Under the pieces are notes generated by a model, which worked only from the letters and a program-made list of their open reading frames with translations, did not search any database and had not been told where the DNA came from. The position numbers and the translations under genes are program-made. From the NCBI GenBank assembly GCA_946557785.1, contig CAMNTH010000001.1, forward strand, positions 62,001-126,000: 64,000 nucleotides of DNA. The letters run 5' to 3'. The stretch is from an uncultured Blautia sp. Its GTDB lineage: Bacteria; Bacillota; Clostridia; Lachnospirales; Lachnospiraceae. The number at the start of each line of letters is the position of its first letter. Within the stretch, counting starts at the first letter, position 1. Below are positions 1 through 64,000 of the stretch, piece after piece.

Positions 1-2
1 CT

Positions 3-1220
3 GCAAATATGACAGTCTTAGGGCAGTCGGAATTTGTCCTTACCATTTTTGGTGCGCTTGCACAGGAAGAAAGTGCAAATACTTCCAAGCGTGTGAAGTT
101 TGGAAAGAAGATGAACGCTGAAAAAGGCAGGGTGCCGAATATTGTATATGGCTATGACAAGACCATAGGTGATTACTTTCATCTTACCATTAACGAGGAA
201 GAAGCAAAAACGGTAAGGCAGATTTACGACTGGTATTTGAAAGAGGGTTATGGAGCAGCTAAAATTGCAAATAAGCTGAACGACAAAGGCTTGAAAACCA
301 AGAGAAATTGCAGTTGGACGCAGAACGCTGTCTGCCGGATTCTTACTAATGAACTTTACACCGGGAAAATTATCAACGGGAAGCAGGAAGTGACAGACTT
401 TTTAACAGGAACCAGAATGGATAAGGACGAATCGGAATGGCTTGTTACAGAACGCCCGGACTTGCGTATAATAGAGCCGGAGCAATATGAAAAGGCGCAG
501 GAGATTTTGCATGGGCGACATCATGCCTTTCACATGAAGCGGGAGCGTCAGAGCAATAAATATCTGTTCAGTACGATTATCAAATGCAAGGAGTGTGGCT
601 GGTCTTTCAGACGCACAGTGAGAACCTACAAAAATACCTATGTACGTTGGGTATGCTCCGGTCATAACGGCAAAGGTGCGGATAGCTGCCCTAATGCAGT
701 TACGGTTGATGAGAACGAACTGATACAGGCATTAGAGGAATATTTTGCCGAACTGTTAAAGGAAAAAAAGAACGTCATAAGCTATGTAGTAAAGGAATTT
801 ACAAAAGTTTATAAAGCCAGAGATGATAATGAAAATTATGAGAAAGAATTAAATGCACAGCTTTCCAGACTGAAAAAAACCAGACAAAAGTATATGGATA
901 TGTATACAGACGATTTAATCAGCCGAGAGGAACTGAATGAGAAAATCGGCGGCATGAAAGCGGAAATGGAGCGTCTGGAAAATGACTTGAAGCTGGTGCA
1001 ATATAATCTGGATAAAGGCGACCAATTAGAGGAAATCATCAAAAAGACGTTTCAGAGTATTGAGGACATTAACTCAGTACGGGAAATGAGCAACGAGCAG
1101 TTAAAAAGAATCATCCAGAAAATCGAAGTGGACAAGGACGGTAACGTAGACATTTATCTGCGCCTGTTCGGGGATTTGGGACTTGACGAAGCCGTTCTAA
1201 TTCGTAACAACCATACATAA
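3..1220 (+). CDS. Large serine recombinase, 5'-truncated by window edge
   Basis: C-terminal part of a large serine site-specific recombinase, the enzyme that integrates and excises phages and conjugative transposons. The frame is open to the left edge, so the catalytic serine is outside the window. Visible are the end of the resolvase domain (EFVLTIFGALAQEES), a recombinase domain at about residues 40-160 (RQIYDWYLKEGYGAAKIA), a zinc-ribbon with cysteines in CKECGW and a later CSGH-x-SCPN pair, and a long Lys/Glu coiled coil near residues 265-340. It is the last gene of an element lying to the left. The stop codon sits one base from a fragment of another gene, as expected when the recombinase borders its own attachment site. 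Confidence 0.92.
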   Translation, partial: ANMTVLGQSEFVLTIFGALAQEESANTSKRVKFGKKMNAEKGRVPNIVYGYDKTIGDYFHLTINEEEAKTVRQIYDWYLKEGYGAAKIANKLNDKGLKTKRNCSWTQNAVCRILTNELYTGKIINGKQEVTDFLTGTRMDKDESEWLVTERPDLRIIEPEQYEKAQEILHGRHHAFHMKRERQSNKYLFSTIIKCKECGWSFRRTVRTYKNTYVRWVCSGHNGKGADSCPNAVTVDENELIQALEEYFAELLKEKKNVISYVVKEFTKVYKARDDNENYEKELNAQLSRLKKTRQKYMDMYTDDLISREELNEKIGGMKAEMERLENDLKLVQYNLDKGDQLEEIIKKTFQSIEDINSVREMSNEQLKRIIQKIEVDKDGNVDIYLRLFGDLGLDEAVLIRNNHT

Positions 1221-1359
1221 AGATGTTACCGAGCGTCTTACACAGTTAAATCCAGCTCTTGCTAGGGAAGCCAGGGCAGTGCTGGATGTGAACAAGCAGG
1301 AACGCCATATCCGGGGCGGACTTGCTACCAGGGAGAAGTATTTGCGATTGGAGCATTAA
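1219..1359 (+). pseudogene. 3' remnant of a host gene split by the element
   Basis: A frame without a start codon runs from the recombinase stop to a TAA at 1357. It encodes about 46 residues ending in ERHIRGGLATREKY-LRLEH. It reads like the conserved C-terminus of a normal protein and is followed by a rho-independent terminator, which supports a genuine gene end. I do not recognise the family. The simplest reading is that the serine recombinase element inserted into this gene and left its tail here. Confidence 0.55.
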
Positions 1360-1377
1360 TAAGATCTATAAAAAGGG

Positions 1378-1420
1378 GCAGAACCTTCGCTGCAAGGGAC
1401 TGCTTCTTTTTTGTATTTTT
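1378..1420 (+). terminator. Rho-independent terminator
   Basis: Stem GCAG-aa-CCTT / AAGG-ga-CTGC around a CGCTGC loop, followed by a long T-rich tail. It ends transcription of the remnant gene before the kinase operon. Confidence 0.7.
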
Positions 1421-1435
1421 TTATCTTTTGTTCTC

Positions 1436-1464
1436 TTGTATTATCATGGTCAATCAGATAAACT
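1436..1464 (+). promoter_or_regulatory. Weak sigma-A promoter for the two-component operon
   Basis: TTGTAT (1436-1441), 17-nt spacer, TAAACT (1459-1464), about 95 nt upstream of the kinase start. The match is partial and the call rests on spacing and position. Confidence 0.35.
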
Positions 1465-1557
1465 TAATAATAATGGATTTGGATTTTAAAGAGAGAATGG
1501 TGAAAGCGCCAGAAAAAAGTGTTGAAAGTCTCACAAAAAAGATAGAGAGGGATCTCC

Positions 1558-3351
1558 ATGCTTACCTATTTAAAAAACAGGCTTCGTAATCAGATGATCG
1601 GGAAGAAGTTTGCGGCTTCAGTGGTTGCAGTCATGATCGGGCTTATTGTAGTCATCCTTATTATATCCAATGTGGTTTTGTATTGGTCAGCTATCCGGAA
1701 AACGGAGAAGGAAGTCCGGACAAGCTGCGAGATTATTGCCATGCAGCTTGAGAATGTCTCCAACAATGCAAAAACATGCCTGAAAACCATTACAAAGGAT
1801 ATCAACCGAATATACAGCGGGGAAAATGTATTCGGGATGACGGATGTGGAATCACTGCAGAACATAAATGAAATTAATACGGCAATGGACTACAGCCGCC
1901 TGTGCTTTCCGGATATTACGGCGCTTATTTATGCGGACAGCAGCAAAAAGGTAGTTTTTTCCGGAAATAGTAAGGACGTGGAAATGCCGTCCTTTGAGGA
2001 ATTGATGCCCCTTATTGAACAGATTCCTGAAAAGGGCCTGGCAGATGTAAAGGAACTTGGAGTGGGCGAATTTGCGTTTTTAAAGAATAATGGTCCTGCC
2101 TGGATCTTGGGACATCGTGTGATCAGTATGAATACAGGCAAAAATATTGGATATGCTTTTGCAGTAGTTATGTCAGATACATTAAGCAGGTATTTTCCGG
2201 AAACAAACGATACAGGCTATTACAGTGATTATCAGTTATGGGATGAAAAGGGAATGGTTATTGCATCCAGAAACAAGGATGCTCTTCTTAAGAGCGGGGG
2301 AAGCCCGCAGTTTATGCGGAAGTTTCAGCCGGATGCCGGATTTCGTATCCGGGAGAATCGTACTAGTTTTCTTGTGACCACCTGTCATGTATGGCATGAG
2401 GGCTGGAATCTGGTAAACAGAGTAGAAATCTATGAGCTGACACGGGAGATCCGTATGCTTTTGGGAATTATTATTGCAGCAGGTTTGGTATGCATTTTGG
2501 TAAGCGTATTTATTATCCGGAAAATTGCAGCCTGGATTACCCAGCCTATTCAGGAGCTTACAGAAACAGTGAAGCAGTTCCGAAATGATAATCTGGGCAT
2601 TCGGTGTAAGATAAGTACTACAGACGAGGTAGGGGTGCTGTCCGGAGTTTTCAATGAAATGCTGGAACGGATAGAGCGCCAGATGGATAACATTCGGGAA
2701 AGTCAGCGGCAGAAAAGGGAGTATGAGCTTGCCCTGATCCAGGCTCAGATTAAACCCCATTTCCTTTATAATACCCTGGATCTGATCTATATTTTCTGTC
2801 AGATGGGAAATGCGAAGGGCGGGGCAGCAGTAACAAAAGCCCTGGCGGATTTTTACCGTGTCAGCCTTTCCAAAGGCAGGGAGATCATCACTATAGCAGA
2901 GGAAGTAAAAAATATTTCCGGTTATCTTTTGATACAAAAAGAGCGTTACAGTGACCTGGTTGATTTTTCCATAGAGGTAGATCAGGACATTTATTTATGT
3001 GAAATTCCCAAAATGACGCTGCAGCCTTTGGTGGAAAATGCTATTTATCATGGATTGAAAACCCAGTATCAAAAGGGAAATATCCGTGTCCGGGGCAAAC
3101 AGGAAGATGCACTTATCTATCTTACTGTAGAGGATGACGGGGCAGGCATGCCCAAGGAGATCTGGCAGTCCATTTTGAATGGTGAGGAGGAAGTAAGCAG
3201 CACCCACTTCGGTCTTCTCAGCGTGCACAGAAGGATACAATTATATTACGGAGAAGATTACGGCCTGGAGATTGAGAGCCGGGTAGGAGAAGGAACCTGC
3301 GTGATGATTCGCATTCCAGGGAGGGGAGGAGAACCATGCTCAAGCTATTGA
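1558..3351 (+). CDS. YesM-type sensor histidine kinase
   Basis: Membrane sensor kinase of the YesM/LytS-like family, which typically senses extracellular sugars and phosphorylates an AraC-type response regulator. Transmembrane helix at about residues 18-42, extracellular sensing region to about 298, second helix about 300-320, HAMP about 326-375. The phospho-accepting His401 lies in QIKPHFLYNTLDL. The N-box (LVENAIYHG, Asn near 494) and G-box (DDGAGMP) belong to the ATP-binding domain. The start follows a GAGAGGG site. The 3' end overlaps the response regulator by 16 nt, implying translational coupling. The downstream neighbours suggest a role in glycan sensing. Confidence 0.93.
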   Translation: MLTYLKNRLRNQMIGKKFAASVVAVMIGLIVVILIISNVVLYWSAIRKTEKEVRTSCEIIAMQLENVSNNAKTCLKTITKDINRIYSGENVFGMTDVESLQNINEINTAMDYSRLCFPDITALIYADSSKKVVFSGNSKDVEMPSFEELMPLIEQIPEKGLADVKELGVGEFAFLKNNGPAWILGHRVISMNTGKNIGYAFAVVMSDTLSRYFPETNDTGYYSDYQLWDEKGMVIASRNKDALLKSGGSPQFMRKFQPDAGFRIRENRTSFLVTTCHVWHEGWNLVNRVEIYELTREIRMLLGIIIAAGLVCILVSVFIIRKIAAWITQPIQELTETVKQFRNDNLGIRCKISTTDEVGVLSGVFNEMLERIERQMDNIRESQRQKREYELALIQAQIKPHFLYNTLDLIYIFCQMGNAKGGAAVTKALADFYRVSLSKGREIITIAEEVKNISGYLLIQKERYSDLVDFSIEVDQDIYLCEIPKMTLQPLVENAIYHGLKTQYQKGNIRVRGKQEDALIYLTVEDDGAGMPKEIWQSILNGEEEVSSTHFGLLSVHRRIQLYYGEDYGLEIESRVGEGTCVMIRIPGRGGEPCSSY

Positions 3352-4619
3352 TCGCAGATGATGAAGCCTATGTACGTGAATATATGAAAACAGTTCTTGA
3401 CTGGGAAGGTCTTGGAATTACTATTTGCGGCTGTGCAAGGGACAGTGCAAAGGCTATTGAGATCGCAGAAAAGGAAATGCCTGATATGGCTCTTCTGGAT
3501 ATTAATATGCCGGGAATGGACGGCTTGGAGCTGACAGAGCATTTGCTGAATAAAAGCCCGGATATGGTCATAGCATTTGTGACCGGATACTCAGAGTTTG
3601 AATATGCCAGAAAGGCTCTGCAGCTTGGAGCAGAGGAATATATTTTGAAGCCCTTTTCTCCGGAAGAGCTGGAGGGTGCAGTGCGGCGGCTGAAGCTGAA
3701 AATCGAAAAACGCATCCAGGAGCGGTGCGATTCCAGAAAGGACAGAGAAGTCTTACGGGAGAGTCTTTTAAAGGAAATGCTTAGTTCCAGAGATTTCCTC
3801 AATATATCAGACTGGAAGGAACGGATGAAGCGTATAGGGGTAGAGTGTCCTTACGGCTGTTTTTTGGCAGCCTGGATGGAGATTCATTTTACAGATAAAG
3901 TCCAGGAGCCAGATATGGGACTTTGGAAATTCAGCATCTGCAATATCCTGGAGGAATATCCGGTAATTTCGGAGACGGTTTTATATGTAACAGACGGCGG
4001 TACGAACAGGATTGGATTGCTTGTAAATGGCTCCAAAGAGAGCTTGTCCCTTGAGAAGCTGAAAGGATATTTTGGAGATGTGCAGAAAATCATATGGGAT
4101 TATTTGAAACTTTTGGTGACCATTGGCGTTGGTGAGGAAAAGGACAGCCTGGAGAAGCTTTATGATTCTGTTCGGGAAGCAGAGAGTGCATGTAAGACCC
4201 AGGAACTAAAGGGTACAGGAAAGCTGTATTTTTATAAAGAGGTACAGGCGGAACGAAAAAAGCCCCGTTCCAGGCGGGCGGAAGAAATCATCAGTGCAGT
4301 GGAAGAGGCTGTTCGGGAGAATTATCAGGAGTCTGACCTGACTGTGGAGAAAATAGCAGAGCTGGTCTTTCTGGATGCCAGCTATATCCGAAGGATTTTT
4401 TCAAAATACAGAGGCTGCACAGTGGTGGATTTCCTGACGGAATACAGGATGCAGGAGGCGAAAAGGCTGCTTGAAACGGGAAACCTGTCTGTTTCCCAGG
4501 CTGCGGAGCAGGTAGGCTACATGGATCCGGGATACTTTACAAAATGCTTTAAAAAGCATTTTGGAGTAACTCCGTCAAACTATCTCGATTTTTCCCATTC
4601 CTATCCTGATTTCTTCTAA
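3336..4619 (+). CDS. YesN-type response regulator, receiver plus AraC HTH
   Basis: Partner of the preceding kinase. The receiver domain spans about residues 1-120 with phospho-acceptor Asp55 in LLDINMPGMDG and the conserved Lys in YILKPFSPEE. A middle region of unknown fold follows. The C-terminal AraC/XylS double helix-turn-helix covers about 322-422 (LTVEKIAELVF, LSVSQAAEQVGYMDPGYFTKCFKKHFG). A strong GGGAGGGGAGGAG site precedes the ATG. It probably activates the extended -10 promoter of the solute-binding protein gene 58 nt downstream, as is usual for such ABC importer loci. Confidence 0.93.
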   Translation: MLKLLIADDEAYVREYMKTVLDWEGLGITICGCARDSAKAIEIAEKEMPDMALLDINMPGMDGLELTEHLLNKSPDMVIAFVTGYSEFEYARKALQLGAEEYILKPFSPEELEGAVRRLKLKIEKRIQERCDSRKDREVLRESLLKEMLSSRDFLNISDWKERMKRIGVECPYGCFLAAWMEIHFTDKVQEPDMGLWKFSICNILEEYPVISETVLYVTDGGTNRIGLLVNGSKESLSLEKLKGYFGDVQKIIWDYLKLLVTIGVGEEKDSLEKLYDSVREAESACKTQELKGTGKLYFYKEVQAERKKPRSRRAEEIISAVEEAVRENYQESDLTVEKIAELVFLDASYIRRIFSKYRGCTVVDFLTEYRMQEAKRLLETGNLSVSQAAEQVGYMDPGYFTKCFKKHFGVTPSNYLDFSHSYPDFF

Positions 4620-4636
4620 TGGATAACAGATAAGTT

Positions 4637-4646
4637 ATGCTATACT
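4637..4646 (+). promoter_or_regulatory. Extended -10 promoter before the sugar-binding protein
   Basis: ATGCTATACT contains a TGn motif and TATACT at 4641-4646, with no clear -35. That fits an activator-dependent promoter that could be driven by the adjacent AraC-type regulator. Confidence 0.5.
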
Positions 4647-4677
4647 CTGGTCATCAAATGAACGGAGGAAATAGAAA

Positions 4678-5991
4678 ATGAAAAAATCTATGAAAAAAGC
4701 AGCAGGAATGGCACTTACAGCTTCTATGGCATTAAGTTTAGGTCTTTGCGGAACCGTTTATGCAGAAGAAAATGCAGGTGAGATCATTTCTGACAAAGAG
4801 GCAGACTTAACCATGATGACTTATTATGATGGGGAAGAAGATCCTCTTGCAACCTTTGCTTATGCAAAAGTGAAAGAGAGCTTCCCGAATGTAACCATCG
4901 AGTTTGAATCCCAGCCTCAGGACGGTGGCCAGACAATTAAGACAAGAGCTGCAACAGGAGACCTTCCGGACATCCTTCAGTCCGATTCCGGTACACTGGG
5001 GCTTCTGGCAGAAAGCGGAAGCATTTTGGTCCTGGACGATTATATTGAAGAAATGAACTATACAGATAAGCTGGTACAGGGCGCAATTCAGACCTGCCTT
5101 ACATCTCCGGACGGACATATTTATGAATTCCCCATCGGCGGCGTATCTCCCATTTTATGGTATTATAACAAAGCGATTTTTGAAGAGTACGGAGTAAAGG
5201 TTCCTACAAACTATGAAGAGCTTCTTGAGGCTGTAACAACCTTCCGTGAAAATGATATTGTACCTCTTGCAACCTTTGCAAAAGAGCCATGGCCTGTAGG
5301 CGCAATTTATGACAGCTTTGTATTAAAGGATGACCCGACAGGTATCTATGGACTTTCCCTTGGAGACGCATCCGCAGATGATGAAGCAAATGCACATGCA
5401 GTAGAAAAGCTGAAAGCTCTCATTGATGCAGGAATGTTCCAGGACGGCTGCACAAATGCAGACTTTGATACAGCATCTGCTATGTTCCTTGAAGGACAGA
5501 GTGCAATGTTCATTAACGGAAGCTGGTATATTGCAGATGCAGAACCGGCTCTTGGAGAAAACTTCGGTATTTTTGAATTCTATCCTACAGCAGATGCAGG
5601 AAAAGAAGAAAACAATCAGTATGCATGTACTGGCGGCGGAGATACCTGTGGTCTTACTATTACAACAAGTGCTGAGGATCCTGATCTTTGTGCTCAGGTA
5701 GCTGCTACATATGCTTACTGGCGTGAAATTGCAGAATATCAGATCAATCAGTCCGTAACTGTACCTGTAAAGACAGATGGCTTTGAAACAAACGAGCCTT
5801 TAGGAGCTGGATCCGAACAGCTTTTGGAGATGATCCCGAAACTGACATATGAATCCAAGTTCTTACATACACTGCCAAATACAGAGTTCCAGACTTCCTT
5901 TACAGAGGAAATGCAGAAGCTTCTGGTAGGGGAATCTACAGAAGATTTTATTGCAAATGTAAATAAATGCATTGAGTCTACTACCAAATAA
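4678..5991 (+). CDS. Sugar ABC transporter substrate-binding protein
   Basis: Extracellular solute-binding protein of the carbohydrate family 1 type, delivering oligosaccharide to the two permeases downstream. A positively charged, hydrophobic signal peptide ends near VYA-EE. The only cysteine in it (LGLCGT) does not fit a normal lipobox, so type I cleavage is possible, unusual for a Gram-positive binding protein. The mature part has the expected mixed alpha/beta pattern, with segments such as DLPDILQSDSG, MFLEGQSAMFINGSWY and a typical length of 437 residues. The AGGAGG-like GGAGGAAAT site fixes the start. A terminator follows, probably allowing higher expression of this gene than of the permeases. 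Confidence 0.9.
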   Translation: MKKSMKKAAGMALTASMALSLGLCGTVYAEENAGEIISDKEADLTMMTYYDGEEDPLATFAYAKVKESFPNVTIEFESQPQDGGQTIKTRAATGDLPDILQSDSGTLGLLAESGSILVLDDYIEEMNYTDKLVQGAIQTCLTSPDGHIYEFPIGGVSPILWYYNKAIFEEYGVKVPTNYEELLEAVTTFRENDIVPLATFAKEPWPVGAIYDSFVLKDDPTGIYGLSLGDASADDEANAHAVEKLKALIDAGMFQDGCTNADFDTASAMFLEGQSAMFINGSWYIADAEPALGENFGIFEFYPTADAGKEENNQYACTGGGDTCGLTITTSAEDPDLCAQVAATYAYWREIAEYQINQSVTVPVKTDGFETNEPLGAGSEQLLEMIPKLTYESKFLHTLPNTEFQTSFTEEMQKLLVGESTEDFIANVNKCIESTTK

Positions 5992-6011
5992 ATGAGATAG
6001 AATCCCAAAAT

Positions 6012-6060
6012 ACAGGGCATGTAATGCTGGATCATCCAAATTTATATGCCCTGTTTTTTT
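6012..6060 (+). terminator. Intra-operon terminator / attenuator
   Basis: Perfect 9-bp stem ACAGGGCAT / ATGCCCTGT followed by seven Ts. It lies between the binding-protein gene and the permeases, so it probably sets their expression ratio by partial read-through. Confidence 0.85.
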
Positions 6061-6121
6061 GACCGGAAATTTCGTGGAGATTTCATGGCAATGCCAATGG
6101 GAGAGAAAGGAAAAAGATAAT

Positions 6122-7018
6122 ATGAATAAAGTAATGGGAAATAAAAAAGTCATTGCATTGTTTACATTGCCTACAGTGATACTGTTTACGGTGATTGTAT
6201 TTTATCCCATCATCCAGACAGTTTACCGCAGCTTTTATGATTGGAATGGTCTGACTGCCCCGATTTTCAATGGAATAGAAAATTATAAGAATTTATTTGC
6301 AGATGACCTGTTTTACGAATCTATGAGAAATGGTATTATTTTCGCAGTGATCCTGGTAGTGTTCCAGGTGGGTCTTGCAACTGTTTTTACCATGATCCTT
6401 ATGAATCCAAGGATCCGCGGAAAGCGTTTCTTCCGTTCCGCTTTTTTTATTCCGGCAGTATTGTCCGTAACAGTTGTGTGCCAGCTTTGGGGGGCGCTGT
6501 ACAATCCGGAATGGGGATTGTTTAATAAGATTTTTGAAGTTTTAGGACTGGGCTATCGTCAGAGCTGGCTCAGCAGCCTTGATTTTGCCATTGTAGCCAT
6601 TGCTTTTGTAAACGTATGGCAGTTTGTGGGATATCAGCTTTGTATTATTTATTCCAGCGCAAAAGCTATTCCTGAAGAATATATGGAAGCAGCAAGGATT
6701 GACGGTGCATCCCTTTGGCAGCTTGACAGGTATATTCTGATTCCTCTTTTAAAGGATACATATAAAATGAGCTTTATCTTTGCTATTACAGGCGGTTTGA
6801 ATGCCTTTGCACATATGAATATTCTTACAAAGGGCGGCCCCGGAACCTCTACTTATACATTGACCTATATGACATTTAGAAATGCCTTTACCGTAGGAAA
6901 ATATGGATATGGATGTACCTCAGCCGTACTCCTGGTCATTCAGTGCCTGGCTGTTACGATACTGGTCAACTGGCTGTTCCGCAATAAAGACGGAGCTGTT
7001 TTTGAGGGAGGAAAATAA
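6122..7018 (+). CDS. Sugar ABC transporter permease, MalF/UgpA type
   Basis: Inner-membrane subunit of a carbohydrate importer, about 298 residues with six predicted helices. The EAA loop, which contacts the ATPase, is seen as EYMEAARIDGASLWQ near residue 190. The ATG at 6122 is chosen because GAGAAAGGAAAAAG precedes it; an in-frame start at 6059 would fall in the terminator. The TAATG overlap with the next permease shows coupling. No ATPase gene is present in the locus, so it probably shares a multitask MsmX/UgpC-type ATPase encoded elsewhere (inference). Confidence 0.92.
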   Translation: MNKVMGNKKVIALFTLPTVILFTVIVFYPIIQTVYRSFYDWNGLTAPIFNGIENYKNLFADDLFYESMRNGIIFAVILVVFQVGLATVFTMILMNPRIRGKRFFRSAFFIPAVLSVTVVCQLWGALYNPEWGLFNKIFEVLGLGYRQSWLSSLDFAIVAIAFVNVWQFVGYQLCIIYSSAKAIPEEYMEAARIDGASLWQLDRYILIPLLKDTYKMSFIFAITGGLNAFAHMNILTKGGPGTSTYTLTYMTFRNAFTVGKYGYGCTSAVLLVIQCLAVTILVNWLFRNKDGAVFEGGK

Positions 7019-7863
7019 TGAAACAAGCACATAGAACAACAAAGCCGTCTACGGCAATCTCCATGATCTTCCTGATCATTTGCAGCGTGATATTTATTTA
7101 TCCGCTTTTTTACCTGATTTTTTATTCGCTGAAAACAAACAATGAAATCTTTCTTACCAATCCATTTGGATTTCCGAAGGATATTCAGTGGGTAAATTAT
7201 GTTAATGCGATTAAAGCCTTTGATATCCTTGCATTTTTTAAAAACAGTATCATTGTATCCATGGCTTCTATTGCAGGTATTCTTTTTTTTGTACTGCCCT
7301 TTTCCTACTCTGCAACAAGAATGATATGGAGAGGAAAAACAGTGGTAACCAATTATCTGACCATGGGGCTTTTTATTCCCATCCAGGTAATTATCATTCC
7401 CCTTTCCATTTTGGTAAGGGATATGCACTTAAGCAATACCTATTTTGCACTGATCGTTCCTTATGTGGCGTTTAACCTGGCATTCTCCAGCATGATCATG
7501 TCCACCTCTTTTGCGGGAGTGCCAAAAGAGATGGAGGAATCTGCGGTAATTGACGGGGCGGGGATATTCAGGACATTTGTTTCTATTATCATTCCGCTTG
7601 TTAAGCCGGCGATTGCCACAGCGGTTATTTTTGCCTTTTTAAATGTATGGAATGAATATACAGTGGCATCCATCCTAATTTCCAAGAATTCTGTAAAAAC
7701 ACTGCCTATCGGACTTGCAAATTTCGTAGGTGTGCATTCTACAGACTGGGGCGCTATGGGAGCGTGCCTTGTAATGGCAAGTATCCCCACAATTATTATA
7801 TACCTGATCTTCAGTGAGCAGGTGGAAAAAGCCATGACGATCGGAGGCGCAGTAAAAGGCTGA
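7018..7863 (+). CDS. Sugar ABC transporter permease, MalG/UgpE type
   Basis: Second permease of the importer, 281 residues with about six transmembrane helices. The EAA motif is PKEMEESAVIDGAGIFRTF near residue 175. It overlaps the upstream permease by one base and the downstream glycosidase by one base (TGATG), so the three genes form one translational unit. Together with the upstream permease it would form the heterodimeric channel for the sugar bound by the solute-binding protein. Confidence 0.92.
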   Translation: MKQAHRTTKPSTAISMIFLIICSVIFIYPLFYLIFYSLKTNNEIFLTNPFGFPKDIQWVNYVNAIKAFDILAFFKNSIIVSMASIAGILFFVLPFSYSATRMIWRGKTVVTNYLTMGLFIPIQVIIIPLSILVRDMHLSNTYFALIVPYVAFNLAFSSMIMSTSFAGVPKEMEESAVIDGAGIFRTFVSIIIPLVKPAIATAVIFAFLNVWNEYTVASILISKNSVKTLPIGLANFVGVHSTDWGAMGACLVMASIPTIIIYLIFSEQVEKAMTIGGAVKG

Positions 7864-10115
7864 TGAAAAATATCATGTATTATGACAAACCGGCAGAAAA
7901 CTGGTCGGACGGTCTTCCCGTAGGAAATGGAAGGATCGGCACCATGGTTACCGGCGGATGCAAAAAAGAAGTTCTTTCTTTAAATGAAGATACTCTTTGG
8001 TCAGGGTACCCAAGGGATTATACGGACGAAAAAGCCTTTTTGTATCTGGAGAAGGTTCGGACTGCTGTTTTTGAAAAGAGGTATAAGGATGGGGAGGCGA
8101 TTTTGAACCGCCATATGACAGGGGTTTTTACAGAATCCTATCTTCCCATGGCGGATCTTATCCTGGAAATAGAAAAGGACGGAGGGGAAATCTCTGATTA
8201 TAAAAGAACCCTGGATCTGGCAAAGGGCGTGTGCACGACAAGCTTTCGGCTGGATGGCGGCCTGTGCATAAGGACGATTTTCTGCTCTCATCCGGATCAG
8301 GTGCTTGTAGTGCGTTTTTGCTCAGAGGAAGCACAGGATCTGAAAATCAGTCTTATCAGTAAGCTGAGGGGATGGAATGAGACAGAGGCGGACAGCCTGT
8401 TTTATCATGGATGGTGTCCTGAGGAAGCTGAACCTTCCTATTATGAATGCGAAGATCCGATCCGGTATGCGGAGTTTGAGAAGACAAGAAGCATCCGCTT
8501 TATGGCAGGGGTAAAGGCTGTGGCTTTGGACGGAAAAGTGGAAACCCGGGAAGGGCTTATTCGGATTTTGGGATGCAGGGACTGCCTGCTTCTCATAAGC
8601 AGTGCTAATAGTTTTGGAGGGTATCAAAGTACTGCTGACCGGGAATATGAAAACAGGCTGAATCATTATTTGGAGAAGGCGGGAGAAAAGGAGTTCGGAG
8701 AATTATGGAAACGGCATGTGGATGACCACGGAGGCCTGTTTGATAAGGTGGAACTGGATTTGGGGCATACACAGCGGGAAAAGCTTCCGATGGGAAAACG
8801 CCTGAAGCTTTTTAAGAACCTTTCGGAGGATCCGGAACTGGTTGCCACAGCTTTTCAGTTCGGAAGGTATCTTACCATTGCAAGCTCCCGGGAAGGAACC
8901 CAGCCGGGAAATCTCCAGGGGATTTGGAATCAGGAGCTGCGGGCGCCCTGGAGTTCTAATTATACGGTAAACATTAATACGGAAATGAATTACTGGCCAA
9001 CGGAGAAGTGTAATCTTCCGGGCTGCCAGGAACCTATGATAAAATTCATTAGGGAATGTGCAAAGTCAGGGAGGAAAACAGCACAGGTGAATTATCATTG
9101 CAGGGGCTGGTGCCTGCATCATAATACAGACCTTTGGAGAAAGACAACTGCAGTAGGACCAAGGAAAAAAGGACAGAACGTGCAGCCCTGGTCCTTCTGG
9201 CTTGCAGGAGGAGGCTGGCTTTGCCGTCATCTGTGGGAACATTATCTCTATACCAGGGACAAGGAGTTTTTAAAAGAGGATGCATATCCCATCAGCATGG
9301 ACTGTGCAGTATTTTATCTGGATTATATGGTGGAAAAGGATGGAAGGCTGGTAACATGCCCATCCACCTCCCCGGAAAACATGTTTCAGGAAAATGGAGT
9401 GACCACAGGGGTCACTTACGGAACAGCCATGGACATGGAGGTTATTGAGGAATTATTCCGTCATTGCCTTCGGATGGCAGAGGAATTGGGAATCACGCCA
9501 GTGGATGACGAACGCCTGAATGAGATCCATGCTGCGCTTCCCAGACTTTTGGAGAGAAAAATAGGAAAATACGGTCAGCTGCTGGAATGGGCAGAGGACT
9601 ATGATGAGCATGAGGTGAACCATCGCCATCTATCACATTTATATGGGCTTTATCCGTCAGATCTTTTTACAAATTATTATGGCTGGGATGATACACTAAT
9701 GGAAGCATGCAAAACCTCTTTAAGCCGCAGAGGCCGGGATGGAGTTCCCTGGAGCAGAGCCTGGAAGATCGGACTTTTGGCAAGGCTTAGGGACAAAGAG
9801 GAGGCGGGCAGGGAAATCGTAAGATATCTGCAGCTTGCAGATTCCCAGGATTCAAGGGAAATCTCATATACCAACGGCGGTATTTATGAGAATCTCTTTT
9901 CTGCCCGTCCGCTGCAGATTGACGGATGTTTCGGATTTACCGCAGGGGTGGCGGAGATGCTTCTGCAGGATGAGGACGGAAGAGTAAAGATGCTCCCATG
10001 CATACCAAAAGCATGGAAAGAGGGATATGTGAAAGGACTGAAAATACGAAATGGAGACTGCGTGGAAATTCGATGGAACGAAGAGGGATATAAAAGTTGT
10101 GTGTATGGGGGATAG
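7863..10115 (+). CDS. Glycoside hydrolase family 95-like alpha-L-fucosidase
   Basis: Predicted GH95 enzyme of 750 residues, a family known for inverting alpha-1,2-L-fucosidases and some alpha-galactosidases. The N-terminus has the family signature (LPVGNGRIG, LNEDTLWSG, YPRDY). The (alpha/alpha)6 barrel carries QGIWN, NINTEMNYWP, a CPSTSPEN loop and the HRHLSHLYGLYP segment before the C-terminal domain. No signal peptide is visible, so it should act in the cytoplasm on imported oligosaccharide. Its place directly behind the importer and ahead of an esterase suggests use of decorated host or milk-type fucosylated glycans. Substrate specificity cannot be read from the sequence. Confidence 0.88.
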   Translation: MKNIMYYDKPAENWSDGLPVGNGRIGTMVTGGCKKEVLSLNEDTLWSGYPRDYTDEKAFLYLEKVRTAVFEKRYKDGEAILNRHMTGVFTESYLPMADLILEIEKDGGEISDYKRTLDLAKGVCTTSFRLDGGLCIRTIFCSHPDQVLVVRFCSEEAQDLKISLISKLRGWNETEADSLFYHGWCPEEAEPSYYECEDPIRYAEFEKTRSIRFMAGVKAVALDGKVETREGLIRILGCRDCLLLISSANSFGGYQSTADREYENRLNHYLEKAGEKEFGELWKRHVDDHGGLFDKVELDLGHTQREKLPMGKRLKLFKNLSEDPELVATAFQFGRYLTIASSREGTQPGNLQGIWNQELRAPWSSNYTVNINTEMNYWPTEKCNLPGCQEPMIKFIRECAKSGRKTAQVNYHCRGWCLHHNTDLWRKTTAVGPRKKGQNVQPWSFWLAGGGWLCRHLWEHYLYTRDKEFLKEDAYPISMDCAVFYLDYMVEKDGRLVTCPSTSPENMFQENGVTTGVTYGTAMDMEVIEELFRHCLRMAEELGITPVDDERLNEIHAALPRLLERKIGKYGQLLEWAEDYDEHEVNHRHLSHLYGLYPSDLFTNYYGWDDTLMEACKTSLSRRGRDGVPWSRAWKIGLLARLRDKEEAGREIVRYLQLADSQDSREISYTNGGIYENLFSARPLQIDGCFGFTAGVAEMLLQDEDGRVKMLPCIPKAWKEGYVKGLKIRNGDCVEIRWNEEGYKSCVYGG

Positions 10116-10749
10116 CATTACGGAGGGATATGGCATAAGTGATGATCCTGGCGCACCGTATCCCGCACAGCTTCAGAACATATTGGGGGCGGATTTTAAA
10201 GTTTATAACCTGGGGCTTTCTGGCAGCTGCAGCATTAACAGAACATTGAATGGACGCAGGGTAGGGCTTCCCTATGTGCGGCAGAAGCGGTGGGAGGAAG
10301 CGCTTGAAATTCCTGGGGATATTTATATTGTGCTTCATGGAACCAATGACGCACAGAATGGATACAGCGAAGAGGAAGACAGACCGGATAAATATAATGA
10401 TGTGTATGCTTTTCGGGATTGGTTTCAGGAGGATTACCTGAACCTGGTGAATGAAATCAGAAGGAGAAGGCCAAAGGCTGCCGTTTTTTCAGTAAAACCG
10501 GCGCCTGTTTCGGAAGGCTGTATTTGGAGAAAGCATAAGGAATCATACCTGGAGGACATTCTGGAACAGCTGGAGTGTATCTGGAAGGCAAACCCATGGC
10601 TTTATACAGCAGATGTGCACAGTGCTTTTTTGGCTGTGAATGAGGAGGAACGGAAGAAACTTTATCAGGCGGACGGACTGCATCCAAGTAAGAGGGGAGC
10701 AGGGCTGATCGCAGAGACCATTGGAAATGTTATTTTGAAACTATTTTAA
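10051..10749 (+). CDS. SGNH/GDSL family hydrolase (probable carbohydrate esterase)
   Basis: Small SGNH hydrolase of 232 residues or slightly less. Block I is MGDSITEGYG with the catalytic Ser. Block III is HGTNDAQNG. The C-terminal DGLHPS supplies the Asp-His pair. These enzymes commonly remove acetyl groups from sugars. The frame overlaps the fucosidase by 65 nt. The true start may be the ATG at 10051, or a GTG at 10099 or ATG at 10105 behind AAGAGGG. No secretion signal is seen, so it probably de-esterifies imported glycan in the cytoplasm alongside the glycosidase. Confidence 0.85.
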   Translation: METAWKFDGTKRDIKVVCMGDSITEGYGISDDPGAPYPAQLQNILGADFKVYNLGLSGSCSINRTLNGRRVGLPYVRQKRWEEALEIPGDIYIVLHGTNDAQNGYSEEEDRPDKYNDVYAFRDWFQEDYLNLVNEIRRRRPKAAVFSVKPAPVSEGCIWRKHKESYLEDILEQLECIWKANPWLYTADVHSAFLAVNEEERKKLYQADGLHPSKRGAGLIAETIGNVILKLF

Positions 10750-10773
10750 AGCTATTTTATATTTTTATTTTTT

Positions 10774-10806
10774 TGAAACCTTTTCCCAGGCTTGCTTATC
10801 TAATAG
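10774..10806 (+). promoter_or_regulatory. ECF-type promoter (autoregulation)
   Basis: TGAAACC-TTTT (10774-10784) forms an ECF -35 element. After a 16-nt gap from GAAACC comes TATCTAATAGG. This differs from the sigma-A promoters elsewhere in the window and precedes an ECF sigma gene, implying that the sigma factor transcribes its own operon. Confidence 0.7.
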
Positions 10807-10871
10807 GTGTAAGAAACAAAAACATCCGGATGATAAGTAAAGCAGAAACTGCTTGGAAAGGAGGGCTATAA

Positions 10872-11480
10872 ATGAAAGAGCTTGCAGAAAAAGCGGTTGC
10901 CGGAGATGTGGATGCATTTCTTGAGCTGATGGAAGAAAACTCGCTTGCGATGTACAAGGTAGCCCGGGGTATATTAAAAAATGACGATGATGTGGCAGAC
11001 GCTGTGCAGGATACGATCCTGACCTGTTTTGAAAAAATACATACATTGCGTCAGCCGGAATACTTTAAGACCTGGCTTATTCGCATTCTGATCAATGAAT
11101 GCAAAAGGATTCTGGTACATTACCAAAGAATGAACATGCCCGGAGAGCTTCCGGAAACAGCGAGGCAGGACGCCTCTCTTGCAGAGTTCGAATTTAAGGA
11201 AATGCTGGAACTCGTAGATGAGAAATACCGGGTTATTCTGATTCTTCATTACGTGGAGGGCTTTAAGCTTTCTGAGATTGCCGGATTGCTGGATTTGAAC
11301 GAGAATACAGTAAAAACCAGGTTATCCAGGGCAAAGGATCAGATTCGCAGCGCTTATCTGGGTGGTAAGCCATCAAAAGTCTATAAGAACAGAAACATCG
11401 GCCTTAGCAGTGAACAGGGAGGGATTTTAAATGAAAGAACAGATAAATTTGCGGAACTTAGAAGATACACGGCTGGATGA
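10872..11480 (+). CDS. ECF-family RNA polymerase sigma factor
   Basis: Sigma-70 family protein of the extracytoplasmic-function type. Region 2 is at residues 10-75 (DDVADAVQDTILTCFEKIHTLR, YFKTWLIRILINECK). Region 4 is at about 105-160 (YRVILILHYVEGFKLSEIAGLLDLNENTVKTRLSRAK). The roughly 40-residue tail after region 4 is unrelated to the family, and its last 50 nt overlap the DUF4179 gene in another frame, so the two are coupled. AAAGGAGGG precedes the ATG. It is paired with a membrane protein expected to hold it inactive until a signal arrives. Confidence 0.93.
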   Translation: MKELAEKAVAGDVDAFLELMEENSLAMYKVARGILKNDDDVADAVQDTILTCFEKIHTLRQPEYFKTWLIRILINECKRILVHYQRMNMPGELPETARQDASLAEFEFKEMLELVDEKYRVILILHYVEGFKLSEIAGLLDLNENTVKTRLSRAKDQIRSAYLGGKPSKVYKNRNIGLSSEQGGILNERTDKFAELRRYTAG

Positions 11481-12879
11481 TGAAGTAAAATCCACAATGC
11501 AGAGGGAATTTCCTTTGCCTGAAAATGTGGAGAACGCAAAGCTGGAAGCTTTTGCAAAGATCAGAGCTAAGCAGGAAAAACAGGAGTATGCCAATTCCGT
11601 GGCAGGAAAGACTAGAAAAGTATGGAAAAACAGAAAAGTATTTTTCAGGAGCTGTACAGCAGCAGCGGCAGCGGCCGCCGTATTTTCAGGCGTTTGCATT
11701 ACAAATCCTGCATTTGCAGCGCAGATTCCATTAGTAGGGCATGTGTTTGAGGAACTTGGCCAGTCCTTGGGCTTCTCAGGAGATTTCAGCAAATATGCAA
11801 AGCCATTGGATGAAACAAATGCTTCCGGAGAAAACGGGGAAGCAGACACAAATAAGAAAAATACAGAAAATACAGAATCAGGAGCAGAAGAGACAGGGAA
11901 AACATTATACAGCGCTGCGAAGAACGGAATGACCGTAACTTTATCAGAAGTATATTGTAATGATGTGGCGCTTTATGTGAGTATGATCCTTCAGACAGAA
12001 GAGAAATTCCCGGAAACCCTTACAATGCAGGAAAGCGGTGCGCCGGTTATCAGTGTTATGGACAGCACCTTGAAATTTAGCTATAATGACCAGGAAATGT
12101 ACTGCGGAGAATACCTGGACGGCCGGATGGTGGATGACTACACGTATGCAGGAGTGCTGCGCTACGATTTGAAGTATTCTGCAGACAACACGGAGCTTCC
12201 GGAATCATTCTCTGTAGAGCTCAGCATTCCCCGGATCGTAGGGGATAAGCCAAACCAGGAGCAGCCGGAAATGCCGGAAGATATTAGAGCGGAATATGAA
12301 AAGGCAATGGCAGATAACGGGCTTAGCACTGCGGATGAGGACTATGAGAATTTTACAGAGGAACAGAAGGAGCTGGAACATCAGCTTTTTACAAAAATGT
12401 GGAATTCTTATGCTGAGCGTTATCCTGATACGGCTAAGTACCCCAATTCATATACGAATTGGTGGGTAGAGGGACCATGGAATTTCAGCATTGACGTTAC
12501 TAAAGATCATAGCCAGACCATCGTGAAAGAAATCAATGATATTAATGAAAACAATATCGGACTGGTATCTGTTACAAAGACGCCTTTTGAACTGACAGTG
12601 GAAGATTCCGGAAATATAGACTGCTTTACAGTTGTATTGGATGCTGATGGGGACATTATGCCCACGGGAACCTTTGGCGGGAATGCAAATACTATGCCTG
12701 TACAGGATCGGGACGTATCTAAAGTGGACATTTATATCTGTGATTATTTGGAATATATGGACGAGCTGAAAGGATACTATTGGTCAGAGGACTACGAGGA
12801 GAATAAAAAGACCAAGACCTTCAGACAGCTTCTTGATGAGAGGGCGCTTTACCATAAGGAGGTTTCCTTTCAGGAGTAA
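11431..12879 (+). CDS. DUF4179 membrane protein, putative anti-sigma factor
   Basis: A 482-residue protein with an N-terminal cytoplasmic segment (residues 1-70), one transmembrane helix at about 72-95 (an alanine run then FSGVCITNPAFA) and a large extracytoplasmic domain. The sequence after the helix (QIPLVGHVFEELGQS) is the typical DUF4179 entry. Proteins of this architecture are regularly encoded directly behind ECF sigma genes and are thought to sequester them. The extracellular part contains an acidic, Asn/Thr-rich linker followed by beta-rich sequence. The signal it senses is unknown. Confidence 0.85.
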   Translation: MKEQINLRNLEDTRLDDEVKSTMQREFPLPENVENAKLEAFAKIRAKQEKQEYANSVAGKTRKVWKNRKVFFRSCTAAAAAAAVFSGVCITNPAFAAQIPLVGHVFEELGQSLGFSGDFSKYAKPLDETNASGENGEADTNKKNTENTESGAEETGKTLYSAAKNGMTVTLSEVYCNDVALYVSMILQTEEKFPETLTMQESGAPVISVMDSTLKFSYNDQEMYCGEYLDGRMVDDYTYAGVLRYDLKYSADNTELPESFSVELSIPRIVGDKPNQEQPEMPEDIRAEYEKAMADNGLSTADEDYENFTEEQKELEHQLFTKMWNSYAERYPDTAKYPNSYTNWWVEGPWNFSIDVTKDHSQTIVKEINDINENNIGLVSVTKTPFELTVEDSGNIDCFTVVLDADGDIMPTGTFGGNANTMPVQDRDVSKVDIYICDYLEYMDELKGYYWSEDYEENKKTKTFRQLLDERALYHKEVSFQE

Positions 12880-12909
12880 ACAGCAGCGGGGAATATCCGA
12901 AAATAGTTC

Positions 12910-12938
12910 TTGACGGATGTAAGGTATTTTGCTAAGAT
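12910..12938 (+). promoter_or_regulatory. Sigma-A promoter for riboswitch-exchanger transcript
   Basis: TTGACG (12910-12915), 17-nt spacer, TAAGAT (12933-12938). Transcription would begin close to the first conserved element of the riboswitch. Confidence 0.75.
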
Positions 12939-12939
12939 T

Positions 12940-13079
12940 ATCCTGATATTAGGGAGTAGTTCGCATCAGATAAAGGATGTTATGTATCACGTCATCACGC
13001 CGTAACGGCCGGGATATATACTGAAATAAGAACGAGACTTTTATCGCATTCTTTGTGTGCGGTAAAAGCCTCGTTTTTT
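12940..13079 (+). ncRNA. yybP-ykoY-type (manganese) riboswitch
   Basis: The leader contains AGGGAGTAG (12951-12959), a CGTC-rich middle hairpin and AACGAGACTTTTATCG (from 13031). These correspond in order and spacing to the two conserved loops and the closing P1 strand of the yybP-ykoY aptamer, known to bind Mn2+. The 3' P1 strand is also the 5' arm of a terminator, so ligand binding would permit read-through (ON switch). The controlled gene is a cation exchanger, which fits metal efflux. A covariance search would settle the class. Confidence 0.7.
13033..13079 (+). terminator. Riboswitch expression-platform terminator
   Basis: CGAG-a-CTTTTA-t-CGCA pairs with TGCG-g-TAAAAG-c-CTCG, followed by six Ts. 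The 5' arm is shared with the aptamer closing strand. Confidence 0.85.
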
Positions 13080-13153
13080 GCTGTCAGACATGCTGCAGGA
13101 TATATTTGGCCTTTTTAGCTGCACGGAAAAATCAAAAACAGGAGGAATGGGAA

Positions 13154-14086
13154 ATGGAAATTTTATTACAGGTTTTGTTTCTGGCTGCAGGATTTTTTTT
13201 GCTGGTAAAGGGTGCTGACTGGTTTGTGGACGGGGCAGCAGGTGTTGCGGAGAAATTCGGTATTCCCCATTTGGTAGTTGGGCTTACCATTGTTGCAATG
13301 GGAACCAGCGCTCCTGAGGCAGCGGTGAGCATTACGGCAGCTCTGAAGGGAAATGCAGGGATTACCATTGGTAATATTGTGGGAAGCAATGTTTTAAATG
13401 TGCTGGTCATTCTTGGAATTGCATCTATTATTATTCCTATAGCAGTGGCAAAGTCTACCGTAAAGGTGGAACTGCCCTATATGCTTTTGATTACCTTTTT
13501 GCTGCTTATTCTTGGATATACGGGAAATGAAATTGTATTGTGGGAAGGCATTGTACTTTGGCTCGCATTTATTGTGTATCTTGGCTATCTTTTTTATATG
13601 GCAAAGAAAAATAAGGAGCAGCAGGAGGAAGAAGAGGAAGATCAGCCCTTATGGAAGCTTTGTTTGTTTATCCTTGCAGGCATTGGGCTGATTATGCTGG
13701 GAAGCGATGTTGCTGTAGATGCGGCCACATCCATTGCGAAAACACTTGGCTTAAGCGAGCGCTTTATCGGGCTGACCATTGTCGCTCTTGGAACCTCCCT
13801 GCCGGAGCTTGTGACTTCTGTTTCTGCGGCAAAAAAAGGAGAAGCGGATATTGCCATTGGTAATATTGTAGGAAGCAATATTTTTAATATTCTGTTTGTT
13901 GTAGGAACTACAGCGCTGATCACCCCTGTGGTATTTGAAGCAAAATTTATTACAGATACTTTGATTTCGGCGGCAGCGGGGGCTCTTCTGTGGGTGTGTG
14001 TATTTAAAGATCGTAAGCTGTCAAGAACGGGGGGGATCCTTATGCTCACAGGCTATGCGGCATATTTTCTCTATCTGATAAGCTAG
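13154..14086 (+). CDS. CaCA family cation/sodium exchanger (YrbG-like)
   Basis: Membrane antiporter of the Ca2+/cation family, 310 residues with about ten helices. Two inverted repeats are visible, each with the family motif: GTSAPEAAVSITAALKG then GNIVGSNVLNV in the first half, and GTSLPELVTSVSAAKKG then GNIVGSNIFNI in the second. A cytoplasmic acidic loop (EEEEEDQP) separates them. The ATG at 13154 is chosen because AGGAGGAATGGGAA precedes it. The upstream riboswitch suggests a physiological role in manganese or related divalent-cation export rather than calcium alone. Confidence 0.9.
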   Translation: MEILLQVLFLAAGFFLLVKGADWFVDGAAGVAEKFGIPHLVVGLTIVAMGTSAPEAAVSITAALKGNAGITIGNIVGSNVLNVLVILGIASIIIPIAVAKSTVKVELPYMLLITFLLLILGYTGNEIVLWEGIVLWLAFIVYLGYLFYMAKKNKEQQEEEEEDQPLWKLCLFILAGIGLIMLGSDVAVDAATSIAKTLGLSERFIGLTIVALGTSLPELVTSVSAAKKGEADIAIGNIVGSNIFNILFVVGTTALITPVVFEAKFITDTLISAAAGALLWVCVFKDRKLSRTGGILMLTGYAAYFLYLIS

Positions 14087-14099
14087 GGGGGAACGGATT

Positions 14100-15098
14100 A
14101 TGACAAAAAGAATTCTGATTATTAATACGGGTGGTACGCTTTCTTCTGTAAACAGCAGGAAGGGCTTGATTCCCGGGATGAGAAGCGGGGAAATGCTGGA
14201 GGAGCTGCAGATGGTCTCCAGGAATCTTGAGTTGGAGACAGAGGATTTTTGTTCTGTAGACAGTGCCAACATTTTTCCGGAGGACTGGGCGGCTCTTGCC
14301 CGGAGGATCGGACAGGCAAGCAGTGAATATCAGGGCATTGTGGTGATACATGGCACAGATACCCTGGCTTATACGGCATCTATGATGTGTTTTATGCTGC
14401 AGAATATCTCCGTGCCTGTGGTTGTAACCGGAAGTCAGCTTTCCATTGCCCACCCAGTTGCGGATGCCCTGGAGAATTGCCGTTGTGCCATTCATATGGC
14501 TGCCAGCGGGTGCCCTGGCGTTTTTGTGGCGTTTAACAGAAAGGTAATCTTAGGCTGCCGTGCTTCCAAAGTGCGTACCATGAGCTTTGATGCTTTTGAA
14601 AGCATCAATTATCCGTATGTAGGCGAGATCAGTTCCCTGGGACTCCATATTCGAAAAGAAAACCTTCTGAAAAAACGGGGAATATTCCGCCCGCAGCCGG
14701 CGTATTCCAACAAGGTTTTCCTCCTGAAGCTGTACCCTGGGATTTCGCCCGGGATTTTGGGTTATCTGCAGGAAGAAGGATGCAGAGGCGTATATATAGA
14801 AGGCTTTGGCCTTGGGGGAATGCCCTTTTTAAAGAATGATTTTATTTCCGCAGTTCATGATGCGGTTTCCAATGGAATGGTGATCCTGGCAGGGAGCCAG
14901 TGCAGATATGAGGGAAGTAATCTTTCTGTTTATGAAACAGGACTGAGGGCGCTGGAAGCCGGTGCTCTCCAGGCATATGACATGACAGCGGAGGCAGCGA
15001 TGACAAAGCTGATGTGGGTCTTAGGGCAGACAGAAGACACGCGGGAAATCAGGGAGTATTTTTCCGTAGACGTTGCAGGCGAGGTAACTCTTCCATAA
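14100..15098 (+). CDS. L-asparaginase, type I
   Basis: Hydrolyses asparagine to aspartate and ammonia in the cytoplasm. The first active-site threonine is in IINTGGTLSS near residue 12, and the second is in VIHGTDTLAYTA near residue 83. Further family segments are VVTGSQ and VILAGSQC. At 332 residues it has the usual length, and no signal peptide is present. GGGGGGAACGG precedes the ATG. It lies 13 nt after the exchanger stop in the same direction, so the two are probably co-transcribed under the riboswitch. Confidence 0.9.
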   Translation: MTKRILIINTGGTLSSVNSRKGLIPGMRSGEMLEELQMVSRNLELETEDFCSVDSANIFPEDWAALARRIGQASSEYQGIVVIHGTDTLAYTASMMCFMLQNISVPVVVTGSQLSIAHPVADALENCRCAIHMAASGCPGVFVAFNRKVILGCRASKVRTMSFDAFESINYPYVGEISSLGLHIRKENLLKKRGIFRPQPAYSNKVFLLKLYPGISPGILGYLQEEGCRGVYIEGFGLGGMPFLKNDFISAVHDAVSNGMVILAGSQCRYEGSNLSVYETGLRALEAGALQAYDMTAEAAMTKLMWVLGQTEDTREIREYFSVDVAGEVTLP

Positions 15099-15136
15099 AA
15101 AGGGAAACTGCATTTTCCAAAAAAGGGAAAACAATC

Positions 15137-15145
15137 TGGTATAAT
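15137..15145 (+). promoter_or_regulatory. Extended -10 promoter, shared motif copy 1
   Basis: TGGTATAAT lies in a 19-nt stretch (TGGTATAATGTGAACACTT) that recurs exactly at 26353 before the Ser/Thr kinase gene. The upstream DNA is A-rich with no good -35. Confidence 0.6.
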
Positions 15146-15211
15146 GTGAACACTTAGTGAGCATAAAATTTGATGCAGGAAAATGGCTGTTTGCGGAATG
15201 GGAGGGAAGAA

Positions 15212-15460
15212 ATGCGGTTAGAACGGATACAGGACGCATTGAAAAAGAAAAGTATTAAGTATCAGTATACAGAAGAAGACGGCTGCGGGAGCCTGGATTT
15301 TTTGTTCCGAGGTCTGAGATTTCATATATGGGAATACCAGGATAGCGTTTGGGGCGTGGAGACAAACGTATTTGCAGCAGGACGAAGCCAGGAAGTAGAA
15401 GGGGATTATGAGACGGTTATTTCCAGAGAGATACTCTCCTGGCCGAATATGATAATGTAA
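15212..15460 (+). CDS. Small conserved-looking protein of unknown function
   Basis: An 82-residue acidic-basic protein starting MRLERIQDAL. No domain is recognised. It has a predicted alpha-helix then beta-strands (FRGLRFHIWEY, VWGVETNVF), suggesting a small compact alpha/beta fold. The ATG at 15212 follows GGGAGGGAAG; an upstream in-frame ATG at 15170 lacks a site. It has its own extended -10 promoter and is followed by the GNAT gene. Confidence 0.7.
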   Translation: MRLERIQDALKKKSIKYQYTEEDGCGSLDFLFRGLRFHIWEYQDSVWGVETNVFAAGRSQEVEGDYETVISREILSWPNMIM

Positions 15461-15506
15461 GAAAGGACTTTTTTTCTTGCATGGATAAATGAGGTGTGAT
15501 ATTCAG

Positions 15507-16055
15507 ATGAAGTTTTTAGACGTATTCGCAGACGGAAGCCATTACCGTCAGCAGGTTTATGATTTGTATGAAGAGGCCTTTCCGGTAGAGGAGAAGAAGC
15601 CTATCCTTCTTATGGAGCAGCTTACAAAGGCTGGAAAGATGGAGATCCTGGCGGTGGAAGAGGCTGGAGAATTTGCCGGACTTGCCATAAATATGCTGTC
15701 TGATGGGACTGCCCTTTTGGATTATTTTGCAATTGCAGGGGACAGGCGCTGCAAAGGCAGCGGAGGACGTGCAGTTCGTGCCCTGCAGGAACGTTTTCAG
15801 GATGAGAAATATATTTTTGAAATTGAAATGCAGGATGAAAAAGCCCCTAACGCAGAAGAGCGGAAGCGAAGGAAGGCCTTTTATCTTCGGAATGGGTTAA
15901 AAGAGACAGGTGTATTTGCCAATGTGTATGAGACAGATTTTGAGCTTCTTACACCGGACGGGAAGCTGACCTTTGAAGAATACGTGGAGATGCTTTTGTA
16001 CATTTTAGGAGAAGAAGGTGTGAAGCTTCTGAATCCTCATAAAATAAGCGATTAA
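15507..16055 (+). CDS. GNAT-family acetyltransferase-like protein
   Basis: About 182 residues. The pattern fits a GCN5-related N-acetyltransferase: an N-terminal strand-helix (YRQQVYDLYEEAFP), a central strand pair (AGLAINMLSDGTALLDYFAIAGDRRCKGSGGRAVRA is the acetyl-CoA-binding region in two parts) and a C-terminal FYLRNGLKETGVF segment. The CoA loop reads RRCKGSGGRA, a variant of the usual R-x-x-G-x-G/A. The ATG at 15507 is preferred over 15489 because GAGGTG lies in between. The substrate is unknown. Confidence 0.75.
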   Translation: MKFLDVFADGSHYRQQVYDLYEEAFPVEEKKPILLMEQLTKAGKMEILAVEEAGEFAGLAINMLSDGTALLDYFAIAGDRRCKGSGGRAVRALQERFQDEKYIFEIEMQDEKAPNAEERKRRKAFYLRNGLKETGVFANVYETDFELLTPDGKLTFEEYVEMLLYILGEEGVKLLNPHKISD

Positions 16056-16059
16056 TGGA

Positions 16060-16095
16060 ATCCCCCTTTTCAGTTGGCGAGAAGGGGGATATTTT
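16060..16095. terminator. Bidirectional terminator between convergent genes
   Basis: ATCCCCCTT / AAGGGGGAT stem with a 13-nt loop and T/A-rich flanks. It overlaps the last codons of the ApbE gene on the other strand. Confidence 0.75.
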
Positions 16096-17113
16096 CGTGG
16101 AAATTTTCCGTATAATGCAGTTCATAATCTTCCGTAATAAAGACTGCCTGTACATCCTTCAATTTGTTTACATATTCCATCCCTTTTTTGTATCCAAGGG
16201 CAAAGCAGGCAGTGCTTAGCGCATCTCCATCCACGGATTTGTCTGAGATGATTGTAACAGCTATGAGATCATTTTTGTAAGGATAACCATCTGCTGGATT
16301 TAAAATATGATGGTAGAGAGTTTTGTCCTTTTCGAAAAAACGCTCATAAATACCTGAGGAAACAACGGACTTATTCCGGATATCCATAACGGCGGCCGTT
16401 TCGTTCCGGTCTGCAAAGGGCTTTTGGATTCCGATTTTGAAGGGGGTTCCGTCAGGCTTGCAACCAATGCAGACAATATTTCCCCCAAGGCTTATGACAG
16501 CGCTTTGGATATCCTTGGAAAGAAGATATTCTTTTATCTGATCAGCAATGTATCCTTTGGCGATTCCCCCAAGGTCAAGGGTGGTATCCGGGGAGGTGAA
16601 GGCGATATTGGATCCGTCAATCCGAACATTTTGAAAACCGCATTTTGAAAGTGCATTGTCAAGGTCTTTCTGTGCAGGGACTTTTGGTGTCACCGAGGTG
16701 AAATTCCAAAGATCTGTTAAAGGTGCAATGGCAATATCAAAAGCTCCATCGGTTCTTTTTGCATAATCAAGTCCGATGGAGATAAGGTCGCCCAGCTCTT
16801 CTGATACAGCATAAGTATCCTGTTTCCCGCAGATTAGGGGAAGCTCCCTGTGATTGAGCTGATAAAGCTCACTGCCTTTTTTGGTGCGGCTGAAAATGGC
16901 TTCATATTTATCACACAGCTTCATACAGTCTTCAAGAAGCGTTTGATCTTGGGAATCATAAATGGTTATGGTCACAACCGTATTTAGCTTAAAATCCGTA
17001 GAGCGGATGAAATCCTCGCTGACGGAATGGGTTTTTGGCTGGCTTTTCTGCACGCTGCAGCCTGCAAGGCACAAAGCCAGAAAAAGGATGGACATCGAAT
17101 GTTTTATTTTCAT
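16070..17113 (-). CDS. apbE: FAD:protein FMN transferase (ApbE-like lipoprotein)
   Basis: Membrane-anchored enzyme that attaches FMN to Thr residues of exported flavoproteins such as Rnf and Nqr subunits. An N-terminal lipoprotein signal is present with lipobox LAGC. Family motifs include the FAD-binding LGGIAKGYIAD segment near residue 178, VISLGGN, and DGDALSTACFALG near residue 285. At 347 residues the length is normal. It is transcribed away from the L10 leader and convergently with the GNAT gene. No partner flavoprotein is in the window. Confidence 0.92.
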   Translation of the reverse strand: MKIKHSMSILFLALCLAGCSVQKSQPKTHSVSEDFIRSTDFKLNTVVTITIYDSQDQTLLEDCMKLCDKYEAIFSRTKKGSELYQLNHRELPLICGKQDTYAVSEELGDLISIGLDYAKRTDGAFDIAIAPLTDLWNFTSVTPKVPAQKDLDNALSKCGFQNVRIDGSNIAFTSPDTTLDLGGIAKGYIADQIKEYLLSKDIQSAVISLGGNIVCIGCKPDGTPFKIGIQKPFADRNETAAVMDIRNKSVVSSGIYERFFEKDKTLYHHILNPADGYPYKNDLIAVTIISDKSVDGDALSTACFALGYKKGMEYVNKLKDVQAVFITEDYELHYTENFHENIPLLAN

Positions 17114-17221
17114 AAAGTCTCCTGTTGCTTTTGCTCTGAATTGCTTCTATATTAAGTATATCCCAAAAGAGCCTGATTGGAAAGGTATAAATAAAATGTT
17201 GGAAATTCAATGAGAAAACTA

Positions 17222-17250
17222 TTGACACACCCGGGAGGATGTGCTATTTT
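17222..17250 (+). promoter_or_regulatory. Sigma-A promoter of the rplJ operon
   Basis: Perfect TTGACA (17222-17227), 17-nt spacer, TATTTT (17245-17250), just before the L10 leader. Confidence 0.75.
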
Positions 17251-17254
17251 ATTA

Positions 17255-17376
17255 AAGAACGCTGCCGAAGACAGTAGGTGCCGTAAGGCATAAGGATTAA
17301 AACGCCTACCGAGGACTAGAAGTATTCTAACAGGATTACACAAGGTCTAACTGTCATGCAGTCAGATCTTTTTTTG
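17255..17376 (+). ncRNA. Ribosomal protein L10 leader
   Basis: Structured autoregulatory leader bound by the L10-(L7/L12)4 complex. The conserved block GCCGAAGACAGTAGGTGCC, the central GCCGTAAGGC hairpin, the return strand GCCTACCGAGG and the following terminator are all present in the expected order, immediately upstream of rplJ-rplL. Confidence 0.88.
17344..17376 (+). terminator. L10 leader attenuator
   Basis: GGTCTaACTG / CAGTcAGATC stem with a TCATG loop followed by seven Ts. It would be formed when L10 complex occupies the leader. Confidence 0.8.
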
Positions 17377-17459
17377 TTTTGAGTTCGGGAATTTCCCGCT
17401 TCAGAATATTCTTATTGCGACGGCGGTATATCAAAATCTATAAGGAGGTGTACCATTTC

Positions 17460-17981
17460 ATGGCAAAAGTAGAACTGAAACAACCAATTGTAGAAGAAAT
17501 CGCAAGCAGCATTAAAGATGCTCAGGCTGTAGTTCTTGTTAATTACAGCGGTCTTACTGTTGAACAGGATACTATTCTTCGTAAGGAATTAAGAGAATCC
17601 GGTATTCATTATAAAGTTTACAAAAACACTATGATGAACCGTGCATTTGCAGGCACAGACTGCGAAAGTCTCTGCAAACATCTGGAAGGAACCAATGCTC
17701 TGGCAATTTCTACTACAGATGCTACTGCACCGGCAAGGATCCTTGCAAAATATGCAAAACAGTATCCGGCATTAGAGCTGATCGCCGGTGTTGTTGAAGG
17801 AAACTACAATGATCAGGCAGGAATCCAGGCTCTTTCTCAGATTCCGTCCAGAGAAGAACTTCTTGGCAAATTGCTTGGAAGCATCCAGTCTCCGATTACC
17901 AATCTTGCTCGTGTTCTTAATCAGATCGCAGAAGCAGGCGGAGCAGAAGCAGCAATTGCTGCAAAAGGCGCTGAGGCTTAA
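17460..17981 (+). CDS. rplJ: 50S ribosomal protein L10
   Basis: Stalk base protein that anchors L7/L12 dimers on the ribosome and represses its own operon through the leader. The 173-residue protein begins MAKVELKQPIVEEI and has the typical AVVLVNYSGLTVEQ and R-x-x-GxxYKVYKNTM segments, with a C-terminal helix for L7/L12 binding. The ATG at 17460 follows AAGGAGGTG. Upstream in-frame codons lie within the leader and are not used. Confidence 0.95.
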   Translation: MAKVELKQPIVEEIASSIKDAQAVVLVNYSGLTVEQDTILRKELRESGIHYKVYKNTMMNRAFAGTDCESLCKHLEGTNALAISTTDATAPARILAKYAKQYPALELIAGVVEGNYNDQAGIQALSQIPSREELLGKLLGSIQSPITNLARVLNQIAEAGGAEAAIAAKGAEA

Positions 17982-18071
17982 TTCACAGCCGCAGACACAC
18001 TTATGAATTTGTCCCGCAGATAGAACTGGGGAAGAAGAAAAAATAAATCTATTATATGGAGGGAAATTAAA

Positions 18072-18443
18072 ATGGCAAAATTAACAACAGAAGAATTTAT
18101 TGCGGCAATTAAAGAATTATCCGTATTAGAGTTAAATGAATTAGTAAAAGCTTGCGAAGAAGAATTCGGCGTATCTGCAGCAGCAGGCGTTGTAGTTGCA
18201 GCAGCAGGTCCTGCTGAAGCAGCAGAAGAAAAAGATGAGTTCGATGTAGAACTTACAGAAGTAGGTCCGAACAAGGTTAAAGTTATTAAAGTTGTTCGTG
18301 AAGTTACCGGCTTAGGCCTGAAAGAAGCAAAAGAAGTTGTTGATGGTGCTCCGAAGGTTGTTAAGGAAGCTATTTCCAAGGCAGAAGCAGAAGACCTCAA
18401 AGCAAAACTGGAAGCTGAAGGCGCTAAGGTTACACTTAAATAA
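18072..18443 (+). CDS. rplL: 50S ribosomal protein L7/L12
   Basis: Stalk protein of 123 residues that recruits translation GTPases. It has an N-terminal dimerisation helix ([20 protein letters not shown]), an Ala-rich hinge around residues 38-55 and a C-terminal globular domain with the conserved [18 protein letters not shown] motif that contacts EF-Tu and EF-G. GGAGGG precedes the ATG. It follows rplJ by 90 nt and is followed by a strong terminator. Confidence 0.96.
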
Positions 18444-18457
18444 TTCCGGCAGACGAT

Positions 18458-18504
18458 ATCCCCACGAGGACCTGATTTTCAGGAAACCCGTGGGGATTTT
18501 TTTT
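18458..18504 (+). terminator. Terminator after rplL
   Basis: ATCCCCACG / CGTGGGGAT stem followed by a run of Ts. It separates the rplJL unit from the rpoBC promoter. Confidence 0.9.
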
Positions 18505-18579
18505 CAGGAATACCAAAGAAGTATACCTATATACTTCTCGTAAAAGAAAAAATATTCGGTAAATATTCATAAAAATTGG

Positions 18580-18608
18580 TTGACAGGTTTTGGGTCTTAT
18601 GCTATAGT
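18580..18608 (+). promoter_or_regulatory. Sigma-A promoter of rpoBC
   Basis: TTGACA (18580-18585), 17-nt spacer, TATAGT (18603-18608) preceded by TGC, an extended -10. Confidence 0.85.
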
Positions 18609-18635
18609 GAAGAATGCTATATTATGGCAAGGTAT

Positions 18636-18663
18636 GCCTGCTTGTCTGGGAGGACAGGCAGGC
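18636..18663 (+). other. Stable hairpin in rpoB 5' leader
   Basis: Eleven-base-pair stem GCCTGCTTGTC / GACAGGCAGGC with one G-U pair and a six-base loop. It has no T-run, so it is not a terminator. It lies about 40 nt before the rpoB start and could stabilise or regulate the mRNA. Confidence 0.6.
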
Positions 18664-18702
18664 TAATGCGGTAATAAATAAAAAAACAGGGGTGAAACGT
18701 CA

Positions 18703-21700
18703 ATGGAAAAAAACAGAATTCGTTCTGTAAAAACTGGAAAAAGCATGCGTATGAGCTACCAGCGGCAAAAAGAAGTCCTCGAGATGCCGAATTTGATCGA
18801 AGTCCAGAAAGATTCCTACCAGTGGTTTCTTGACGAGGGATTAAATGAAGTTTTCGATGATATTTCTCCAATCGAAGATTTCAGCGGCAAGCTCAGTCTG
18901 AAATTTATTGACTTTACATTTGACGAGAAAGATGCGAAATACTCTATTGAGCAGTGTAAAGAACGTGACGTGACTTATGCTGCACCTTTGAAGGTTCGCG
19001 TACAGCTCATAAACAAAGAAACAGGAGAAATTAAGGAAACTGAGATTTTTATGGGAGATCTGCCGTTGATGACAGCGACAGGTACATTTGTAATTAACGG
19101 TGCAGAGCGTGTAATCGTAAGCCAGTTAGTTCGTTCCCCTGGAATCTATTATGCTATTGCACATGATAAAGTTGGTAAGAGGTTGTTTTCCAGTACCGTT
19201 ATTCCTAACAGAGGTGCATGGCTGGAATATGAAACTGACTCCAACGACGTATTTTATGTAAGAGTAGACAGAACCAGGAAGGTTCCGATTACAGTGCTGA
19301 TTCGTGCCCTGGGTATTGGCACCAATGCGGAAATCGTAGAGCTGTTCGGCGAAGAGCCAAAGATTCTGGCAAGCTTTACCAAGGATACTTCTACGAATTA
19401 CCAGGAAGGCCTTTTGGAATTATATAAGAAGATCCGTCCGGGTGAGCCGCTGGCAGTTGAAAGCGCTGAGAGCCTTATCATGGCCATGTTTTTTGACCCG
19501 AGAAGATATGATCTTGCCAAAGTAGGACGGTATAAATTTAACAAAAAGCTTCATTTTAATAAACGTATTGTAGGCCATAAGCTGGCTGAAGATGTAGTAG
19601 ATGCGTCTACTGGCGAGATTATTGCTGAGAAAGATACTGTAGTAACAAGAGAAATGGCTGATGTGATCCAGAATGCAGCCGTTCCTTATGTTTGGATGCA
19701 GGGGGAGGAACGCAATATTAAGGTTCTTTCCAGCTTAATGGTTGATATTACTAGCTATGTGGATCTTGATTGTGATCCAAGGTCATTAGGTGTTACAGAA
19801 TTAGTATATTACCCTGTATTAGAAAAAATTCTGGAAGAAAATGACAATATTGAAGAGATTAAAGCAGCTATCCGCAGGGATATCCATGACCTGATTCCGA
19901 AGCATATTACAAAGGAAGACATTCTTGCTTCCATTAATTATAACATGCATTTGGAATATGGCATGGGAAATGACGATGACATTGACCATTTGGGCAACCG
20001 CCGTATCCGTTCTGTAGGTGAGCTTCTTCAGAACCAGTACCGCATCGGTCTTTCCAGACTGGAGAGAGTTGTCCGTGAAAGAATGACCACACAGGATGTG
20101 GAGAGCGTTTCCCCGCAGTCCCTGATTAATATTAAGCCTGTTACTGCGGCAGTGAAGGAGTTTTTCGGTTCTTCCCAGCTGTCACAGTTCATGGATCAGA
20201 ATAACCCCCTGGGTGAGCTGACACATAAGAGACGTCTTTCCGCCCTGGGTCCTGGCGGTCTGTCACGAGACAGAGCCGGATTCGAGGTTCGAGATGTTCA
20301 TTATTCCCATTACGGACGTATGTGCCCTATTGAAACACCTGAAGGTCCCAACATCGGTCTGATCAACTCTCTTGCATCTTATGCAAGAATTAATCAGTAC
20401 GGATTTATTGAGGCACCGTACCGTAAGATTGATAAAGCAGATCCTAAGAATCCGCGTGTAACAGATGAAGTGGTTTATATGACTGCGGATGAAGAAGATA
20501 ACTATCATGTAGCACAGGCGAATGAGCCGCTGGATGAGAACGGATACTTTGTAAATAAGAATGTATCCGGCCGTTTCCGCGAAGAGACACAGGAATATGA
20601 GAAGAGAATGTTCGATTATATGGACGTCTCTCCAAAGATGGTATTCTCTGTAGCAACTGCGTTGATTCCGTTCCTTCAGAACGATGATGCAAACCGTGCG
20701 CTGATGGGATCCAACATGCAGCGTCAGGCTGTGCCGCTCTTGACTACGGAAGCGCCTGTTGTAGGAACCGGTATGGAGACCAAGACTGCTGTTGACTCCG
20801 GTGTCTGCATTGTGGCAAAGAAATCAGGAACTGTTCTTCGCTCCACATCTACGGATATTACCATCCAGAATGATGATGGAACAAAAGAAAATTATCATCT
20901 GACGAAGTTTTTGAGAAGTAACCAGAGCAACTGCTATAATCAGAAGCCGATCGTGTTCCAGGGAGAGCATGTAGAGGAAGGCCAGGTTATTGCAGACGGC
21001 CCTTCCACAGCTAATGGAGAGCTTGCCCTTGGAAAGAACCCTCTGATCGGTTTCATGACCTGGGAAGGTTATAACTACGAGGATGCTGTTCTTTTAAGTG
21101 AAAAACTGGTACAGAACGATGTTTATACATCTGTTCATATTGAAGAATATGAAGCAGAAGCCCGTGATACGAAGCTGGGACCGGAAGAGATCACAAGAGA
21201 TGTTCCTGGTGTGGGCGATGATGCTTTGAAAGACCTGGATGAGCGGGGAATTATCCGTATCGGTGCAGAAGTTCGCGCCGGGGATATCCTGGTGGGCAAG
21301 GTAACTCCTAAGGGAGAAACAGAGCTGACAGCAGAAGAACGGCTCCTGCGGGCAATCTTTGGTGAGAAAGCACGTGAAGTACGTGATACTTCTCTGAAAG
21401 TGCCTCACGGCGAATACGGTATTATCGTAGATGCCAAGGTATTTACAAGAGAGAACGGTGATGAGCTGTCTCCTGGAGTAAATCAGTCAGTCCGCATCTA
21501 TATTGCCCAGAAACGTAAGATTTCCGTAGGTGATAAGATGGCTGGGCGTCATGGTAATAAGGGTGTTGTTTCCCGTGTGCTCCCTGTTGAAGACATGCCG
21601 TTCCTGCCAAATGGCCGTCCGCTGGATATCGTACTGAATCCTCTGGGTGTGCCGTCCCGTATGAATATCGGACAGGTTTTGGAAATTCACTTAAGCCTTG

Positions 21701-22566
21701 CTGCAAAAGCCCTTGGCTTTAATGTTGCAACACCTGTATTTGACGGTGCAAACGAAAATGATATTCAGGATACACTGGAGCTTGCAAATGATTATGTAAA
21801 TACAGAAGATTTTGAAGAATTCCGTGAAAAATATCAGGACATTTTAAGTGCAGACGTTATGGAATATCTGGATGAGAATAAAGACCACAGATCACTCTGG
21901 AAGGGTGTTCCCATTTCCAGAGACGGTAAAGTGCGGCTTCGTGACGGACGTACAGGAGAGTATTTTGACAGCCCTGTAACAATTGGACACATGCATTATC
22001 TGAAGCTGCACCATTTGGTTGATGATAAGATCCATGCCCGTTCCACAGGCCCATATGCACTGGTTACCCAGCAGCCTTTGGGCGGTAAAGCTCAGTTTGG
22101 CGGTCAGCGTTTCGGTGAGATGGAGGTTTGGGCTTTGGAGGCATATGGTGCTTCTTATACACTCCAGGAGATCCTGACAGTAAAATCAGATGATGTTGTA
22201 GGACGTGTTAAGACCTACGAGGCGATCATCAAAGGCGACAACATTCCTGAGCCGGGAATTCCGGAATCTTTCAAGGTACTTTTGAAGGAGCTGCAGTCCC
22301 TGGGCTTGGATGTAAAGGTTCTCAGAGAGGATCAGACCGAAGTAGAAATTATGGAAACCGTAGATTACGGCGACACAGACCTTCGTTCCGTGATCGAAGG
22401 AGATTCAAGAGGACATCGCGACGAGGAATCCTTAGGAAAGCATGGCTATATCCAGCAGGAATTCAGTGACGGAGAGCTTGTGGATGTGGATGTAGACGAG
22501 GAAGAAGAGGAAGACGATGACGACTATTTAGAGCTTGAAGATTCCTACGATGATGACGAGGAATAG
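18703..22566 (+). CDS. rpoB: DNA-directed RNA polymerase subunit beta
   Basis: Second-largest polymerase subunit, 1287 residues. Typical segments are the fork/rifampicin region ([43 protein letters not shown], described by parts), [15 protein letters not shown] and the C-terminal [12 protein letters not shown]. The rifampicin-pocket residues appear to be the sensitive type (Asp, His and Ser at the usual positions). A highly acidic tail ([10 protein letters not shown]) extends beyond the common length. The start is set by an AGGGGTG site. Confidence 0.97.
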
Positions 22567-22582
22567 AAAGGGGAAAGAATAC

Positions 22583-25500
22583 ATGGCAGAAACAACCAAT
22601 ACAACAGAAACATATCAGCCAATGACTTTCGATGCCATCAAACTTGGACTGGCGTCCCCTGAGAAGATCAGAGAGTGGTCAAGAGGCGAGGTTTTAAAAC
22701 CCGAGACCATTAACTACCGTACCCTGAAACCCGAAAAAGACGGTCTTTACTGCGAAAGAATTTTCGGGCCAAGCAAGGACTGGGAATGTCATTGCGGTAA
22801 ATATAAAAAAATTCGTTATAAAGGCGTTGTCTGTGACCGATGCGGTGTAGAAGTTACGAAAGCATCGGTCCGCAGGGAACGTATGGGACATATTGAGCTT
22901 GCAGCTCCGGTATCCCATATCTGGTATTTTAAAGGAATTCCGTCCCGTATGGGGCTTATCCTGGATCTGTCACCAAGAGTTTTGGAGAAGGTTCTGTATT
23001 TTGCAAATTATATTGTTCTGGATCCTGCAGATTCCGGCCTGACATATAAGCAGGTGCTTACGGAAAAGGAATACCAGGAGGCCAGAGAGAGCTATGGAAA
23101 CAATTTCCGCGTAGGTATGGGAGCAGAATCCATTCTGGAGCTTCTTCAGGCCATTGACCTTGAAAAAGACGCAGCAGAGCTGAAGAAAGAATTGAAGGAT
23201 GCTACAGGACAGAAAAGAGCAAGAATTATTAAGCGTCTGGAGGTTGTGGAGTCCTTCCGTGAATCCGGTAACCGTCCTGATTGGATGATCATGACTGTTA
23301 TTCCGGTAATTCCTCCGGATCTTCGCCCAATGGTACAGCTGGACGGCGGCCGTTTTGCAACTTCCGACCTGAATGACCTGTACAGAAGAATTATTAACCG
23401 TAACAATCGTCTGAAAAGACTGTTGGAGCTGGGGGCTCCGGATATTATTGTCCGCAATGAGAAACGTATGCTGCAGGAAGCTGTAGATGCTCTGATTGAC
23501 AATGGCCGCCGCGGCCGCCCGGTTACCGGTCCTGGAAACAGACCGCTGAAATCCCTGTCAGAGCTTTTGAAAGGTAAATCCGGCCGTTTCCGTCAGAACC
23601 TTTTAGGTAAGCGTGTTGACTATTCCGGCCGTTCCGTTATCGTTGTAGGACCGGAACTGAAGATTTACCAGTGCGGTCTTCCCAAAGAAATGGCTATTGA
23701 GCTTTTCAAACCATTTGTTATGAAAGAACTTGTTGCTAACGGAACCTCACACAATATTAAGAATGCCAAGAAGATGGTGGAGAAGCTTGAGCCGGCTGTA
23801 TGGGATGTTCTGGAGGAGGTTATTAAGGAACATCCGGTTATGCTGAACCGTGCGCCTACTCTGCATCGTCTGGGTATCCAGGCATTTGAGCCTATTCTTG
23901 TAGAAGGTAAGGCGATCAAGCTTCATCCCCTTGTGTGCACAGCATTTAATGCGGACTTTGACGGTGACCAGATGGCTGTCCATCTTCCTCTGTCCGTTGA
24001 AGCACAGGCAGAATGCCGGTTCCTTCTGCTTTCACCAAACAACCTTCTGAAACCTTCAGATGGTGGCCCTGTTGCCGTTCCTTCTCAGGATATGGTGCTT
24101 GGTATTTACTATCTGACTCAGGAGAGACCAGGAAACAAAGGTGAAGGAAAGTTCTTTAAGAGCGTGAACGAAGCCATTCTTGCATATGAAAATAAAGCAA
24201 TTACTCTCCAGACAAGGATCCTGGTTCGCTGTACCAAGAAGATGCCGGATGGTACTGTGCTTTCCAGGAATGTAGAATCTACACTGGGACGTTTCCTCTT
24301 TAATGAGATCCTTCCCCAGGATCTTGGTTTTGTAGACAGAAGCGTTCCGGGAAATGAACTTCTTTTGGAAGTTGATTTTCTGGTAGGCAAGAAGCAGCTG
24401 AAACAAATCCTGGAAAAGGTTATTAATACCCACGGCGCAACAAAGACCGCAGAAGTTCTGGATGCGATCAAGTCTACAGGTTACAAGTATTCTACGCGTG
24501 CAGCTATGACCGTATCTATTTCTGATATGACTGTGCCGCCGCAGAAGCCTGAAATGATCAAGAATGCTCAGGATACCGTTGACCTGATTACGAAGAATTA
24601 TAAGCGAGGCCTTATTACAGAGGAAGAGCGTTATAAGGAAGTAGTAGATACCTGGAAGAAGACGGACGATGAGCTGACAAAGGCTCTGCTGTCAGGTCTT
24701 GATAAGTATAACAACATTTTCATGATGGCTGACTCCGGTGCCCGTGGTTCTGATAAGCAGATCAAGCAGCTTGCAGGTATGCGCGGATTGATGGCCGATA
24801 CAACTGGTCACACTATCGAGCTTCCTATTAAGTCCAATTTCCGTGAAGGTCTGGACGTATTGGAGTACTTCATGTCTGCTCACGGTGCACGTAAAGGTTT
24901 GTCTGATACAGCCCTTCGTACAGCTGACTCCGGTTACCTGACAAGACGTTTGGTAGACGTATCACAGGAACAGATTATCCGTGAGACTGACTGCTGTGAG
25001 AACAGAGAAGAGATCGCAGGCATGTATGTACGCGAATTCTCAGACGGCAAAGAGGAGATTGAAAGCTTACAGGAGCGTATTACAGGAAGATATTCCTGCA
25101 ATACCATCAAGAATAAGGATGGAGAGGTTCTTGTAAAGGCGAACCATATGATTACGCCTAAGCGCGCTGCCCGTATTATGAAAGAGGGTGTCAGCGAAGA
25201 AGGCGGAGCTATTGACCGGGTGAAGATCCGTACCATTCTTACCTGCAGATGTAAGGTTGGTATCTGTGCAAAATGTTATGGAGCCAATATGGCAACCGGT
25301 GAACCTGTACAGGTTGGAGAATCTGTCGGAATTATTGCGGCTCAGTCCATTGGTGAGCCTGGTACACAGCTGACCATGCGTACTTTCCATACCGGCGGTG
25401 TTGCCGGCGGTGATATTACACAGGGTCTTCCCCGTGTAGAGGAGCTTTTTGAGGCCAGAAAGCCGAAAGGACTTGCAATTATCACAGAGATCAAAGGTAC

Positions 25501-26239
25501 TGCAACTATTAATGATACCAAGAAAAAGCGCGAGATTATTGTAACAGATCCAGAAACCGGAGATTCCAAGACCTATCTGATTCCGTACGGTTCCCGTGTA
25601 AAGGTTCTTGACGGACAGGTTCTGGAAGCTGGTGACGAGCTGACGGAAGGTAGCGTAAATCCCCATGATATCCTGAGAATTAAAGGTGTCCGTGCTGTTC
25701 AGGACTATATGATCCGTGAAGTGCAGCGTGTTTACCGTCTCCAGGGTGTTGAGATCAATGATAAGCATATTGAGGTTATTGTACGTCAGATGCTGAAGAA
25801 AATTCGTATTGAAAACAATGGAGATACGGATTTCCTCCCGGGAACACTGGTTGACGTCCTTGAATATGAAGAAGTAAATGAAAAACTTTTAGAAGAAGGA
25901 CAGGAGCCGGCAGAAGGAAAACAGGTTATGCTTGGTATTACCAAGGCATCTCTGGCAACCAACTCCTTCTTGTCAGCAGCATCCTTCCAGGAGACCACAA
26001 AGGTTCTTACGGAAGCTGCTATTAAGGGTAAGGTTGACCCATTGATCGGTTTGAAAGAAAACGTTATTATTGGTAAATTGATCCCTGCAGGTACGGGTCT
26101 GAAACGCTACAGTGAAATTGCACTGGATACAGGAGAAGAGCCGGAAGAACCTGCCGTTGTTGAGGAAGAAGATGTCCCGGCAATGGAAGAGGAGATGCTG
26201 GAGGAAGAATCCGAAGCAGTTGAAATGGAAGAAGAATAA
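22583..26239 (+). CDS. rpoC: DNA-directed RNA polymerase subunit beta'
   Basis: Largest polymerase subunit, 1218 residues. The N-terminal zinc site has CHCGKYK and CDRCGVEV. The catalytic magnesium motif is [12 protein letters not shown]. The trigger loop ([21 protein letters not shown], in parts) and a second zinc cluster ([13 protein letters not shown]) are intact. The C-terminal tail is Glu-rich like that of rpoB. The ATG at 22583 follows AAAGGGGAAAG; an upstream in-frame ATG overlaps rpoB and lacks a site. Confidence 0.97.
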
Positions 26240-26248
26240 ACGATAGAG

Positions 26249-26286
26249 AGCCCCTTTGCCGCTTGAAAACGGCAGAGGGGCTTTTG
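26249..26286 (+). terminator. Terminator after rpoC
   Basis: AGCCCCTTTGCCG / CGGCAGAGGGGCT stem and loop TTGAAAA followed by TTT. Confidence 0.85.
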
Positions 26287-26352
26287 CATCTGCATAAAGA
26301 ATAAGGAAAGTTTATGAAAATAAGAAAAAAATACAAACAAAAAAGGAATTCG

Positions 26353-26361
26353 TGGTATAAT
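26353..26361 (+). promoter_or_regulatory. Extended -10 promoter, shared motif copy 2
   Basis: TGGTATAAT within the same 19-nt sequence as at 15137. It lies 46 nt before the kinase start, and the upstream DNA is A-rich. Confidence 0.6.
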
Positions 26362-26406
26362 GTGAACACTTGTAAGTAATGTGCAGTTTGGTAGAAAGGT
26401 GCAAAG

Positions 26407-28278
26407 GTGGCAATCATGGATAGGGATCTGCCGGTATCTGTATGGCCGGATTGGAAAATAGTTGAGAAGATTGGAGAGGGATCTTTCGGCAAGGTTTATA
26501 AGGCGCAGCGAATAGAGCGGGATAAAGCCTTCTATTCTGCGATCAAGATCATCACCATTCCTGCGAACCAGGGAGAATTAAAAAGCATACAATCAGAAAT
26601 GTCCGGAGACCAGTCTGTAAGGGAGTATTTCCATAATTTAGTTGATGACTGTATCCAGGAAGTAAGCACTATGGAATACTTTCGGGGGAATTCCCATGTG
26701 GTTGCTGTTGAAGATTATAAAGTGGTAGAATATCTGGATACCATTGGATGGGATATTTATATCAGGATGGAGTATCTTACCAGCTTTCTGGAGTACTGTC
26801 AGGGAAAGCAGATGGAAGAAGATGAAGTGATCCAGCTTGGCATTGATCTTTGTAAGGCGTTGGAATACTGCCAGAAACTAAATATTATTCACCGGGACAT
26901 TAAGCCGGAGAATATATTTGTATCAAGATTCGGTGAATTTAAGCTGGGGGACTTTGGGATTGCCAGGGAATTGGAAAGAACCATGAGTACCCTTTCCAAG
27001 AAGGGAACTTATTCTTATATGGCCCCGGAAATGTATAAAGGTGAGAAGTATGACAGCCGTGTGGATATTTATTCCTTGGGGATCATGCTGTACAAATTAA
27101 GAAATAAAAACAGGCTCCCGTTTTTAAGTTTGGAGAAACAGCTGATTACATATCGGGATAAAGAAAATGCCCTAACCAGGCGAATGTCCGGAGAGAAAAT
27201 TCCGGTACCTGCAGATGCTGGTGAAGAACTGGCAGGAGTTATCCTGAAAGCATGTTCGTATGACCGGGAAGAACGATATACGGATGCTGCACAATTCAGG
27301 CAGGCGTTGGAAGATCTGAAATATAGGAGACGGACAGACCGGGGAGACAGAAAGAAACAGGCGCAGAAGGAACCTGAAGCATCAAAGCCTGCGCAGAAGC
27401 TGGAGTATTCTAAGGAAACCAGGATTCCGGATGAAGTGAAGCAGAAGGTAATGACAAAGTCTCAAAGTGCAAAGAACCAAAAGCCGGCCAAGCAATCTCA
27501 GCCCGACAGGAAAACGCAGGGTGCTAAGCAGTCTCAGAATTTTAAACAGTCTCAGAACGCTAAGCAGTCTCCGAGCACAGGCAGCAGTCAGCAGAACAAG
27601 CCCCAGCAAACCTCTGTACAGACAAGGCAGCGTACTCCTTCTTCCCGGAAGAAGAAAAAAAAGACAGATATGAGAGGTCTGATAGCAGCTGTGATCATTA
27701 TGGTCATTGCGGTAGTTGCAGTGACATGGATATTTCTGAATCTTCTTTTGCAGAATAAAAAGATTGGCAGGGATGCTGACAATCCGGGAGCAGCTTCCGG
27801 TGTTTTGTATGGAACCAATGTGGATGAATCAGAGAAGGAAGGCTTGGCAGAAGATCTTTCGCTTATCCGGGAACATGCAACCACAATTGTGAATGAACTG
27901 GATACTTACAACTGGATCGGAACAGAGAGAGAGGGTAAGATTACTTATCTGGACACAAATGGAAAGGTAAAGAAAATATTGATTTTCCCGGCTGTATCAG
28001 AGGATGGGGTATATGAGGAATATTATTTCTGGGATGAGAAATTGTTCTTTGCCTATATATGGAAGAACAGCAGCATTGATTCGGATCTGAAGGACGGAGA
28101 GGTAAGTGCAAACTATTACTACTATAAAGACGGCGATTTGATCCGGTGGATAGATGAGGATAATATTTGCCATGATTATGAAACAGATAATGAAAAATAC
28201 AATGAACTTGGGATCATATACTGGAAGCGCTCGTTAGACTATACTGCAGAATTTGTGAGAACAAACGGAGAGGTGTAA
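26407..28278 (+). CDS. Membrane Ser/Thr protein kinase without PASTA repeats
   Basis: Hanks-type kinase, 623 residues. The N-terminal kinase domain (about 15-300) has the glycine loop GEGSFGKVYKA, catalytic HRDIKPEN near 162, DFG in KLGDFGIAR and APEMY. A Gln/Lys/Ser-rich linker (about 310-420) carries imperfect KQSQ repeats. One transmembrane helix is at about 424-446. The extracellular part (about 170 residues, rich in Tyr and Asp) is not PASTA-like and has no recognised fold. The start may be GTG 26407 or ATG 26416. It is one base from the PP2C gene, giving a kinase-phosphatase pair. Confidence 0.9.
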   Translation: MAIMDRDLPVSVWPDWKIVEKIGEGSFGKVYKAQRIERDKAFYSAIKIITIPANQGELKSIQSEMSGDQSVREYFHNLVDDCIQEVSTMEYFRGNSHVVAVEDYKVVEYLDTIGWDIYIRMEYLTSFLEYCQGKQMEEDEVIQLGIDLCKALEYCQKLNIIHRDIKPENIFVSRFGEFKLGDFGIARELERTMSTLSKKGTYSYMAPEMYKGEKYDSRVDIYSLGIMLYKLRNKNRLPFLSLEKQLITYRDKENALTRRMSGEKIPVPADAGEELAGVILKACSYDREERYTDAAQFRQALEDLKYRRRTDRGDRKKQAQKEPEASKPAQKLEYSKETRIPDEVKQKVMTKSQSAKNQKPAKQSQPDRKTQGAKQSQNFKQSQNAKQSPSTGSSQQNKPQQTSVQTRQRTPSSRKKKKKTDMRGLIAAVIIMVIAVVAVTWIFLNLLLQNKKIGRDADNPGAASGVLYGTNVDESEKEGLAEDLSLIREHATTIVNELDTYNWIGTEREGKITYLDTNGKVKKILIFPAVSEDGVYEEYYFWDEKLFFAYIWKNSSIDSDLKDGEVSANYYYYKDGDLIRWIDEDNICHDYETDNEKYNELGIIYWKRSLDYTAEFVRTNGEV

Positions 28279-28279
28279 G

Positions 28280-29137
28280 ATGCCCTATCAGATTGAATAT
28301 GCGTATACCAGTCATATTGGAAATGTACGCGATAATAATGAAGATAATTTCTGGTGCTGCGGAGAAACCATGGATGCTGAAAATCGGGGAACAGATGGCG
28401 TAATTGTGGGAATGGCAGCACAATTCCAAACTCCTCTTCTGGCTGTTTTTGACGGAATGGGGGGAGAAAGCTGCGGTGAGATTGCCGCATATCTTGCCGC
28501 AGATGCCTGTGGAAAGCATTATCAGGCCTTTCAGTACAGACTTAGAAAGCAGCCGGAGCAGTTTTTGGAGGAAATATGCAGAAGCATGAATCATACTGTT
28601 TTTGAATACAGTACAGAAAAACGCATAAGAACTATGGGAACGACTGTGGCAATGCTGGCTGTGGGAGAAGAGGCTGTTTATGCCTGCAATGTGGGGGACA
28701 GCAGGCTTTATCAGTTTGATGAGGACGGATTTCGCCAGATATCTATGGATCATGTATTAAAAGGAGGTCCTTTTGGCAAGGCCCCTTTAACACAATATAT
28801 AGGGATTCCGGAAGATCATATGGGGATTGAGCCATATATCTGCCGCTTGGAATGTACGCCGGGGATGCGCTACCTGCTGTGCTCGGATGGAGTAACGGAT
28901 ATGCTGTCTGACGCAGAGCTGGCAGATATTCTGACGAGGGAGGCTTCAGTGCGGGAGACAGTGGAAGTTCTTCTGGAACGTGCTCTGATGAAGGGCGGAA
29001 GAGATAACGTTACGATTGTTTTGTGCGAAATAAAAGAAGGAGAACGGAAGAGAAGTCTGTTCCAATGGTTTGAGAACAAGAGAAAGCAATATGGGGGACG
29101 GCAGAATGAAAAATCGGATGAAGGATCTGGACTTTGA
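28280..29137 (+). CDS. PP2C-family Ser/Thr protein phosphatase
   Basis: Metal-dependent phosphatase expected to reverse the neighbouring kinase. Motifs for the two-metal site are clear: RDNNEDN near the N-terminus, VFDGMGG, NVGDSRLY, CSDGVTDML and GGRDNVTIV. At 285 residues it is slightly longer than the usual 245 because of an insertion after RDNNEDN and a basic tail (RKRSLFQWF). It begins one base after the kinase stop. Its end overlaps the next gene, so all three are co-translated. Confidence 0.93.
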   Translation: MPYQIEYAYTSHIGNVRDNNEDNFWCCGETMDAENRGTDGVIVGMAAQFQTPLLAVFDGMGGESCGEIAAYLAADACGKHYQAFQYRLRKQPEQFLEEICRSMNHTVFEYSTEKRIRTMGTTVAMLAVGEEAVYACNVGDSRLYQFDEDGFRQISMDHVLKGGPFGKAPLTQYIGIPEDHMGIEPYICRLECTPGMRYLLCSDGVTDMLSDAELADILTREASVRETVEVLLERALMKGGRDNVTIVLCEIKEGERKRSLFQWFENKRKQYGGRQNEKSDEGSGL

Positions 29138-30335
29138 ACAGACAGTTGCATTTGATACTGTTCAGGATTATGAATTTACGAGGCGCGCTGCCCAGCGATT
29201 TCGCCAGGTGGTCAGTCTGGATGATTTTGAGGATGAAGATGCAGATGTAATCTTTCATTATCTTTATAAGGAGATGGAACTGGTATCTTTTGGGGATCAT
29301 CTGAAACGATATGTTTACGAGCGGGCTGGACTGGAAGAGCCGTTTCACGAGGTTCCAAAAGAGGTATACAGGGAAATTGTGGTGGAATCTTTTCAGGAAA
29401 CCTGTACTCCGAAATCAATGAAGCCTACCTCTGCAAAACTATCGTCATTGGTAAATAACTGGCTGTCTCAGGCTTCCGTAAAAAGAGAGACTGTCTTTTT
29501 GCTGGGGTTCGGGCTGCGGATGAATGTGGAGGATGTATCTGATTTTCTGACCAGAGTGCTGCGGGAACAGGATTTTGATTTCCGAAACCCGGATGAAGTG
29601 ATTTTCTGGTACTGTTACTGTAATCATCTCGGCTACTATAAGACAGAAGAATACAGAGAACAATATGCAGCACTGGAGCCGGATGGGGGAAGCAGGGAGG
29701 CCGCCATGATTTATGCAGGCGGCCTGTGCCTGGATACAGAGGAGCGCCTTTTTAAATATCTTGCTCATGTGAAGGCAAAAGCAGATGATCCTATGTCTGA
29801 GAATAGCCAGGCATTCCAGGAATTCCAAAAGCTTTTTCAGCGGGCAAGGGAAATTATTGCTGCTATGTATCAGAAAGATGAAGAAGAAAAAAAGAGGGAC
29901 AAAATTTGGAAGCCTTCTGATATTTCTGCATCGGATCTGGAAAAGGTTATCTGCAGCGGAATTCCTGTAAATAAGATGGGAAATTTAAAGAAAATGTCGG
30001 CATCTATTTTGGCTAAGCATTTTAGCCAAAAACGCTTCAGCCGTCAGAGGATCACCAGCATTATGAACCATAAATTTCCTGTAGAGCGTTTTGATCTGAT
30101 CACATTGGAGTTTTTTATTGTTTCCCAGGAAATGGAAGATGAGGATCCATATTTGCGCTACAGGCATTTTTTGGAGGAAATTCAGGAAATACTCACAAGA
30201 TGCGGTATGAGTGAGATTTATATCGTAAATCCATACGAATGCTTTCTGCTGATGTGTCTTTTGACCGATTGTCCGCTGGCTGTGTTTGCGGAGATTTGGG
30301 AGATGTCCTATGAGGAAGGGGAAGAGGTAATGTAA
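29106..30335 (+). CDS. Unknown helical protein linked to kinase/phosphatase pair
   Basis: About 409 residues, soluble, predicted mostly alpha-helical, acidic. I recognise no domain. The conserved-looking parts are the central LLGFGLRMNVEDVSDFLTRVLREQDFDF (in parts) and a C-terminal region with MSASILAKHFSQKRFSRQRI that looks like a helix-turn-helix-like basic patch. The ATG at 29106 is chosen behind GGGGGACGGCAG. It overlaps the phosphatase gene by 32 nt. Its position suggests it is a substrate or effector of the signalling pair (inference). Confidence 0.8.
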   Translation: MKNRMKDLDFEQTVAFDTVQDYEFTRRAAQRFRQVVSLDDFEDEDADVIFHYLYKEMELVSFGDHLKRYVYERAGLEEPFHEVPKEVYREIVVESFQETCTPKSMKPTSAKLSSLVNNWLSQASVKRETVFLLGFGLRMNVEDVSDFLTRVLREQDFDFRNPDEVIFWYCYCNHLGYYKTEEYREQYAALEPDGGSREAAMIYAGGLCLDTEERLFKYLAHVKAKADDPMSENSQAFQEFQKLFQRAREIIAAMYQKDEEEKKRDKIWKPSDISASDLEKVICSGIPVNKMGNLKKMSASILAKHFSQKRFSRQRITSIMNHKFPVERFDLITLEFFIVSQEMEDEDPYLRYRHFLEEIQEILTRCGMSEIYIVNPYECFLLMCLLTDCPLAVFAEIWEMSYEEGEEVM

Positions 30336-30347
30336 TACTTTCCATAT

Positions 30348-30408
30348 AAACAGCCCCTGATTTGGATACATACATGATTCCATGGAGTATTCAGATCAGG
30401 GGCTGTTT
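30348..30408. terminator. Bidirectional terminator with 14-bp stem
   Basis: AAACAGCCCCTGAT / ATCAGGGGCTGTTT, perfect, with a 33-nt loop. It separates the signalling operon from the convergent serine hydrolase gene. Confidence 0.85.
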
Positions 30409-30420
30409 GGATTTGCCCGT

Positions 30421-31707
30421 CTATTCGTTATAATAGCCGTAGATCAGTCTGGTATTATCTGCAATGGAGGACTGAGCTGCAGCCGCATCCGTGAGATTTT
30501 CGGACATAAAGCATACAACAAGGTCGATTCCTTTAGCAGTGTCAAAGATGATTCCTGCATCATTCTCTACATTAGATAACTCGCCGGTTTTATTGGCAGT
30601 ATGGACGCCTTCCGGAAGCTGTGCGGGAATCTTATTTGTACGTTCCTGAAGCTTCAGAAGATAATACATAGAATCGGCATGGGAAAGAGATGGATTGGCT
30701 GAGGTTCCCTTGTTGATTTCGTAAACTTCCCTTAAAAATCTGCCGCAATCCTGGACAGAGGTGTAATTGTCTCCATTCTCATTACTCTGGAGAAGAAGAC
30801 GTCCCATGGAGGTTTCTGTATAGCTGTGGTTTTTACAGAATTGGTTGACCATGGTCATTCCATTGGCATTGTCTCCGCTGCCAAGCCAATTAACTAAGGT
30901 ATTGGCTGCGTCATTGTCGCTGACGGTTATCATGGAACGGAGGTTGGCGTCCAGAGTCTCTTTTCCGTGAAGCTGCGCCAGAGCGTCATAATTCTCGTAA
31001 ACAGTTCCCATGATAAAAAGCTTGATCAGGCTTGCTGCCTGCATTCTTCCGCCGCCGATAGTGCCTTCGGAACCCTTCATCAGATTACATACATATACGG
31101 ACCAACTGCCGTTATTTTGAGGAAGCAGGGGTTCGATCTGAACCAGAAGGGCATCCATGCTTTCGTCCGTATTCTTCGTAAAGGTCTGGCTTGAGCTGGG
31201 AGGAGAAAGCATTCCTTCCTCTTGGGTCTCATCTGCGGAGATGGCTGGTTTTTGAGGACCCTGCACTTCGCCGCTTTTTACAGAAGGAGAATTTTTGGCT
31301 GCTGTAATTTCTTCATCTTGAAGACGTTTTAATTCTGCGGCCTTTTCGCTTAAAGCAGAGGCAGAATCAGAAATGTCTTTTACTGTCTGACGGAGGGTAA
31401 CCACCCGGTTTTGGAGAGATGAAAGCCTTTGAAGGGACACGAAGGTCAATGCCCCTAAAGCCACGAGGGAAAACGCAAGGACTGCAATGGCAATGTATGG
31501 AAACGGGGAGCGCCTGGGACAGCCGGAATCCTTCTCTATGTGTGTATCTTTTTCTATGTGTGTGTCTTCTTCTATGCGTGCATTTTCTTCCTCGAATTCT
31601 TCAAGGGTAGATATAATGTCAATCGCTTCTACATCAATTTCGTCACTGTCAAAGTCAATGGGATTTAGTTCATCTGTTTTTTCCTGTTTTAATTCATGAT
31701 CTTTCAT
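30421..31707 (-). CDS. Membrane-anchored beta-lactamase-fold serine hydrolase
   Basis: About 428 residues. It has an acidic N-terminal cytoplasmic part with a short DTHIEKD tandem repeat, one transmembrane helix near residues 70-92, a coiled coil, and an extracellular class A beta-lactamase-like domain. The three active-site motifs are present: Ser226-x-x-Lys229 (SLIK), Ser263-Asp-Asn (SDN) and Lys373-Thr-Gly (KTG). The omega-loop Glu of true beta-lactamases is not evident, so a penicillin-binding or peptidase role is likelier than antibiotic hydrolysis. The ATG at 31707 follows AAAGGA; an ATG at 31737 has no site. It is co-directional with the amidase. Confidence 0.82.
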   Translation of the reverse strand: MKDHELKQEKTDELNPIDFDSDEIDVEAIDIISTLEEFEEENARIEEDTHIEKDTHIEKDSGCPRRSPFPYIAIAVLAFSLVALGALTFVSLQRLSSLQNRVVTLRQTVKDISDSASALSEKAAELKRLQDEEITAAKNSPSVKSGEVQGPQKPAISADETQEEGMLSPPSSSQTFTKNTDESMDALLVQIEPLLPQNNGSWSVYVCNLMKGSEGTIGGGRMQAASLIKLFIMGTVYENYDALAQLHGKETLDANLRSMITVSDNDAANTLVNWLGSGDNANGMTMVNQFCKNHSYTETSMGRLLLQSNENGDNYTSVQDCGRFLREVYEINKGTSANPSLSHADSMYYLLKLQERTNKIPAQLPEGVHTANKTGELSNVENDAGIIFDTAKGIDLVVCFMSENLTDAAAAQSSIADNTRLIYGYYNE

Positions 31708-31773
31708 TTCAGAAAATCCTTTCTTAAAGCCAAACATCAGTAAGGGTGGGGAACTTTGGAATATACGGCAGGC

Positions 31774-32799
31774 TTATCCAAAGTAAGCATCAATCCCATT
31801 GGCAATTCCTTCAGTCATTGTATCCTGAAATGCAGCATCATTCATCTGCGTATCATCATACTGATTGGTCATAAAGCCCATTTCCAGAATTGTTACGGGG
31901 ACAGTGCTCCAGTTAATGCCTGTCATATTATCATAATATTGTACACCAAGGTTTTGAAATCCTGTAATTGCACAGTAACTGTCCAGAATACACTGGGAGA
32001 GCCGGGCAGACTCTTCAGAAAGCTGCGGGATATAGGGATTGCTGGAAGAGGGGGCCATAGTCAGAGCTCCGGATGCCGTGTGGGAATCATCGCCGTTGGC
32101 ATGGATGCGGACATAAATCTCAGCACCGTTTGCTGCTGCATATTCTGCCCGTTCTTTATTGCTGATTGCAGTGTCATTATCTGTTCGGGTCAGAACCACC
32201 TGATAACCACGTTGTTCCAGAACATCTCGAAGCTTCAGGGAAATATCCAGATTAAGCTGATATTCCGGAATTCCGGAATAAGTGCCTTGAGTTCCTGTGG
32301 CAGCCTTGGCTTTCATTTCCGAAGAACCAGGACCAAGAGGCTCCAGATCGCTCATATCCACGTCATATCCCTGATGTCCCGGGTCAATTCCGATGATATG
32401 CCCATTGGAAATTCTATGATCCCCATTTTCATCAGAGGAAAAGATGCTGGAGTTTTCCCCTGGATTATCAAGGTCCTCCTTATTTTGGAATACAGAAGGT
32501 TTTTTTACGTCAGCATTTTCGGAACCAGGCGCCCGTTCCCGGACGGATTTCTTTTGGGAACTTTGCTGTTTCAGGCGTTTCAGGGAAGACTCCTTTTCCT
32601 GAACCGCCAAGGTATAAAATTCCTCATTCTCTTTTATTTCCTTGTGCTTTTTTTCAATTTGGGTCATAGTGTCCGTTAGGTCTTTTTCCGCTGCGATAAT
32701 CTGCTGATAAGTATGATATCCGAAGAAAAAGAGGGAACCAATGCACAAAAAACCTGTAAAAACCAGAAGAATTAAGATTAGGCTTGGTTTTCTTTTCAT
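31774..32799 (-). CDS. N-acetylmuramoyl-L-alanine amidase (Amidase_3), membrane-anchored
   Basis: Zinc amidase that cleaves the amide between muramic acid and the stem peptide of peptidoglycan. An N-terminal transmembrane anchor lies at about residues 5-27, then a coiled coil (60-105) and the catalytic domain (about 155-341). The zinc ligands are His in GIDPGHQG, Glu in PEYQLN and His in RIHANGD; the catalytic Glu is in ILEMGFMTN. AAAGGA precedes the ATG, and a promoter with 17-nt spacing lies upstream. It forms a cell wall unit with the downstream serine hydrolase. Confidence 0.92.
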   Translation of the reverse strand: MKRKPSLILILLVFTGFLCIGSLFFFGYHTYQQIIAAEKDLTDTMTQIEKKHKEIKENEEFYTLAVQEKESSLKRLKQQSSQKKSVRERAPGSENADVKKPSVFQNKEDLDNPGENSSIFSSDENGDHRISNGHIIGIDPGHQGYDVDMSDLEPLGPGSSEMKAKAATGTQGTYSGIPEYQLNLDISLKLRDVLEQRGYQVVLTRTDNDTAISNKERAEYAAANGAEIYVRIHANGDDSHTASGALTMAPSSSNPYIPQLSEESARLSQCILDSYCAITGFQNLGVQYYDNMTGINWSTVPVTILEMGFMTNQYDDTQMNDAAFQDTMTEGIANGIDAYFG

Positions 32800-32847
32800 G
32801 GAAAAATCCTTTCTATATAATATATCAATGGTTAACGGTTATTTTTT

Positions 32848-32876
32848 ATTATAATGAAGCTGTTCCCAAAAAGCAA
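32848..32876 (-). promoter_or_regulatory. Promoter of amidase-hydrolase unit
   Basis: On the minus strand: TTGCTT, 17-nt spacer, TATAAT (its complement at 32848-32853). Confidence 0.7.
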
Positions 32877-33064
32877 CAATGATATCCTATGGTTTACTCA
32901 ATTCTTAGTAAGAATGGTACAGTATCGTATTTTTTTAGCGCAGAGAAGTAAGGAGTATTGAAATTAAGGCTGTGAATTACAATACTAATGAGGGAACTGC
33001 TTTTGGAGGATCTTGAAAAATCTCCCAATTTCTTAAAACTCTGAAAAAATTCCGGTGAAATACC

Positions 33065-33093
33065 TTGACAGCTGCATTTTTACAGGATATAAT
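33065..33093 (+). promoter_or_regulatory. Promoter of rpsL-rpsG-fusA
   Basis: Perfect TTGACA (33065-33070), 17-nt spacer and perfect TATAAT (33088-33093), about 110 nt before rpsL. The remaining 32.88-33.06 kb shows only a weak small hairpin. Confidence 0.9.
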
Positions 33094-33202
33094 GAGCAAG
33101 CGTGCAGAGAAAACGCCTATTTTTTTGTGCGCCATAATACAGCAATAGCAACCGTACGACCCCATAGATCACTATGGAGAATAAATCGGGAGGTGAAATG
33201 GA

Positions 33203-33622
33203 ATGCCAACATTCAACCAGTTAGTTAGAAAAGGACGCCAGACAGCTGTTAAGAAATCTACAGCACCGGCTCTGCAGAAAACCTATAACTCTTTAAGAAA
33301 GAAAGCAGTAGAGCAGTCTGCACCGCAGAAACGTGGTGTTTGCACAGCAGTTAAGACTGCTACCCCTAAGAAGCCTAACTCTGCTCTTAGAAAAATCGCC
33401 AGAGTTCGTCTTTCCAACGGTATTGAAGTAACAAGCTATATTCCAGGAGAAGGACACAACCTTCAGGAGCACAGCGTTGTTCTTATCCGTGGAGGAAGGG
33501 TTAAGGACTTACCTGGTACCAGATACCACATCATCAGAGGTACACTGGATACAGCAGGTGTTGCTAACAGAAAACAGGCTCGTTCCAAATACGGAGCTAA
33601 GAGACCTAAAGTTAAAAAATAA
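33203..33622 (+). CDS. rpsL: 30S ribosomal protein S12
   Basis: Decoding-centre protein, 139 residues. Conserved [20 protein letters not shown] and [17 protein letters not shown] segments are present. The lysines whose change gives streptomycin resistance (in PKKPNS and GRVKDLPG) are wild type. GGGAGGTG precedes the ATG. It is the first gene of the str operon. Confidence 0.97.
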
Positions 33623-33635
33623 TGCAGATTTTGCA

Positions 33636-33658
33636 GCATAGCGGAGTTTCCGCCATGC
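33636..33658 (+). other. Hairpin in rpsL-rpsG intergenic region
   Basis: GCAT-a-GCGG / CCGC-c-ATGC with loop AGTTT, no T-run. The 213-nt gap before rpsG is long for this operon, and the hairpin could serve autoregulation by a ribosomal protein (inference). Confidence 0.5.
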
Positions 33659-33757
33659 AGAGTAGAATTAAGATTCTGAAATCATTCGAGAAATCACGAT
33701 TAACTATAAATTTGTACGGTATTCCATATACCCTGTCGGTTGCGGGTTTAAATATAG

Positions 33758-34306
<549 letters not shown>

Positions 34307-34323
34307 TAGAGGAGGAGAATCCA

Positions 34324-36438
34324 TTGGCTGGAAGAGAATATCCATTAGAGAGAACCAGAAACATCGGTATCATGGCGCATATCGATGCTGGTAAAACTAC
34401 AACAACAGAGCGTATTCTTTACTATACCGGCGTTAACTACAAGATTGGTGATACTCATGAAGGTACTGCTACCATGGACTGGATGGAACAGGAACAGGAG
34501 CGTGGTATCACAATTACATCAGCAGCTACAACATGTCACTGGACTCTGCAGGAGAACTGCAAAGCAAAGCCAGGTGCTTTAGAGCATCGTATCAATATTA
34601 TTGATACCCCAGGCCATGTTGACTTTACTGTTGAGGTAGAGCGTTCCCTTCGAGTGTTAGACGGAGCTGTCGGTGTATTCTGTGCTAAGGGCGGTGTTGA
34701 ACCACAGTCCGAGAACGTATGGCGTCAGGCTGACACATACAATGTACCGAGAATGGCATTCATCAATAAGATGGATATTCTTGGAGCAAACTTCTACGGC
34801 GCAGTAGAGCAGATTAAAACCAGATTGGGTAAAAATGCAATCTGCATTCAGCTGCCGATTGGTAAAGAAGATGAGTTTAAAGGTATCATCGACCTGTTTG
34901 AGATGAAAGCCTACATCTATAATGATGATAAGGGAGATGATATTTCAATTATAGATATTCCGGAAGATATGCAGGAGGATGCAGAACTGTATCGTACAGA
35001 GCTTGTAGAAAAAATCTGTGAGCTTGACGATGATCTGATGATGGAATATCTGGAAGGTGAAGAGCCTTCTGTAGAAGCACTTAAAGCAACACTGAGAAAA
35101 GCAACATGCGAATGCGCTGCTGTTCCGGTTTGCTGCGGTACTGCATATAGAAATAAAGGTGTTCAGAAACTCCTTGATGCAATCATCGAGTTTATGCCGT
35201 CTCCTTTAGACGTACCTGCAATTGAAGGCGTAGACCCTGAGGGAAATGAGGTCGTGAGACATTCCTCTGATGAGGAGCCGTTCTCTGCCCTTGCATTTAA
35301 GATTATGGCTGACCCATTTGTTGGTAAGCTTGCGTTCTTCCGTGTATATTCCGGTACAATGAACTCCGGTTCTTATGTACTGAATTCTACAAAGGGCAAA
35401 AAAGAGCGTGTAGGCCGTGTCCTTCAGATGCATGCTAACAAAAGACAGGAACTGGATAAAGTTTACTCCGGTGATATTGCAGCAGCTGTAGGCTTCAAAG
35501 TTACAGGTACAGGTGACACAATTTGTGATGAGCAGCATCCGGTAATCCTGGAATCCATGGAATTCCCGGAACCGGTTATTGAGCTGGCTATCGAACCTAA
35601 GACAAAAGCAGGTCAGGGCAAATTAGGAGAAGCTCTTGCAAAACTTGCAGAAGAAGACCCGACCTTCCGTGCTCATACAAATGCTGAAACAGGACAGACC
35701 ATTATCGCTGGTATGGGTGAGCTTCATCTGGAAATCATCGTTGACCGTCTCCTTCGTGAATTTAAGGTAGAGGCTAATGTTGGTGCTCCGCAGGTTGCTT
35801 ACAAAGAAACAATTACCAAGAATGTTGACGTAGACAGCAAATACGCTAAACAGTCAGGCGGCCGTGGACAGTATGGTCACTGTAAAGTTAAATTCGAGCC
35901 TATGGATGCCAACGGAGAAGAATTGTACAAGTTTGAATCCACAGTTGTTGGCGGTGCTATTCCGAAGGAATACATTCCGGCTGTAGGCGAAGGTATCGAA
36001 GAAGCTATGAAGGCTGGTATCCTTGGAGGATTCCCGGTAGTCGGCGTACACGCAAATGTATATGATGGTTCCTACCATGAAGTCGACTCTTCTGAAATGG
36101 CATTCCACATTGCAGGTTCTCTTGCATTTAAGGATGCTATGCACAAGGCATCTCCAATTCTCCTTGAGCCGATCATGAGAGTTGAGGTTACTACTCCGGA
36201 AGACTATATGGGTGATGTTATTGGTGACATTAACTCCCGTCGTGGCCGTATCGAAGGTATGGATGATATCGGCGGCGGTAAGATGATCCGTGGTTTTGTT
36301 CCGCTTTCCGAAATGTTCGGATATGCAACAGACCTGCGTTCCAGAACCCAGGGCCGAGGTAACTACTCCATGTTCTTTGAGAAATATGAGCCAGTTCCGA
36401 AGTCTGTACAGGAAAAGATCCTTTCCAAGAAAGACTGA
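34324..36438 (+). CDS. fusA: Elongation factor G
   Basis: Translocation GTPase of 704 residues. G1 is [15 protein letters not shown], the switch II motif is DTPGHVDFT and NKMD gives guanine specificity. Domain IV has the [11 protein letters not shown] segment. Translation starts at an unusual TTG (34324) behind AGAGGAGGAGAATCCA; no ATG is available at the conserved N-terminus. It follows rpsG by 17 nt. Confidence 0.97.
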
Positions 36439-36475
36439 TTATAGGTGCTTCATAGTATAATTTTATAAGAAATAC

Positions 36476-36504
36476 TTGCAAATATCCTTGATTTGCAATA
36501 TAAT
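36476..36504 (+). promoter_or_regulatory. Separate tuf promoter
   Basis: TTGCAA (36476-36481), 17-nt spacer, TATAAT (36499-36504). tuf can therefore be transcribed independently of the str operon. Confidence 0.8.
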
Positions 36505-36577
36505 CAAGGATAGCAAGTTTAAAACGAAAATAATATGCTCTGATAGAAAGAGCAAAGTTTTAAGGAGGACATTTAAA

Positions 36578-37765
36578 ATGGCAAAGGCTAAGTTTGACAG
36601 AACCAAAACGCATTGTAATATCGGTACCATTGGACATGTAGACCATGGTAAAACAACCTTAACAGCAGCTATCACTAAAGTTCTTGCTACAAGAGTAGAA
36701 GGAAATACTGCTACAGATTTCGAGAACATCGATAAAGCTCCGGAAGAAAGAGAGCGTGGTATCACAATCTCTACTGCACACGTTGAGTATAACACAAATA
36801 ACAGACATTATGCACACGTTGACTGCCCAGGACATGCTGACTATGTAAAGAACATGATCACAGGTGCTGCTCAGATGGATGGTGCTATCCTTGTTGTTGC
36901 TGCTACTGACGGTGTTATGGCTCAGACTAAAGAGCACATCCTTCTTTCACGTCAGGTTGGTGTTCCGTACATCATCGTATTCCTGAACAAATGTGATATG
37001 GTTGATGACGAAGAGCTTCTTGAATTGGTTGAAATGGAAGTTACCGAGCAGCTTGAAGAGTACGGATTCAATGATTGCCCGATCGTTAAAGGTTCCGCAC
37101 TGAAAGCTTTGGAAGACCCGAACAGCGAATGGGGCGACAAGATTATGGAACTGATGGAAACTGTAGACTCCTACATTCCAGATCCGCAGCGTGATACAGA
37201 CAAACCTTTCGTTATGCCTGTTGAGGACGTATTCTCCATCACAGGCCGTGGTACAGTTGCTACAGGCCGTGTAGAGGCTGGTACTCTTCATGTACAGGAA
37301 GAAGTTGAAATCGTTGGTATTAAAGAAGAAACTCGTAAAGTAGTTGTAACCGGTATCGAAATGTTCCGTAAACTTCTTGACGAAGCACAGGCTGGTGATA
37401 ACATCGGTGCTCTTCTTCGTGGTGTTCAGAGAACTGAAATCGAAAGAGGACAGGTTCTTGCAAAACCAGGTACAATTACCTGCCATACCAAATTTACTGC
37501 TCAGGTTTACGTTCTGACAAAGGATGAAGGTGGCCGTCATACACCATTCTTCAACAACTATCGTCCGCAGTTCTACTTCAGAACAACAGACGTAACAGGT
37601 GTTTGCAACCTTCCGGAAGGAACAGAAATGTGCATGCCTGGCGATAACATCGAAATGACAATTGAACTGATTCACCCGATTGCTATGGGTCAGGGTCTTA
37701 CTTTCGCTATCCGTGAAGGTGGACGTACTGTAGGATCAGGCCGTGTTGCTACAATCATCGAATAA
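36578..37765 (+). CDS. tuf: Elongation factor Tu, 3' end supplied by an integrated element
   Basis: Translation GTPase, 395 residues, starting [10 protein letters not shown]. Motifs are [18 protein letters not shown] and NKCD. AAGGAGGACATTTAAA precedes the ATG; in-frame upstream codons lie in the promoter region. The last codons (GTT GCT ACA ATC ATC GAA TAA) form the left attachment site of the phage-like element. A second copy of this end, differing only at three wobble positions, is found at 47.53 kb. Confidence 0.96.
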
Positions 37766-37766
37766 T
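37743..37766 (+). repeat. attL: tuf-end copy at element left boundary
   Basis: GTGTTGCTACAAT followed by cATcGAaTAAT. The 13-nt core is identical to the right copy at 47527. Confidence 0.8.
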
Positions 37767-37784
37767 TAAAAAATGCAGTAAAAT

Positions 37785-37820
37785 AGGGCGTTCCCCTTAA
37801 GGGTTCGCCCTTTCTTTTTG
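37785..37820 (+). terminator. tuf terminator carried by the element
   Basis: AGGGCG-tt-CCCCTTAAGGG-tt-CGCCCT hairpin followed by a T-rich tail. It lies inside the element boundary, so the element supplies both the tuf stop codon and its terminator. Confidence 0.75.
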
Positions 37821-37830
37821 CTATTTGGCA

Positions 37831-38883
37831 CTATTTTGGTACTATAATTTGGTTAAGACGTTCTGCGACTTCTCCATGTTTGTTGGGATACAGATGTCCG
37901 TATGTGTTGTTCACCATCTGAACAGTATCTCCTATGCGTTCTGCTATCAGGTGCGGAGTGAATCCCATATTGATCAATAACGAGACGTGGGAATGTCTCA
38001 TATCGTGAATTCTGATAAATGGAATCCCTGCTTTTTTAGAACCCCTCTGCATATTTCCCCTGATTAAACTCTTGGTAAAAGTAAATACCCTATCTTCTGG
38101 CTGAATGCCATATATTTTATCAGTGTATTCTCTAATCTCTTGCATAATGGCAGCAGGCATTGTAATAACCCGGATACCATTGTCTGTCTTAGGTGGGCCG
38201 ACTATATCGCTGTTTGATTTGTGCTGCAGAGATTTTGTTATGTTAATCGTATTGGCCTGAAAATCGAAATCGGACAGTGTGAGGGCCAGTAGTTCACCAA
38301 ACCGCATTCCAGAATAGAAAAGCAGCTGCAGAGCCGTGTGAGTACTGACATCTGTCACATATTGAATGAAACTGTTATATTGATCCAATGTCCAGAAATT
38401 CATAGATCTAGTTCGCTTCCCCATATGTCCGGCCCGATCGCAAGGATTAGAGGTTAAATTGTAGTAGATTACAGCATAGTTCATGATGGTTGTCATCATG
38501 TTTTGGATCCGATCGAGGTATGCATTCGAATAACCTTTGTCGATCTGTTGATTTTGCCATTCTCGAATATCCTTTGGAGTAATTGCATTCACAGGCTTAT
38601 CTTTGAAGTACGGCAGGATCCGGTTCTTGAATACATTCCTTTTCCCATCTATGCTACTCTGTCTTAGTCTGTGGCTCATATCCTCAATGTAAATGTCATA
38701 AAGAGACTGGAAACTCATATCAGGTGTGCCCTGCTGCCTTTCCAGGAAAGTACGTTCCCATTCTTTGGCTTCACGCTGGAGCTTAAAGCCACGTTTCTTT
38801 TTCTGCTTTTTAGCTCCGGTATAGTCGGTATAATAGAATTTGCAGTACCAAGTTTTGGTTTTTTCATCATAGTATGATGGCAT
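37831..38883 (-). CDS. int: Tyrosine site-specific integrase
   Basis: Phage-type integrase of about 350 residues. The N-terminal arm-binding part is basic and aromatic (TKTWYCKFYYTDY), followed by a SAM-like core-binding domain (about 60-150) and the catalytic domain. Catalytic residues: Arg194 (MRFGELL), Lys in PPKTDNG, His293-x-x-Arg296 (HDMRH) and nucleophile Tyr328 (NNTYGHLYP). The usual second His is replaced in RIGDT, a common variant. The ATG at 38883 follows AAAGGAAG; longer in-frame starts lack a site. It reads toward attL and should catalyse integration at tuf. Confidence 0.92.
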   Translation of the reverse strand: MPSYYDEKTKTWYCKFYYTDYTGAKKQKKKRGFKLQREAKEWERTFLERQQGTPDMSFQSLYDIYIEDMSHRLRQSSIDGKRNVFKNRILPYFKDKPVNAITPKDIREWQNQQIDKGYSNAYLDRIQNMMTTIMNYAVIYYNLTSNPCDRAGHMGKRTRSMNFWTLDQYNSFIQYVTDVSTHTALQLLFYSGMRFGELLALTLSDFDFQANTINITKSLQHKSNSDIVGPPKTDNGIRVITMPAAIMQEIREYTDKIYGIQPEDRVFTFTKSLIRGNMQRGSKKAGIPFIRIHDMRHSHVSLLINMGFTPHLIAERIGDTVQMVNNTYGHLYPNKHGEVAERLNQIIVPK

Positions 38884-38904
38884 ATTCATCTTCCTTTCAT
38901 TCTG

Positions 38905-38924
38905 ACCGGGCAGGGTGTGAAATG
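38905..38924 (+). repeat. Element repeat A, copy 1
   Basis: ACCGGGCAGGGTGTGAAATG, identical to 40012-40031. A shortened relative (CCCGGGCAGGG then TTGAAGGA) is at 43505. Confidence 0.7.
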
Positions 38925-38939
38925 ATTGGAAGTTGTAGT

Positions 38940-38968
38940 TTGACAAATATAAGAGATTGACATATAAT
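38940..38968 (+). promoter_or_regulatory. Consensus promoter of putative antitoxin RNA
   Basis: Perfect TTGACA (38940-38945), 17-nt spacer, perfect TATAAT (38963-38968). No open reading frame with a ribosome binding site follows, as expected for a regulatory RNA. Confidence 0.75.
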
Positions 38969-38974
38969 ATACTT

Positions 38975-39090
38975 AACAAGGGAGCCGGAAGGTGAGTGCC
39001 GATCACCCGACCCGGCGAAATATTTATTTGCTATTTAAGAAATAGTCGTCCGTACTTTACCAGAGATCAGGACGGCTATTTCTTATTTTT
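38975..39090 (+). ncRNA. Putative type I antitoxin RNA
   Basis: Predicted transcript from the consensus promoter to a hairpin with T-tail. It contains a GCCGG-aa-GGTG / CACC-cga-CCCGGC stem (38984-39015) and a second long stem AAGAAATAG-t-CGTCC / GGACG-g-CTATTTCTT (39037-39084) ending in ATTTTT. Its last 15 nt are antisense to the 3' end of the small membrane-peptide gene on the other strand, the arrangement of convergent type I toxin-antitoxin pairs. Confidence 0.55.
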
Positions 39091-39159
39091 CAGATTCAGA
39101 ATGGCAACAATCAGTAAGGCAACGCTTACGATCAGGCTTAATTCCTCATATGTACTCAT
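39076..39159 (-). CDS. Holin-like type I toxin peptide, 27 residues
   Basis: Peptide MSTYEELSLIVSVALLIVAI then LNLKNKK. It has a short polar N-terminus, one hydrophobic helix (residues 8-21) and a basic end, matching putative holin-like toxins (TxpA/BsrG-like type I toxins) that depolarise the membrane when overproduced. AAGGTGGTGA precedes the ATG. The stop codon lies inside a long hairpin shared with the opposing RNA. It probably acts as an addiction module for the element. Confidence 0.75.
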   Translation of the reverse strand: MSTYEELSLIVSVALLIVAILNLKNKK

Positions 39160-39209
39160 AATAATCACCACCTTCCGTAAGGTCTCGGATATGGTGAGAG
39201 CACGTCCCC

Positions 39210-39241
39210 CAGCTCCCTGGGTAAGTATATTATATTGTCAT
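39210..39241 (-). promoter_or_regulatory. Toxin promoter region, inverted copy of antitoxin promoter
   Basis: On the minus strand TGACAATATAATATACTTA then CCCAGGGAGCTGG. This closely resembles the antitoxin start region at 38958-38988 (TGACATATAATATACTTA then ACAAGGGAGCCGG). The locus is thus flanked by inverted promoter-leader repeats. Confidence 0.55.
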
Positions 39242-39261
39242 GGTGTGCAAATTTTAGTGGC

Positions 39262-39657
39262 TTATTTATTATCAATTATCTTTATTTCATTGATAAGAGA
39301 GTGGTTTATGTCATCTTTTATCATATCAAGAGCTGTTTGAGTTAATTGCAATAATGCAATTGAATTTAAATATTTGCAGATGTTAAAAAGCCGTTGACGG
39401 TGCCTTTCTTCGTCTTTCTTCATTTCTTCAAATTCATCTTTAATGCTTTCTGTAAGAACGTCATAAGTTAATAATTCGTCTTCTGATATTTGCAAAATTT
39501 CTGCTATTTTTTTAACAATATTGTGATCAGGTATTCTAGTATCACGTTTGGTTATAGAATATAATGTATTAATGGATATTTCTGATTTTTCTGAAAGTTC
39601 CTTAATAGTCATTCCCTTTTGTTTTAGTAATTCTTTTAATCGTATTCCAAAACCCAT
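39262..39657 (-). CDS. XRE-family repressor (CI-like)
   Basis: A 131-residue protein with an N-terminal helix-turn-helix (MTIKELSEKSEISINTLYSITK, in parts, residues 15-36) and a helical Glu/Lys-rich C-terminal part likely for dimerisation. ACAAGGAGGG precedes the ATG. It is transcribed divergently from the Cro-like gene across operators of the type TTTAGTGC. No self-cleavage (LexA-type) domain is present, so induction would require another signal, possibly a helper phage protein (inference). Confidence 0.88.
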   Translation of the reverse strand: MGFGIRLKELLKQKGMTIKELSEKSEISINTLYSITKRDTRIPDHNIVKKIAEILQISEDELLTYDVLTESIKDEFEEMKKDEERHRQRLFNICKYLNSIALLQLTQTALDMIKDDINHSLINEIKIIDNK

Positions 39658-39680
39658 GTCGTATAACCCTCCTTGTAATC

Positions 39681-39809
39681 ATAATAGCATATTTTAGTGC
39701 AATGTCAAACTTGTTTTTGCTAAAAAATTCATTAAAGCGCTATTTGGTGCTTGACATATAGGATTACATGCACTAAAATAGTGCTTGTAAACAAAAATGC
39801 ACTAAAGGA
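39681..39809. promoter_or_regulatory. Divergent lysogeny switch region with operators
   Basis: Rightward promoter: TTGACA (39751-39756), 17-nt spacer, TAAAAT (39774-39779). Leftward promoter: TTGACA complement at 39703-39708 with TATTAT complement at 39681-39686. Operator half-sites are TTTAGTGC (39693), TTTGGTGC (39743), the perfect palindrome GCACTAAAATAGTGC (39770-39784) covering the rightward -10, and GCACTAAA (39800). Confidence 0.8.
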
Positions 39810-39817
39810 GGAAAAAA

Positions 39818-40006
39818 ATGAAACTAAATAAAGAGAAGTTGGAACTCGCAAAAGCACGTGCTTGCATGGGAACAAAAGATCTTGTTGCTGCAGGAATCCC
39901 AAAAGGAACACTTTGCAGGATTGTAAGCGGTGAGGATGCAAGACCCGAAACTATCGGGAAAATTGCCAAGGCTCTCGGCGTAGACGTAACAGAAATTATT
40001 GAATAA
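39818..40006 (+). CDS. Cro-like XRE DNA-binding protein
   Basis: A 62-residue single-domain helix-turn-helix protein: TKDLVAAGIPKGTLCRIVSG forms the recognition unit and PETIGKIAKALGVDVTEIIE the rest of the five-helix fold. AAAGGAGG precedes the ATG. It is driven by the promoter whose -10 is covered by the palindromic operator and probably opposes the CI-like protein. Confidence 0.88.
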   Translation: MKLNKEKLELAKARACMGTKDLVAAGIPKGTLCRIVSGEDARPETIGKIAKALGVDVTEIIE

Positions 40007-40011
40007 ATCAT

Positions 40012-40031
40012 ACCGGGCAGGGTGTGAAATG
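40012..40031 (+). repeat. Element repeat A, copy 2
   Basis: ACCGGGCAGGGTGTGAAATG, identical to 38905-38924, immediately downstream of the Cro-like gene. Confidence 0.7.
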
Positions 40032-40120
40032 GTTTGAAGGATCATTACATCAATCCGTATTTTCTTATACGGTTCCAATTCTTGGAAAAGTCATGTTCTA
40101 TGATGTTATCTTATAGAAAT

Positions 40121-40136
40121 TTGCGCCGGCGCAAAA
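40121..40136 (+). repeat. Palindrome TTGCGCCGGCGCAA, copy 1
   Basis: Perfect 14-bp palindrome followed by AA. The same 16 bases recur at 41518-41533 inside the ERF gene. Here it sits just before the ribosome binding site of the broken HTH gene. Confidence 0.7.
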
Positions 40137-40149
40137 GAAAGGAGAATAC

Positions 40150-40604
40150 ATGAGATTAAACACAAAGAAGTATGCAGAGATCATGCAGGAAAAGAACCTG
40201 AGTACAGGCGATATTTGCACCAAAACAGGTTTGCTTGAAAGTTCCTTTAACTGGATTATGAAAATGGCGGTTTCGCCGAAATTCCTACGCTTGAACGTCT
40301 TGCAGAGGCAGCAGGCGTTGATGTGAAAGATATTAAGCGACCAGATGTAACCGGATATTGCGAAAATGAAATTGAATTTGTAAAGGGTGGAGAAACCGCT
40401 ACGCTTTCTCTCTCGCAAGGACGTTATATTTCCAGAGTGAAAGAGTTGGCAAAAAGATTTCCGGAGGAATGTAAAATCATAGCTTGTAATAAAGACGGCA
40501 GCATTTGTGCGCATATTCCTGTTGTATGGATAAAAATAAATCCACCAAGGAAGTTGACAGAAGAGCGGAAAGCTAATGTTACTTCAAGGCTCAACTCAAA
40601 ATAA
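40150..40604 (+). pseudogene. Phage HTH regulator disrupted by a one-base frameshift
   Basis: The frame starts MRLNTKKYAEIMQEKNLSTG and runs to a TGA at 40324. The continuation IPTLERLAEAAGVDVKDIK...SRLNSK is in another frame ending at 40604. Adding one A to the AAAA run at 40261-40264 restores MKNGGFAEIPTLERL, a normal XRE-type helix-turn-helix followed by an 80-residue C-terminal domain. AGAAAGGAG precedes the ATG. It is either a real single-base deletion or a homopolymer sequencing error. Confidence 0.8.
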
Positions 40605-40759
40605 TTTCTACAGCCTGTACACAGGGCTTTAAACCGTAAAATATTGATTTAATTTGTCCGGGTGTAGAAATTATAGGCTAGAGGATTTTGTAAAGAAATT
40701 CACAATTTGAAATGCACAGTAATGTATTTCTACAGGGAATGAAAAAGGAGGTAGATTCC

Positions 40760-40933
40760 ATGTACACGTACAGAGTAATCAAAGAGGATCCTTACACCGG
40801 GCAGCAGGCAAAGCGGAGCCGGACAATCACAAAGAACCGTCAGTTTAAAGTTGGTGGTCTGTACATTCATATTCCCGGCCTGAAAGGCTGCTGGCGTGTC
40901 CTGGAACTCGTAGAAGGGAGTGAAGAGGAATGA
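40760..40933 (+). CDS. Small phage-type protein, unknown
   Basis: A 57-residue protein starting MYTYRVIKEDPYTG with beta-rich character (FKVGGLYIHIPGLKGCWRVLEL). AAAGGAGG precedes the ATG at 40760. It ends in a four-base ATGA overlap with the next gene. No known domain; the compact beta pattern suggests a small nucleic acid- or protein-binding fold, not certain. Confidence 0.7.
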   Translation: MYTYRVIKEDPYTGQQAKRSRTITKNRQFKVGGLYIHIPGLKGCWRVLELVEGSEEE

Positions 40934-41124
40934 CAAGGCAGTTTGTAACAGCGAAAGAAGTAGCTGAGATCATGGGCGTATCAGAAGGTAAGGCGTACGG
41001 TGTGATCCGGGAACTGAACGCCCAGTTAAAGAATCAGGGATACATAACCATTTCCGGGAAGGTGAACCGGACGTTCTTTGAAGAGAAATGCCTGTATGGC
41101 GCAAAGGTTGGTGAAGCCGGATGA
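40930..41124 (+). CDS. Excisionase-like small HTH protein
   Basis: A 64-residue protein with a winged-helix/MerR-like N-terminus (FVTAKEVAEIMGVSEGKAYGVIRELN). This is the pattern of excisionases and ICE-type Xis proteins that direct integrase toward excision. ATGA overlaps link it to both neighbours. It could instead be a replication-module regulator. Confidence 0.7.
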   Translation: MTRQFVTAKEVAEIMGVSEGKAYGVIRELNAQLKNQGYITISGKVNRTFFEEKCLYGAKVGEAG

Positions 41125-41798
41125 ATGTTCATGAGAAGCTGCTGCATGTCCAGCAAAATCTAAAAGCCCCAAAGAGCCAGTATAACAAATTCGGTGATTT
41201 CCATTACCGGAGCTGTGAAGACATCCAGGAAGCAGTTAAGCCACTTCTGGCCGAAGTCAAGGCCATATTGCTGACAGGGGATGAAATTGTCCAGATCGGC
41301 AGCAGGTTCTACATAAAGGCAACCGCTATTTTTCAGGACACGGAAAGCCCGGAATGCGTCATAAATACAGCCTTTGCCAGGGAAAATGAGGAAAAGCCAA
41401 AGATGGACGCGGCGCAGATTACTGGTTCCTGCAGCAGTTATGCCAGGAAATATGCTTTAAATGGTCTGTTCTGTATTGACGATTCCAAGGATCCTGATAC
41501 CCAAGAACAGAAGCCAGTTGCGCCGGCGCAAAAAGGAACGTCCTGGCAGCAAAGAAGCCAGGCCAGGCAGCAGGTGACTAAGGAAGATCTGGACAAGCTT
41601 TGCAGGGAAGCCGAACGGACAGGAACAGATCTGTCAAAAGTATGTGTCCGGTATAAGGTTCGGAACATTAAAGAATTGACTCCGGAGCAATATCAGAGGG
41701 CAATGAGCGCTTTCCGGAAAATGGAGACGATTCCACCGCCCGCACCGGATGAACAGTACGAGCTTGATTTTAACGAAAATGAAATGCCGTTTCGGTAG
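41121..41798 (+). CDS. ERF-family single-strand annealing protein
   Basis: A 225-residue recombinase of the phage ERF family, which anneals single-stranded DNA during recombination-dependent replication. The family core is at residues 5-125: SQYNKFGDFHYRSCEDI, KATAIFQD and the conserved AQITGSCSSYARKYAL then NGLFCIDD. A Gln/Ala-rich linker and a helical C-terminal domain follow. It overlaps the preceding gene by four bases. The palindrome TTGCGCCGGCGCAA lies inside it at 41518. Confidence 0.88.
   Translation: MNVHEKLLHVQQNLKAPKSQYNKFGDFHYRSCEDIQEAVKPLLAEVKAILLTGDEIVQIGSRFYIKATAIFQDTESPECVINTAFARENEEKPKMDAAQITGSCSSYARKYALNGLFCIDDSKDPDTQEQKPVAPAQKGTSWQQRSQARQQVTKEDLDKLCREAERTGTDLSKVCVRYKVRNIKELTPEQYQRAMSAFRKMETIPPPAPDEQYELDFNENEMPFR
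41518..41533 (+). repeat. Palindrome TTGCGCCGGCGCAA, copy 2
   Basis: Identical 16-nt copy of the sequence at 40121, located in the linker region of the ERF gene. Confidence 0.7.
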
Positions 41799-41809
41799 AG
41801 AGGAATAAT

Positions 41810-42565
41810 ATGAGCAGCAAAGAGAAGCAGCCTAAAGGTTTTTTGATCTATTATGATAATGAGATTATAGTGTACCGCTTACCGGATGATGAAGCTGGGA
41901 AACTTTTTAAATCGCTTTTTCCTTATGGACGGGAAAATATCAAACCAGATTTTGAAAGCAGTCCGGCACTTGCTATGGCATTTGATATCTTGAGTATGGC
42001 TATTGACAGTGATAAAAAGCAATACTATCAGCGGTGCGAAAAGAACCGTGAAAATATTGTTAAACGATGGAATAAAAATAATACGACTGAATACGACCGT
42101 ATACCACCGATTACGAAAGATACCAATAACAATAACAATAGCAATACCAATAGCAATAACAATAAAGATAATATTAATTATCAGCTTATAGCTGATATGT
42201 ATAATGACACTTGTGTGTCATTTCCAAAAGTGACCAAACTATCTGACAAAAGAAAAAAGGCGATCAAAGCCAGAATGAAAGTTTACACTGCAGAGGATTT
42301 CCGAAAGCTTTTCCAGATGGCAGAGGAGAGCAGTTTTTTAAAAGGGCAGAATGATCGGAATTGGTCTGCAACCTTTGACTGGCTGATTGCAGACAGTAAT
42401 ATGGCGAAAGTCCTTGACGGTAATTATAAGAATCGGCAGCAGTCAGGAAGCAGTAATATAGCTGCAGAAGAACAGGCGCGACTTAGCAGGGAGAGATATA
42501 AAGCCGAATGCAAAAAGTACGGGCTTGACCAGCCGATTCCCGGTAGTGAAGATATCTGGGGGTGA
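41810..42565 (+). CDS. Phage replisome organiser-like protein
   Basis: A 251-residue protein. The N-terminal part (residues 1-90: GFLIYYDNEIIVYRLPDDEAGKLF) resembles the DUF6291-type domain of Firmicutes phage replication proteins. An Asn-rich low-complexity linker (residues 100-122) is encoded by repeated AAT/AAC codons. The C-terminal part (DMYNDTCVSFPKVTKLSDKRKKAIKARM, in parts) resembles the segment of replication initiators that contacts the helicase loader. It overlaps the next gene by one base, so it is coupled to the DnaC-like ATPase. Confidence 0.78.
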   Translation: MSSKEKQPKGFLIYYDNEIIVYRLPDDEAGKLFKSLFPYGRENIKPDFESSPALAMAFDILSMAIDSDKKQYYQRCEKNRENIVKRWNKNNTTEYDRIPPITKDTNNNNNSNTNSNNNKDNINYQLIADMYNDTCVSFPKVTKLSDKRKKAIKARMKVYTAEDFRKLFQMAEESSFLKGQNDRNWSATFDWLIADSNMAKVLDGNYKNRQQSGSSNIAAEEQARLSRERYKAECKKYGLDQPIPGSEDIWG

Positions 42566-43449
42566 TGCAGGTGGACGAAAGTAAACTGTCGGAATCCTGT
42601 GTAAAAGGATCCTGCCCTATGGCACATTACACTATAGACATGACACCGGAACAGGTGATTGGCCGTAGAGCCTATATCCGGAGTGTTTTACGGGGAGGGT
42701 ACTGGCAGAACCTTTCCAATGCGGAACTGGATAATATCCGCCTGCTGCACGAAGAGAACGGTTATCTCCTGGAGGATACCGAAGGAAGGATGTTCTTTCT
42801 TCCTGGAAAAGTGATACCGAAGGTGCAGGCAGAATTCCGGAAGGTTCGGGCTATGATGCCGTTTGAGTTTATCGGCCTTACCGGGAAGGATTTTAATTGG
42901 GATCTGTATCATGAAGACGTTACTGATGCAAAAGGGACGGTAAATAGGTTCATCATAAAGTTTGAGCAATTCCGAAAGGAGGGAATGGGATTGTACATAG
43001 AGTCTTCTGTGAAGGGAAGCGGAAAAACCATGCTGTCCTGCTGCATATTAAATGAACTGGCAAAGCGTTATGCCATTACAATTAAGTTTATCAATTCCCT
43101 TGATCTCCTGGAACTGACTAAACAAGCCTACAAGGGCACAGAGCCGGAAGAGCTTACAAGCCTGTATCAGGCAACCGTATTAGTAATTGATGATATCGGC
43201 GTACAGATGTCCAGGGAATGGATAGACACAGTATTTTACAGGCTGATAAATGCCAGGTATAACAATCGTCTGGTGACGATCTATACCAGCAACGTGGCAG
43301 CAGGCTTCCTAAAAATGGATGAGCGCATTGTTGACCGTATAGAAGCCACTACCTACCGGCTATTACTTCCGGAAGAGGGGATCAGGAGCCGGATCCGCAC
43401 GCAGCAGAAAGAAAAGATCATGGAAACAATTAAAAATGCCCCTGCATAA
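42565..43449 (+). CDS. DnaC-like replicative helicase loader ATPase
   Basis: An AAA+ protein of about 294 residues. Walker A is SVKGSGKTML near residue 152. Walker B is VLVIDDIGVQ near 212. Sensor I (TIYTSN) and the Arg finger region (ERIVDRIEATTYRL) match helicase loaders of the DnaC/DnaI family. The start is ATG 42565 in a TGATG overlap (a GTG at 42562 is possible). With ERF and the organiser it makes a complete phage replication-initiation module. Confidence 0.87.
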   Translation: MQVDESKLSESCVKGSCPMAHYTIDMTPEQVIGRRAYIRSVLRGGYWQNLSNAELDNIRLLHEENGYLLEDTEGRMFFLPGKVIPKVQAEFRKVRAMMPFEFIGLTGKDFNWDLYHEDVTDAKGTVNRFIIKFEQFRKEGMGLYIESSVKGSGKTMLSCCILNELAKRYAITIKFINSLDLLELTKQAYKGTEPEELTSLYQATVLVIDDIGVQMSREWIDTVFYRLINARYNNRLVTIYTSNVAAGFLKMDERIVDRIEATTYRLLLPEEGIRSRIRTQQKEKIMETIKNAPA

Positions 43450-43573
43450 GCACCACCTTACACAAGGGCCAGCATAGCCGGAGCCATGCACGCTCTATTT
43501 CAAACCCGGGCAGGGATTTTGAAGGAGCAATTACAGCATAGCACACTTTCCGGCAGAAAGGGAAGGATTTTTT

Positions 43574-43858
43574 ATGAATAGACAGCCTAAATACAAAAGA
43601 GAACTGCGACAGGCTATTATTGAAAATATTAATGCTATGAAAAATAGCATGGTATTGAAAAATATATATATTCTTTCTGATATTCTCAGGAGGGGGTATG
43701 ATGAAAAAGAATGGGAAACTTTAACAGATAATGAATGGGAAGTGATTACGTTATTTAACGAGATAATCTATCATAAAGATTCCAGAAAGTTGCATTCCGT
43801 GAGTGTGTTTGCAAATTGTTTTTTAAACCGCAAAAAGAAGGTGGCGCAAAATGATTGA
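43574..43858 (+). CDS. Small hypothetical element protein
   Basis: A 94-residue basic, helical protein (NRQPKYKRELRQAIIENINAM) with no recognised domain. GGAAGGA precedes the ATG. Its end overlaps the following small gene by eight bases. The 124-nt gap before it carries a partial copy of element repeat A. Confidence 0.65.
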   Translation: MNRQPKYKRELRQAIIENINAMKNSMVLKNIYILSDILRRGYDEKEWETLTDNEWEVITLFNEIIYHKDSRKLHSVSVFANCFLNRKKKVAQND

Positions 43859-44015
43859 GAATGCCCGTAAGGAATCCGTGACTGAAATCAAAATTAAAAC
43901 AACAGATGAACAGCGTGAAGAAATGAAAGAAAGAATTGATAGATTATTATCCGAAACAGATACACTTACGCTTACCAGGGCTTATTATCTGCTTGTAGGA
44001 TTTATTTACGGATAG
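43851..44015 (+). CDS. Small protein, 54 residues, ribbon-helix-helix-like
   Basis: MIENARKESVTEIKIKTTDE starts the protein; the rest is helical and ends ARAYYLLVGFIYG-like (TRAYYLLVGFIYG). A beta-strand (EIKIKT) followed by two helices resembles a small ribbon-helix-helix DNA-binding fold, but this is tentative. It overlaps the upstream gene (ATGATTGA). Confidence 0.55.
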   Translation: MIENARKESVTEIKIKTTDEQREEMKERIDRLLSETDTLTLTRAYYLLVGFIYG

Positions 44016-44024
44016 GAGGTAAGC

Positions 44025-44180
44025 ATGAGCGTTCTGATCAGAATATCCTACCAGACGCCCCAGGAGCTGGAAAACATCCTGAAGCTGCTGCACCCGGCCA
44101 TTAAGTCAGTAAAGATTAAGCAGGGGCAGCAGGGAGCCTACAAGAGGGCGTACATAGAAATTGATCTGAAAAAGGCATAG
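44025..44180 (+). CDS. Small hypothetical protein, 51 residues
   Basis: Starts MSVLIRISYQTPQELENILK, then a basic strand (SVKIKQGQQG) and an alternating strand (AYKRAYIEIDLKKA). Overall a beta-alpha-beta-beta pattern. AGGAGG precedes the ATG. It is conserved-looking but not assigned to a family. Confidence 0.6.
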   Translation: MSVLIRISYQTPQELENILKLLHPAIKSVKIKQGQQGAYKRAYIEIDLKKA

Positions 44181-44210
44181 AATATTATGTCAACTTTACA
44201 AAACCTGACG

Positions 44211-44256
44211 TTCGCGCGTGTATACTACCCAAGAAAACCCGATATTCGCGCGTGTA
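44211..44256 (+). repeat. Two direct repeats TTCGCGCGTGTA
   Basis: Copies at 44211-44222 and 44245-44256, 34 bp apart (start to start), in a gene-free region just upstream of the ncRNA promoter. They could be binding sites for a regulator. Confidence 0.65.
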
Positions 44257-44304
44257 GTAACCTGAAACCTATGTGTGTATGGAGAATGTTATTAAATGTT
44301 ATGG

Positions 44305-44333
44305 TTGCGTACATGTGGAAAATCTGTTATACT
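44305..44333 (+). promoter_or_regulatory. Promoter of structured RNA
   Basis: TTGCGT (44305-44310), 17-nt spacer, TATACT (44328-44333). The expected start is at about 44339, at the first base of the closing stem of the RNA. Confidence 0.7.
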
Positions 44334-44337
44334 ATGT

Positions 44338-44472
44338 CTTAAGCAAACAGAATATTTAAGTACCCCGGCACTGTCTTCTCCCAGTGACGGAAGCCTGAGA
44401 TATCGGCGTGGGAAATAATGAGGGTTACCTTGGAACCCTGATTGTTTCCTACGCCTTTTTTGTTTGCTTAAG
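44338..44472 (+). ncRNA. Candidate structured noncoding RNA of unknown class
   Basis: About 135 nt closed by a perfect 11-bp stem CTTAAGCAAAC / GTTTGCTTAAG. Inside are CACTG / CAGTG with loop TCTTCTCC, and GGCGT-g-GGAAA / TTTCC-t-ACGCC, which encloses AGGGTT / AACCCT. A T-run follows the ACGCC arm (44456-44461), so the RNA may end there, or the outer stem may compete with the terminator. It has its own promoter and no start codon with a ribosome binding site. It lies between replication and capsid genes. I cannot place it in a known family. Confidence 0.6.
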
Positions 44473-44489
44473 TGTTCATTATGATTCAA

Positions 44490-44530
44490 GCCCGGGAGCT
44501 TTTGCTGGATGTTCACTCCCGGGCTCCTTT
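44490..44530 (+). terminator. Second hairpin downstream of the RNA
   Basis: GCCCGGGAG / CTCCCGGGC perfect stem, 17-nt loop, weak T tail (TCCTTTCT). It could end transcription before the scaffold gene or insulate the RNA. Confidence 0.55.
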
Positions 44531-44568
44531 CTAAAGTTACTGAAACTATAAACAGGAGGTTAAGAAGT

Positions 44569-45063
44569 ATGTTAGAGACAGAAGAGCCCACCGGAGGGAA
44601 TCCGGGAAATAAAGAAATGAACGTGGATACCACGGGGCAGCAGGAAACTGCAGCACAGACAGAACCCACAGGGGCAGAAAACGAGAAGACATTCACCCAG
44701 GAAGAGGTGGATAAAATTGTAGAGAAACGCCTGAACCGTGAAAGAAAGAAATTCTCCAGTATTCTGAATGGAGACGATCCAAGGGAAGCAGAACTTGTAG
44801 AACGGGAAAGGGCGGTAGCAGAAAAGGAACTGCGGATAGAAGCTACAGAGACATTTATGAAAGAGAACCTTCCGGCTGAACTGCTGGATTTATTGAATTA
44901 TACCGACAAAGAATCATGCGAAAAGTCCATAGAGCTTGTAAGAAAGACTTTTACCATCAACGTTCAGGCAGCAGTAGAGCGCCGTCTCTGGGGAGGAAAG
45001 CCGCCCAAAAAAGCGGTGAATGACCCCACAGGTGACCTCCGGGGAGCTTTTGGGCTTAGATAG
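44569..45063 (+). CDS. Phage capsid scaffolding protein (DUF4355-like)
   Basis: A 164-residue, acidic, coiled-coil protein. Its N-terminus is rich in Thr/Glu/Gly. The central QEEVDKIVEKRLNRERKKF motif is characteristic of DUF4355 scaffold proteins. The basic C-terminus (RRLWGGKPPKKA) is suited to bind the capsid protein. AGGAGG precedes the ATG at 44569. It sits immediately before the major capsid gene, the standard order, but no portal or protease gene precedes it. Confidence 0.87.
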   Translation: MLETEEPTGGNPGNKEMNVDTTGQQETAAQTEPTGAENEKTFTQEEVDKIVEKRLNRERKKFSSILNGDDPREAELVERERAVAEKELRIEATETFMKENLPAELLDLLNYTDKESCEKSIELVRKTFTINVQAAVERRLWGGKPPKKAVNDPTGDLRGAFGLR

Positions 45064-45083
45064 CATGTAGAACAGGAGATCAT

Positions 45084-45950
45084 ATGGCAATTAATTTAGT
45101 GACCAAATTCGTCCCTTATGTGGATGAACAGTTTTCAACAGAAAGTAAAAAGTCGCTCCTGACAAACCAGGATTTTGACTGGACAGGGGCACACACCGTA
45201 AAGGTGTATAAAATCACCACTTCCGAAATGAATGACTATGATCGGAGTGGAACGGGTGACAATCCTTCCCGTTATGGCTCTATTGCTGGCCTGGATGCCA
45301 CAACGGAAGAGTTTACTCTCAAGAAGGATCGTTCTTTCACCTTTGCGATCGACAAGCTGGATACGGATGAAACGGTACAGCAGTTGGGTGCAGCTTCCGC
45401 ACTGGCTAGGCAGAACCGCGAAGTTGTTATTCCTGAGGTGGATACTTATGTTTATAGCGTTATGACTGCCGGGGCAGGAACGAAGCCTGCTGCCATTGCG
45501 CTGACTTCTGAAAATATCTACGGGGAAATACTGAAAGCCGGGAACACCCTGGATAATGCGGAGGTACCGGAGTCCGGCCGTATCCTGGTAGTTACACCGG
45601 ATACATACGTCCTCATGAAAAAATGCAAAGATATCACTATGGAGACTGACATCGGCAACGACATGCGGATCCGTGGCGTGATTGCAAACCTGGATGGCGC
45701 TATGGTGATGAAGATCCCGGCAAACCGCCTGCCGAAGAACTTCGGCTTTATGTTGGTACATCCGTGTGCAACGGTAGCCCCTACGAAGCTTGAAGATTAT
45801 AAGATCCATGTGGATCCGCCGGGAATCAGCGGTTCCTTGGTGGAAGGTCGTATCTGCTATGATGCGTTTGTCCTGGAGAATAAGAAAATGGCAATCTATT
45901 ATCAGGTGCAGCCGGCAGCTACACAGCCAACAACTCCGGAAGGAAAATAA
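45084..45950 (+). CDS. Major capsid protein (HK97-fold type)
   Basis: A 288-residue protein with the layout of a major capsid protein of small siphophages: a short N-terminal arm (LVTKFVPYVDEQF), an E-loop-like region (VKVYKITTSEMNDYDRSG), and a spine-helix/P-domain segment (ENIYGEILKAGNTLDNAEVPESGRILVVTP, in parts) typical of HK97-like coat proteins. It lacks an N-terminal delta domain, consistent with a separate scaffold. AGGAGATC precedes the ATG. No other head gene is adjacent. Confidence 0.85.
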   Translation: MAINLVTKFVPYVDEQFSTESKKSLLTNQDFDWTGAHTVKVYKITTSEMNDYDRSGTGDNPSRYGSIAGLDATTEEFTLKKDRSFTFAIDKLDTDETVQQLGAASALARQNREVVIPEVDTYVYSVMTAGAGTKPAAIALTSENIYGEILKAGNTLDNAEVPESGRILVVTPDTYVLMKKCKDITMETDIGNDMRIRGVIANLDGAMVMKIPANRLPKNFGFMLVHPCATVAPTKLEDYKIHVDPPGISGSLVEGRICYDAFVLENKKMAIYYQVQPAATQPTTPEGK

Positions 45951-46284
45951 TAATGGGTGCCCTGAACTTTCCCAGGCGGATTGTTTGGGGCATTTTGCAA
46001 CGTTCCGGATATTTCCAAAACGACAAATACAATATCAGGATATTACATAAGCGAACGTTTTGGGAAAAGGATGTTAGTGTTTGTTAGTATTTCCGAAACA
46101 ACACGAATACATGTAATATCCGGTAAATTCAAGGATTCAGCTATTCTGAACGTTCGGAATAATTAGCGAACGTTGCGTATAAAAAACCTTGTAAACCCTA
46201 AGATAAAACTGTAAAAACGTTGCGTTTCCAAAACCAACGAATATCGTACGCTTCCAAAGCTATGGAGGAAAGGATAGTGCATTA
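45951..46284 (+). other. Gene-free region with AACGTT repeats
   Basis: This 334-nt stretch has no credible gene. It holds five AACGTT palindromes (45999, 46054, 46149, 46169, 46216), several extended as GCGAACGTT or AACGTTGCGT. A long-range 11-nt inverted repeat GGATATTACAT (46038) / ATGTAATATCC (46111) is also present. It may be a replication origin, packaging site or regulator-binding region. Confidence 0.55.
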
Positions 46285-46467
46285 ATGAAGGATTATTCAA
46301 AAGAACCCTGGTGGAATGGCCTGACCAGGAAAGAAAAAGAAGAAGTTCTCCGGCTAGAGGGCGTTGAGATTTCCAAGGAAATGGATACCGGGGATAAACA
46401 GCCCACGGTAGAGACGCCTTCGCATAAGAAACATTTTAAAGCAATAGATCTATTTGGCTGGGGATGA
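46285..46467 (+). CDS. Small hypothetical protein, 60 residues
   Basis: MKDYSKEPWWNGLTRKEKEE begins the protein, which is charged and short and ends KAIDLFGWG. GGAGGAAAGGA lies upstream, somewhat far from the ATG. No known domain. It precedes the sigma factor gene by 40 nt and may be co-transcribed. Confidence 0.55.
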   Translation: MKDYSKEPWWNGLTRKEKEEVLRLEGVEISKEMDTGDKQPTVETPSHKKHFKAIDLFGWG

Positions 46468-46507
46468 ACCTGGCCGGGTAGGTAAATAACTGTAGGGAGC
46501 TAATACC

Positions 46508-47467
46508 ATGACCAATGAACAGTTAGTGATCCGGATCAAGGCCTGGATAGATGTAGCTGAGAATATGCTGCAGCTCTGGCAGCAGAACCAGGGATTCATA
46601 GAGACGATTGCAAAGCGCTTCCGTGGCTATGAGGATATGGAGGACTTAAGGCAGCAGGGCTATATTGGTCTTTGCAATGCTGTAGATGGTTATAATCCGG
46701 ATGAGGGTGTTCTGTTTTTGACCTATGCAGGTTTCTGGATCCGGCAGAGTATGCAGCGGTATATAGAAGAGTGTGGGAGCGTTGTCCGGATTTCTGTGCA
46801 TTGTCGTAACCGTATCCGGGAATATGAAAAGTTCTGCAGAACGTTTGAATTATATTACGGCAGGAAGCCTACGGATGGCGAAATATCGTGTTATCTTGAC
46901 ATGGATGAGGAAAAGCTGGCAAGCATCAGAAAATCCGCCCAGATGTCAAATATAGGCTCTCTGGACGTTCCTGTAGGTGAAGGAGAGGAAGGCACCATGT
47001 ATGACCTGCTTCCCGGTGCAGAAAGCCCGGAAGAGGATATTGTAGAGAAGCTGCAGCAGGAACAGCTCCAGGACACATTATGGGGCATGGTGGATGATCT
47101 GCCGGGGCAGCAGCCGACAGTGATCCGGATGCGGTACCAGGAAGGGAAATCATTGAAGGAAGCCGGGGATAGAATCGGCTGTACCGTGAACCAGGCCAGT
47201 GATATCCAACACAAGGCACTGAGAGCCATGAGGGAGCCACGCAGAGCCAGAGTGCTGCAGTCTCTTATGTACGGTGATAGTTACAGCAAGGCACTGAGAG
47301 GAAATGGCGTAGAACACTTTAACCGCACCTGGACAAGCTCCACGGAGTACACTGCCATAGAAGAAACTGAACACTGGCTGCAGAGGATGTTTCCGGATAG
47401 AGTGAGCGGTACCGAAATGGTACTAGAAAAAAGTGCAAACATTTCAAATGAGTTAAATTCTTGCTAA
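46508..47467 (+). CDS. Sigma-70 family RNA polymerase sigma factor of the element
   Basis: A 319-residue sigma factor. Region 2 (about 40-105: YEDMEDLRQQGYIGLCNAVDGYNPDEGVLFLTYAGFWIRQSMQ, in parts) is intact and followed by region 3-like sequence. Region 4 (about 195-250) carries a recognition helix in SLKEAGDRIGCTVNQASDIQHKALRAMR. The roughly 70-residue C-terminal tail is unassigned. GGGAGC precedes the ATG. It is the last gene before the right attachment site, and could direct late or transfer-specific transcription. Confidence 0.88.
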   Translation: MTNEQLVIRIKAWIDVAENMLQLWQQNQGFIETIAKRFRGYEDMEDLRQQGYIGLCNAVDGYNPDEGVLFLTYAGFWIRQSMQRYIEECGSVVRISVHCRNRIREYEKFCRTFELYYGRKPTDGEISCYLDMDEEKLASIRKSAQMSNIGSLDVPVGEGEEGTMYDLLPGAESPEEDIVEKLQQEQLQDTLWGMVDDLPGQQPTVIRMRYQEGKSLKEAGDRIGCTVNQASDIQHKALRAMREPRRARVLQSLMYGDSYSKALRGNGVEHFNRTWTSSTEYTAIEETEHWLQRMFPDRVSGTEMVLEKSANISNELNSC

Positions 47468-47526
47468 AAAATACATAAAATCAATGCAAAACAGTAGAAA
47501 AATAGGAAATAAAACAGTCTTGCGTA

Positions 47527-47550
47527 GTGTTGCTACAATTATTGAGTAAT
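47527..47550 (+). repeat. attR: displaced tuf 3' end
   Basis: GTGTTGCTACAAT then tATtGAgTAAT encodes the same last residues (V-A-T-I-I-E-stop) as the functional tuf end, with three synonymous third-base differences. No tuf body precedes it. Confidence 0.8.
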
Positions 47551-47622
47551 ACAATCTCCTGACAACCGTTTGTGATAACAAAATATAGAATTTTCGCAAA
47601 TTTGATAACAGATAAAGTGGAT

Positions 47623-47631
47623 TTATCCACA
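47623..47631 (+). other. Perfect DnaA box near attR
   Basis: TTATCCACA within a very AT-rich 170-nt stretch (47470-47640) that also has two GATAACA repeats (47574, 47603). It could belong to an origin, but it is a single box. Confidence 0.4.
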
Positions 47632-47652
47632 AATCAGAGGTGTGACTGTGGA

Positions 47653-48024
47653 TTATGTTAAATCATATGTTTTGATTCCTTTCTTATTCATCCATACAGC
47701 AATTCCGCATATAGCTACTGCTGCTATAAGTAAAGCAATACCAATCCCATGTGTCCGAACATTGCATATTGAATGCCATATTTTCCATACATCCATCCAA
47801 ACACGATGCCAAGCCAGCCATTCAAAAGGAAGCACCGAAAAAACATTGTTGGCGATAGCTGACCTAAAATCCCGATAGTTGGGTTTGGCGGCAGGCGGCT
47901 TGGGCGGCTTGCCCAGCCCCATGGCTTTCATCAGGGCCCTGAGGCTGCCGGCAAGGTTCTGCAGGCTTTCCGCCACATTACACACATCATCGATTACATT
48001 GAGCATCAGCTTAATAAGACTCAT
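47653..48024 (-). CDS. Small membrane protein, conjugative-element type
   Basis: A 123-residue protein beginning MSLIKLMLNVIDDVCNVAES, with a Pro/Lys linker (GKPPKPPAAKPN), a Trp-rich segment and one C-terminal transmembrane helix (GIGIALLIAAVAICGIAVW). GGAAGGAGGATG precedes the ATG at 48024. It resembles proteins of the accessory modules of Clostridia conjugative elements. The role is unknown. It is co-directional with the sigma-like regulator upstream. Confidence 0.6.
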   Translation of the reverse strand: MSLIKLMLNVIDDVCNVAESLQNLAGSLRALMKAMGLGKPPKPPAAKPNYRDFRSAIANNVFSVLPFEWLAWHRVWMDVWKIWHSICNVRTHGIGIALLIAAVAICGIAVWMNKKGIKTYDLT

Positions 48025-48126
48025 TTTCACATCCTCCTTCCTTGAATTCCGATGGCACAGCAGGCAGGCAAGTACGCCGGCTGCCTTAGATTCCTTTGAA
48101 ACATTGATTTTGAAATTATGCTTCAT
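48025..48126 (-). pseudogene. Truncated small ORF typical of conjugative transposons
   Basis: ATG at 48126 behind AGGAGCCGCG, encoding MKHNFKINVSKESKAAGVLA then CLLCHRNSRKEDVK, running in frame into the next gene. The N-terminus resembles small proteins that accompany sigma-like regulators in Tn1549-type elements, but the usual C-terminal half is missing. It may be a leader peptide, or an N-terminal extension making one 157-residue protein. Confidence 0.35.
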
Positions 48127-48168
48127 TGTCGCGGCTCCTTTCCGAGGGGGCTTTGGGCTACCCTCTGC

Positions 48169-48720
48169 TTAAAGGCCACGGGAGAGGCGGAAACTTGAGG
48201 ATGTGGGAAATATTTTTTTGAAATTTTTCTCTGCCGTCTCAAGACGGTGGGAAACGGCGCTGGGAGTAATGCCCAGGCGGGTGGCATACTCCTGTTTTGG
48301 TACCTTATTTATATGTACCTCAATCAGAAGGTCAGCCTGGTCGGACTTCAGATGCTTACGGAGCAAGGCGCACAGGGCTTCATATTCATATTGTGTCTCG
48401 CGGTTTTCCTCATCGGTAAAGTCCGGGAATAGGTCGATTGTATTGTCCTGTGGCTCGTTTGACGCCTCATCAGACACCTGCACATAGCCTTTGCCGTCCA
48501 GACGCTTTGGCGCTGCCGTGCCGGTGGTGTGTCGGCTGTGGCGATGCCAGTTGTTATACTCCGGGTGGTTGAACAGCTCATCGAATCTATCCTGTATGCG
48601 TCTTTCCATTTCGGTGGTGGTCATTCCATCGGAATTGCCAAGCGAGAGGAATCCCCACATTTCATCACGGCCGACCTCCAAGGTCTGCTTTTCGTTATCA
48701 TAGCTGATTTTGATTTTCAT
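48169..48720 (-). CDS. Sigma-70 region 4-like regulator of conjugative-element type
   Basis: A 183-residue protein. It starts MKIKISYDNEKQTLEVGRDE, and the C-terminal half has a helix-turn-helix of sigma region 4 type (EYATRLGITPSAVSHRLETAEKNFKK, in parts). Such proteins accompany conjugative transposons of the Tn1549/CTn group and probably control their transfer genes. GGAAAGGAC precedes the ATG at 48720. No relaxase or transfer genes are near, so the set is a remnant or a captured regulatory module. Confidence 0.75.
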   Translation of the reverse strand: MKIKISYDNEKQTLEVGRDEMWGFLSLGNSDGMTTTEMERRIQDRFDELFNHPEYNNWHRHSRHTTGTAAPKRLDGKGYVQVSDEASNEPQDNTIDLFPDFTDEENRETQYEYEALCALLRKHLKSDQADLLIEVHINKVPKQEYATRLGITPSAVSHRLETAEKNFKKIFPTSSSFRLSRGL

Positions 48721-49261
48721 AGATCGTCCTTTCCGTCCGAGCGGAAAGACAAGTCTACACAGCTGCACATGGTCACCTTGTCCGAAAAAGGGCGCAACAA
48801 GATAAGGCTACACCATGTGCCGCCCCACAAAGCCCCCGGTTGGAGCCATGAAGCAGTATGTGTATCCCATGTCTAATTGCGCACTCAGACAATAGATATG
48901 TATTTTTCACAGCCATCAAGGTTGGCTGATTACCTATAAGCGAAGAGTCCCTTTCAATCGAACCTGCGGAAGCCCTCCAGGTTGTACCAAACCAGACAAC
49001 TGGACGGGATCGGAAAGGAAAATTTTCGATTTCGCTATATAATCTTTAGAAACATTGGTTTTACTTCTCAAATTTTGATGAAAAATGTGTTATGATATGA
49101 ATGTATGTATTTTGCCCTGCAGCTACATGCGCCACAAATGCAAAAGCCCCAGAGGTTTTACTCCCTGAGAATAATCATAAGGACAACAGTGTCAGGCTCA
49201 ATAGTCACTGACGCTCAATAGCGTCAGCAGTGTCAATTTTTACGAAAAAAGGAGAAAAGCA
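48721..49261. other. Gene-free region between divergent units
   Basis: A 541-nt region without a credible gene. A CAGCCA / TGGCTG hairpin lies at 48912. The last 170 nt are AT-rich and should hold the promoter of the NACHT gene (TATGAT at 49091), with no good -35. Confidence 0.5.
49208..49227 (+). other. Hairpin before the NACHT gene
   Basis: CTGACGCT-caat-AGCGTCAG perfect stem, surrounded by two GTGTCA motifs (49188, 49230) and followed by ATTTTT. It resembles an intrinsic terminator in the leader and may attenuate the NACHT gene. Confidence 0.6.
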
Positions 49262-51949
49262 ATGGCCGAATTTGAAAATATGCGTCTTTGCGGCGGCACC
49301 TTCCTTGTGCTGTTGTTTGAAGCAAAAGGTCAGCGCCGCAACTCCCGCATGGGAGAAGGACGCTCCTCTGACGGAAAAAGCAACCCAGAAGTATTCAGCA
49401 ATTTGGTTCTTACGGTAAATCCCAAATTCCAGATGCCTTCCGGCCGCTCGTTCAATACATTTACTTCCGACTATAAACTGTGCCGGAGTTCCGATAGCCC
49501 CTCAGTAGGGCTGTCCAACGAATTGCTTATCCGGCAGTTTGATAATGACATAAAAACAAAATACTATGAATGCCTGGGGCTGTTCGCCTGTAGGCTTGAA
49601 CGAGCCATCGACTTTGAGGTCAAAGGCCCCTGGCTCGTTGCTGCGCTCATTGATCTGATTGACGCAGACAGTACCATTCCTGATGACGCACTGTTTCATG
49701 TGCGCCCCTATGGTCACACTGTTAAAAAGGCGGATTTGAGAAGCATCGAATGTATCTGCATCACTTCCTTCGTTTTTGGCGTATGGCACTATATTGTTAC
49801 CCAAGTACGGGATAACACCGTTGGTGCTGACACCATTGACCTTCTATTGGAAAATAAATCCGAAACCAGAGTCCAGCGTAAATTTGCATCCAATATTGGC
49901 AAAAAGACCGTTTCTGAAATCAAGACCGCCGTGCAGCCGCCGGAATGGGAGTGGGAAAATTACCATGACCCCGAACTTGAGGCAGCCACCAAGAATATTC
50001 CGTTTGCCTTTATTGCTCCGGGCGTAGCTGCCGATGTGCGTAACATTCAGAACGGACAAGTCTTCATAAACGGCAGCCAGGTATTTTACCTTGATGGGAA
50101 GGAGCACGAATCCATCCCTTCATATGATGGCACACCGTTTGATACATATTTGGAAAAAGCAACGGAGTTCTACTCCAAGGTAAAGACCCTGCTTTATTCC
50201 GAAGCCCCTCGTAAATTCCGAGATTTTTATGTGCCGAATGAGGTAACTTGCAAGAGTCTTAACACTATCGAGGCTGCAAAAGTCAATACAAGACCCATGG
50301 AAGTGCTTGTAGATGATGGCGTAAGTGATATCATCATCCGAGGCACAGGCGGCATTGGCAAGTCAATGATGATGCGCCACCTGCTGCTGTTCTTTGCAGA
50401 ACATTTTGATAAGAAGAAAAATCTGCCGATCCTCGTACCGCTGAAGATCTTTACAAGTACAGAGCCGAATCTTGAAGGCTTCATTTATAAGGCTGTGCAC
50501 GAATTCCATCACGATATTGAGTTTGAGGATGTTGAACCGCTATTGAAAGCCGGTAAGTGCGTTATTCTTCTGGACGGATTGGATGAGATTCCCGGCAATG
50601 CCAGACACCATTTTGATAACTGCCTTGTTAACTTTAAGAAGGCTTATCAACGGAACCGTATTGTTCTATCCTCAAGACCTACAAGCAATTTTGTTCAATT
50701 AGGGCATTTTTTGGTGGTTGAAATTGAACCCTTCAGTAAAGAAAAGGCATTGGAACTGATTGATAAGCTGGAATATCACGACCAGGAAGCCAAGGCGAAG
50801 TTCCGCGATGACCTTGATAAGAAGCTATATAATTCCCATAAACAGTTTGCAAGCAATCCCCTGCTGCTGACCATTATGCTCATGACCTATACCTCATACG
50901 GTGAGGTTCCGGCAAAACGTCATGTGTTCTATGCAAAGGCATACGAAACCATGGCACGTCTACACGATGCATCCAAGGGTGCCTATGTCCGCCCAATGCA
51001 CACGGGGCTGTCTCCAGAGGATTTTGAAGTATACTTTGCTGAGTTTTGTGCGAGAACCTACAGAGCTGAGGTTCTGGAATTTGACGAACGTATCTTCTGC
51101 GGATATATGGAAAAGGTAATCCGCCATCAGCGCCGCAAGATTGATGCCGCGCCGCGGGATTTCCTTTTAGATCTCACGGACAACCTCTGCATCATGTATA
51201 AGGAAGGCGAAAAATACTACTTCATTCACCGGTCTTTCCAAGAATATTTCAGTGCCATATTCTTTTCCGATCAGATGGATGACCAACTGGAACGCATCGG
51301 CGTATTTTTTGAGAATCAGCGTCACCGCCAGTTTGGTGACCGTACCTTTGGCATGATGTACGATATGATACCGAATCGTATTGACCGCTATATTTTTGTA
51401 CCGTTCTTGAAGCTGCTGTGGGAGAAATGTGATACCGGAAACGGCTACTGGACTTTTCTGGAAGAAATGTACCCCACAATATTTGCCCAAAAAGGTGAAA
51501 CCGGCGATTACTATGAAAATGACCCGGAATCCTATCTTTATAATTTTATTGTCAATGAATCGCTGCACCGGCACAACGGCGAACTCTATGATATGCAATG
51601 GCCGGATTCCATTGATTACTGCGGGCGGAAAGAATGGGTATCTATTGAAAAGGAAAGACAATATACGGGCGGAAAGCGCCGTTGCATAACAGAAATGGCA
51701 GAATATAACCATGTAGCGGAAGATTATATCGAAATGCACGGAGAGCCGGAAATTGAAGGTGTATCCTGGGAAATCCAAATTAGTGATCTTCTTGAACGCA
51801 GAGACCGTTTCAGCACACTCATTGCATTCATGGAGGATGATGCCTTCCCGCTGAAAAAGGAATACAAGGAAATGCGGAAGTTCACGCAATGGCTTGATAA
51901 AACTATAAACGAGAAACCATCTTCTGATGATTGGTTTGATTCTTTCTAA
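49262..51949 (+). CDS. NACHT-domain NTPase, candidate anti-phage defence protein
   Basis: An 895-residue single-gene STAND NTPase. The N-terminal 220 residues (GGTFLVLLFEAKGQRRNSR, then FGVWHYIVTQVRDNTVG) form an unrecognised alpha/beta domain, with no nuclease, TIR or protease motif seen. A linker precedes the NACHT domain: Walker A GTGGIGKS at 361-368, Walker B VILLDGLDEIP with Asp438, sensor LSSRPTS, then winged helix-like sequence. A 200-residue C-terminal region follows without clear LRR, TPR or WD repeats. AAAGGAG precedes the ATG. Bacterial NACHT proteins are known to abort phage infection. The location beside mobile elements supports that role here. Confidence 0.88.
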   Translation: MAEFENMRLCGGTFLVLLFEAKGQRRNSRMGEGRSSDGKSNPEVFSNLVLTVNPKFQMPSGRSFNTFTSDYKLCRSSDSPSVGLSNELLIRQFDNDIKTKYYECLGLFACRLERAIDFEVKGPWLVAALIDLIDADSTIPDDALFHVRPYGHTVKKADLRSIECICITSFVFGVWHYIVTQVRDNTVGADTIDLLLENKSETRVQRKFASNIGKKTVSEIKTAVQPPEWEWENYHDPELEAATKNIPFAFIAPGVAADVRNIQNGQVFINGSQVFYLDGKEHESIPSYDGTPFDTYLEKATEFYSKVKTLLYSEAPRKFRDFYVPNEVTCKSLNTIEAAKVNTRPMEVLVDDGVSDIIIRGTGGIGKSMMMRHLLLFFAEHFDKKKNLPILVPLKIFTSTEPNLEGFIYKAVHEFHHDIEFEDVEPLLKAGKCVILLDGLDEIPGNARHHFDNCLVNFKKAYQRNRIVLSSRPTSNFVQLGHFLVVEIEPFSKEKALELIDKLEYHDQEAKAKFRDDLDKKLYNSHKQFASNPLLLTIMLMTYTSYGEVPAKRHVFYAKAYETMARLHDASKGAYVRPMHTGLSPEDFEVYFAEFCARTYRAEVLEFDERIFCGYMEKVIRHQRRKIDAAPRDFLLDLTDNLCIMYKEGEKYYFIHRSFQEYFSAIFFSDQMDDQLERIGVFFENQRHRQFGDRTFGMMYDMIPNRIDRYIFVPFLKLLWEKCDTGNGYWTFLEEMYPTIFAQKGETGDYYENDPESYLYNFIVNESLHRHNGELYDMQWPDSIDYCGRKEWVSIEKERQYTGGKRRCITEMAEYNHVAEDYIEMHGEPEIEGVSWEIQISDLLERRDRFSTLIAFMEDDAFPLKKEYKEMRKFTQWLDKTINEKPSSDDWFDSF

Positions 51950-52079
51950 TAGGGATGCGTAAGTCTGTAAAATGTTAGCATGGAGAGATATAAAATCTTT
52001 CGGAGACGGAGGTTTTGATAAATGGCAAGAACCTACATTTGGAGCTAAAGAAGAGCTAAGGGAAACATTGGACGAAATA

Positions 52080-52110
52080 TATCCCCCGGCAGAAGGTCTG
52101 CAGGGGGATA
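52080..52110 (-). terminator. Hairpin downstream of LacI gene
   Basis: TATCCCCC-gg-CAGA / TCTG-ca-GGGGGATA. On the minus strand it lies 17 nt past the LacI stop and is followed by TATATTTCG, so it probably terminates that gene. Between 51950 and 52079 nothing convincing is seen. Confidence 0.55.
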
Positions 52111-52126
52111 CATTTATAGGAAACTC

Positions 52127-53149
52127 TTATTTGACCGGAGGAGCAGACGTACTCTGCCGTTCCATGATCTCATAAGGGAATAGGATTTTAATATGTTTCT
52201 CATGGCCGCCTTCAATACGGTCAATGAGTATTTTAGCTGCCATCCGCCCCATTTCTTCTAAAGGAATGTGTACAGTGGTCAGCATGGGGGTTAAGTATTG
52301 TGCAGTGTCAATATCATCAATACCTGTAAGCGATACATCTTCCGGAATACGAAGACCGTGCTCTGTGATTGCTCTCATGGCGCCGATAGCGGTAATATCA
52401 TCTGCGCAGAAGAATGCGGTGGCATCGCATCCGCTGTCCAGAAGACGGCAGACGCCTTTATATCCTTCCTCTGTGGACTGAATGATATCTGCAATATTTT
52501 TTTGATCAACAGGGATTCCTGCATCGGATAATGCTCTGCAGTAGCCTGTATAGCGGTTTTCATTCATGGTTTCGCCTACATAGGCAATTTTTTTGTGTCC
52601 CTGGTTTAAAAGAAAGGTTACAACATCATAACTGATATTTTCACCATCACATATGATCTGGTCATATTTGGCGTCCAGATTATTCAAACCTGTATAGACT
52701 ACATACTGAAAATGTTTTTTTAAAAATTTCAGAAGCTGTTTATCGCAGCGTCCAAGAACAGAGATCCCGTCAATTTCATTGGCTGCAATTAGCTGCAAAG
52801 TAAGGGGGTCATCAATATCATAAGCAGAAAAAGTATATTTCAAAATATAATTGTGGCGGAAAGCCTCTTTTTCAATGCTTCTGGCAAGGGTAGAGAAGAA
52901 AAAGTCAGATTCTCCATCAGGTACACGGGCAAAAAGACAAGCAATGGAACGCAAAGGTTCTGGGGAAAAAGATTCCTGCGATTCCCTGGGATTTTTTACT
53001 GCGTGTTTGGGAATATAGTTTTTGCGTTTGGCGATTTCCCAGATACGATCCTGAACCTCTTTGCTGGCAGGGTTTTTAGTGCTTTGATTTATAACGCGTG
53101 ATACTGTTGAAATAGATACGCCGGCTTCGATTGCGATTTCTTTAAGCAT
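52127..53149 (-). CDS. LacI-family transcriptional regulator 1
   Basis: A 340-residue repressor. N-terminal helix-turn-helix MLKEIAIEAGVSISTVSRVI, hinge near residue 55, and a periplasmic-binding-like effector domain (CDGENISYDVVTFL, GIDDIDTAQYLTPMLTTVHIP). It is closely similar to the regulator at 62383, a paralogue at the other end of the cluster. The ATG at 53149 follows AAAGGAGGTTGC; an upstream TTG lies inside that site. It is divergent from the exporter gene across a CAAACGTTTG palindrome. Confidence 0.93.
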   Translation of the reverse strand: MLKEIAIEAGVSISTVSRVINQSTKNPASKEVQDRIWEIAKRKNYIPKHAVKNPRESQESFSPEPLRSIACLFARVPDGESDFFFSTLARSIEKEAFRHNYILKYTFSAYDIDDPLTLQLIAANEIDGISVLGRCDKQLLKFLKKHFQYVVYTGLNNLDAKYDQIICDGENISYDVVTFLLNQGHKKIAYVGETMNENRYTGYCRALSDAGIPVDQKNIADIIQSTEEGYKGVCRLLDSGCDATAFFCADDITAIGAMRAITEHGLRIPEDVSLTGIDDIDTAQYLTPMLTTVHIPLEEMGRMAAKILIDRIEGGHEKHIKILFPYEIMERQSTSAPPVK

Positions 53150-53286
53150 TATAAGCAACCTCCTTTTTAAGACATATTAACATCATAAAATATTTCAGCA
53201 GTAATGCCTGAGAAAACATATCTTAAGTATAACTTATTTTTAACCGGGAATATAGATAAAACTCAGAAAATGTACAAAATAAAAGT

Positions 53287-53296
53287 CAAACGTTTG
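53287..53296. promoter_or_regulatory. LacI-type operator, copy 1
   Basis: CAAACGTTTG palindrome followed by CTCA, 138 nt upstream of the LacI start and 121 nt before the exporter. The exporter -10 TATAAT is at 53332-53337. Confidence 0.6.
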
Positions 53297-53417
53297 CTCA
53301 GATATTAAGTGCTTTTCCAAAAGTACGTTGATATAATAAAATCATAAAACTATGAAAAGGAAACATAAAACGGAAACATAAAACGGAAAAACAGCAGTAA
53401 CAACGGGGGGAATAAAT

Positions 53418-54212
53418 ATGGGGATTTATTTATATGTAATATTTCTTGGAGTGAGCTTTTGTGCTTCTGTTGCAGGAGCGATCTGTGGAATAGGAGGCGG
53501 AGTGCTGATCAAACCTTTGCTGGATGCATTTGGGGTTTTAAGCGTCGCTTCCGTCAGCTTCTTATCAGGATGTACAGTGCTTTCCATGTCGTTTTATTCC
53601 GTGATCAAGGCCAAAAGAAGCGGGGATTCCCTGGTAGATGTGAAAACCGGGACGCCTCTTGCATTGGGGGCGGCTCTTGGCGGAGTGGCAGGAAAGATGA
53701 TGTTTCAGTTCCTTTCAGATCTTTCCGGCAACAAGGATAAAGTGGGGGCTATACAAGCTGTGTGTTTACTGTTGATTACCTTTGGAACCATGGCTTATAC
53801 GCTGAAAAAGGACAAAATAAAAACACACCATGTGGAAAACGTAATTGCCTGCGGAATGATCGGTGTGATACTGGGAATCTGTTCTTCTTTTCTTGGAATA
53901 GGAGGCGGGCCGATTAATCTTGTGGTACTTTTCTTTTTCTTTTCTATGGACACGAAAACCGCTGCCCAGAATTCACTGTATATTATTTTGTTTTCGCAGA
54001 TTACAAGTCTGCTGAATACGATCATAACAGGAACAGTTCCGGAATTTACCGCAGGTCTTTTGATCCTGATGGTAGGAGGCGGTATTCTGGGAGGAATGAT
54101 GGGACGCAGGATTAACAAAAAGATCGACGGAGAAACCGTAAATAAGCTATTTATAGGATTGATGATAATCATTATGTTTATTTGCGTCTATAATATTTAC
54201 CGTTTGTGGTAA
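53418..54212 (+). CDS. TauE/SafE family anion/sulfonate exporter
   Basis: An integral membrane protein of 264 residues with about eight helices. The internal repeat marks the family: GAICGIGGGVLIKPLLDAFG in the first half and GICSSFLGIGGGPINLVVLFF in the second. TauE/SafE proteins export sulfite, sulfoacetate or other sulfonates, and some carry other anions. GGGGGGAAT precedes the ATG. It stands alone between two operator-like sites and may export a C2-C3 sulfonate end product of the cluster (inference). Confidence 0.9.
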   Translation: MGIYLYVIFLGVSFCASVAGAICGIGGGVLIKPLLDAFGVLSVASVSFLSGCTVLSMSFYSVIKAKRSGDSLVDVKTGTPLALGAALGGVAGKMMFQFLSDLSGNKDKVGAIQAVCLLLITFGTMAYTLKKDKIKTHHVENVIACGMIGVILGICSSFLGIGGGPINLVVLFFFFSMDTKTAAQNSLYIILFSQITSLLNTIITGTVPEFTAGLLILMVGGGILGGMMGRRINKKIDGETVNKLFIGLMIIIMFICVYNIYRLW

Positions 54213-54215
54213 AGT

Positions 54216-54227
54216 AAACGTTTGCGT
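54216..54227. promoter_or_regulatory. LacI-type operator, copy 2
   Basis: AAACGTTTGCGT immediately after the exporter stop codon, sharing AACGTTTG with the other copies. Confidence 0.5.
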
Positions 54228-54287
54228 TAAGACAGAGTGGATTTTTAGGCAAAAACAGCAAATAATTAGTAAAATTGAAGAAAATAT

Positions 54288-54338
54288 AAAAACAAAGAGG
54301 TTAAAAGCGGGAATAACTTTTAGCTTCTTTGTTTTTTT
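54288..54338 (+). terminator. Terminator after exporter
   Basis: AAAAACAAAG-agg... / CTTTGTTTTTT outer stem with an inner AAAAG / CTTTT stem, ending in a T-run. Confidence 0.75.
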
Positions 54339-54430
54339 ATTGAAGATTTTGGAGGCTGCTATGGACATGAAAAAAGGAATATATGGAAAATAGACAAAAA
54401 ACAGGTGTGCAAATTATATAAAACATACAG

Positions 54431-54444
54431 ACAACGTTTGGGTT
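54431..54444. promoter_or_regulatory. LacI-type operator, copy 3
   Basis: ACAACGTTTGGGTT about 130 nt before the phosphofructokinase start, in the region where its promoter must lie. Confidence 0.6.
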
Positions 54445-54574
54445 AAATTGGCTTTTCTTTTGAGGAAAATATGTTAAGATGAATATACAAAGTGAAATTA
54501 AACAAAACAAGAGAGAGTAAGTACAGACGTTAGTGAAAAGTGCACAAAGTCAGGATGGAAAGGAAAATCAGAAC

Positions 54575-55741
54575 ATGTCACAGAATGTATTGGTGGTACA
54601 TGGAGGTGGACCTACAGCGGTAATCAATGCATCCCTTTACGGGGTAATTGAAGAAGCAAAAAGAAATCCGGAAGTTGGAAAAGTATATGGTGCCATTGGA
54701 GGAACGGGCGCAATTTTTTCTGAAAATTTTTTGGATTTGACCTCTTTTGGGGAGGAAAAATTAAAACTTCTTTTGCATACGCCAGCTTCAGCAATTGGTT
54801 CTTCCAGATATCCTCTATATGAAGATGATTATGAAAGAATGGTGGATATTTTCCGCAAATATGATATTAAATATGTTTTGCTAAATGGCGGAAATGGGAC
54901 GATGGATGCATGCGGTCATATTTATGATGCATGTAAGGATTATGATATCCGGGTGGTGGGTATCCCCAAAACTATAGATAATGATATTGCAATGACCGAC
55001 CATTCTCCTGGATACGGAAGCGCAGCAAGATTTATTGCGGCCGCTGCGCAGGAAGTGGGGGAGGATGTAAAGTCTCTTCCGATACATGTTTGTATTATGG
55101 AGGCCATGGGAAGAAACGCCGGATGGATTACGGCTGCTTCTGCACTGGCAAGAAGAAAGCAGGGAGATGCTCCCCATTTAATCTACCTTCCGGAGAGAAA
55201 TTTTAATGAAGATGAGTTTCTTGAGGATGTGTCCAGACTTCAAAAAGAACAGGGCGGAGTTCTTGTTCTGGTAAGTGAGGGACTTCACGATGCGAATGGA
55301 GAATCCATTGTTCCTCCCATCTTTAAAACAGACAGGGCTGTTTATTATGGAGACGTAAGTTCTCATCTTGCCAACCTGGTGGTTAAGAAGCTGGGAATAA
55401 AAGCAAGAAGTGAAAAACCTGGTTTATGCGGGAGAGCTTCCGCAGCGCTTCAGTCCCCTGTAGATAGGGAGGAAGCAAGACTTGCAGGAGCACAGGCATT
55501 AAGAAGTGCTGCCAAAGGAGCCAGCGGGGTTATGATTGGCTTTGAGCGTATTCCGGGAAGTGCTTACCAGATGCAGACGAAGCTGGTACCTATTAAAGAG
55601 GTAATGCTGTATGAACGGAAAATGCCGGACAGCTTTATCAACCATAGAGGCAATGATGTAACACAGGAATTTGTGGACTGGTGCAGACCTCTTATAGGAG
55701 AAGAACTTCCGGAATTTCTGAATTTCAAAGATTATGTTTAG
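54575..55741 (+). CDS. Phosphofructokinase-family sugar-phosphate kinase
   Basis: A 388-residue member of the PfkA family, phosphorylating C1 of fructose 6-phosphate or an analogue. The N-terminal nucleotide loop is VVHGGGPTAVINAS rather than GGDAPGMN. The second motif is LNGGNGT. The catalytic motif is IPKTIDNDIAMTD. Lys in PKTIDND is typical of pyrophosphate-dependent or mixed enzymes, while Gly in GGNGT is typical of ATP enzymes, so the donor is undecided. The ATG at 54575 follows GGAAAGGA; an upstream GTG at 54533 lacks a good site. It is a paralogue dedicated to this cluster. Confidence 0.88.
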   Translation: MSQNVLVVHGGGPTAVINASLYGVIEEAKRNPEVGKVYGAIGGTGAIFSENFLDLTSFGEEKLKLLLHTPASAIGSSRYPLYEDDYERMVDIFRKYDIKYVLLNGGNGTMDACGHIYDACKDYDIRVVGIPKTIDNDIAMTDHSPGYGSAARFIAAAAQEVGEDVKSLPIHVCIMEAMGRNAGWITAASALARRKQGDAPHLIYLPERNFNEDEFLEDVSRLQKEQGGVLVLVSEGLHDANGESIVPPIFKTDRAVYYGDVSSHLANLVVKKLGIKARSEKPGLCGRASAALQSPVDREEARLAGAQALRSAAKGASGVMIGFERIPGSAYQMQTKLVPIKEVMLYERKMPDSFINHRGNDVTQEFVDWCRPLIGEELPEFLNFKDYV

Positions 55742-55758
55742 AGAAGAGGTGAAAGGAA

Positions 55759-56595
55759 ATGAAACATATCTACCTGAATTTGAAAAGATTTGACATTCCT
55801 CTGGAGTTTGGAGGCGTAAACAGAATCGCGCCTATTGATCAGTGGGGACAATACATCATAGAAAATGTTCAGGACGGACTGGATGCTTATGACTGTTCCC
55901 TGGTGGAGTTTACTTTGTTTTTTCCGGAACTTCATTTGCTTGATGCCATAAGAAGCCGCAGGGAGGGAAGCTCCTTAAAAATCGGAAGTCAGGGTGTATT
56001 CCGGCAGGATACTTCCGTTGGCGGGAATTTTGGTGCCTTTACATGCGGACGCACAGCAAATGCTATGAAAGCAGCGGGATGTACAGCAGTGCTGATCGGA
56101 CATTGCGAAGAGCGGAAAGATAAACTGGGAATTATGCAGGAGGCAGGCAAAGAAGATACAGATGCAGTAAACCGTATCTTAAATCAGGAAGTAAAAGCAG
56201 CGATTGAGGCAGGCCTTGATGTCCTTTACTGCATCGGTGAAAATGCCCAGGAACAGGATCACTGGCAGGAAGTTCTGGAAAAGCAGGTCCGCATAGGACT
56301 TGAAGGGGCGGATCTTAGCAAGGTAACTATTGCTTACGAGCCAATCTGGGCTATCGGTCCTGGAAAGACTCCCCCGGACGCACCATATATCCAGAAGATT
56401 GCAGCCTACATTAAAGAGATAAGCGGCGGACTTGATGTCGTTTATGGAGGAGGGTTAAAGACGGATAATGCCAAAATGCTTGCATCTATCCCGGAGATTG
56501 ACGGGGGATTAATTGCACTTACAAGGTTTTCCGGTGAAATTGGCTACTACCCGGACGAATATCTGGAGATAATCCGTACTTACCTGGATAAGTAA
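55759..56595 (+). CDS. Triosephosphate isomerase, divergent cluster copy
   Basis: A 278-residue TIM-barrel enzyme interconverting DHAP and glyceraldehyde 3-phosphate, or acting on a related triose. Active-site residues are in place: Asn and Lys in LNLKRF, His in IGHCEER, Glu in AYEPIWAIGPGKTPPD, and the phosphate loop VVYGGGLKTDN. The segments differ from housekeeping enzymes (GHCEER for GHSERR), and the protein is about 25 residues longer. AGAGGTGAAAGG precedes the ATG. It follows the kinase by 17 nt. Confidence 0.9.
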   Translation: MKHIYLNLKRFDIPLEFGGVNRIAPIDQWGQYIIENVQDGLDAYDCSLVEFTLFFPELHLLDAIRSRREGSSLKIGSQGVFRQDTSVGGNFGAFTCGRTANAMKAAGCTAVLIGHCEERKDKLGIMQEAGKEDTDAVNRILNQEVKAAIEAGLDVLYCIGENAQEQDHWQEVLEKQVRIGLEGADLSKVTIAYEPIWAIGPGKTPPDAPYIQKIAAYIKEISGGLDVVYGGGLKTDNAKMLASIPEIDGGLIALTRFSGEIGYYPDEYLEIIRTYLDK

Positions 56596-56620
56596 CAAAA
56601 ATGAATAAAGGAGAGTAACG

Positions 56621-57403
56621 ATGGAAAAAAAGAAAAAAAGTCTATTACAAACCATTCCGGGATGGGCCTGGGTACTCATTTCTCTTGCAGCAGCGATTCT
56701 GTTATGGTTTGCATTATCAATCAACCCGAAAACAGCACGAAGCTTCCCGTTTATCCCGGCTATTTTTGAAGCAGTAAAAAAAATGATGGACAATGGGGCG
56801 CTGGTGCAGGACTTCTGCAGTTCCATGATTTCAATCCTGGCAGGTTTTGCACTGGGATTTGTTACAGCAGTGCCGGTGGCTTTTTTGATGGCATGGTATC
56901 TGCCTGTAAGAGGAGTTCTGGAGCCATGGATTCAATTCATCCGTAATATCCCGCCTCTGGCATATGTACCGTTGGTTGTTATTACGGCAGGTGTAGGAAG
57001 AAAACCTCAAATCATCGTTATCTGGATCGCAACCTTCCTGATCATGACTGTTACGATTTATCAGGGTGTAAGAAATATTGACAATACTCTTGTAAAAGCA
57101 GCAAAGGTCCTGGGAGCAAAGGACAGGGATATTTTCATAAAGGTTATTTTTCCGGCAACAACGCCGTTTATTTTAACAGCAGTACGCCTTGGGATTTCTG
57201 TTGCCCTGACTACATTGATCGCGGCAGAAACGACAGGAGCCACTGCAGGTCTTGGAATGAGGATCCGATCTCTGGCCAACAGTTTTGAAACGGCAGGAAT
57301 GCTGATGTACATTATTATCATTGGCATTATTGGTCTGGTTATGGAAAAAATCATTAAGTTCTTGGAAGGAAGGTTAACAGGATGGCAGGAAAAGAGAGAG
57401 TAA
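56621..57403 (+). CDS. ABC transporter permease, SsuC/TauC type
   Basis: A 260-residue membrane protein with six helices, of the nitrate/sulfonate/taurine permease family. The family EAA motif is AAKVLGAKDRDIFIKVIFPATTPFI near residue 165. The conserved IPPLAYVPLVVI segment is present. AAAGGAGAG precedes the ATG. It overlaps the ATPase gene by 22 nt. The order permease, ATPase, binding protein is complete, so the importer is self-contained. Confidence 0.92.
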   Translation: MEKKKKSLLQTIPGWAWVLISLAAAILLWFALSINPKTARSFPFIPAIFEAVKKMMDNGALVQDFCSSMISILAGFALGFVTAVPVAFLMAWYLPVRGVLEPWIQFIRNIPPLAYVPLVVITAGVGRKPQIIVIWIATFLIMTVTIYQGVRNIDNTLVKAAKVLGAKDRDIFIKVIFPATTPFILTAVRLGISVALTTLIAAETTGATAGLGMRIRSLANSFETAGMLMYIIIIGIIGLVMEKIIKFLEGRLTGWQEKRE

Positions 57404-58173
57404 CAAAGCTTAAGATTGACAATGTGAAAAAGGTTTATAGTACCCGTAATGGTGAGATGACCGCTTTGAACGGAGTGAATCTGGATATTAAAGAAAACGA
57501 ATTTATCTGTGTGGTAGGGCCATCCGGATGTGGAAAATCCACCTTGCTGAATATTATTGCCGGATTGGATACGCCAAGCAGCGGTGCTGTATATATTGAT
57601 GACAGAAAGATTGAAGGAACCGGAACAGAACGAGGTGTTGTTTTCCAGCAGTATGCATTATTCCCCTGGCTGACTGTTCTTAAGAATGTTATGTTTGGCT
57701 TGAAGCTCCAGGGAAAAAGCGATGCAGAAGCCAAAGAGATTGCCATGAAATACATAAAAATGGTACAGCTTGAGGATTTTGTAAATCATTATCCAAAGGA
57801 ATTATCAGGAGGCATGAAGCAGAGGGTGGCCATTGCAAGGGCTTATGCCGTAAAGCCGGAAGTATTATTAATGGATGAGCCTTTCGGTGCGCTGGATGCC
57901 CAGACAAGGACTCAGCTTCAGACAGAGCTTTTGAAGACCTGGGAAAGTGAAAGAAAGACCTGCTTCTTCATTACTCATGATGTGGATGAAGCCATTATCC
58001 TTGCACAGAGGGTTATCATTATGAGCGCAAGACCGGGACGGATCAAAGAGATCGTAGATATTGATATTCCATATCCCCGTGATCAGGAAACAAAGATGAG
58101 CCCGCGTTTTATGGAGCTTAAGAACCATATCTGGAGCCAGGTATATCAGGAATATCTGGAAGTAAGAAAATAA
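57382..58173 (+). CDS. ABC transporter ATP-binding protein, SsuB/TauB type
   Basis: A 263-residue ATPase. Walker A GPSGCGKSTLL (near residue 50), Q-loop FQQYALFPWL, signature LSGGMKQRVAIARA, Walker B VLLMDEPFGALD and the switch His in FITHDVDEAI. GPSGCGKS and QYALFPWL are typical of the nitrate/sulfonate family. GGAAGGAAGG lies within the 22-nt overlap with the permease. It powers the importer. Confidence 0.95.
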   Translation: MAGKERVTKLKIDNVKKVYSTRNGEMTALNGVNLDIKENEFICVVGPSGCGKSTLLNIIAGLDTPSSGAVYIDDRKIEGTGTERGVVFQQYALFPWLTVLKNVMFGLKLQGKSDAEAKEIAMKYIKMVQLEDFVNHYPKELSGGMKQRVAIARAYAVKPEVLLMDEPFGALDAQTRTQLQTELLKTWESERKTCFFITHDVDEAIILAQRVIIMSARPGRIKEIVDIDIPYPRDQETKMSPRFMELKNHIWSQVYQEYLEVRK

Positions 58174-58227
58174 AAGAAATAAATGAAACCATAAATCAAA
58201 TTATATGAAAAGAAAGGACAAAGAAAA

Positions 58228-59235
58228 ATGAGAAAAACATGGAAAAAACTGGCGTCACTGGTGATGGCAACATCTATGGTTGTATGCGGCGGAGCAATGA
58301 CCGTAAGTGCAGAGGAGGCTTCTGCAGAAAAAGCAACAATAAACGTGGCTTATATGCCTGACTATGCAAGCTTAAGCGGATTGATTTCCGCAGTCGAACT
58401 TGGCTTTTTTGACGAAGAAAACCTGGAAATAGAGCTTACAGAATTTGCAGATGGACCTACCATCATTCAGGCAATGGAATCCGGTTCTATTGATGTTGGA
58501 TATATCGGACAGGGCGCTCATAAGCTTTGCATCAATGGACAGGCATCTATTTTTGCTCTTGCACATGTATCCAACGGCGATGCAGTGATCGGAAGCAAAG
58601 AAAAAGGAACTGATACGATTGAAGGATTAAAAGGCAAAACAATTGCTTATTCATCCGGTACGTCCAGTGAGGATATCCTGGTGAAAACTTTGACAAAAGC
58701 AGGGTTAACCATGGATGATATTACAGCTATGGATATGGATGCAACGAACATCGTAACTGCTATGCTTTCTGGAAGCGTTGATGCCTGCGCTACATGGGTA
58801 CCAAACTCACTTAAGATTCTTGAGGAAATGGGCGACGATGGAATCCAGCTTACAGATAACAAAACCTTTATTGACCAGACCGTTTCTCTTGCAAGCTGGA
58901 TCGCAATGCCTGCATATGCAGAAGAAAATCATGATCTCCTTGTAAGATTTGCAAGAGCACTTTACAAAGGATTTGATTATCGTGCAGACCACAGCCATGA
59001 CGATGAAGTATGCGGATGGATCGCAGATAAAATCAAACTTGAAAAGCAAACTCTTCTTGATCAGGTAAATGTTGCTGACTGGACTACAAGCGACTTTATC
59101 AGAAATAATATGGATGATGTAAAAGGTTACTATGAACTTCAGCAGGTATCATTTGTTGAAAACGGAAGCTGTGAGGAAACACCGGTGGAGAATTATGTGT
59201 TCTTTGACATTATGGAAGAGGCTTGCGCAGAATAA
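58228..59235 (+). CDS. ABC transporter substrate-binding protein, SsuA/TauA type
   Basis: A 335-residue periplasmic-type binding protein of the NMT1/sulfonate class. The signal peptide ends near VSA-EE; the cysteine in MVVCGG does not fit a lipobox. The NMT1 signature is NVAYMPDYASLSGLISAVELGFF, with GYIGQGAHKLCI and ATWVPNSLKI further on. AGAAAGGACAAAG precedes the ATG. Homologues bind sulfonates, nitrate, thiamine precursors or riboflavin, so the substrate remains open; the exporter nearby hints at a sulfonate. Confidence 0.88.
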   Translation: MRKTWKKLASLVMATSMVVCGGAMTVSAEEASAEKATINVAYMPDYASLSGLISAVELGFFDEENLEIELTEFADGPTIIQAMESGSIDVGYIGQGAHKLCINGQASIFALAHVSNGDAVIGSKEKGTDTIEGLKGKTIAYSSGTSSEDILVKTLTKAGLTMDDITAMDMDATNIVTAMLSGSVDACATWVPNSLKILEEMGDDGIQLTDNKTFIDQTVSLASWIAMPAYAEENHDLLVRFARALYKGFDYRADHSHDDEVCGWIADKIKLEKQTLLDQVNVADWTTSDFIRNNMDDVKGYYELQQVSFVENGSCEETPVENYVFFDIMEEACAE

Positions 59236-59266
59236 TTCAGAAATTTGTGCGGAATAATTCAGAAAT
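59230..59266 (+). repeat. Short tandem duplication spanning the stop codon
   Basis: GAATAATTCAGAAAT at 59230-59244 recurs at 59252-59266, 22 bp apart. The first copy contains the TAA of the binding-protein gene. Confidence 0.7.
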
Positions 59267-59273
59267 AGGACGG

Positions 59274-59309
59274 AAGATTGCACAGGCAGAAATGTCTGTG
59301 TAATCTTTA
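59274..59309 (+). terminator. Hairpin after the ABC genes
   Basis: AAGATT-g-CACAG / CTGTG-t-AATCTT stem with short T tail, possible weak terminator before the LacI gene. Confidence 0.4.
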
Positions 59310-59315
59310 AAAAAA

Positions 59316-59333
59316 TATACACTCGTGTGTATA
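59316..59333. promoter_or_regulatory. Palindromic operator before LacI regulator 2
   Basis: TATACAC-tcgt-GTGTATA perfect palindrome, 37 nt upstream of the regulator start. It differs from the AACGTTTG sites and is a candidate autoregulatory operator. Confidence 0.55.
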
Positions 59334-59370
59334 TAAAGCTATTTTATATAGTTTTCTGGAGATCAAAACA

Positions 59371-60384
59371 ATGGAAAAAATAAGAAAAGCAACAAGGAAA
59401 GATGTGGCAGCAGAAGCAGGGGTATCGGAAACGATTGTCTCCTATGTATTAAATGAAAATCGCTATGTAAAAAAGGAAAAAAGACAGCGTGTACTTGATG
59501 CAGTGGAGAAGCTTCAATATCAGCCGAATCATCTTGCCAGGGCTCTTCATGGAAAAGGCAGCTTACAGATTTTATTTATTGCAGAGGAATTAAGCAGCGG
59601 CTATTTTTCCAAAATGGTCAGCCAGATGAGCAGAGATGCTTACAGACAGGGGTATATGATTTCACTTTGTGAGAGTCAGGAAGAGGATGAATTTGTAAGC
59701 CACATCTTAAGCAGACAGTTTGACGGATTGTTTGTCAGTGCATCCGGTGTAACGGACACACAGCTTCAGCTATTGGTGAGATCAGGCATCCCCATGGTAG
59801 TATTTCGAAACCGGGAAATACCCTGTGAGATTCCGGGAAGTATTCTGGTGGATACAGGGCTTTATGAAGGAAGCCGTGCCTGTGTCAGATATCTGGCTGA
59901 CAATGGGTGCAGAAAATTGGTTTATCTGGATAAGCTGGGGAAAAGGAATGAAGGTGATCTGCATTTCAGGGGATTTATGGACGGAATCAGGGAATCCGGG
60001 CTTACGTTTACGAAAAAACAGCATATTTCAGGCTGTGAGGATATTGAGGGAATGATGAACAAGCTTCAGAGATTACTGGAAACAGATCCTGCTGTGGATG
60101 CTGTGGCTGCACGGTACGATGACCTGGCTGCCGCTGCCCTTTTGGCAGCAGGAAGGGCAGGGCGAAGGGTTCCGGAAGATTTGTCAGTGACCGGTTTTGA
60201 CAATGACTTTATCAGCAGCTATGTAAATCCGTCCCTTACTACTGTGGAAATTCAAAAAGAAGAAGTTGGAAGGGCTGCAATGGAAGCGCTTCTGGCATTG
60301 ATCAGGAAAGAAGATCATGATGGTCAGATAAAATTTTGTACGAAATTAATCCTTCGGGAAAGCACAAGGAAGAATCAAAAATAA
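59371..60384 (+). CDS. LacI-family transcriptional regulator 2
   Basis: A 337-residue repressor, not closely related to the two flanking LacI paralogues. HTH: TRKDVAAEAGVSETIVSYVLN. The effector domain includes DGLFVSASG and SVTGFDNDFISSYVNPSLTTVEI. TGGAGATC is a weak ribosome binding site. It leads a three-gene set with the aldolase and SIS protein and probably responds to a pathway intermediate. Confidence 0.9.
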   Translation: MEKIRKATRKDVAAEAGVSETIVSYVLNENRYVKKEKRQRVLDAVEKLQYQPNHLARALHGKGSLQILFIAEELSSGYFSKMVSQMSRDAYRQGYMISLCESQEEDEFVSHILSRQFDGLFVSASGVTDTQLQLLVRSGIPMVVFRNREIPCEIPGSILVDTGLYEGSRACVRYLADNGCRKLVYLDKLGKRNEGDLHFRGFMDGIRESGLTFTKKQHISGCEDIEGMMNKLQRLLETDPAVDAVAARYDDLAAAALLAAGRAGRRVPEDLSVTGFDNDFISSYVNPSLTTVEIQKEEVGRAAMEALLALIRKEDHDGQIKFCTKLILRESTRKNQK

Positions 60385-60416
60385 AACTTGCAGGAGCAAG
60401 AGAAGGAAGTGTTGAG

Positions 60417-61268
60417 ATGCTGGTCACAAGCAAAGAAATGTTAGAAAAAGCCCGAAAGGAGCACTATGCGGTTCCGGCGATGAATACCCAGGGCGGAAAT
60501 TATGATATTATCTGGGCAATCTGCAGGGCAGCAAAGGAGATGCATTCCCCGGTAATCCTGGCACACTACGTGGCAACGGGGGCATATTCCGGAGATGACT
60601 GGTTTGTGGAAGTTTGTAAATGGTGTGCAAACAAAGTGAGCGTACCCATTGCCGTTCATCTGGATCATGGAGACAGTTTTGATATTTGTATGAAATCTCT
60701 GAAAAATGGCTTTACATCTTTAATGATTGATGGTTCTGCAAAACCGATAGAAGAAAATGCAAGACTGACCAATGAGGTGATCAATACAGCCAGATGCTTC
60801 GGCGTACCTGTAGAAGCAGAGATCGGAGAGCTTCTGCGCTTGGATGACGAGGGTGTTCAGCAGGAAAATAAAAATGTGGCAGATCCTGAGCAGGTCCGCA
60901 GATTTTTGGGACTGTGCCAGCCGGATTCCCTGGCCATCGGAATCGGAAATGCCCACGGATATTATAAAGGAGAACCGGATATCAAGCTGGATGTTCTTGA
61001 TGAAGTAAGAAGGTTTACAGATATTCCCCTTGTACTTCATGGATGTACAGGAATGAGAGAAGAGATTATCAAAGAGGCCATACGGCTTGGTGTGGCAAAG
61101 ATCAATTTTGGAACGGAAATCCGCTACAAATATGTAGAGCATTACCAGGAAGCATTAAAGACCAATCATCAGGGACATTCCTGGAAATTATCACAGATGG
61201 CAAACGATGCCCTTACAGAAGACATTAAGAAAATTATCCGCCTGGCAGGCTCAGAAGGAAAAGCGTGA
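60417..61268 (+). CDS. Class II fructose-bisphosphate/tagatose-type aldolase
   Basis: A 283-residue zinc aldolase cleaving a ketose 1,6-bisphosphate-type substrate to DHAP plus an aldehyde. Zinc ligands are His in VAVHLDHGD-like LDHGD, Glu in VEAEIGELL, His in GNAHGYYKG and His in LVLHGCTG. Phosphate-binding loops are GNAHG and KINFGTEIR. It fits the GatY/KbaY/FbaA group by length. AGAAGGAAGTG precedes the ATG at 60417; longer frames overlap the regulator. The aldehyde product is unknown. Confidence 0.9.
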   Translation: MLVTSKEMLEKARKEHYAVPAMNTQGGNYDIIWAICRAAKEMHSPVILAHYVATGAYSGDDWFVEVCKWCANKVSVPIAVHLDHGDSFDICMKSLKNGFTSLMIDGSAKPIEENARLTNEVINTARCFGVPVEAEIGELLRLDDEGVQQENKNVADPEQVRRFLGLCQPDSLAIGIGNAHGYYKGEPDIKLDVLDEVRRFTDIPLVLHGCTGMREEIIKEAIRLGVAKINFGTEIRYKYVEHYQEALKTNHQGHSWKLSQMANDALTEDIKKIIRLAGSEGKA

Positions 61269-61317
61269 AGATTAAACACATATAAATCAAACATATAAAA
61301 TCAGGAGGAAATGAATC

Positions 61318-62376
61318 ATGAAGAAAAACAGTGAATTAACTTATAACGAAATATACCAGCAGCCAGCATCCTTTCAGGCAGTAAACGATTCCCTGGAGGA
61401 CATTACCAGGACGCTGGATCAGGTATTTTTCAGCGGAAAAAGCTATGACGAACTGATCTTCACAGGATGTGGGACTTCTTTATATCTTGCTCAGGCTTCC
61501 GCAGCAGCATTTTCAGCGTATACCGGGATTCCTGCAAAAGGTGTTCCCTGCTCAGAGCTGTATTATTTTCCGAAGTCATATGTAAAAGACAGAAACGTAC
61601 TGGTTCTTCCCATTACCAGAAAAAGCTATACCACAGAAGTAAGGATGGCAATTGACAAAGTACGTTCTTATCCTCAGGTGACCACTCTTGCCATTACCTG
61701 TGATAAAGACAGTGAAAAATATAACGATTACTATATTTTATCACCGGATACGGCAGAAGACAGTGTAATTATGACTCGCTCTTTTACCAGCATGGTATAT
61801 ATGGCTGTGATCATGGCTATGTACGTTGGAGGCAGAAAAGAGGAAATTTCCCAGATGGCAGATTATGCTAAAGTTTCTGAAAGGGTTCTGAAGGATATGG
61901 ATAATCTGGCAAAGACAATTATGGAAGAGCGTGAAAATCTGAATCTTTTTGTTACCCTTGGCCAGGGTATTTACTATGGGGTTGCAAATGAGTGTATGAA
62001 TAAAATGAAAGAAATGGGTCTTAGCAATTCTGAAGGATATTATGATCTGGAATACCGCCACGGCCCTATGAGTCTTGTGGATGAAAACACCCTGATCATT
62101 TGCCTGAGCAATCAGGCATGCAGAGAAGGAGATAAGGCTCTTATGGAGCAGATGAAGAGCTATGGGGCCGCAGTTGCAGTTGTTGGCGGGGCATTGGGCG
62201 ATACATTTGACCATATTGCAGATTATGCATATTCCATGGATGAAGGATGGAATGATATGCAGTATAGTGCTATGATCGGATTTATCGGTCAGCTTCTTGG
62301 ATATTATATTGCACAGAGCAAAGGACTGGACGCAGATTCTCCAAGACATCTTACACAGGCAATCGTATTAAAATAG
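61318..62376 (+). CDS. SIS-domain sugar isomerase (AgaS/GlmS-C-like)
   Basis: A 352-residue protein with two SIS domains. The first carries FTGCGTSLYLAQASAAAF and PITRKSYTTEVRMA, where PITRKSYT replaces the GlmS-like S-x-SGET-x-(D/E)T loop. The second has GQGIYYGVANECMNKMKE, then LEYRHGPMSLVDENTLII. The end, DSPRHLTQAIVLK, matches GlmS-like isomerases. Members interconvert aldose and ketose phosphates and may deaminate amino sugars (AgaS). AGGAGG precedes the ATG. Confidence 0.87.
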   Translation: MKKNSELTYNEIYQQPASFQAVNDSLEDITRTLDQVFFSGKSYDELIFTGCGTSLYLAQASAAAFSAYTGIPAKGVPCSELYYFPKSYVKDRNVLVLPITRKSYTTEVRMAIDKVRSYPQVTTLAITCDKDSEKYNDYYILSPDTAEDSVIMTRSFTSMVYMAVIMAMYVGGRKEEISQMADYAKVSERVLKDMDNLAKTIMEERENLNLFVTLGQGIYYGVANECMNKMKEMGLSNSEGYYDLEYRHGPMSLVDENTLIICLSNQACREGDKALMEQMKSYGAAVAVVGGALGDTFDHIADYAYSMDEGWNDMQYSAMIGFIGQLLGYYIAQSKGLDADSPRHLTQAIVLK

Positions 62377-62392
62377 AAAAATCTATTTTTTT
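62371..62392. terminator. Bidirectional terminator containing both stop codons
   Basis: AAATAGA-aaaa-TCTATTT then Ts. The TAG of the SIS gene is in one arm and the TAG of the opposing LacI gene in the other. Confidence 0.65.
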
Positions 62393-63438
62393 AGGTCTTC
62401 AAAGGTTTTTCGGTTCCTGTTCAGCTTGCAGCAGCTATCTCTTTTGGCAATATAGAAAGGCAGTGTAATACGCATGGGAAGCCTGTGGCCGCCGTTAATG
62501 CGGTCAATGAGAGTTTTTGCGGCAATCTTCCCCAGATCCTCCAAGGGGATGTGGATGGTGGTAAGCATGGGAGAAAGGTACTGGGCAGTATCAATATCAT
62601 CCACACTGATAACGGAAATATCTTCAGGAATCCGAAAACCTTTTTCTTTCAGGGCATGAATCACACCGATAGCTGTAGTATCATTGGCGCAGAAAATGGC
62701 AGAAATATCTGCTCTGTTATGTATCAAAGTATTGGCTCCTTTATATCCTCCGTCAGCAGAAAGACGCACGTTGGCAGTGTTTTTCTGAAGAAAAGAAAGG
62801 CCAAGCTTCCCGAGGGCTTCCTTATAGCCGCTGAAACGTACTTCGTTGTTTTGCTCTCCTACATAGCCTATTTTGGTGTGCCCGAGGTTTGCCAGGTAAG
62901 AGACTGCAGTGTAGGAGATATCGCTTCCGTCGCATACAACCTGGTCATACTGATTTCCCATGGGATTCAGCCCTGCATAGATAACGTTTTTATAATTTTG
63001 GGTAAAAAAATGCAGAAGCTGCTGTTCGTAACGGCCTAAAATAACAATGCCGTCCACAGGAAACTGGGAAAGCTGACGTGCGATGTCAGGGTTGGCAATA
63101 TCCATAGCTGTAAAAGAATGGCGGATAAAATAGCTGTTTTTGAAGGCTTCCTGTTCAATAGATTTGGCAATCTGGGAAAAGAAAGGATCGGAAACAGCGG
63201 AATTACTTCTTGCGTAAATACACGCAATGGATTTGGGTACAGCAGTTTGGAATTGGGTATTGTTCCCCATTTTCAAGTTGCGTGCCGTGGCATTTGGCGT
63301 ATACCCGCTTTTGCGTACGATATTCCATATTCGCTCCTGTACCTCAGGACTTGCGGCCTTTGTATTTTTTTGATTAATAACTCTGGAAACAGTGGAAATA
63401 GACACATTTGCTTCCTTGGCGATTTCTTTCAGCGTCAT
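62383..63438 (-). CDS. LacI-family transcriptional regulator 3, paralogue of regulator 1
   Basis: A 351-residue repressor. HTH LKEIAKEANVSISTVSRVIN, effector domain with CDGSDISYTAVSYLANLGH and VDDIDTAQYLSPMLTTIHIPLED, nearly colinear with regulator 1 (GIDDIDTAQYLTPMLTTVHIP). The ATG at 63438 follows GGGGGG. It lies divergent to the NagB-like gene across the AACGTTTG operator at 63526. The two paralogues bracket the whole catabolic cluster. Confidence 0.92.
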   Translation of the reverse strand: MTLKEIAKEANVSISTVSRVINQKNTKAASPEVQERIWNIVRKSGYTPNATARNLKMGNNTQFQTAVPKSIACIYARSNSAVSDPFFSQIAKSIEQEAFKNSYFIRHSFTAMDIANPDIARQLSQFPVDGIVILGRYEQQLLHFFTQNYKNVIYAGLNPMGNQYDQVVCDGSDISYTAVSYLANLGHTKIGYVGEQNNEVRFSGYKEALGKLGLSFLQKNTANVRLSADGGYKGANTLIHNRADISAIFCANDTTAIGVIHALKEKGFRIPEDISVISVDDIDTAQYLSPMLTTIHIPLEDLGKIAAKTLIDRINGGHRLPMRITLPFYIAKRDSCCKLNRNRKTFEDLKK

Positions 63439-63525
63439 AAAGCCCCCCGGATTCATTAAAAAACTTTACAGAAATTATATATAAAATTATACAAGAAATT
63501 CCTTTAAATTACAAGCTATATTAGG

Positions 63526-63539
63526 ACAACGTTTGCGTA
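63526..63539. promoter_or_regulatory. LacI-type operator, copy 4
   Basis: ACAACGTTTGCGTA, 88 nt upstream of the regulator 3 start and just upstream of the promoter of the NagB-like gene. Confidence 0.6.
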
Positions 63540-63567
63540 CTTTTGGGGTAAATTTGCGTTGATTTTG

Positions 63568-63596
63568 TTGAATAAGAATGGGGAATAAATTATAAT
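63568..63596 (+). promoter_or_regulatory. Promoter of NagB-like gene
   Basis: TTGAAT (63568-63573), 17-nt spacer, perfect TATAAT (63591-63596). Confidence 0.75.
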
Positions 63597-63650
63597 AAAA
63601 GTAGTTAATGAGAAGGTCTAAAAAGCAAAAATAAAGGGAGGAAAAATCAC

Positions 63651-64000
63651 ATGGGACATAGTTATTATAGCTATACAAAGGAAGAGCTGACAGGGAATCA
63701 TCCGAAACTTCCTGTGATCGTCATGGAGGATAATGAGGCGGTATTTCGTTCCATGGCAGAAGAGATGGCAAAAGAGATTAAGGAGCACAATGAAAAGGGG
63801 AAAAAGACAGTGCTTATCTGTCCGGTAGGACCAGTAGGCCAGTATCCTTTTTTTGTTGAGATGGTGAATGAGCAGAATATCAGCTTGAAAAATGTCTGGT
63901 TTATTAACATGGACGAGTATCTGGATGATGAGAAGCAGTGGATTGCCAAAGACCATCCTTTAAGCTTCAGAGGATTTATGCAGCGTTCTGTTTACGATAA
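63651..64000 (+). CDS. NagB-family sugar-phosphate isomerase/deaminase, cut by window end
   Basis: The first 116 residues of a glucosamine-6-phosphate deaminase/6-phosphogluconolactonase family protein. FINMDEYLDD is the family Asp-Glu catalytic segment and HPLSFRGFM follows. The usual phosphate loop GxTP appears as CPVGPVGQYP, which may change substrate. GGGAGGAAAA precedes the ATG. It has a promoter and an operator-like site. No stop is reached before the edge. Confidence 0.85.
   Translation, partial: MGHSYYSYTKEELTGNHPKLPVIVMEDNEAVFRSMAEEMAKEIKEHNEKGKKTVLICPVGPVGQYPFFVEMVNEQNISLKNVWFINMDEYLDDEKQWIAKDHPLSFRGFMQRSVYD

Follow-up and report, generated by a model that had tools for sequence, protein, structure and literature searches.

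Phage satellites are known to remodel the shell of their helper, to hijack it or, in the case of the cfPICIs, to build and pack a whole head. The cfPICIs are described as encoding a major capsid protein (MCP), a protease, a portal, connectors and both terminase subunits, together with HNH (PMC10690885). In the account of SaPIbov5, the satellite protein Ccm replaces the helper capsid protein at pentamers. Here we analyze an element of an uncultured Blautia sp., contained in a 64,000-nt stretch of DNA that we call the window, which encodes a scaffold and an MCP next to genes for integration, regulation and replication. Because of its gene content, its att-bounded position at tuf, the recurrence of its architecture, the circular or tandem relatives and the purifying selection on its MCP, and also because terS-like sequences (at the family level) and a conserved RNA lie upstream of the structural genes, we consider it likely to be an integrated phage satellite, belonging to a widespread family in Clostridia that would make its own shell and borrow portal, terminase and tail. 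Literature searches found no paper on this satellite family.

Gene content, limits and integration site

The element extends from 37743, at the 3' end of tuf, to 47550 (∼9.8 kb; att-bounded length 9,784 bp), and the left and right copies of its 24-nt att core are identical at 21/24 positions. An earlier note had placed it at 37831..47467 and below 10 kb; the size holds, and the true limits are slightly wider. The genes for integration, switch, replication, scaffold, MCP and sigma factor that the note listed were all found by Pfam or PHROG profile matches, within the following features:

37743..37766, +, left att site: tuf 3' end, direct repeat with 47527-47550
37831..39006, -, tyrosine integrase (PF14659/PF00589/PF14657)
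39262..39657, -, CI-like HTH repressor (PF13443, phrog_8)
39818..40006, +, Cro-like HTH protein, divergent from the CI-like repressor
40150..41124, +, small early ORFs at 40150, 40323, 40712 and 40930 (ORF list)
41121..41798, +, Erf-like single-strand annealing protein (PF04404, E 1.8e-43)
41810..42565, +, DnaD-like replication initiator/loader with DUF6291 N-terminus (phrog_10469, E 1.2e-35; PF19808)
42562..43449, +, DnaC-like helicase loader (phrog_50, E 3.8e-34)
43574..44015, +, two small ORFs at 43574 and 43851, no Pfam match
44025..44180, +, 51-aa signature protein o44025, matched in satellites only among the loci compared
44192..44211, +, first copy of a candidate packaging site of helper type, built of two 10-bp units (phage-only terS pattern, 3 mismatches)
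44286..44305, +, second copy, a candidate packaging or operator repeat with a 10-bp lag (chance expectation 0.27 per 64 kb)
44305..44333, +, sigma-70 type promoter, TTGCGT-17-TATACT (8/12 consensus positions)
44337..44473, +, structured RNA, putative leader (model R1, 112 bits; covariation)
44509..45063, +, capsid scaffold, DUF4355/Gp46 (PF14265, E 3e-12; phrog_172, E 2.9e-20)
45084..45950, +, HK97-type MCP (phrog_422, E 3.1e-62; PDB 8e16, E 4.5e-9)
46285..46467, +, small ORF (ORF list)
46508..47467, +, sigma-70 family factor (PF04542/04539/04545; phrog_351, E 1.2e-44)
47527..47550, +, right att site: second copy of the tuf 3' end

The scaffold probably begins at the ATG at 44569, the one with a ribosome-binding site. 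The MCP profile match to 8e16 is to a solved phage capsid protein, gp6; an encapsulin identity was rejected, the NCBIfam encapsulin score being 19 bits against a cut-off of 100, with strong matches to phage head and scaffold families. Homologues of the Cro-like protein occur in 28/56 elements, and the ORF at 40930 shows a weak HTH match and has relatives in other satellites. Several small ORFs match no family.

Within the genus, integration is frequent at the 3' end of tuf, a hotspot where we found other elements as 18 pieces from 13 genomes. None of the 18 pieces matched the MCP; they are evidence for the hotspot and not for further copies of the element. Two more copies bounded by att repeats were found at tuf, both in Parablautia (L059, 9,274 bp; L061, 9,185 bp), and the integrase of the window is 86% identical to theirs. 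In the empty-site check, the flanks differed in two near genomes, L137 and L138. Four relatives were assembled as circles or tandems, judged by end repeats or tandem period (L057, 8,333 bp; L077, 9,407 bp; L083, 8,513 bp; L084, 8,555 bp). Intact copies at tuf, which the earlier note had proposed as a check, thus exist at 9.2-9.3 kb.

Local HMMs detected neither terminase nor portal in the whole 64-kb window, in agreement with the earlier note. The note had also reported no protease, tail or lysis genes, and none was found: the scanned ORFs include no tail or lysis gene, queries for tail, holin and lysin taken from three phages gave none either, and general profile scans of the ORFs yielded neither a head maturation protease nor HNH. 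The protease result is weak evidence, because the fetched phages with related MCPs have no annotated protease gene beside the MCP. In the genome itself, of which 95.8% is present, a search limited to three families (TerL phrog_2 and the portals phrog_12 and phrog_64) found none of them, so that any helper would need to arrive from elsewhere.

A structured RNA and terS-like sequences ahead of the structural genes

A covarying RNA of ∼130 nt begins near the promoter ahead of the structural genes. In its predicted fold, an outer stem encloses two hairpins, and a U run comes after the second. The model R1 was built from eight source sequences, the window among them, and RNA rows were reduced from 42 to 38 by removal of four duplicates; two-sided changes are seen in 27/34 pairs. 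No Rfam family matched the RNA at E<=1. Searches recovered it in the window, in 34/55 related MCP loci and in 7/9 sibling loci, and in 0/63 phage regions; across 299 genomes, 12/12 matches lie inside satellites or siblings. The siblings retain the RNA, the 51-aa protein and the sigma factor, but carry tape-measure or unknown genes (L219, tape measure and tail protein; L241, tape measure). The nine sibling loci scanned include L243, a weak o44025 match without chassis genes that we do not count as a satellite. Like the RNA, the gene for the 51-aa protein was not found in the phage regions compared. The second hairpin with its U run resembles an intrinsic terminator, and the U run is sequestered by the outer stem. 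The RNA is thus most likely a leader controlling whether the structural operon is expressed; this step is a guess, to which we give slightly less than an even chance.

Short matches to phage terS genes lie between the replication genes and the scaffold, nearly always in the orientation of the late operon (HSPs scoring below 34-35 bits or above 90 bits, or longer than 70 nt, were dropped). With 55 phage terS segments, 18/32 matches fell in this stretch, which makes up 11.5% of satellite sequence, and 18/18 were on the same strand; the search intervals for this count and for the first phage set were chosen after the first results, that of this count is slightly wider than the other two, and the count pools both phage sets. 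Using preset intervals and 40 new phages, with TerL located in 34 and assumed in 6, we obtained 8 matches versus 0.59 expected; 16 matches had only the phage end in place and 4 only the satellite end. A pattern derived from six phage sites, picked by eye among phages already showing repeats, had 13 plus-strand matches in the replication-scaffold stretch and 0 plus-strand matches in 388 kb elsewhere; four minus-strand matches also lie within that stretch. A pattern written after viewing the window is biased, and we rely on the preset-interval and phage-site-pattern results instead. A terS BLAST match occurs in the stretch in only 13/56 elements, and a 10-bp-lag repeat in 15/52 stretches versus 11 with an 11-bp lag. 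The site in the window itself departs from the phage-only pattern at 3 positions (0.41 such matches expected per 64 kb) and is not significant alone, and its terS BLAST matches are no better than those of control stretches. For a packaging site shared with a helper, as in SaPIs of the Ccm type, the enrichment is strong in the family but the copy in the window is weak. Among the siblings, one terS match is in place and two are elsewhere, too few to test. Exact IMG/VR searches with the window repeats returned 0, 2 and 0 contigs, one being the sibling satellite L219 and the other, L220, matching none of our queries. DNA shared by a satellite and a phage of the same genome provided a lead; one long match (L057/L167, 391 nt at +943) probably reflects a neck gene common to both.

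Repeats of this kind could instead be sites of a late activator or repressor common to helper and satellite, since they can adjoin promoters: in the window, one repeat directly adjoins the -35 box of the promoter ahead of the leader, as in several other satellites, a repeat of phage L215 abuts a good promoter, and in phages L186, L163, L212 and L169 the repeats lie upstream of terS. However, in nine phages the 10-bp-lag repeat is inside the predicted terS frame and not at its promoter (frames displayed for five sites), and satellite matches are upstream of the RNA start in 16/16 elements tested, by up to 732 nt. We therefore regard regulator sites as somewhat unlikely, and continue to read the repeats as candidate packaging sites. 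A broader proposal is tentative and, in our judgment, has perhaps a one-in-three prospect: an undescribed, large family of gut-Clostridia satellites may share a single chassis, made up of the integrase, the switch, an exchangeable replication module, the 51-aa protein, packaging sites of helper type derived from terS, the satellite-specific RNA at a strong promoter and the sigma factor, into which genes that remodel the virion are slotted (scaffold and MCP here, tape-measure or unknown genes in siblings), and the RNA may act in trans, in packaging, head assembly or a helper-sensing switch, as a counterpart of known phage RNAs.

Related capsid loci and the origin of the element

We compared 55 related MCP loci, 32 with long flanks and 23 with short flanks. 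HMM matches to TerL and portal were found in a single locus, L065, and 54/55 lack both; phrog_2 TerL was likewise found in 0/8 virus records. The same gene order therefore recurs with the same genes missing, including in units of 8.3-9.4 kb, as the earlier note had proposed to check. A scaffold-like ORF lies immediately upstream of the MCP in 52/54 elements with enough sequence (window counted). Three full phages that have related MCPs carry TerL, the portal and a minor head gene ahead of scaffold and MCP. All phage MCPs are below 60% identity, and in the MCP tree (66 rows, after removal of identical sequences from 72) the satellite MCPs are grouped apart from them with moderate support (85/88). 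The satellite MCP is under purifying selection, as judged from its sequences: dN/dS is 0.05-0.14 in 10/13 pairs, the remaining three giving no ratio, and 0.16-0.47 for the scaffold (8 pairs). Broken MCP frames are seen in few copies (L008, two TAA; L010, one TAG).

L065 carries TerS, TerL and portal downstream of an MCP that is 70% identical, followed by the sigma factor; TerS, sought in relatives by tblastn with two phage TerS only, was found there alone. L033 encodes a minor head protein, and some relatives have adaptor or neck genes. With L065 as a link, the family could have arisen from cfPICIs by loss of the packaging genes, as a reduced branch, or could be ancestral and in the course of gaining them. 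Yet L065 is nested in the MCP tree among satellites that have no packaging genes, so that acquisition of these genes by L065 is no less simple, and we consider this explanation unlikely. L065 is also the nearest approach to what would have spoken for a mere deletion, namely relatives with full head and tail genes; none was seen in the MCP group, tail queries coming from three phages only.

In another scenario, modelled on Ccm of SaPIbov5, the satellite MCP and scaffold would mix into the helper shell or poison its assembly, making no whole shell of their own. A satellite capsid homologue that works only together with a helper protein is described (PMC8569155, PMC5052747), and in 54/55 loci the portal must come from outside. 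Against this, the scaffold-like ORF beside the MCP has no counterpart in the descriptions of Ccm or its helper phage, Ccm is reported to be only 19-24% identical to the helper protein whereas the MCP here is strongly conserved across satellites, and L065 has its own portal and terminase; we find such interference quite improbable. That the element is a complete prophage trimmed of its terminase, portal, tail and lysis genes, the other option of the earlier note, we rule out as very improbable: all its gene types are phage-like and the MCP frames of L008 and L010 are broken, but the compact layout is found again and again, tightly bounded by att repeats and in assemblies that are circular or tandem, the MCP is under selection and separate from phage MCPs, the RNA and the 51-aa gene were not found in the phage regions, and relatives, L065 excepted, neither keep the missing genes nor show the gene decay of a defective prophage. 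The recurrence with the same genes missing favors the satellite option of that note.

Proposed cycle and comparison with described satellites

Under the satellite reading, the CI/Cro-like switch would respond to a helper phage, and the element would excise and replicate with its own Erf-, DnaD- and DnaC-like proteins. The promoter near 44305 would start the structured RNA and the scaffold-MCP-sigma operon, and satellite MCP and scaffold would form a procapsid, probably small, around a helper portal. Helper TerS would recognize the terS-like sites upstream of the operon, helper TerS and TerL would then package satellite DNA, and helper tail and lysis proteins would complete the particle. No specific helper partner emerged from the types of co-resident prophage. 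The phrog_64 portal was co-resident in 16/38 versus 43/299 family-sample genomes (p 1e-4) and the phrog_12 portal in 14/39 versus 69/299 (p 0.11), in genome sets that overlap partly; inside the family sample, phrog_12 (6/9, p 0.006) is as strong as phrog_64 (4/9, p 0.03). Packaging-site matches could make sequence data sufficient for pairing satellites and helpers, and such satellites can be sought in gut genomes by the sequence signature of the RNA.

Several described satellites share parts of this design. PmCI172 and EcCICFT073 are PICIs said to encode a capsid-like protein (PMC6893505); their hosts are Gram-negative, and their descriptions include no scaffold pair or leader RNA. The Mulch and Flayer satellites of Streptomyces phages have portal, MCP and scaffold (PMC10690885), but are described with both terminase subunits and no obvious replicase, whereas the family here has replication genes and no terminase. 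In PLE11, one of the PLE satellites with chimeric tails, satellite virion parts replace helper parts (PMC12987554), which may be compared with the tape-measure siblings L219 and L241; host phylum and chassis differ, and modified helper capsids are described for PLE (PMC12987554). SaPIbov5 likewise has a capsid-protein homologue in a satellite, and its cos packaging site resembles that of the helper (PMC5052747), but Ccm is reported to need the helper MCP, while the family here keeps a scaffold-MCP pair, a leader RNA and a sigma factor. With the cfPICIs it shares capsid genes of its own and the expected borrowing of tails; unlike in cfPICIs, portal and TerL are missing in 54/55 loci, so that packaging must be borrowed too. 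Such a satellite would build only the shell, for the portal and motor of its helper; as a step between the known kinds, it would open the evolution of capsid theft to testing.

The capsid-bearing element and its relatives

Every gene that the earlier note had named in the element at the 3' end of tuf was recovered by an ORF scan and profile searches:

37743 and 47550: element ends, a 24-nt direct repeat of the tuf 3' end (21/24 identical)
Minus strand: tyrosine integrase, CI-like repressor
Plus strand, in order: Cro-like protein, small ORFs, Erf, DnaD-like and DnaC-like replication proteins
Plus strand, after the replication genes: Gp46-type scaffold, HK97-type major capsid protein (MCP; phrog_422), three-region sigma-70 factor
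44025..44180, plus strand: o44025, a 51-aa protein gene
44337..44473, plus strand: structured RNA

The MCP profile matches the solved phage capsid protein 8e16 (E 4.5e-9). The reported absence of terminase and portal also held: none was found in the window using local HMMs made from 23 large terminase subunit (TerL) and 22 portal sequences, and the genome itself gave no match to the terminase and portal families searched (phrog_2, phrog_12, phrog_64).

The element is a member of a real satellite family. We compared 45 related loci in genomes (MCP identity 60-80%) and 10 in IMG/VR (72-79%); all 118 phage records with a matching MCP fall below 60% identity, the best among the matches listed reaching 49%. 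The MCP tree places 53 satellite-type rows apart from Javan246, phiOH2, Dulem virus 31 and one Lachnospiraceae copy, with moderate support (85/88). A scaffold-like ORF lies immediately 5' of MCP in 52 of 54 cases, and the replication module differs between relatives (Erf/DnaD/DnaC, DnaB-like, primase or helicase types). Of the 55 loci, one has TerL and portal: in L065 the small terminase subunit (TerS), TerL and portal stand between MCP and sigma (L065:11258-15139), and this locus may connect the family to capsid-forming satellites that carry packaging genes. A minor head protein is present in the relative L033, and a head-tail adaptor, a neck protein or a regulator that we take to be ArpU-like in some others. 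Three full phages with related MCPs place TerL first, then portal, minor head, scaffold or a small ORF, and finally MCP; TerS is annotated in two of them.

Counting the window, 33 of 56 elements have at least 5 kb upstream and at least 1.5 kb downstream of MCP, and 29 of these carry an ORF of three main clusters, judged by eye to be tyrosine integrases; L052, among the other four, has a Mu-like transposase pair. A different recombinase, probably serine (also judged by eye), is found in the remaining three, L049, L051 and L064. At L052:5527-8260, satellite-type scaffold and MCP occur together with the Mu-like transposase and a MuB-like protein, and this may possibly be a transposable satellite.

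Three records bear end repeats of 45-77 nt (L057, 8,333 bp; L077, 9,407 bp; L084, 8,555 bp) and are read as putative circles, and the sequence of L083 recurs with a period of 8,513 bp. The att repeats of the tuf-located L059 and L061 are 9,274 and 9,185 bp apart. Ten of 13 pairs give an MCP dN/dS of 0.05-0.14 and the remaining three no ratio (two identical, one saturated); scaffold ratios are 0.16-0.47 in eight pairs. L008 and L010 are broken copies, and the MCP match is split in L071, L072 and L074.

The tuf 3' end (window 37700-37770; same-genus genomes) is an integration hotspot: in 13 of 60 same-genus genomes the last ~55 nt of tuf recur on that contig at a distance of 0.8 to 37 kb; 18 pieces fetched from such duplications had no MCP match. 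The last 59 nt of tuf (window 37708-37766) are 95% like a 4.3-kb unannotated 'Bacteriophage sp.' record, MT839393, perhaps another tiny element at the same site. At 49262-51949, 1.7 kb past the right att site, lies a NACHT NTPase with a SNaCT14 C-terminus (PF22720, PF05729), likely an antiphage STAND-type protein.

Sequences resembling phage terS

When satellites were compared with prophages of the same genome, short near-identical stretches 5' of the scaffold were found to resemble the phage terS region, among them those of two same-genome pairs (L035/L166, identity 94% over 33 nt and 100% over 20 nt; L067/L163, 84% over 38 nt). Comparing all satellites with 15 phages gave 8 short matches inside both windows (for satellites, the stretch between replication genes and scaffold) versus 0.31 expected, the windows having been chosen after viewing the data. 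With windows fixed beforehand, 40 further phages gave 8 matches in both, where 0.59 were expected, and the strand agreed in all 8. For the phage terS segment, 18 matches fall inside the satellite window and 14 outside it (binomial P 1e-9); the corresponding counts are 2 and 16 for the segment preceding terS, and 0-1 and 1-5 for the TerL and portal segments.

A pattern derived from six phage sites alone, allowing 3 mismatches, has 13 plus-strand matches in the satellite windows of 10 of 56 elements, the window element among them, and 4 minus-strand matches in the satellite windows as well; across 388 kb outside the satellite window it has no plus-strand match. At five phage sites the pattern match is in frame and adjoins an AGYS motif, which we take to be part of the TerS DNA-binding region. 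In the satellite window, direct repeats of 10-bp lag occur at 0.87 per kb, versus 0.05-0.28 at lags 9 or 11-16, and at 0.04-0.21 elsewhere in the elements; the phage terS region is also enriched (0.47 versus 0.09 in TerL-portal). Only 15 of 52 satellite windows have such a repeat (lag 11 in 11).

Judged from sequence, these stretches are most likely recognition sites for a helper-type TerS. The main rival is that the repeats are sites of a shared regulator, because they adjoin promoters both in satellites, that of the window included, and in phage L215. The evidence for helper-type TerS recognition is weaker for the window element than for the family: positions 44192-44211 have 3 mismatches to the phage-only pattern (0.41 such matches expected in 64 kb), and terS BLAST scores are not above those of control stretches.

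A satellite-specific RNA and siblings with other cargo

The fold at 44325-44480 has a z of -7.7, and Rfam gave no match up to an E of 1. A model derived from 8 sequences, which match by construction, has 42 matches in 65 satellite sources, some of them fragments, and none in 63 phage regions (811 kb, E up to 1). Besides the window, the matched sources are 34 of the 55 MCP loci and 7 of the 9 siblings, loci that as a rule have o44025 and sigma but other genes in place of the capsid genes. All 12 matches in 299 whole genomes (11 genomes) lie inside MCP satellites or siblings with the 51-aa gene. Two-sided changes affect 27 of 34 base pairs, and the covariation score is 0.58 versus at most 0.13 for slid structures, in an alignment fitted to the model, which favours it.

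The promoter search covered 61 nt in each of 38 distinct copies, 55 nt ahead of the RNA and 6 nt at its start. A -35/-10 pair scoring at least 9/12 was present in 31 (12% of shuffles) and at least 8/12, the score of the window, in 36 (49% of shuffles). In 30 of 38 the last base of the -10 box is 5-10 nt from the end of the 61 nt, a few bases from where the RNA starts, and 37 of 38 have a run of at least four U near the RNA end. The RNA thus probably begins where transcription of the structural operon starts, or close to that point. We tentatively favour a leader gating the operon over an attenuator or a separate RNA. The -35/-10 spacer is often ACCCCCTATATGTGG or near it (e.g., the relatives L031, L033, L036 and L039), possibly an operator for a regulator.

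Among the loci compared, o44025, which adjoins the RNA, has tblastn matches in satellites only. Its profile has 15 matches in the 299 genomes, 7 in MCP satellites and 8 elsewhere. In these 8 regions the slot holds other genes; a sigma match follows o44025 in 7, and matches to an integrase (5 regions) and to replication genes (4 regions) precede it, with none of the three in L243. Slots of the siblings L236-L242 hold unknown proteins of ~170-270 aa, some coiled-coil-looking, which may act in assembly or in setting capsid size. One of these siblings, L241, lies at a tuf end and has a tape-measure gene. The IMG/VR record L219, a 13,389-bp unit with a 127-nt end repeat (L219:1-13516), carries genes for a tape measure and a Peptidase_S74-domain tail protein where others have capsid genes; it also has the RNA, sigma and arrayed repeats of 10-bp lag, and matches none of the capsid, portal and terminase HMMs used.

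Comparison with known satellites

Among the open-licence literature matches listed, none describes a Clostridia satellite family with scaffold and MCP and without packaging genes. The parts worth testing are the shell-only division of labour, the mimicry of terS sites and the satellite-specific RNA. The cfPICIs are described as encoding a full head and packaging gene set (PMC10690885; review PMC11389934). Ccm of SaPIbov5 is reported to take the place of the capsid protein at pentamers and to form no capsids by itself (PMC5052747, PMC8569155), and EfCIV583 is presented as lacking capsid genes (PMC3675006, PMC6893505). A Faecalibacterium capsid operon with TerL and portal is described as a candidate gene transfer agent (PMC12946183), and the first satellites with chimeric tails from their own tape measure were reported in 2026 (PMC12987554).
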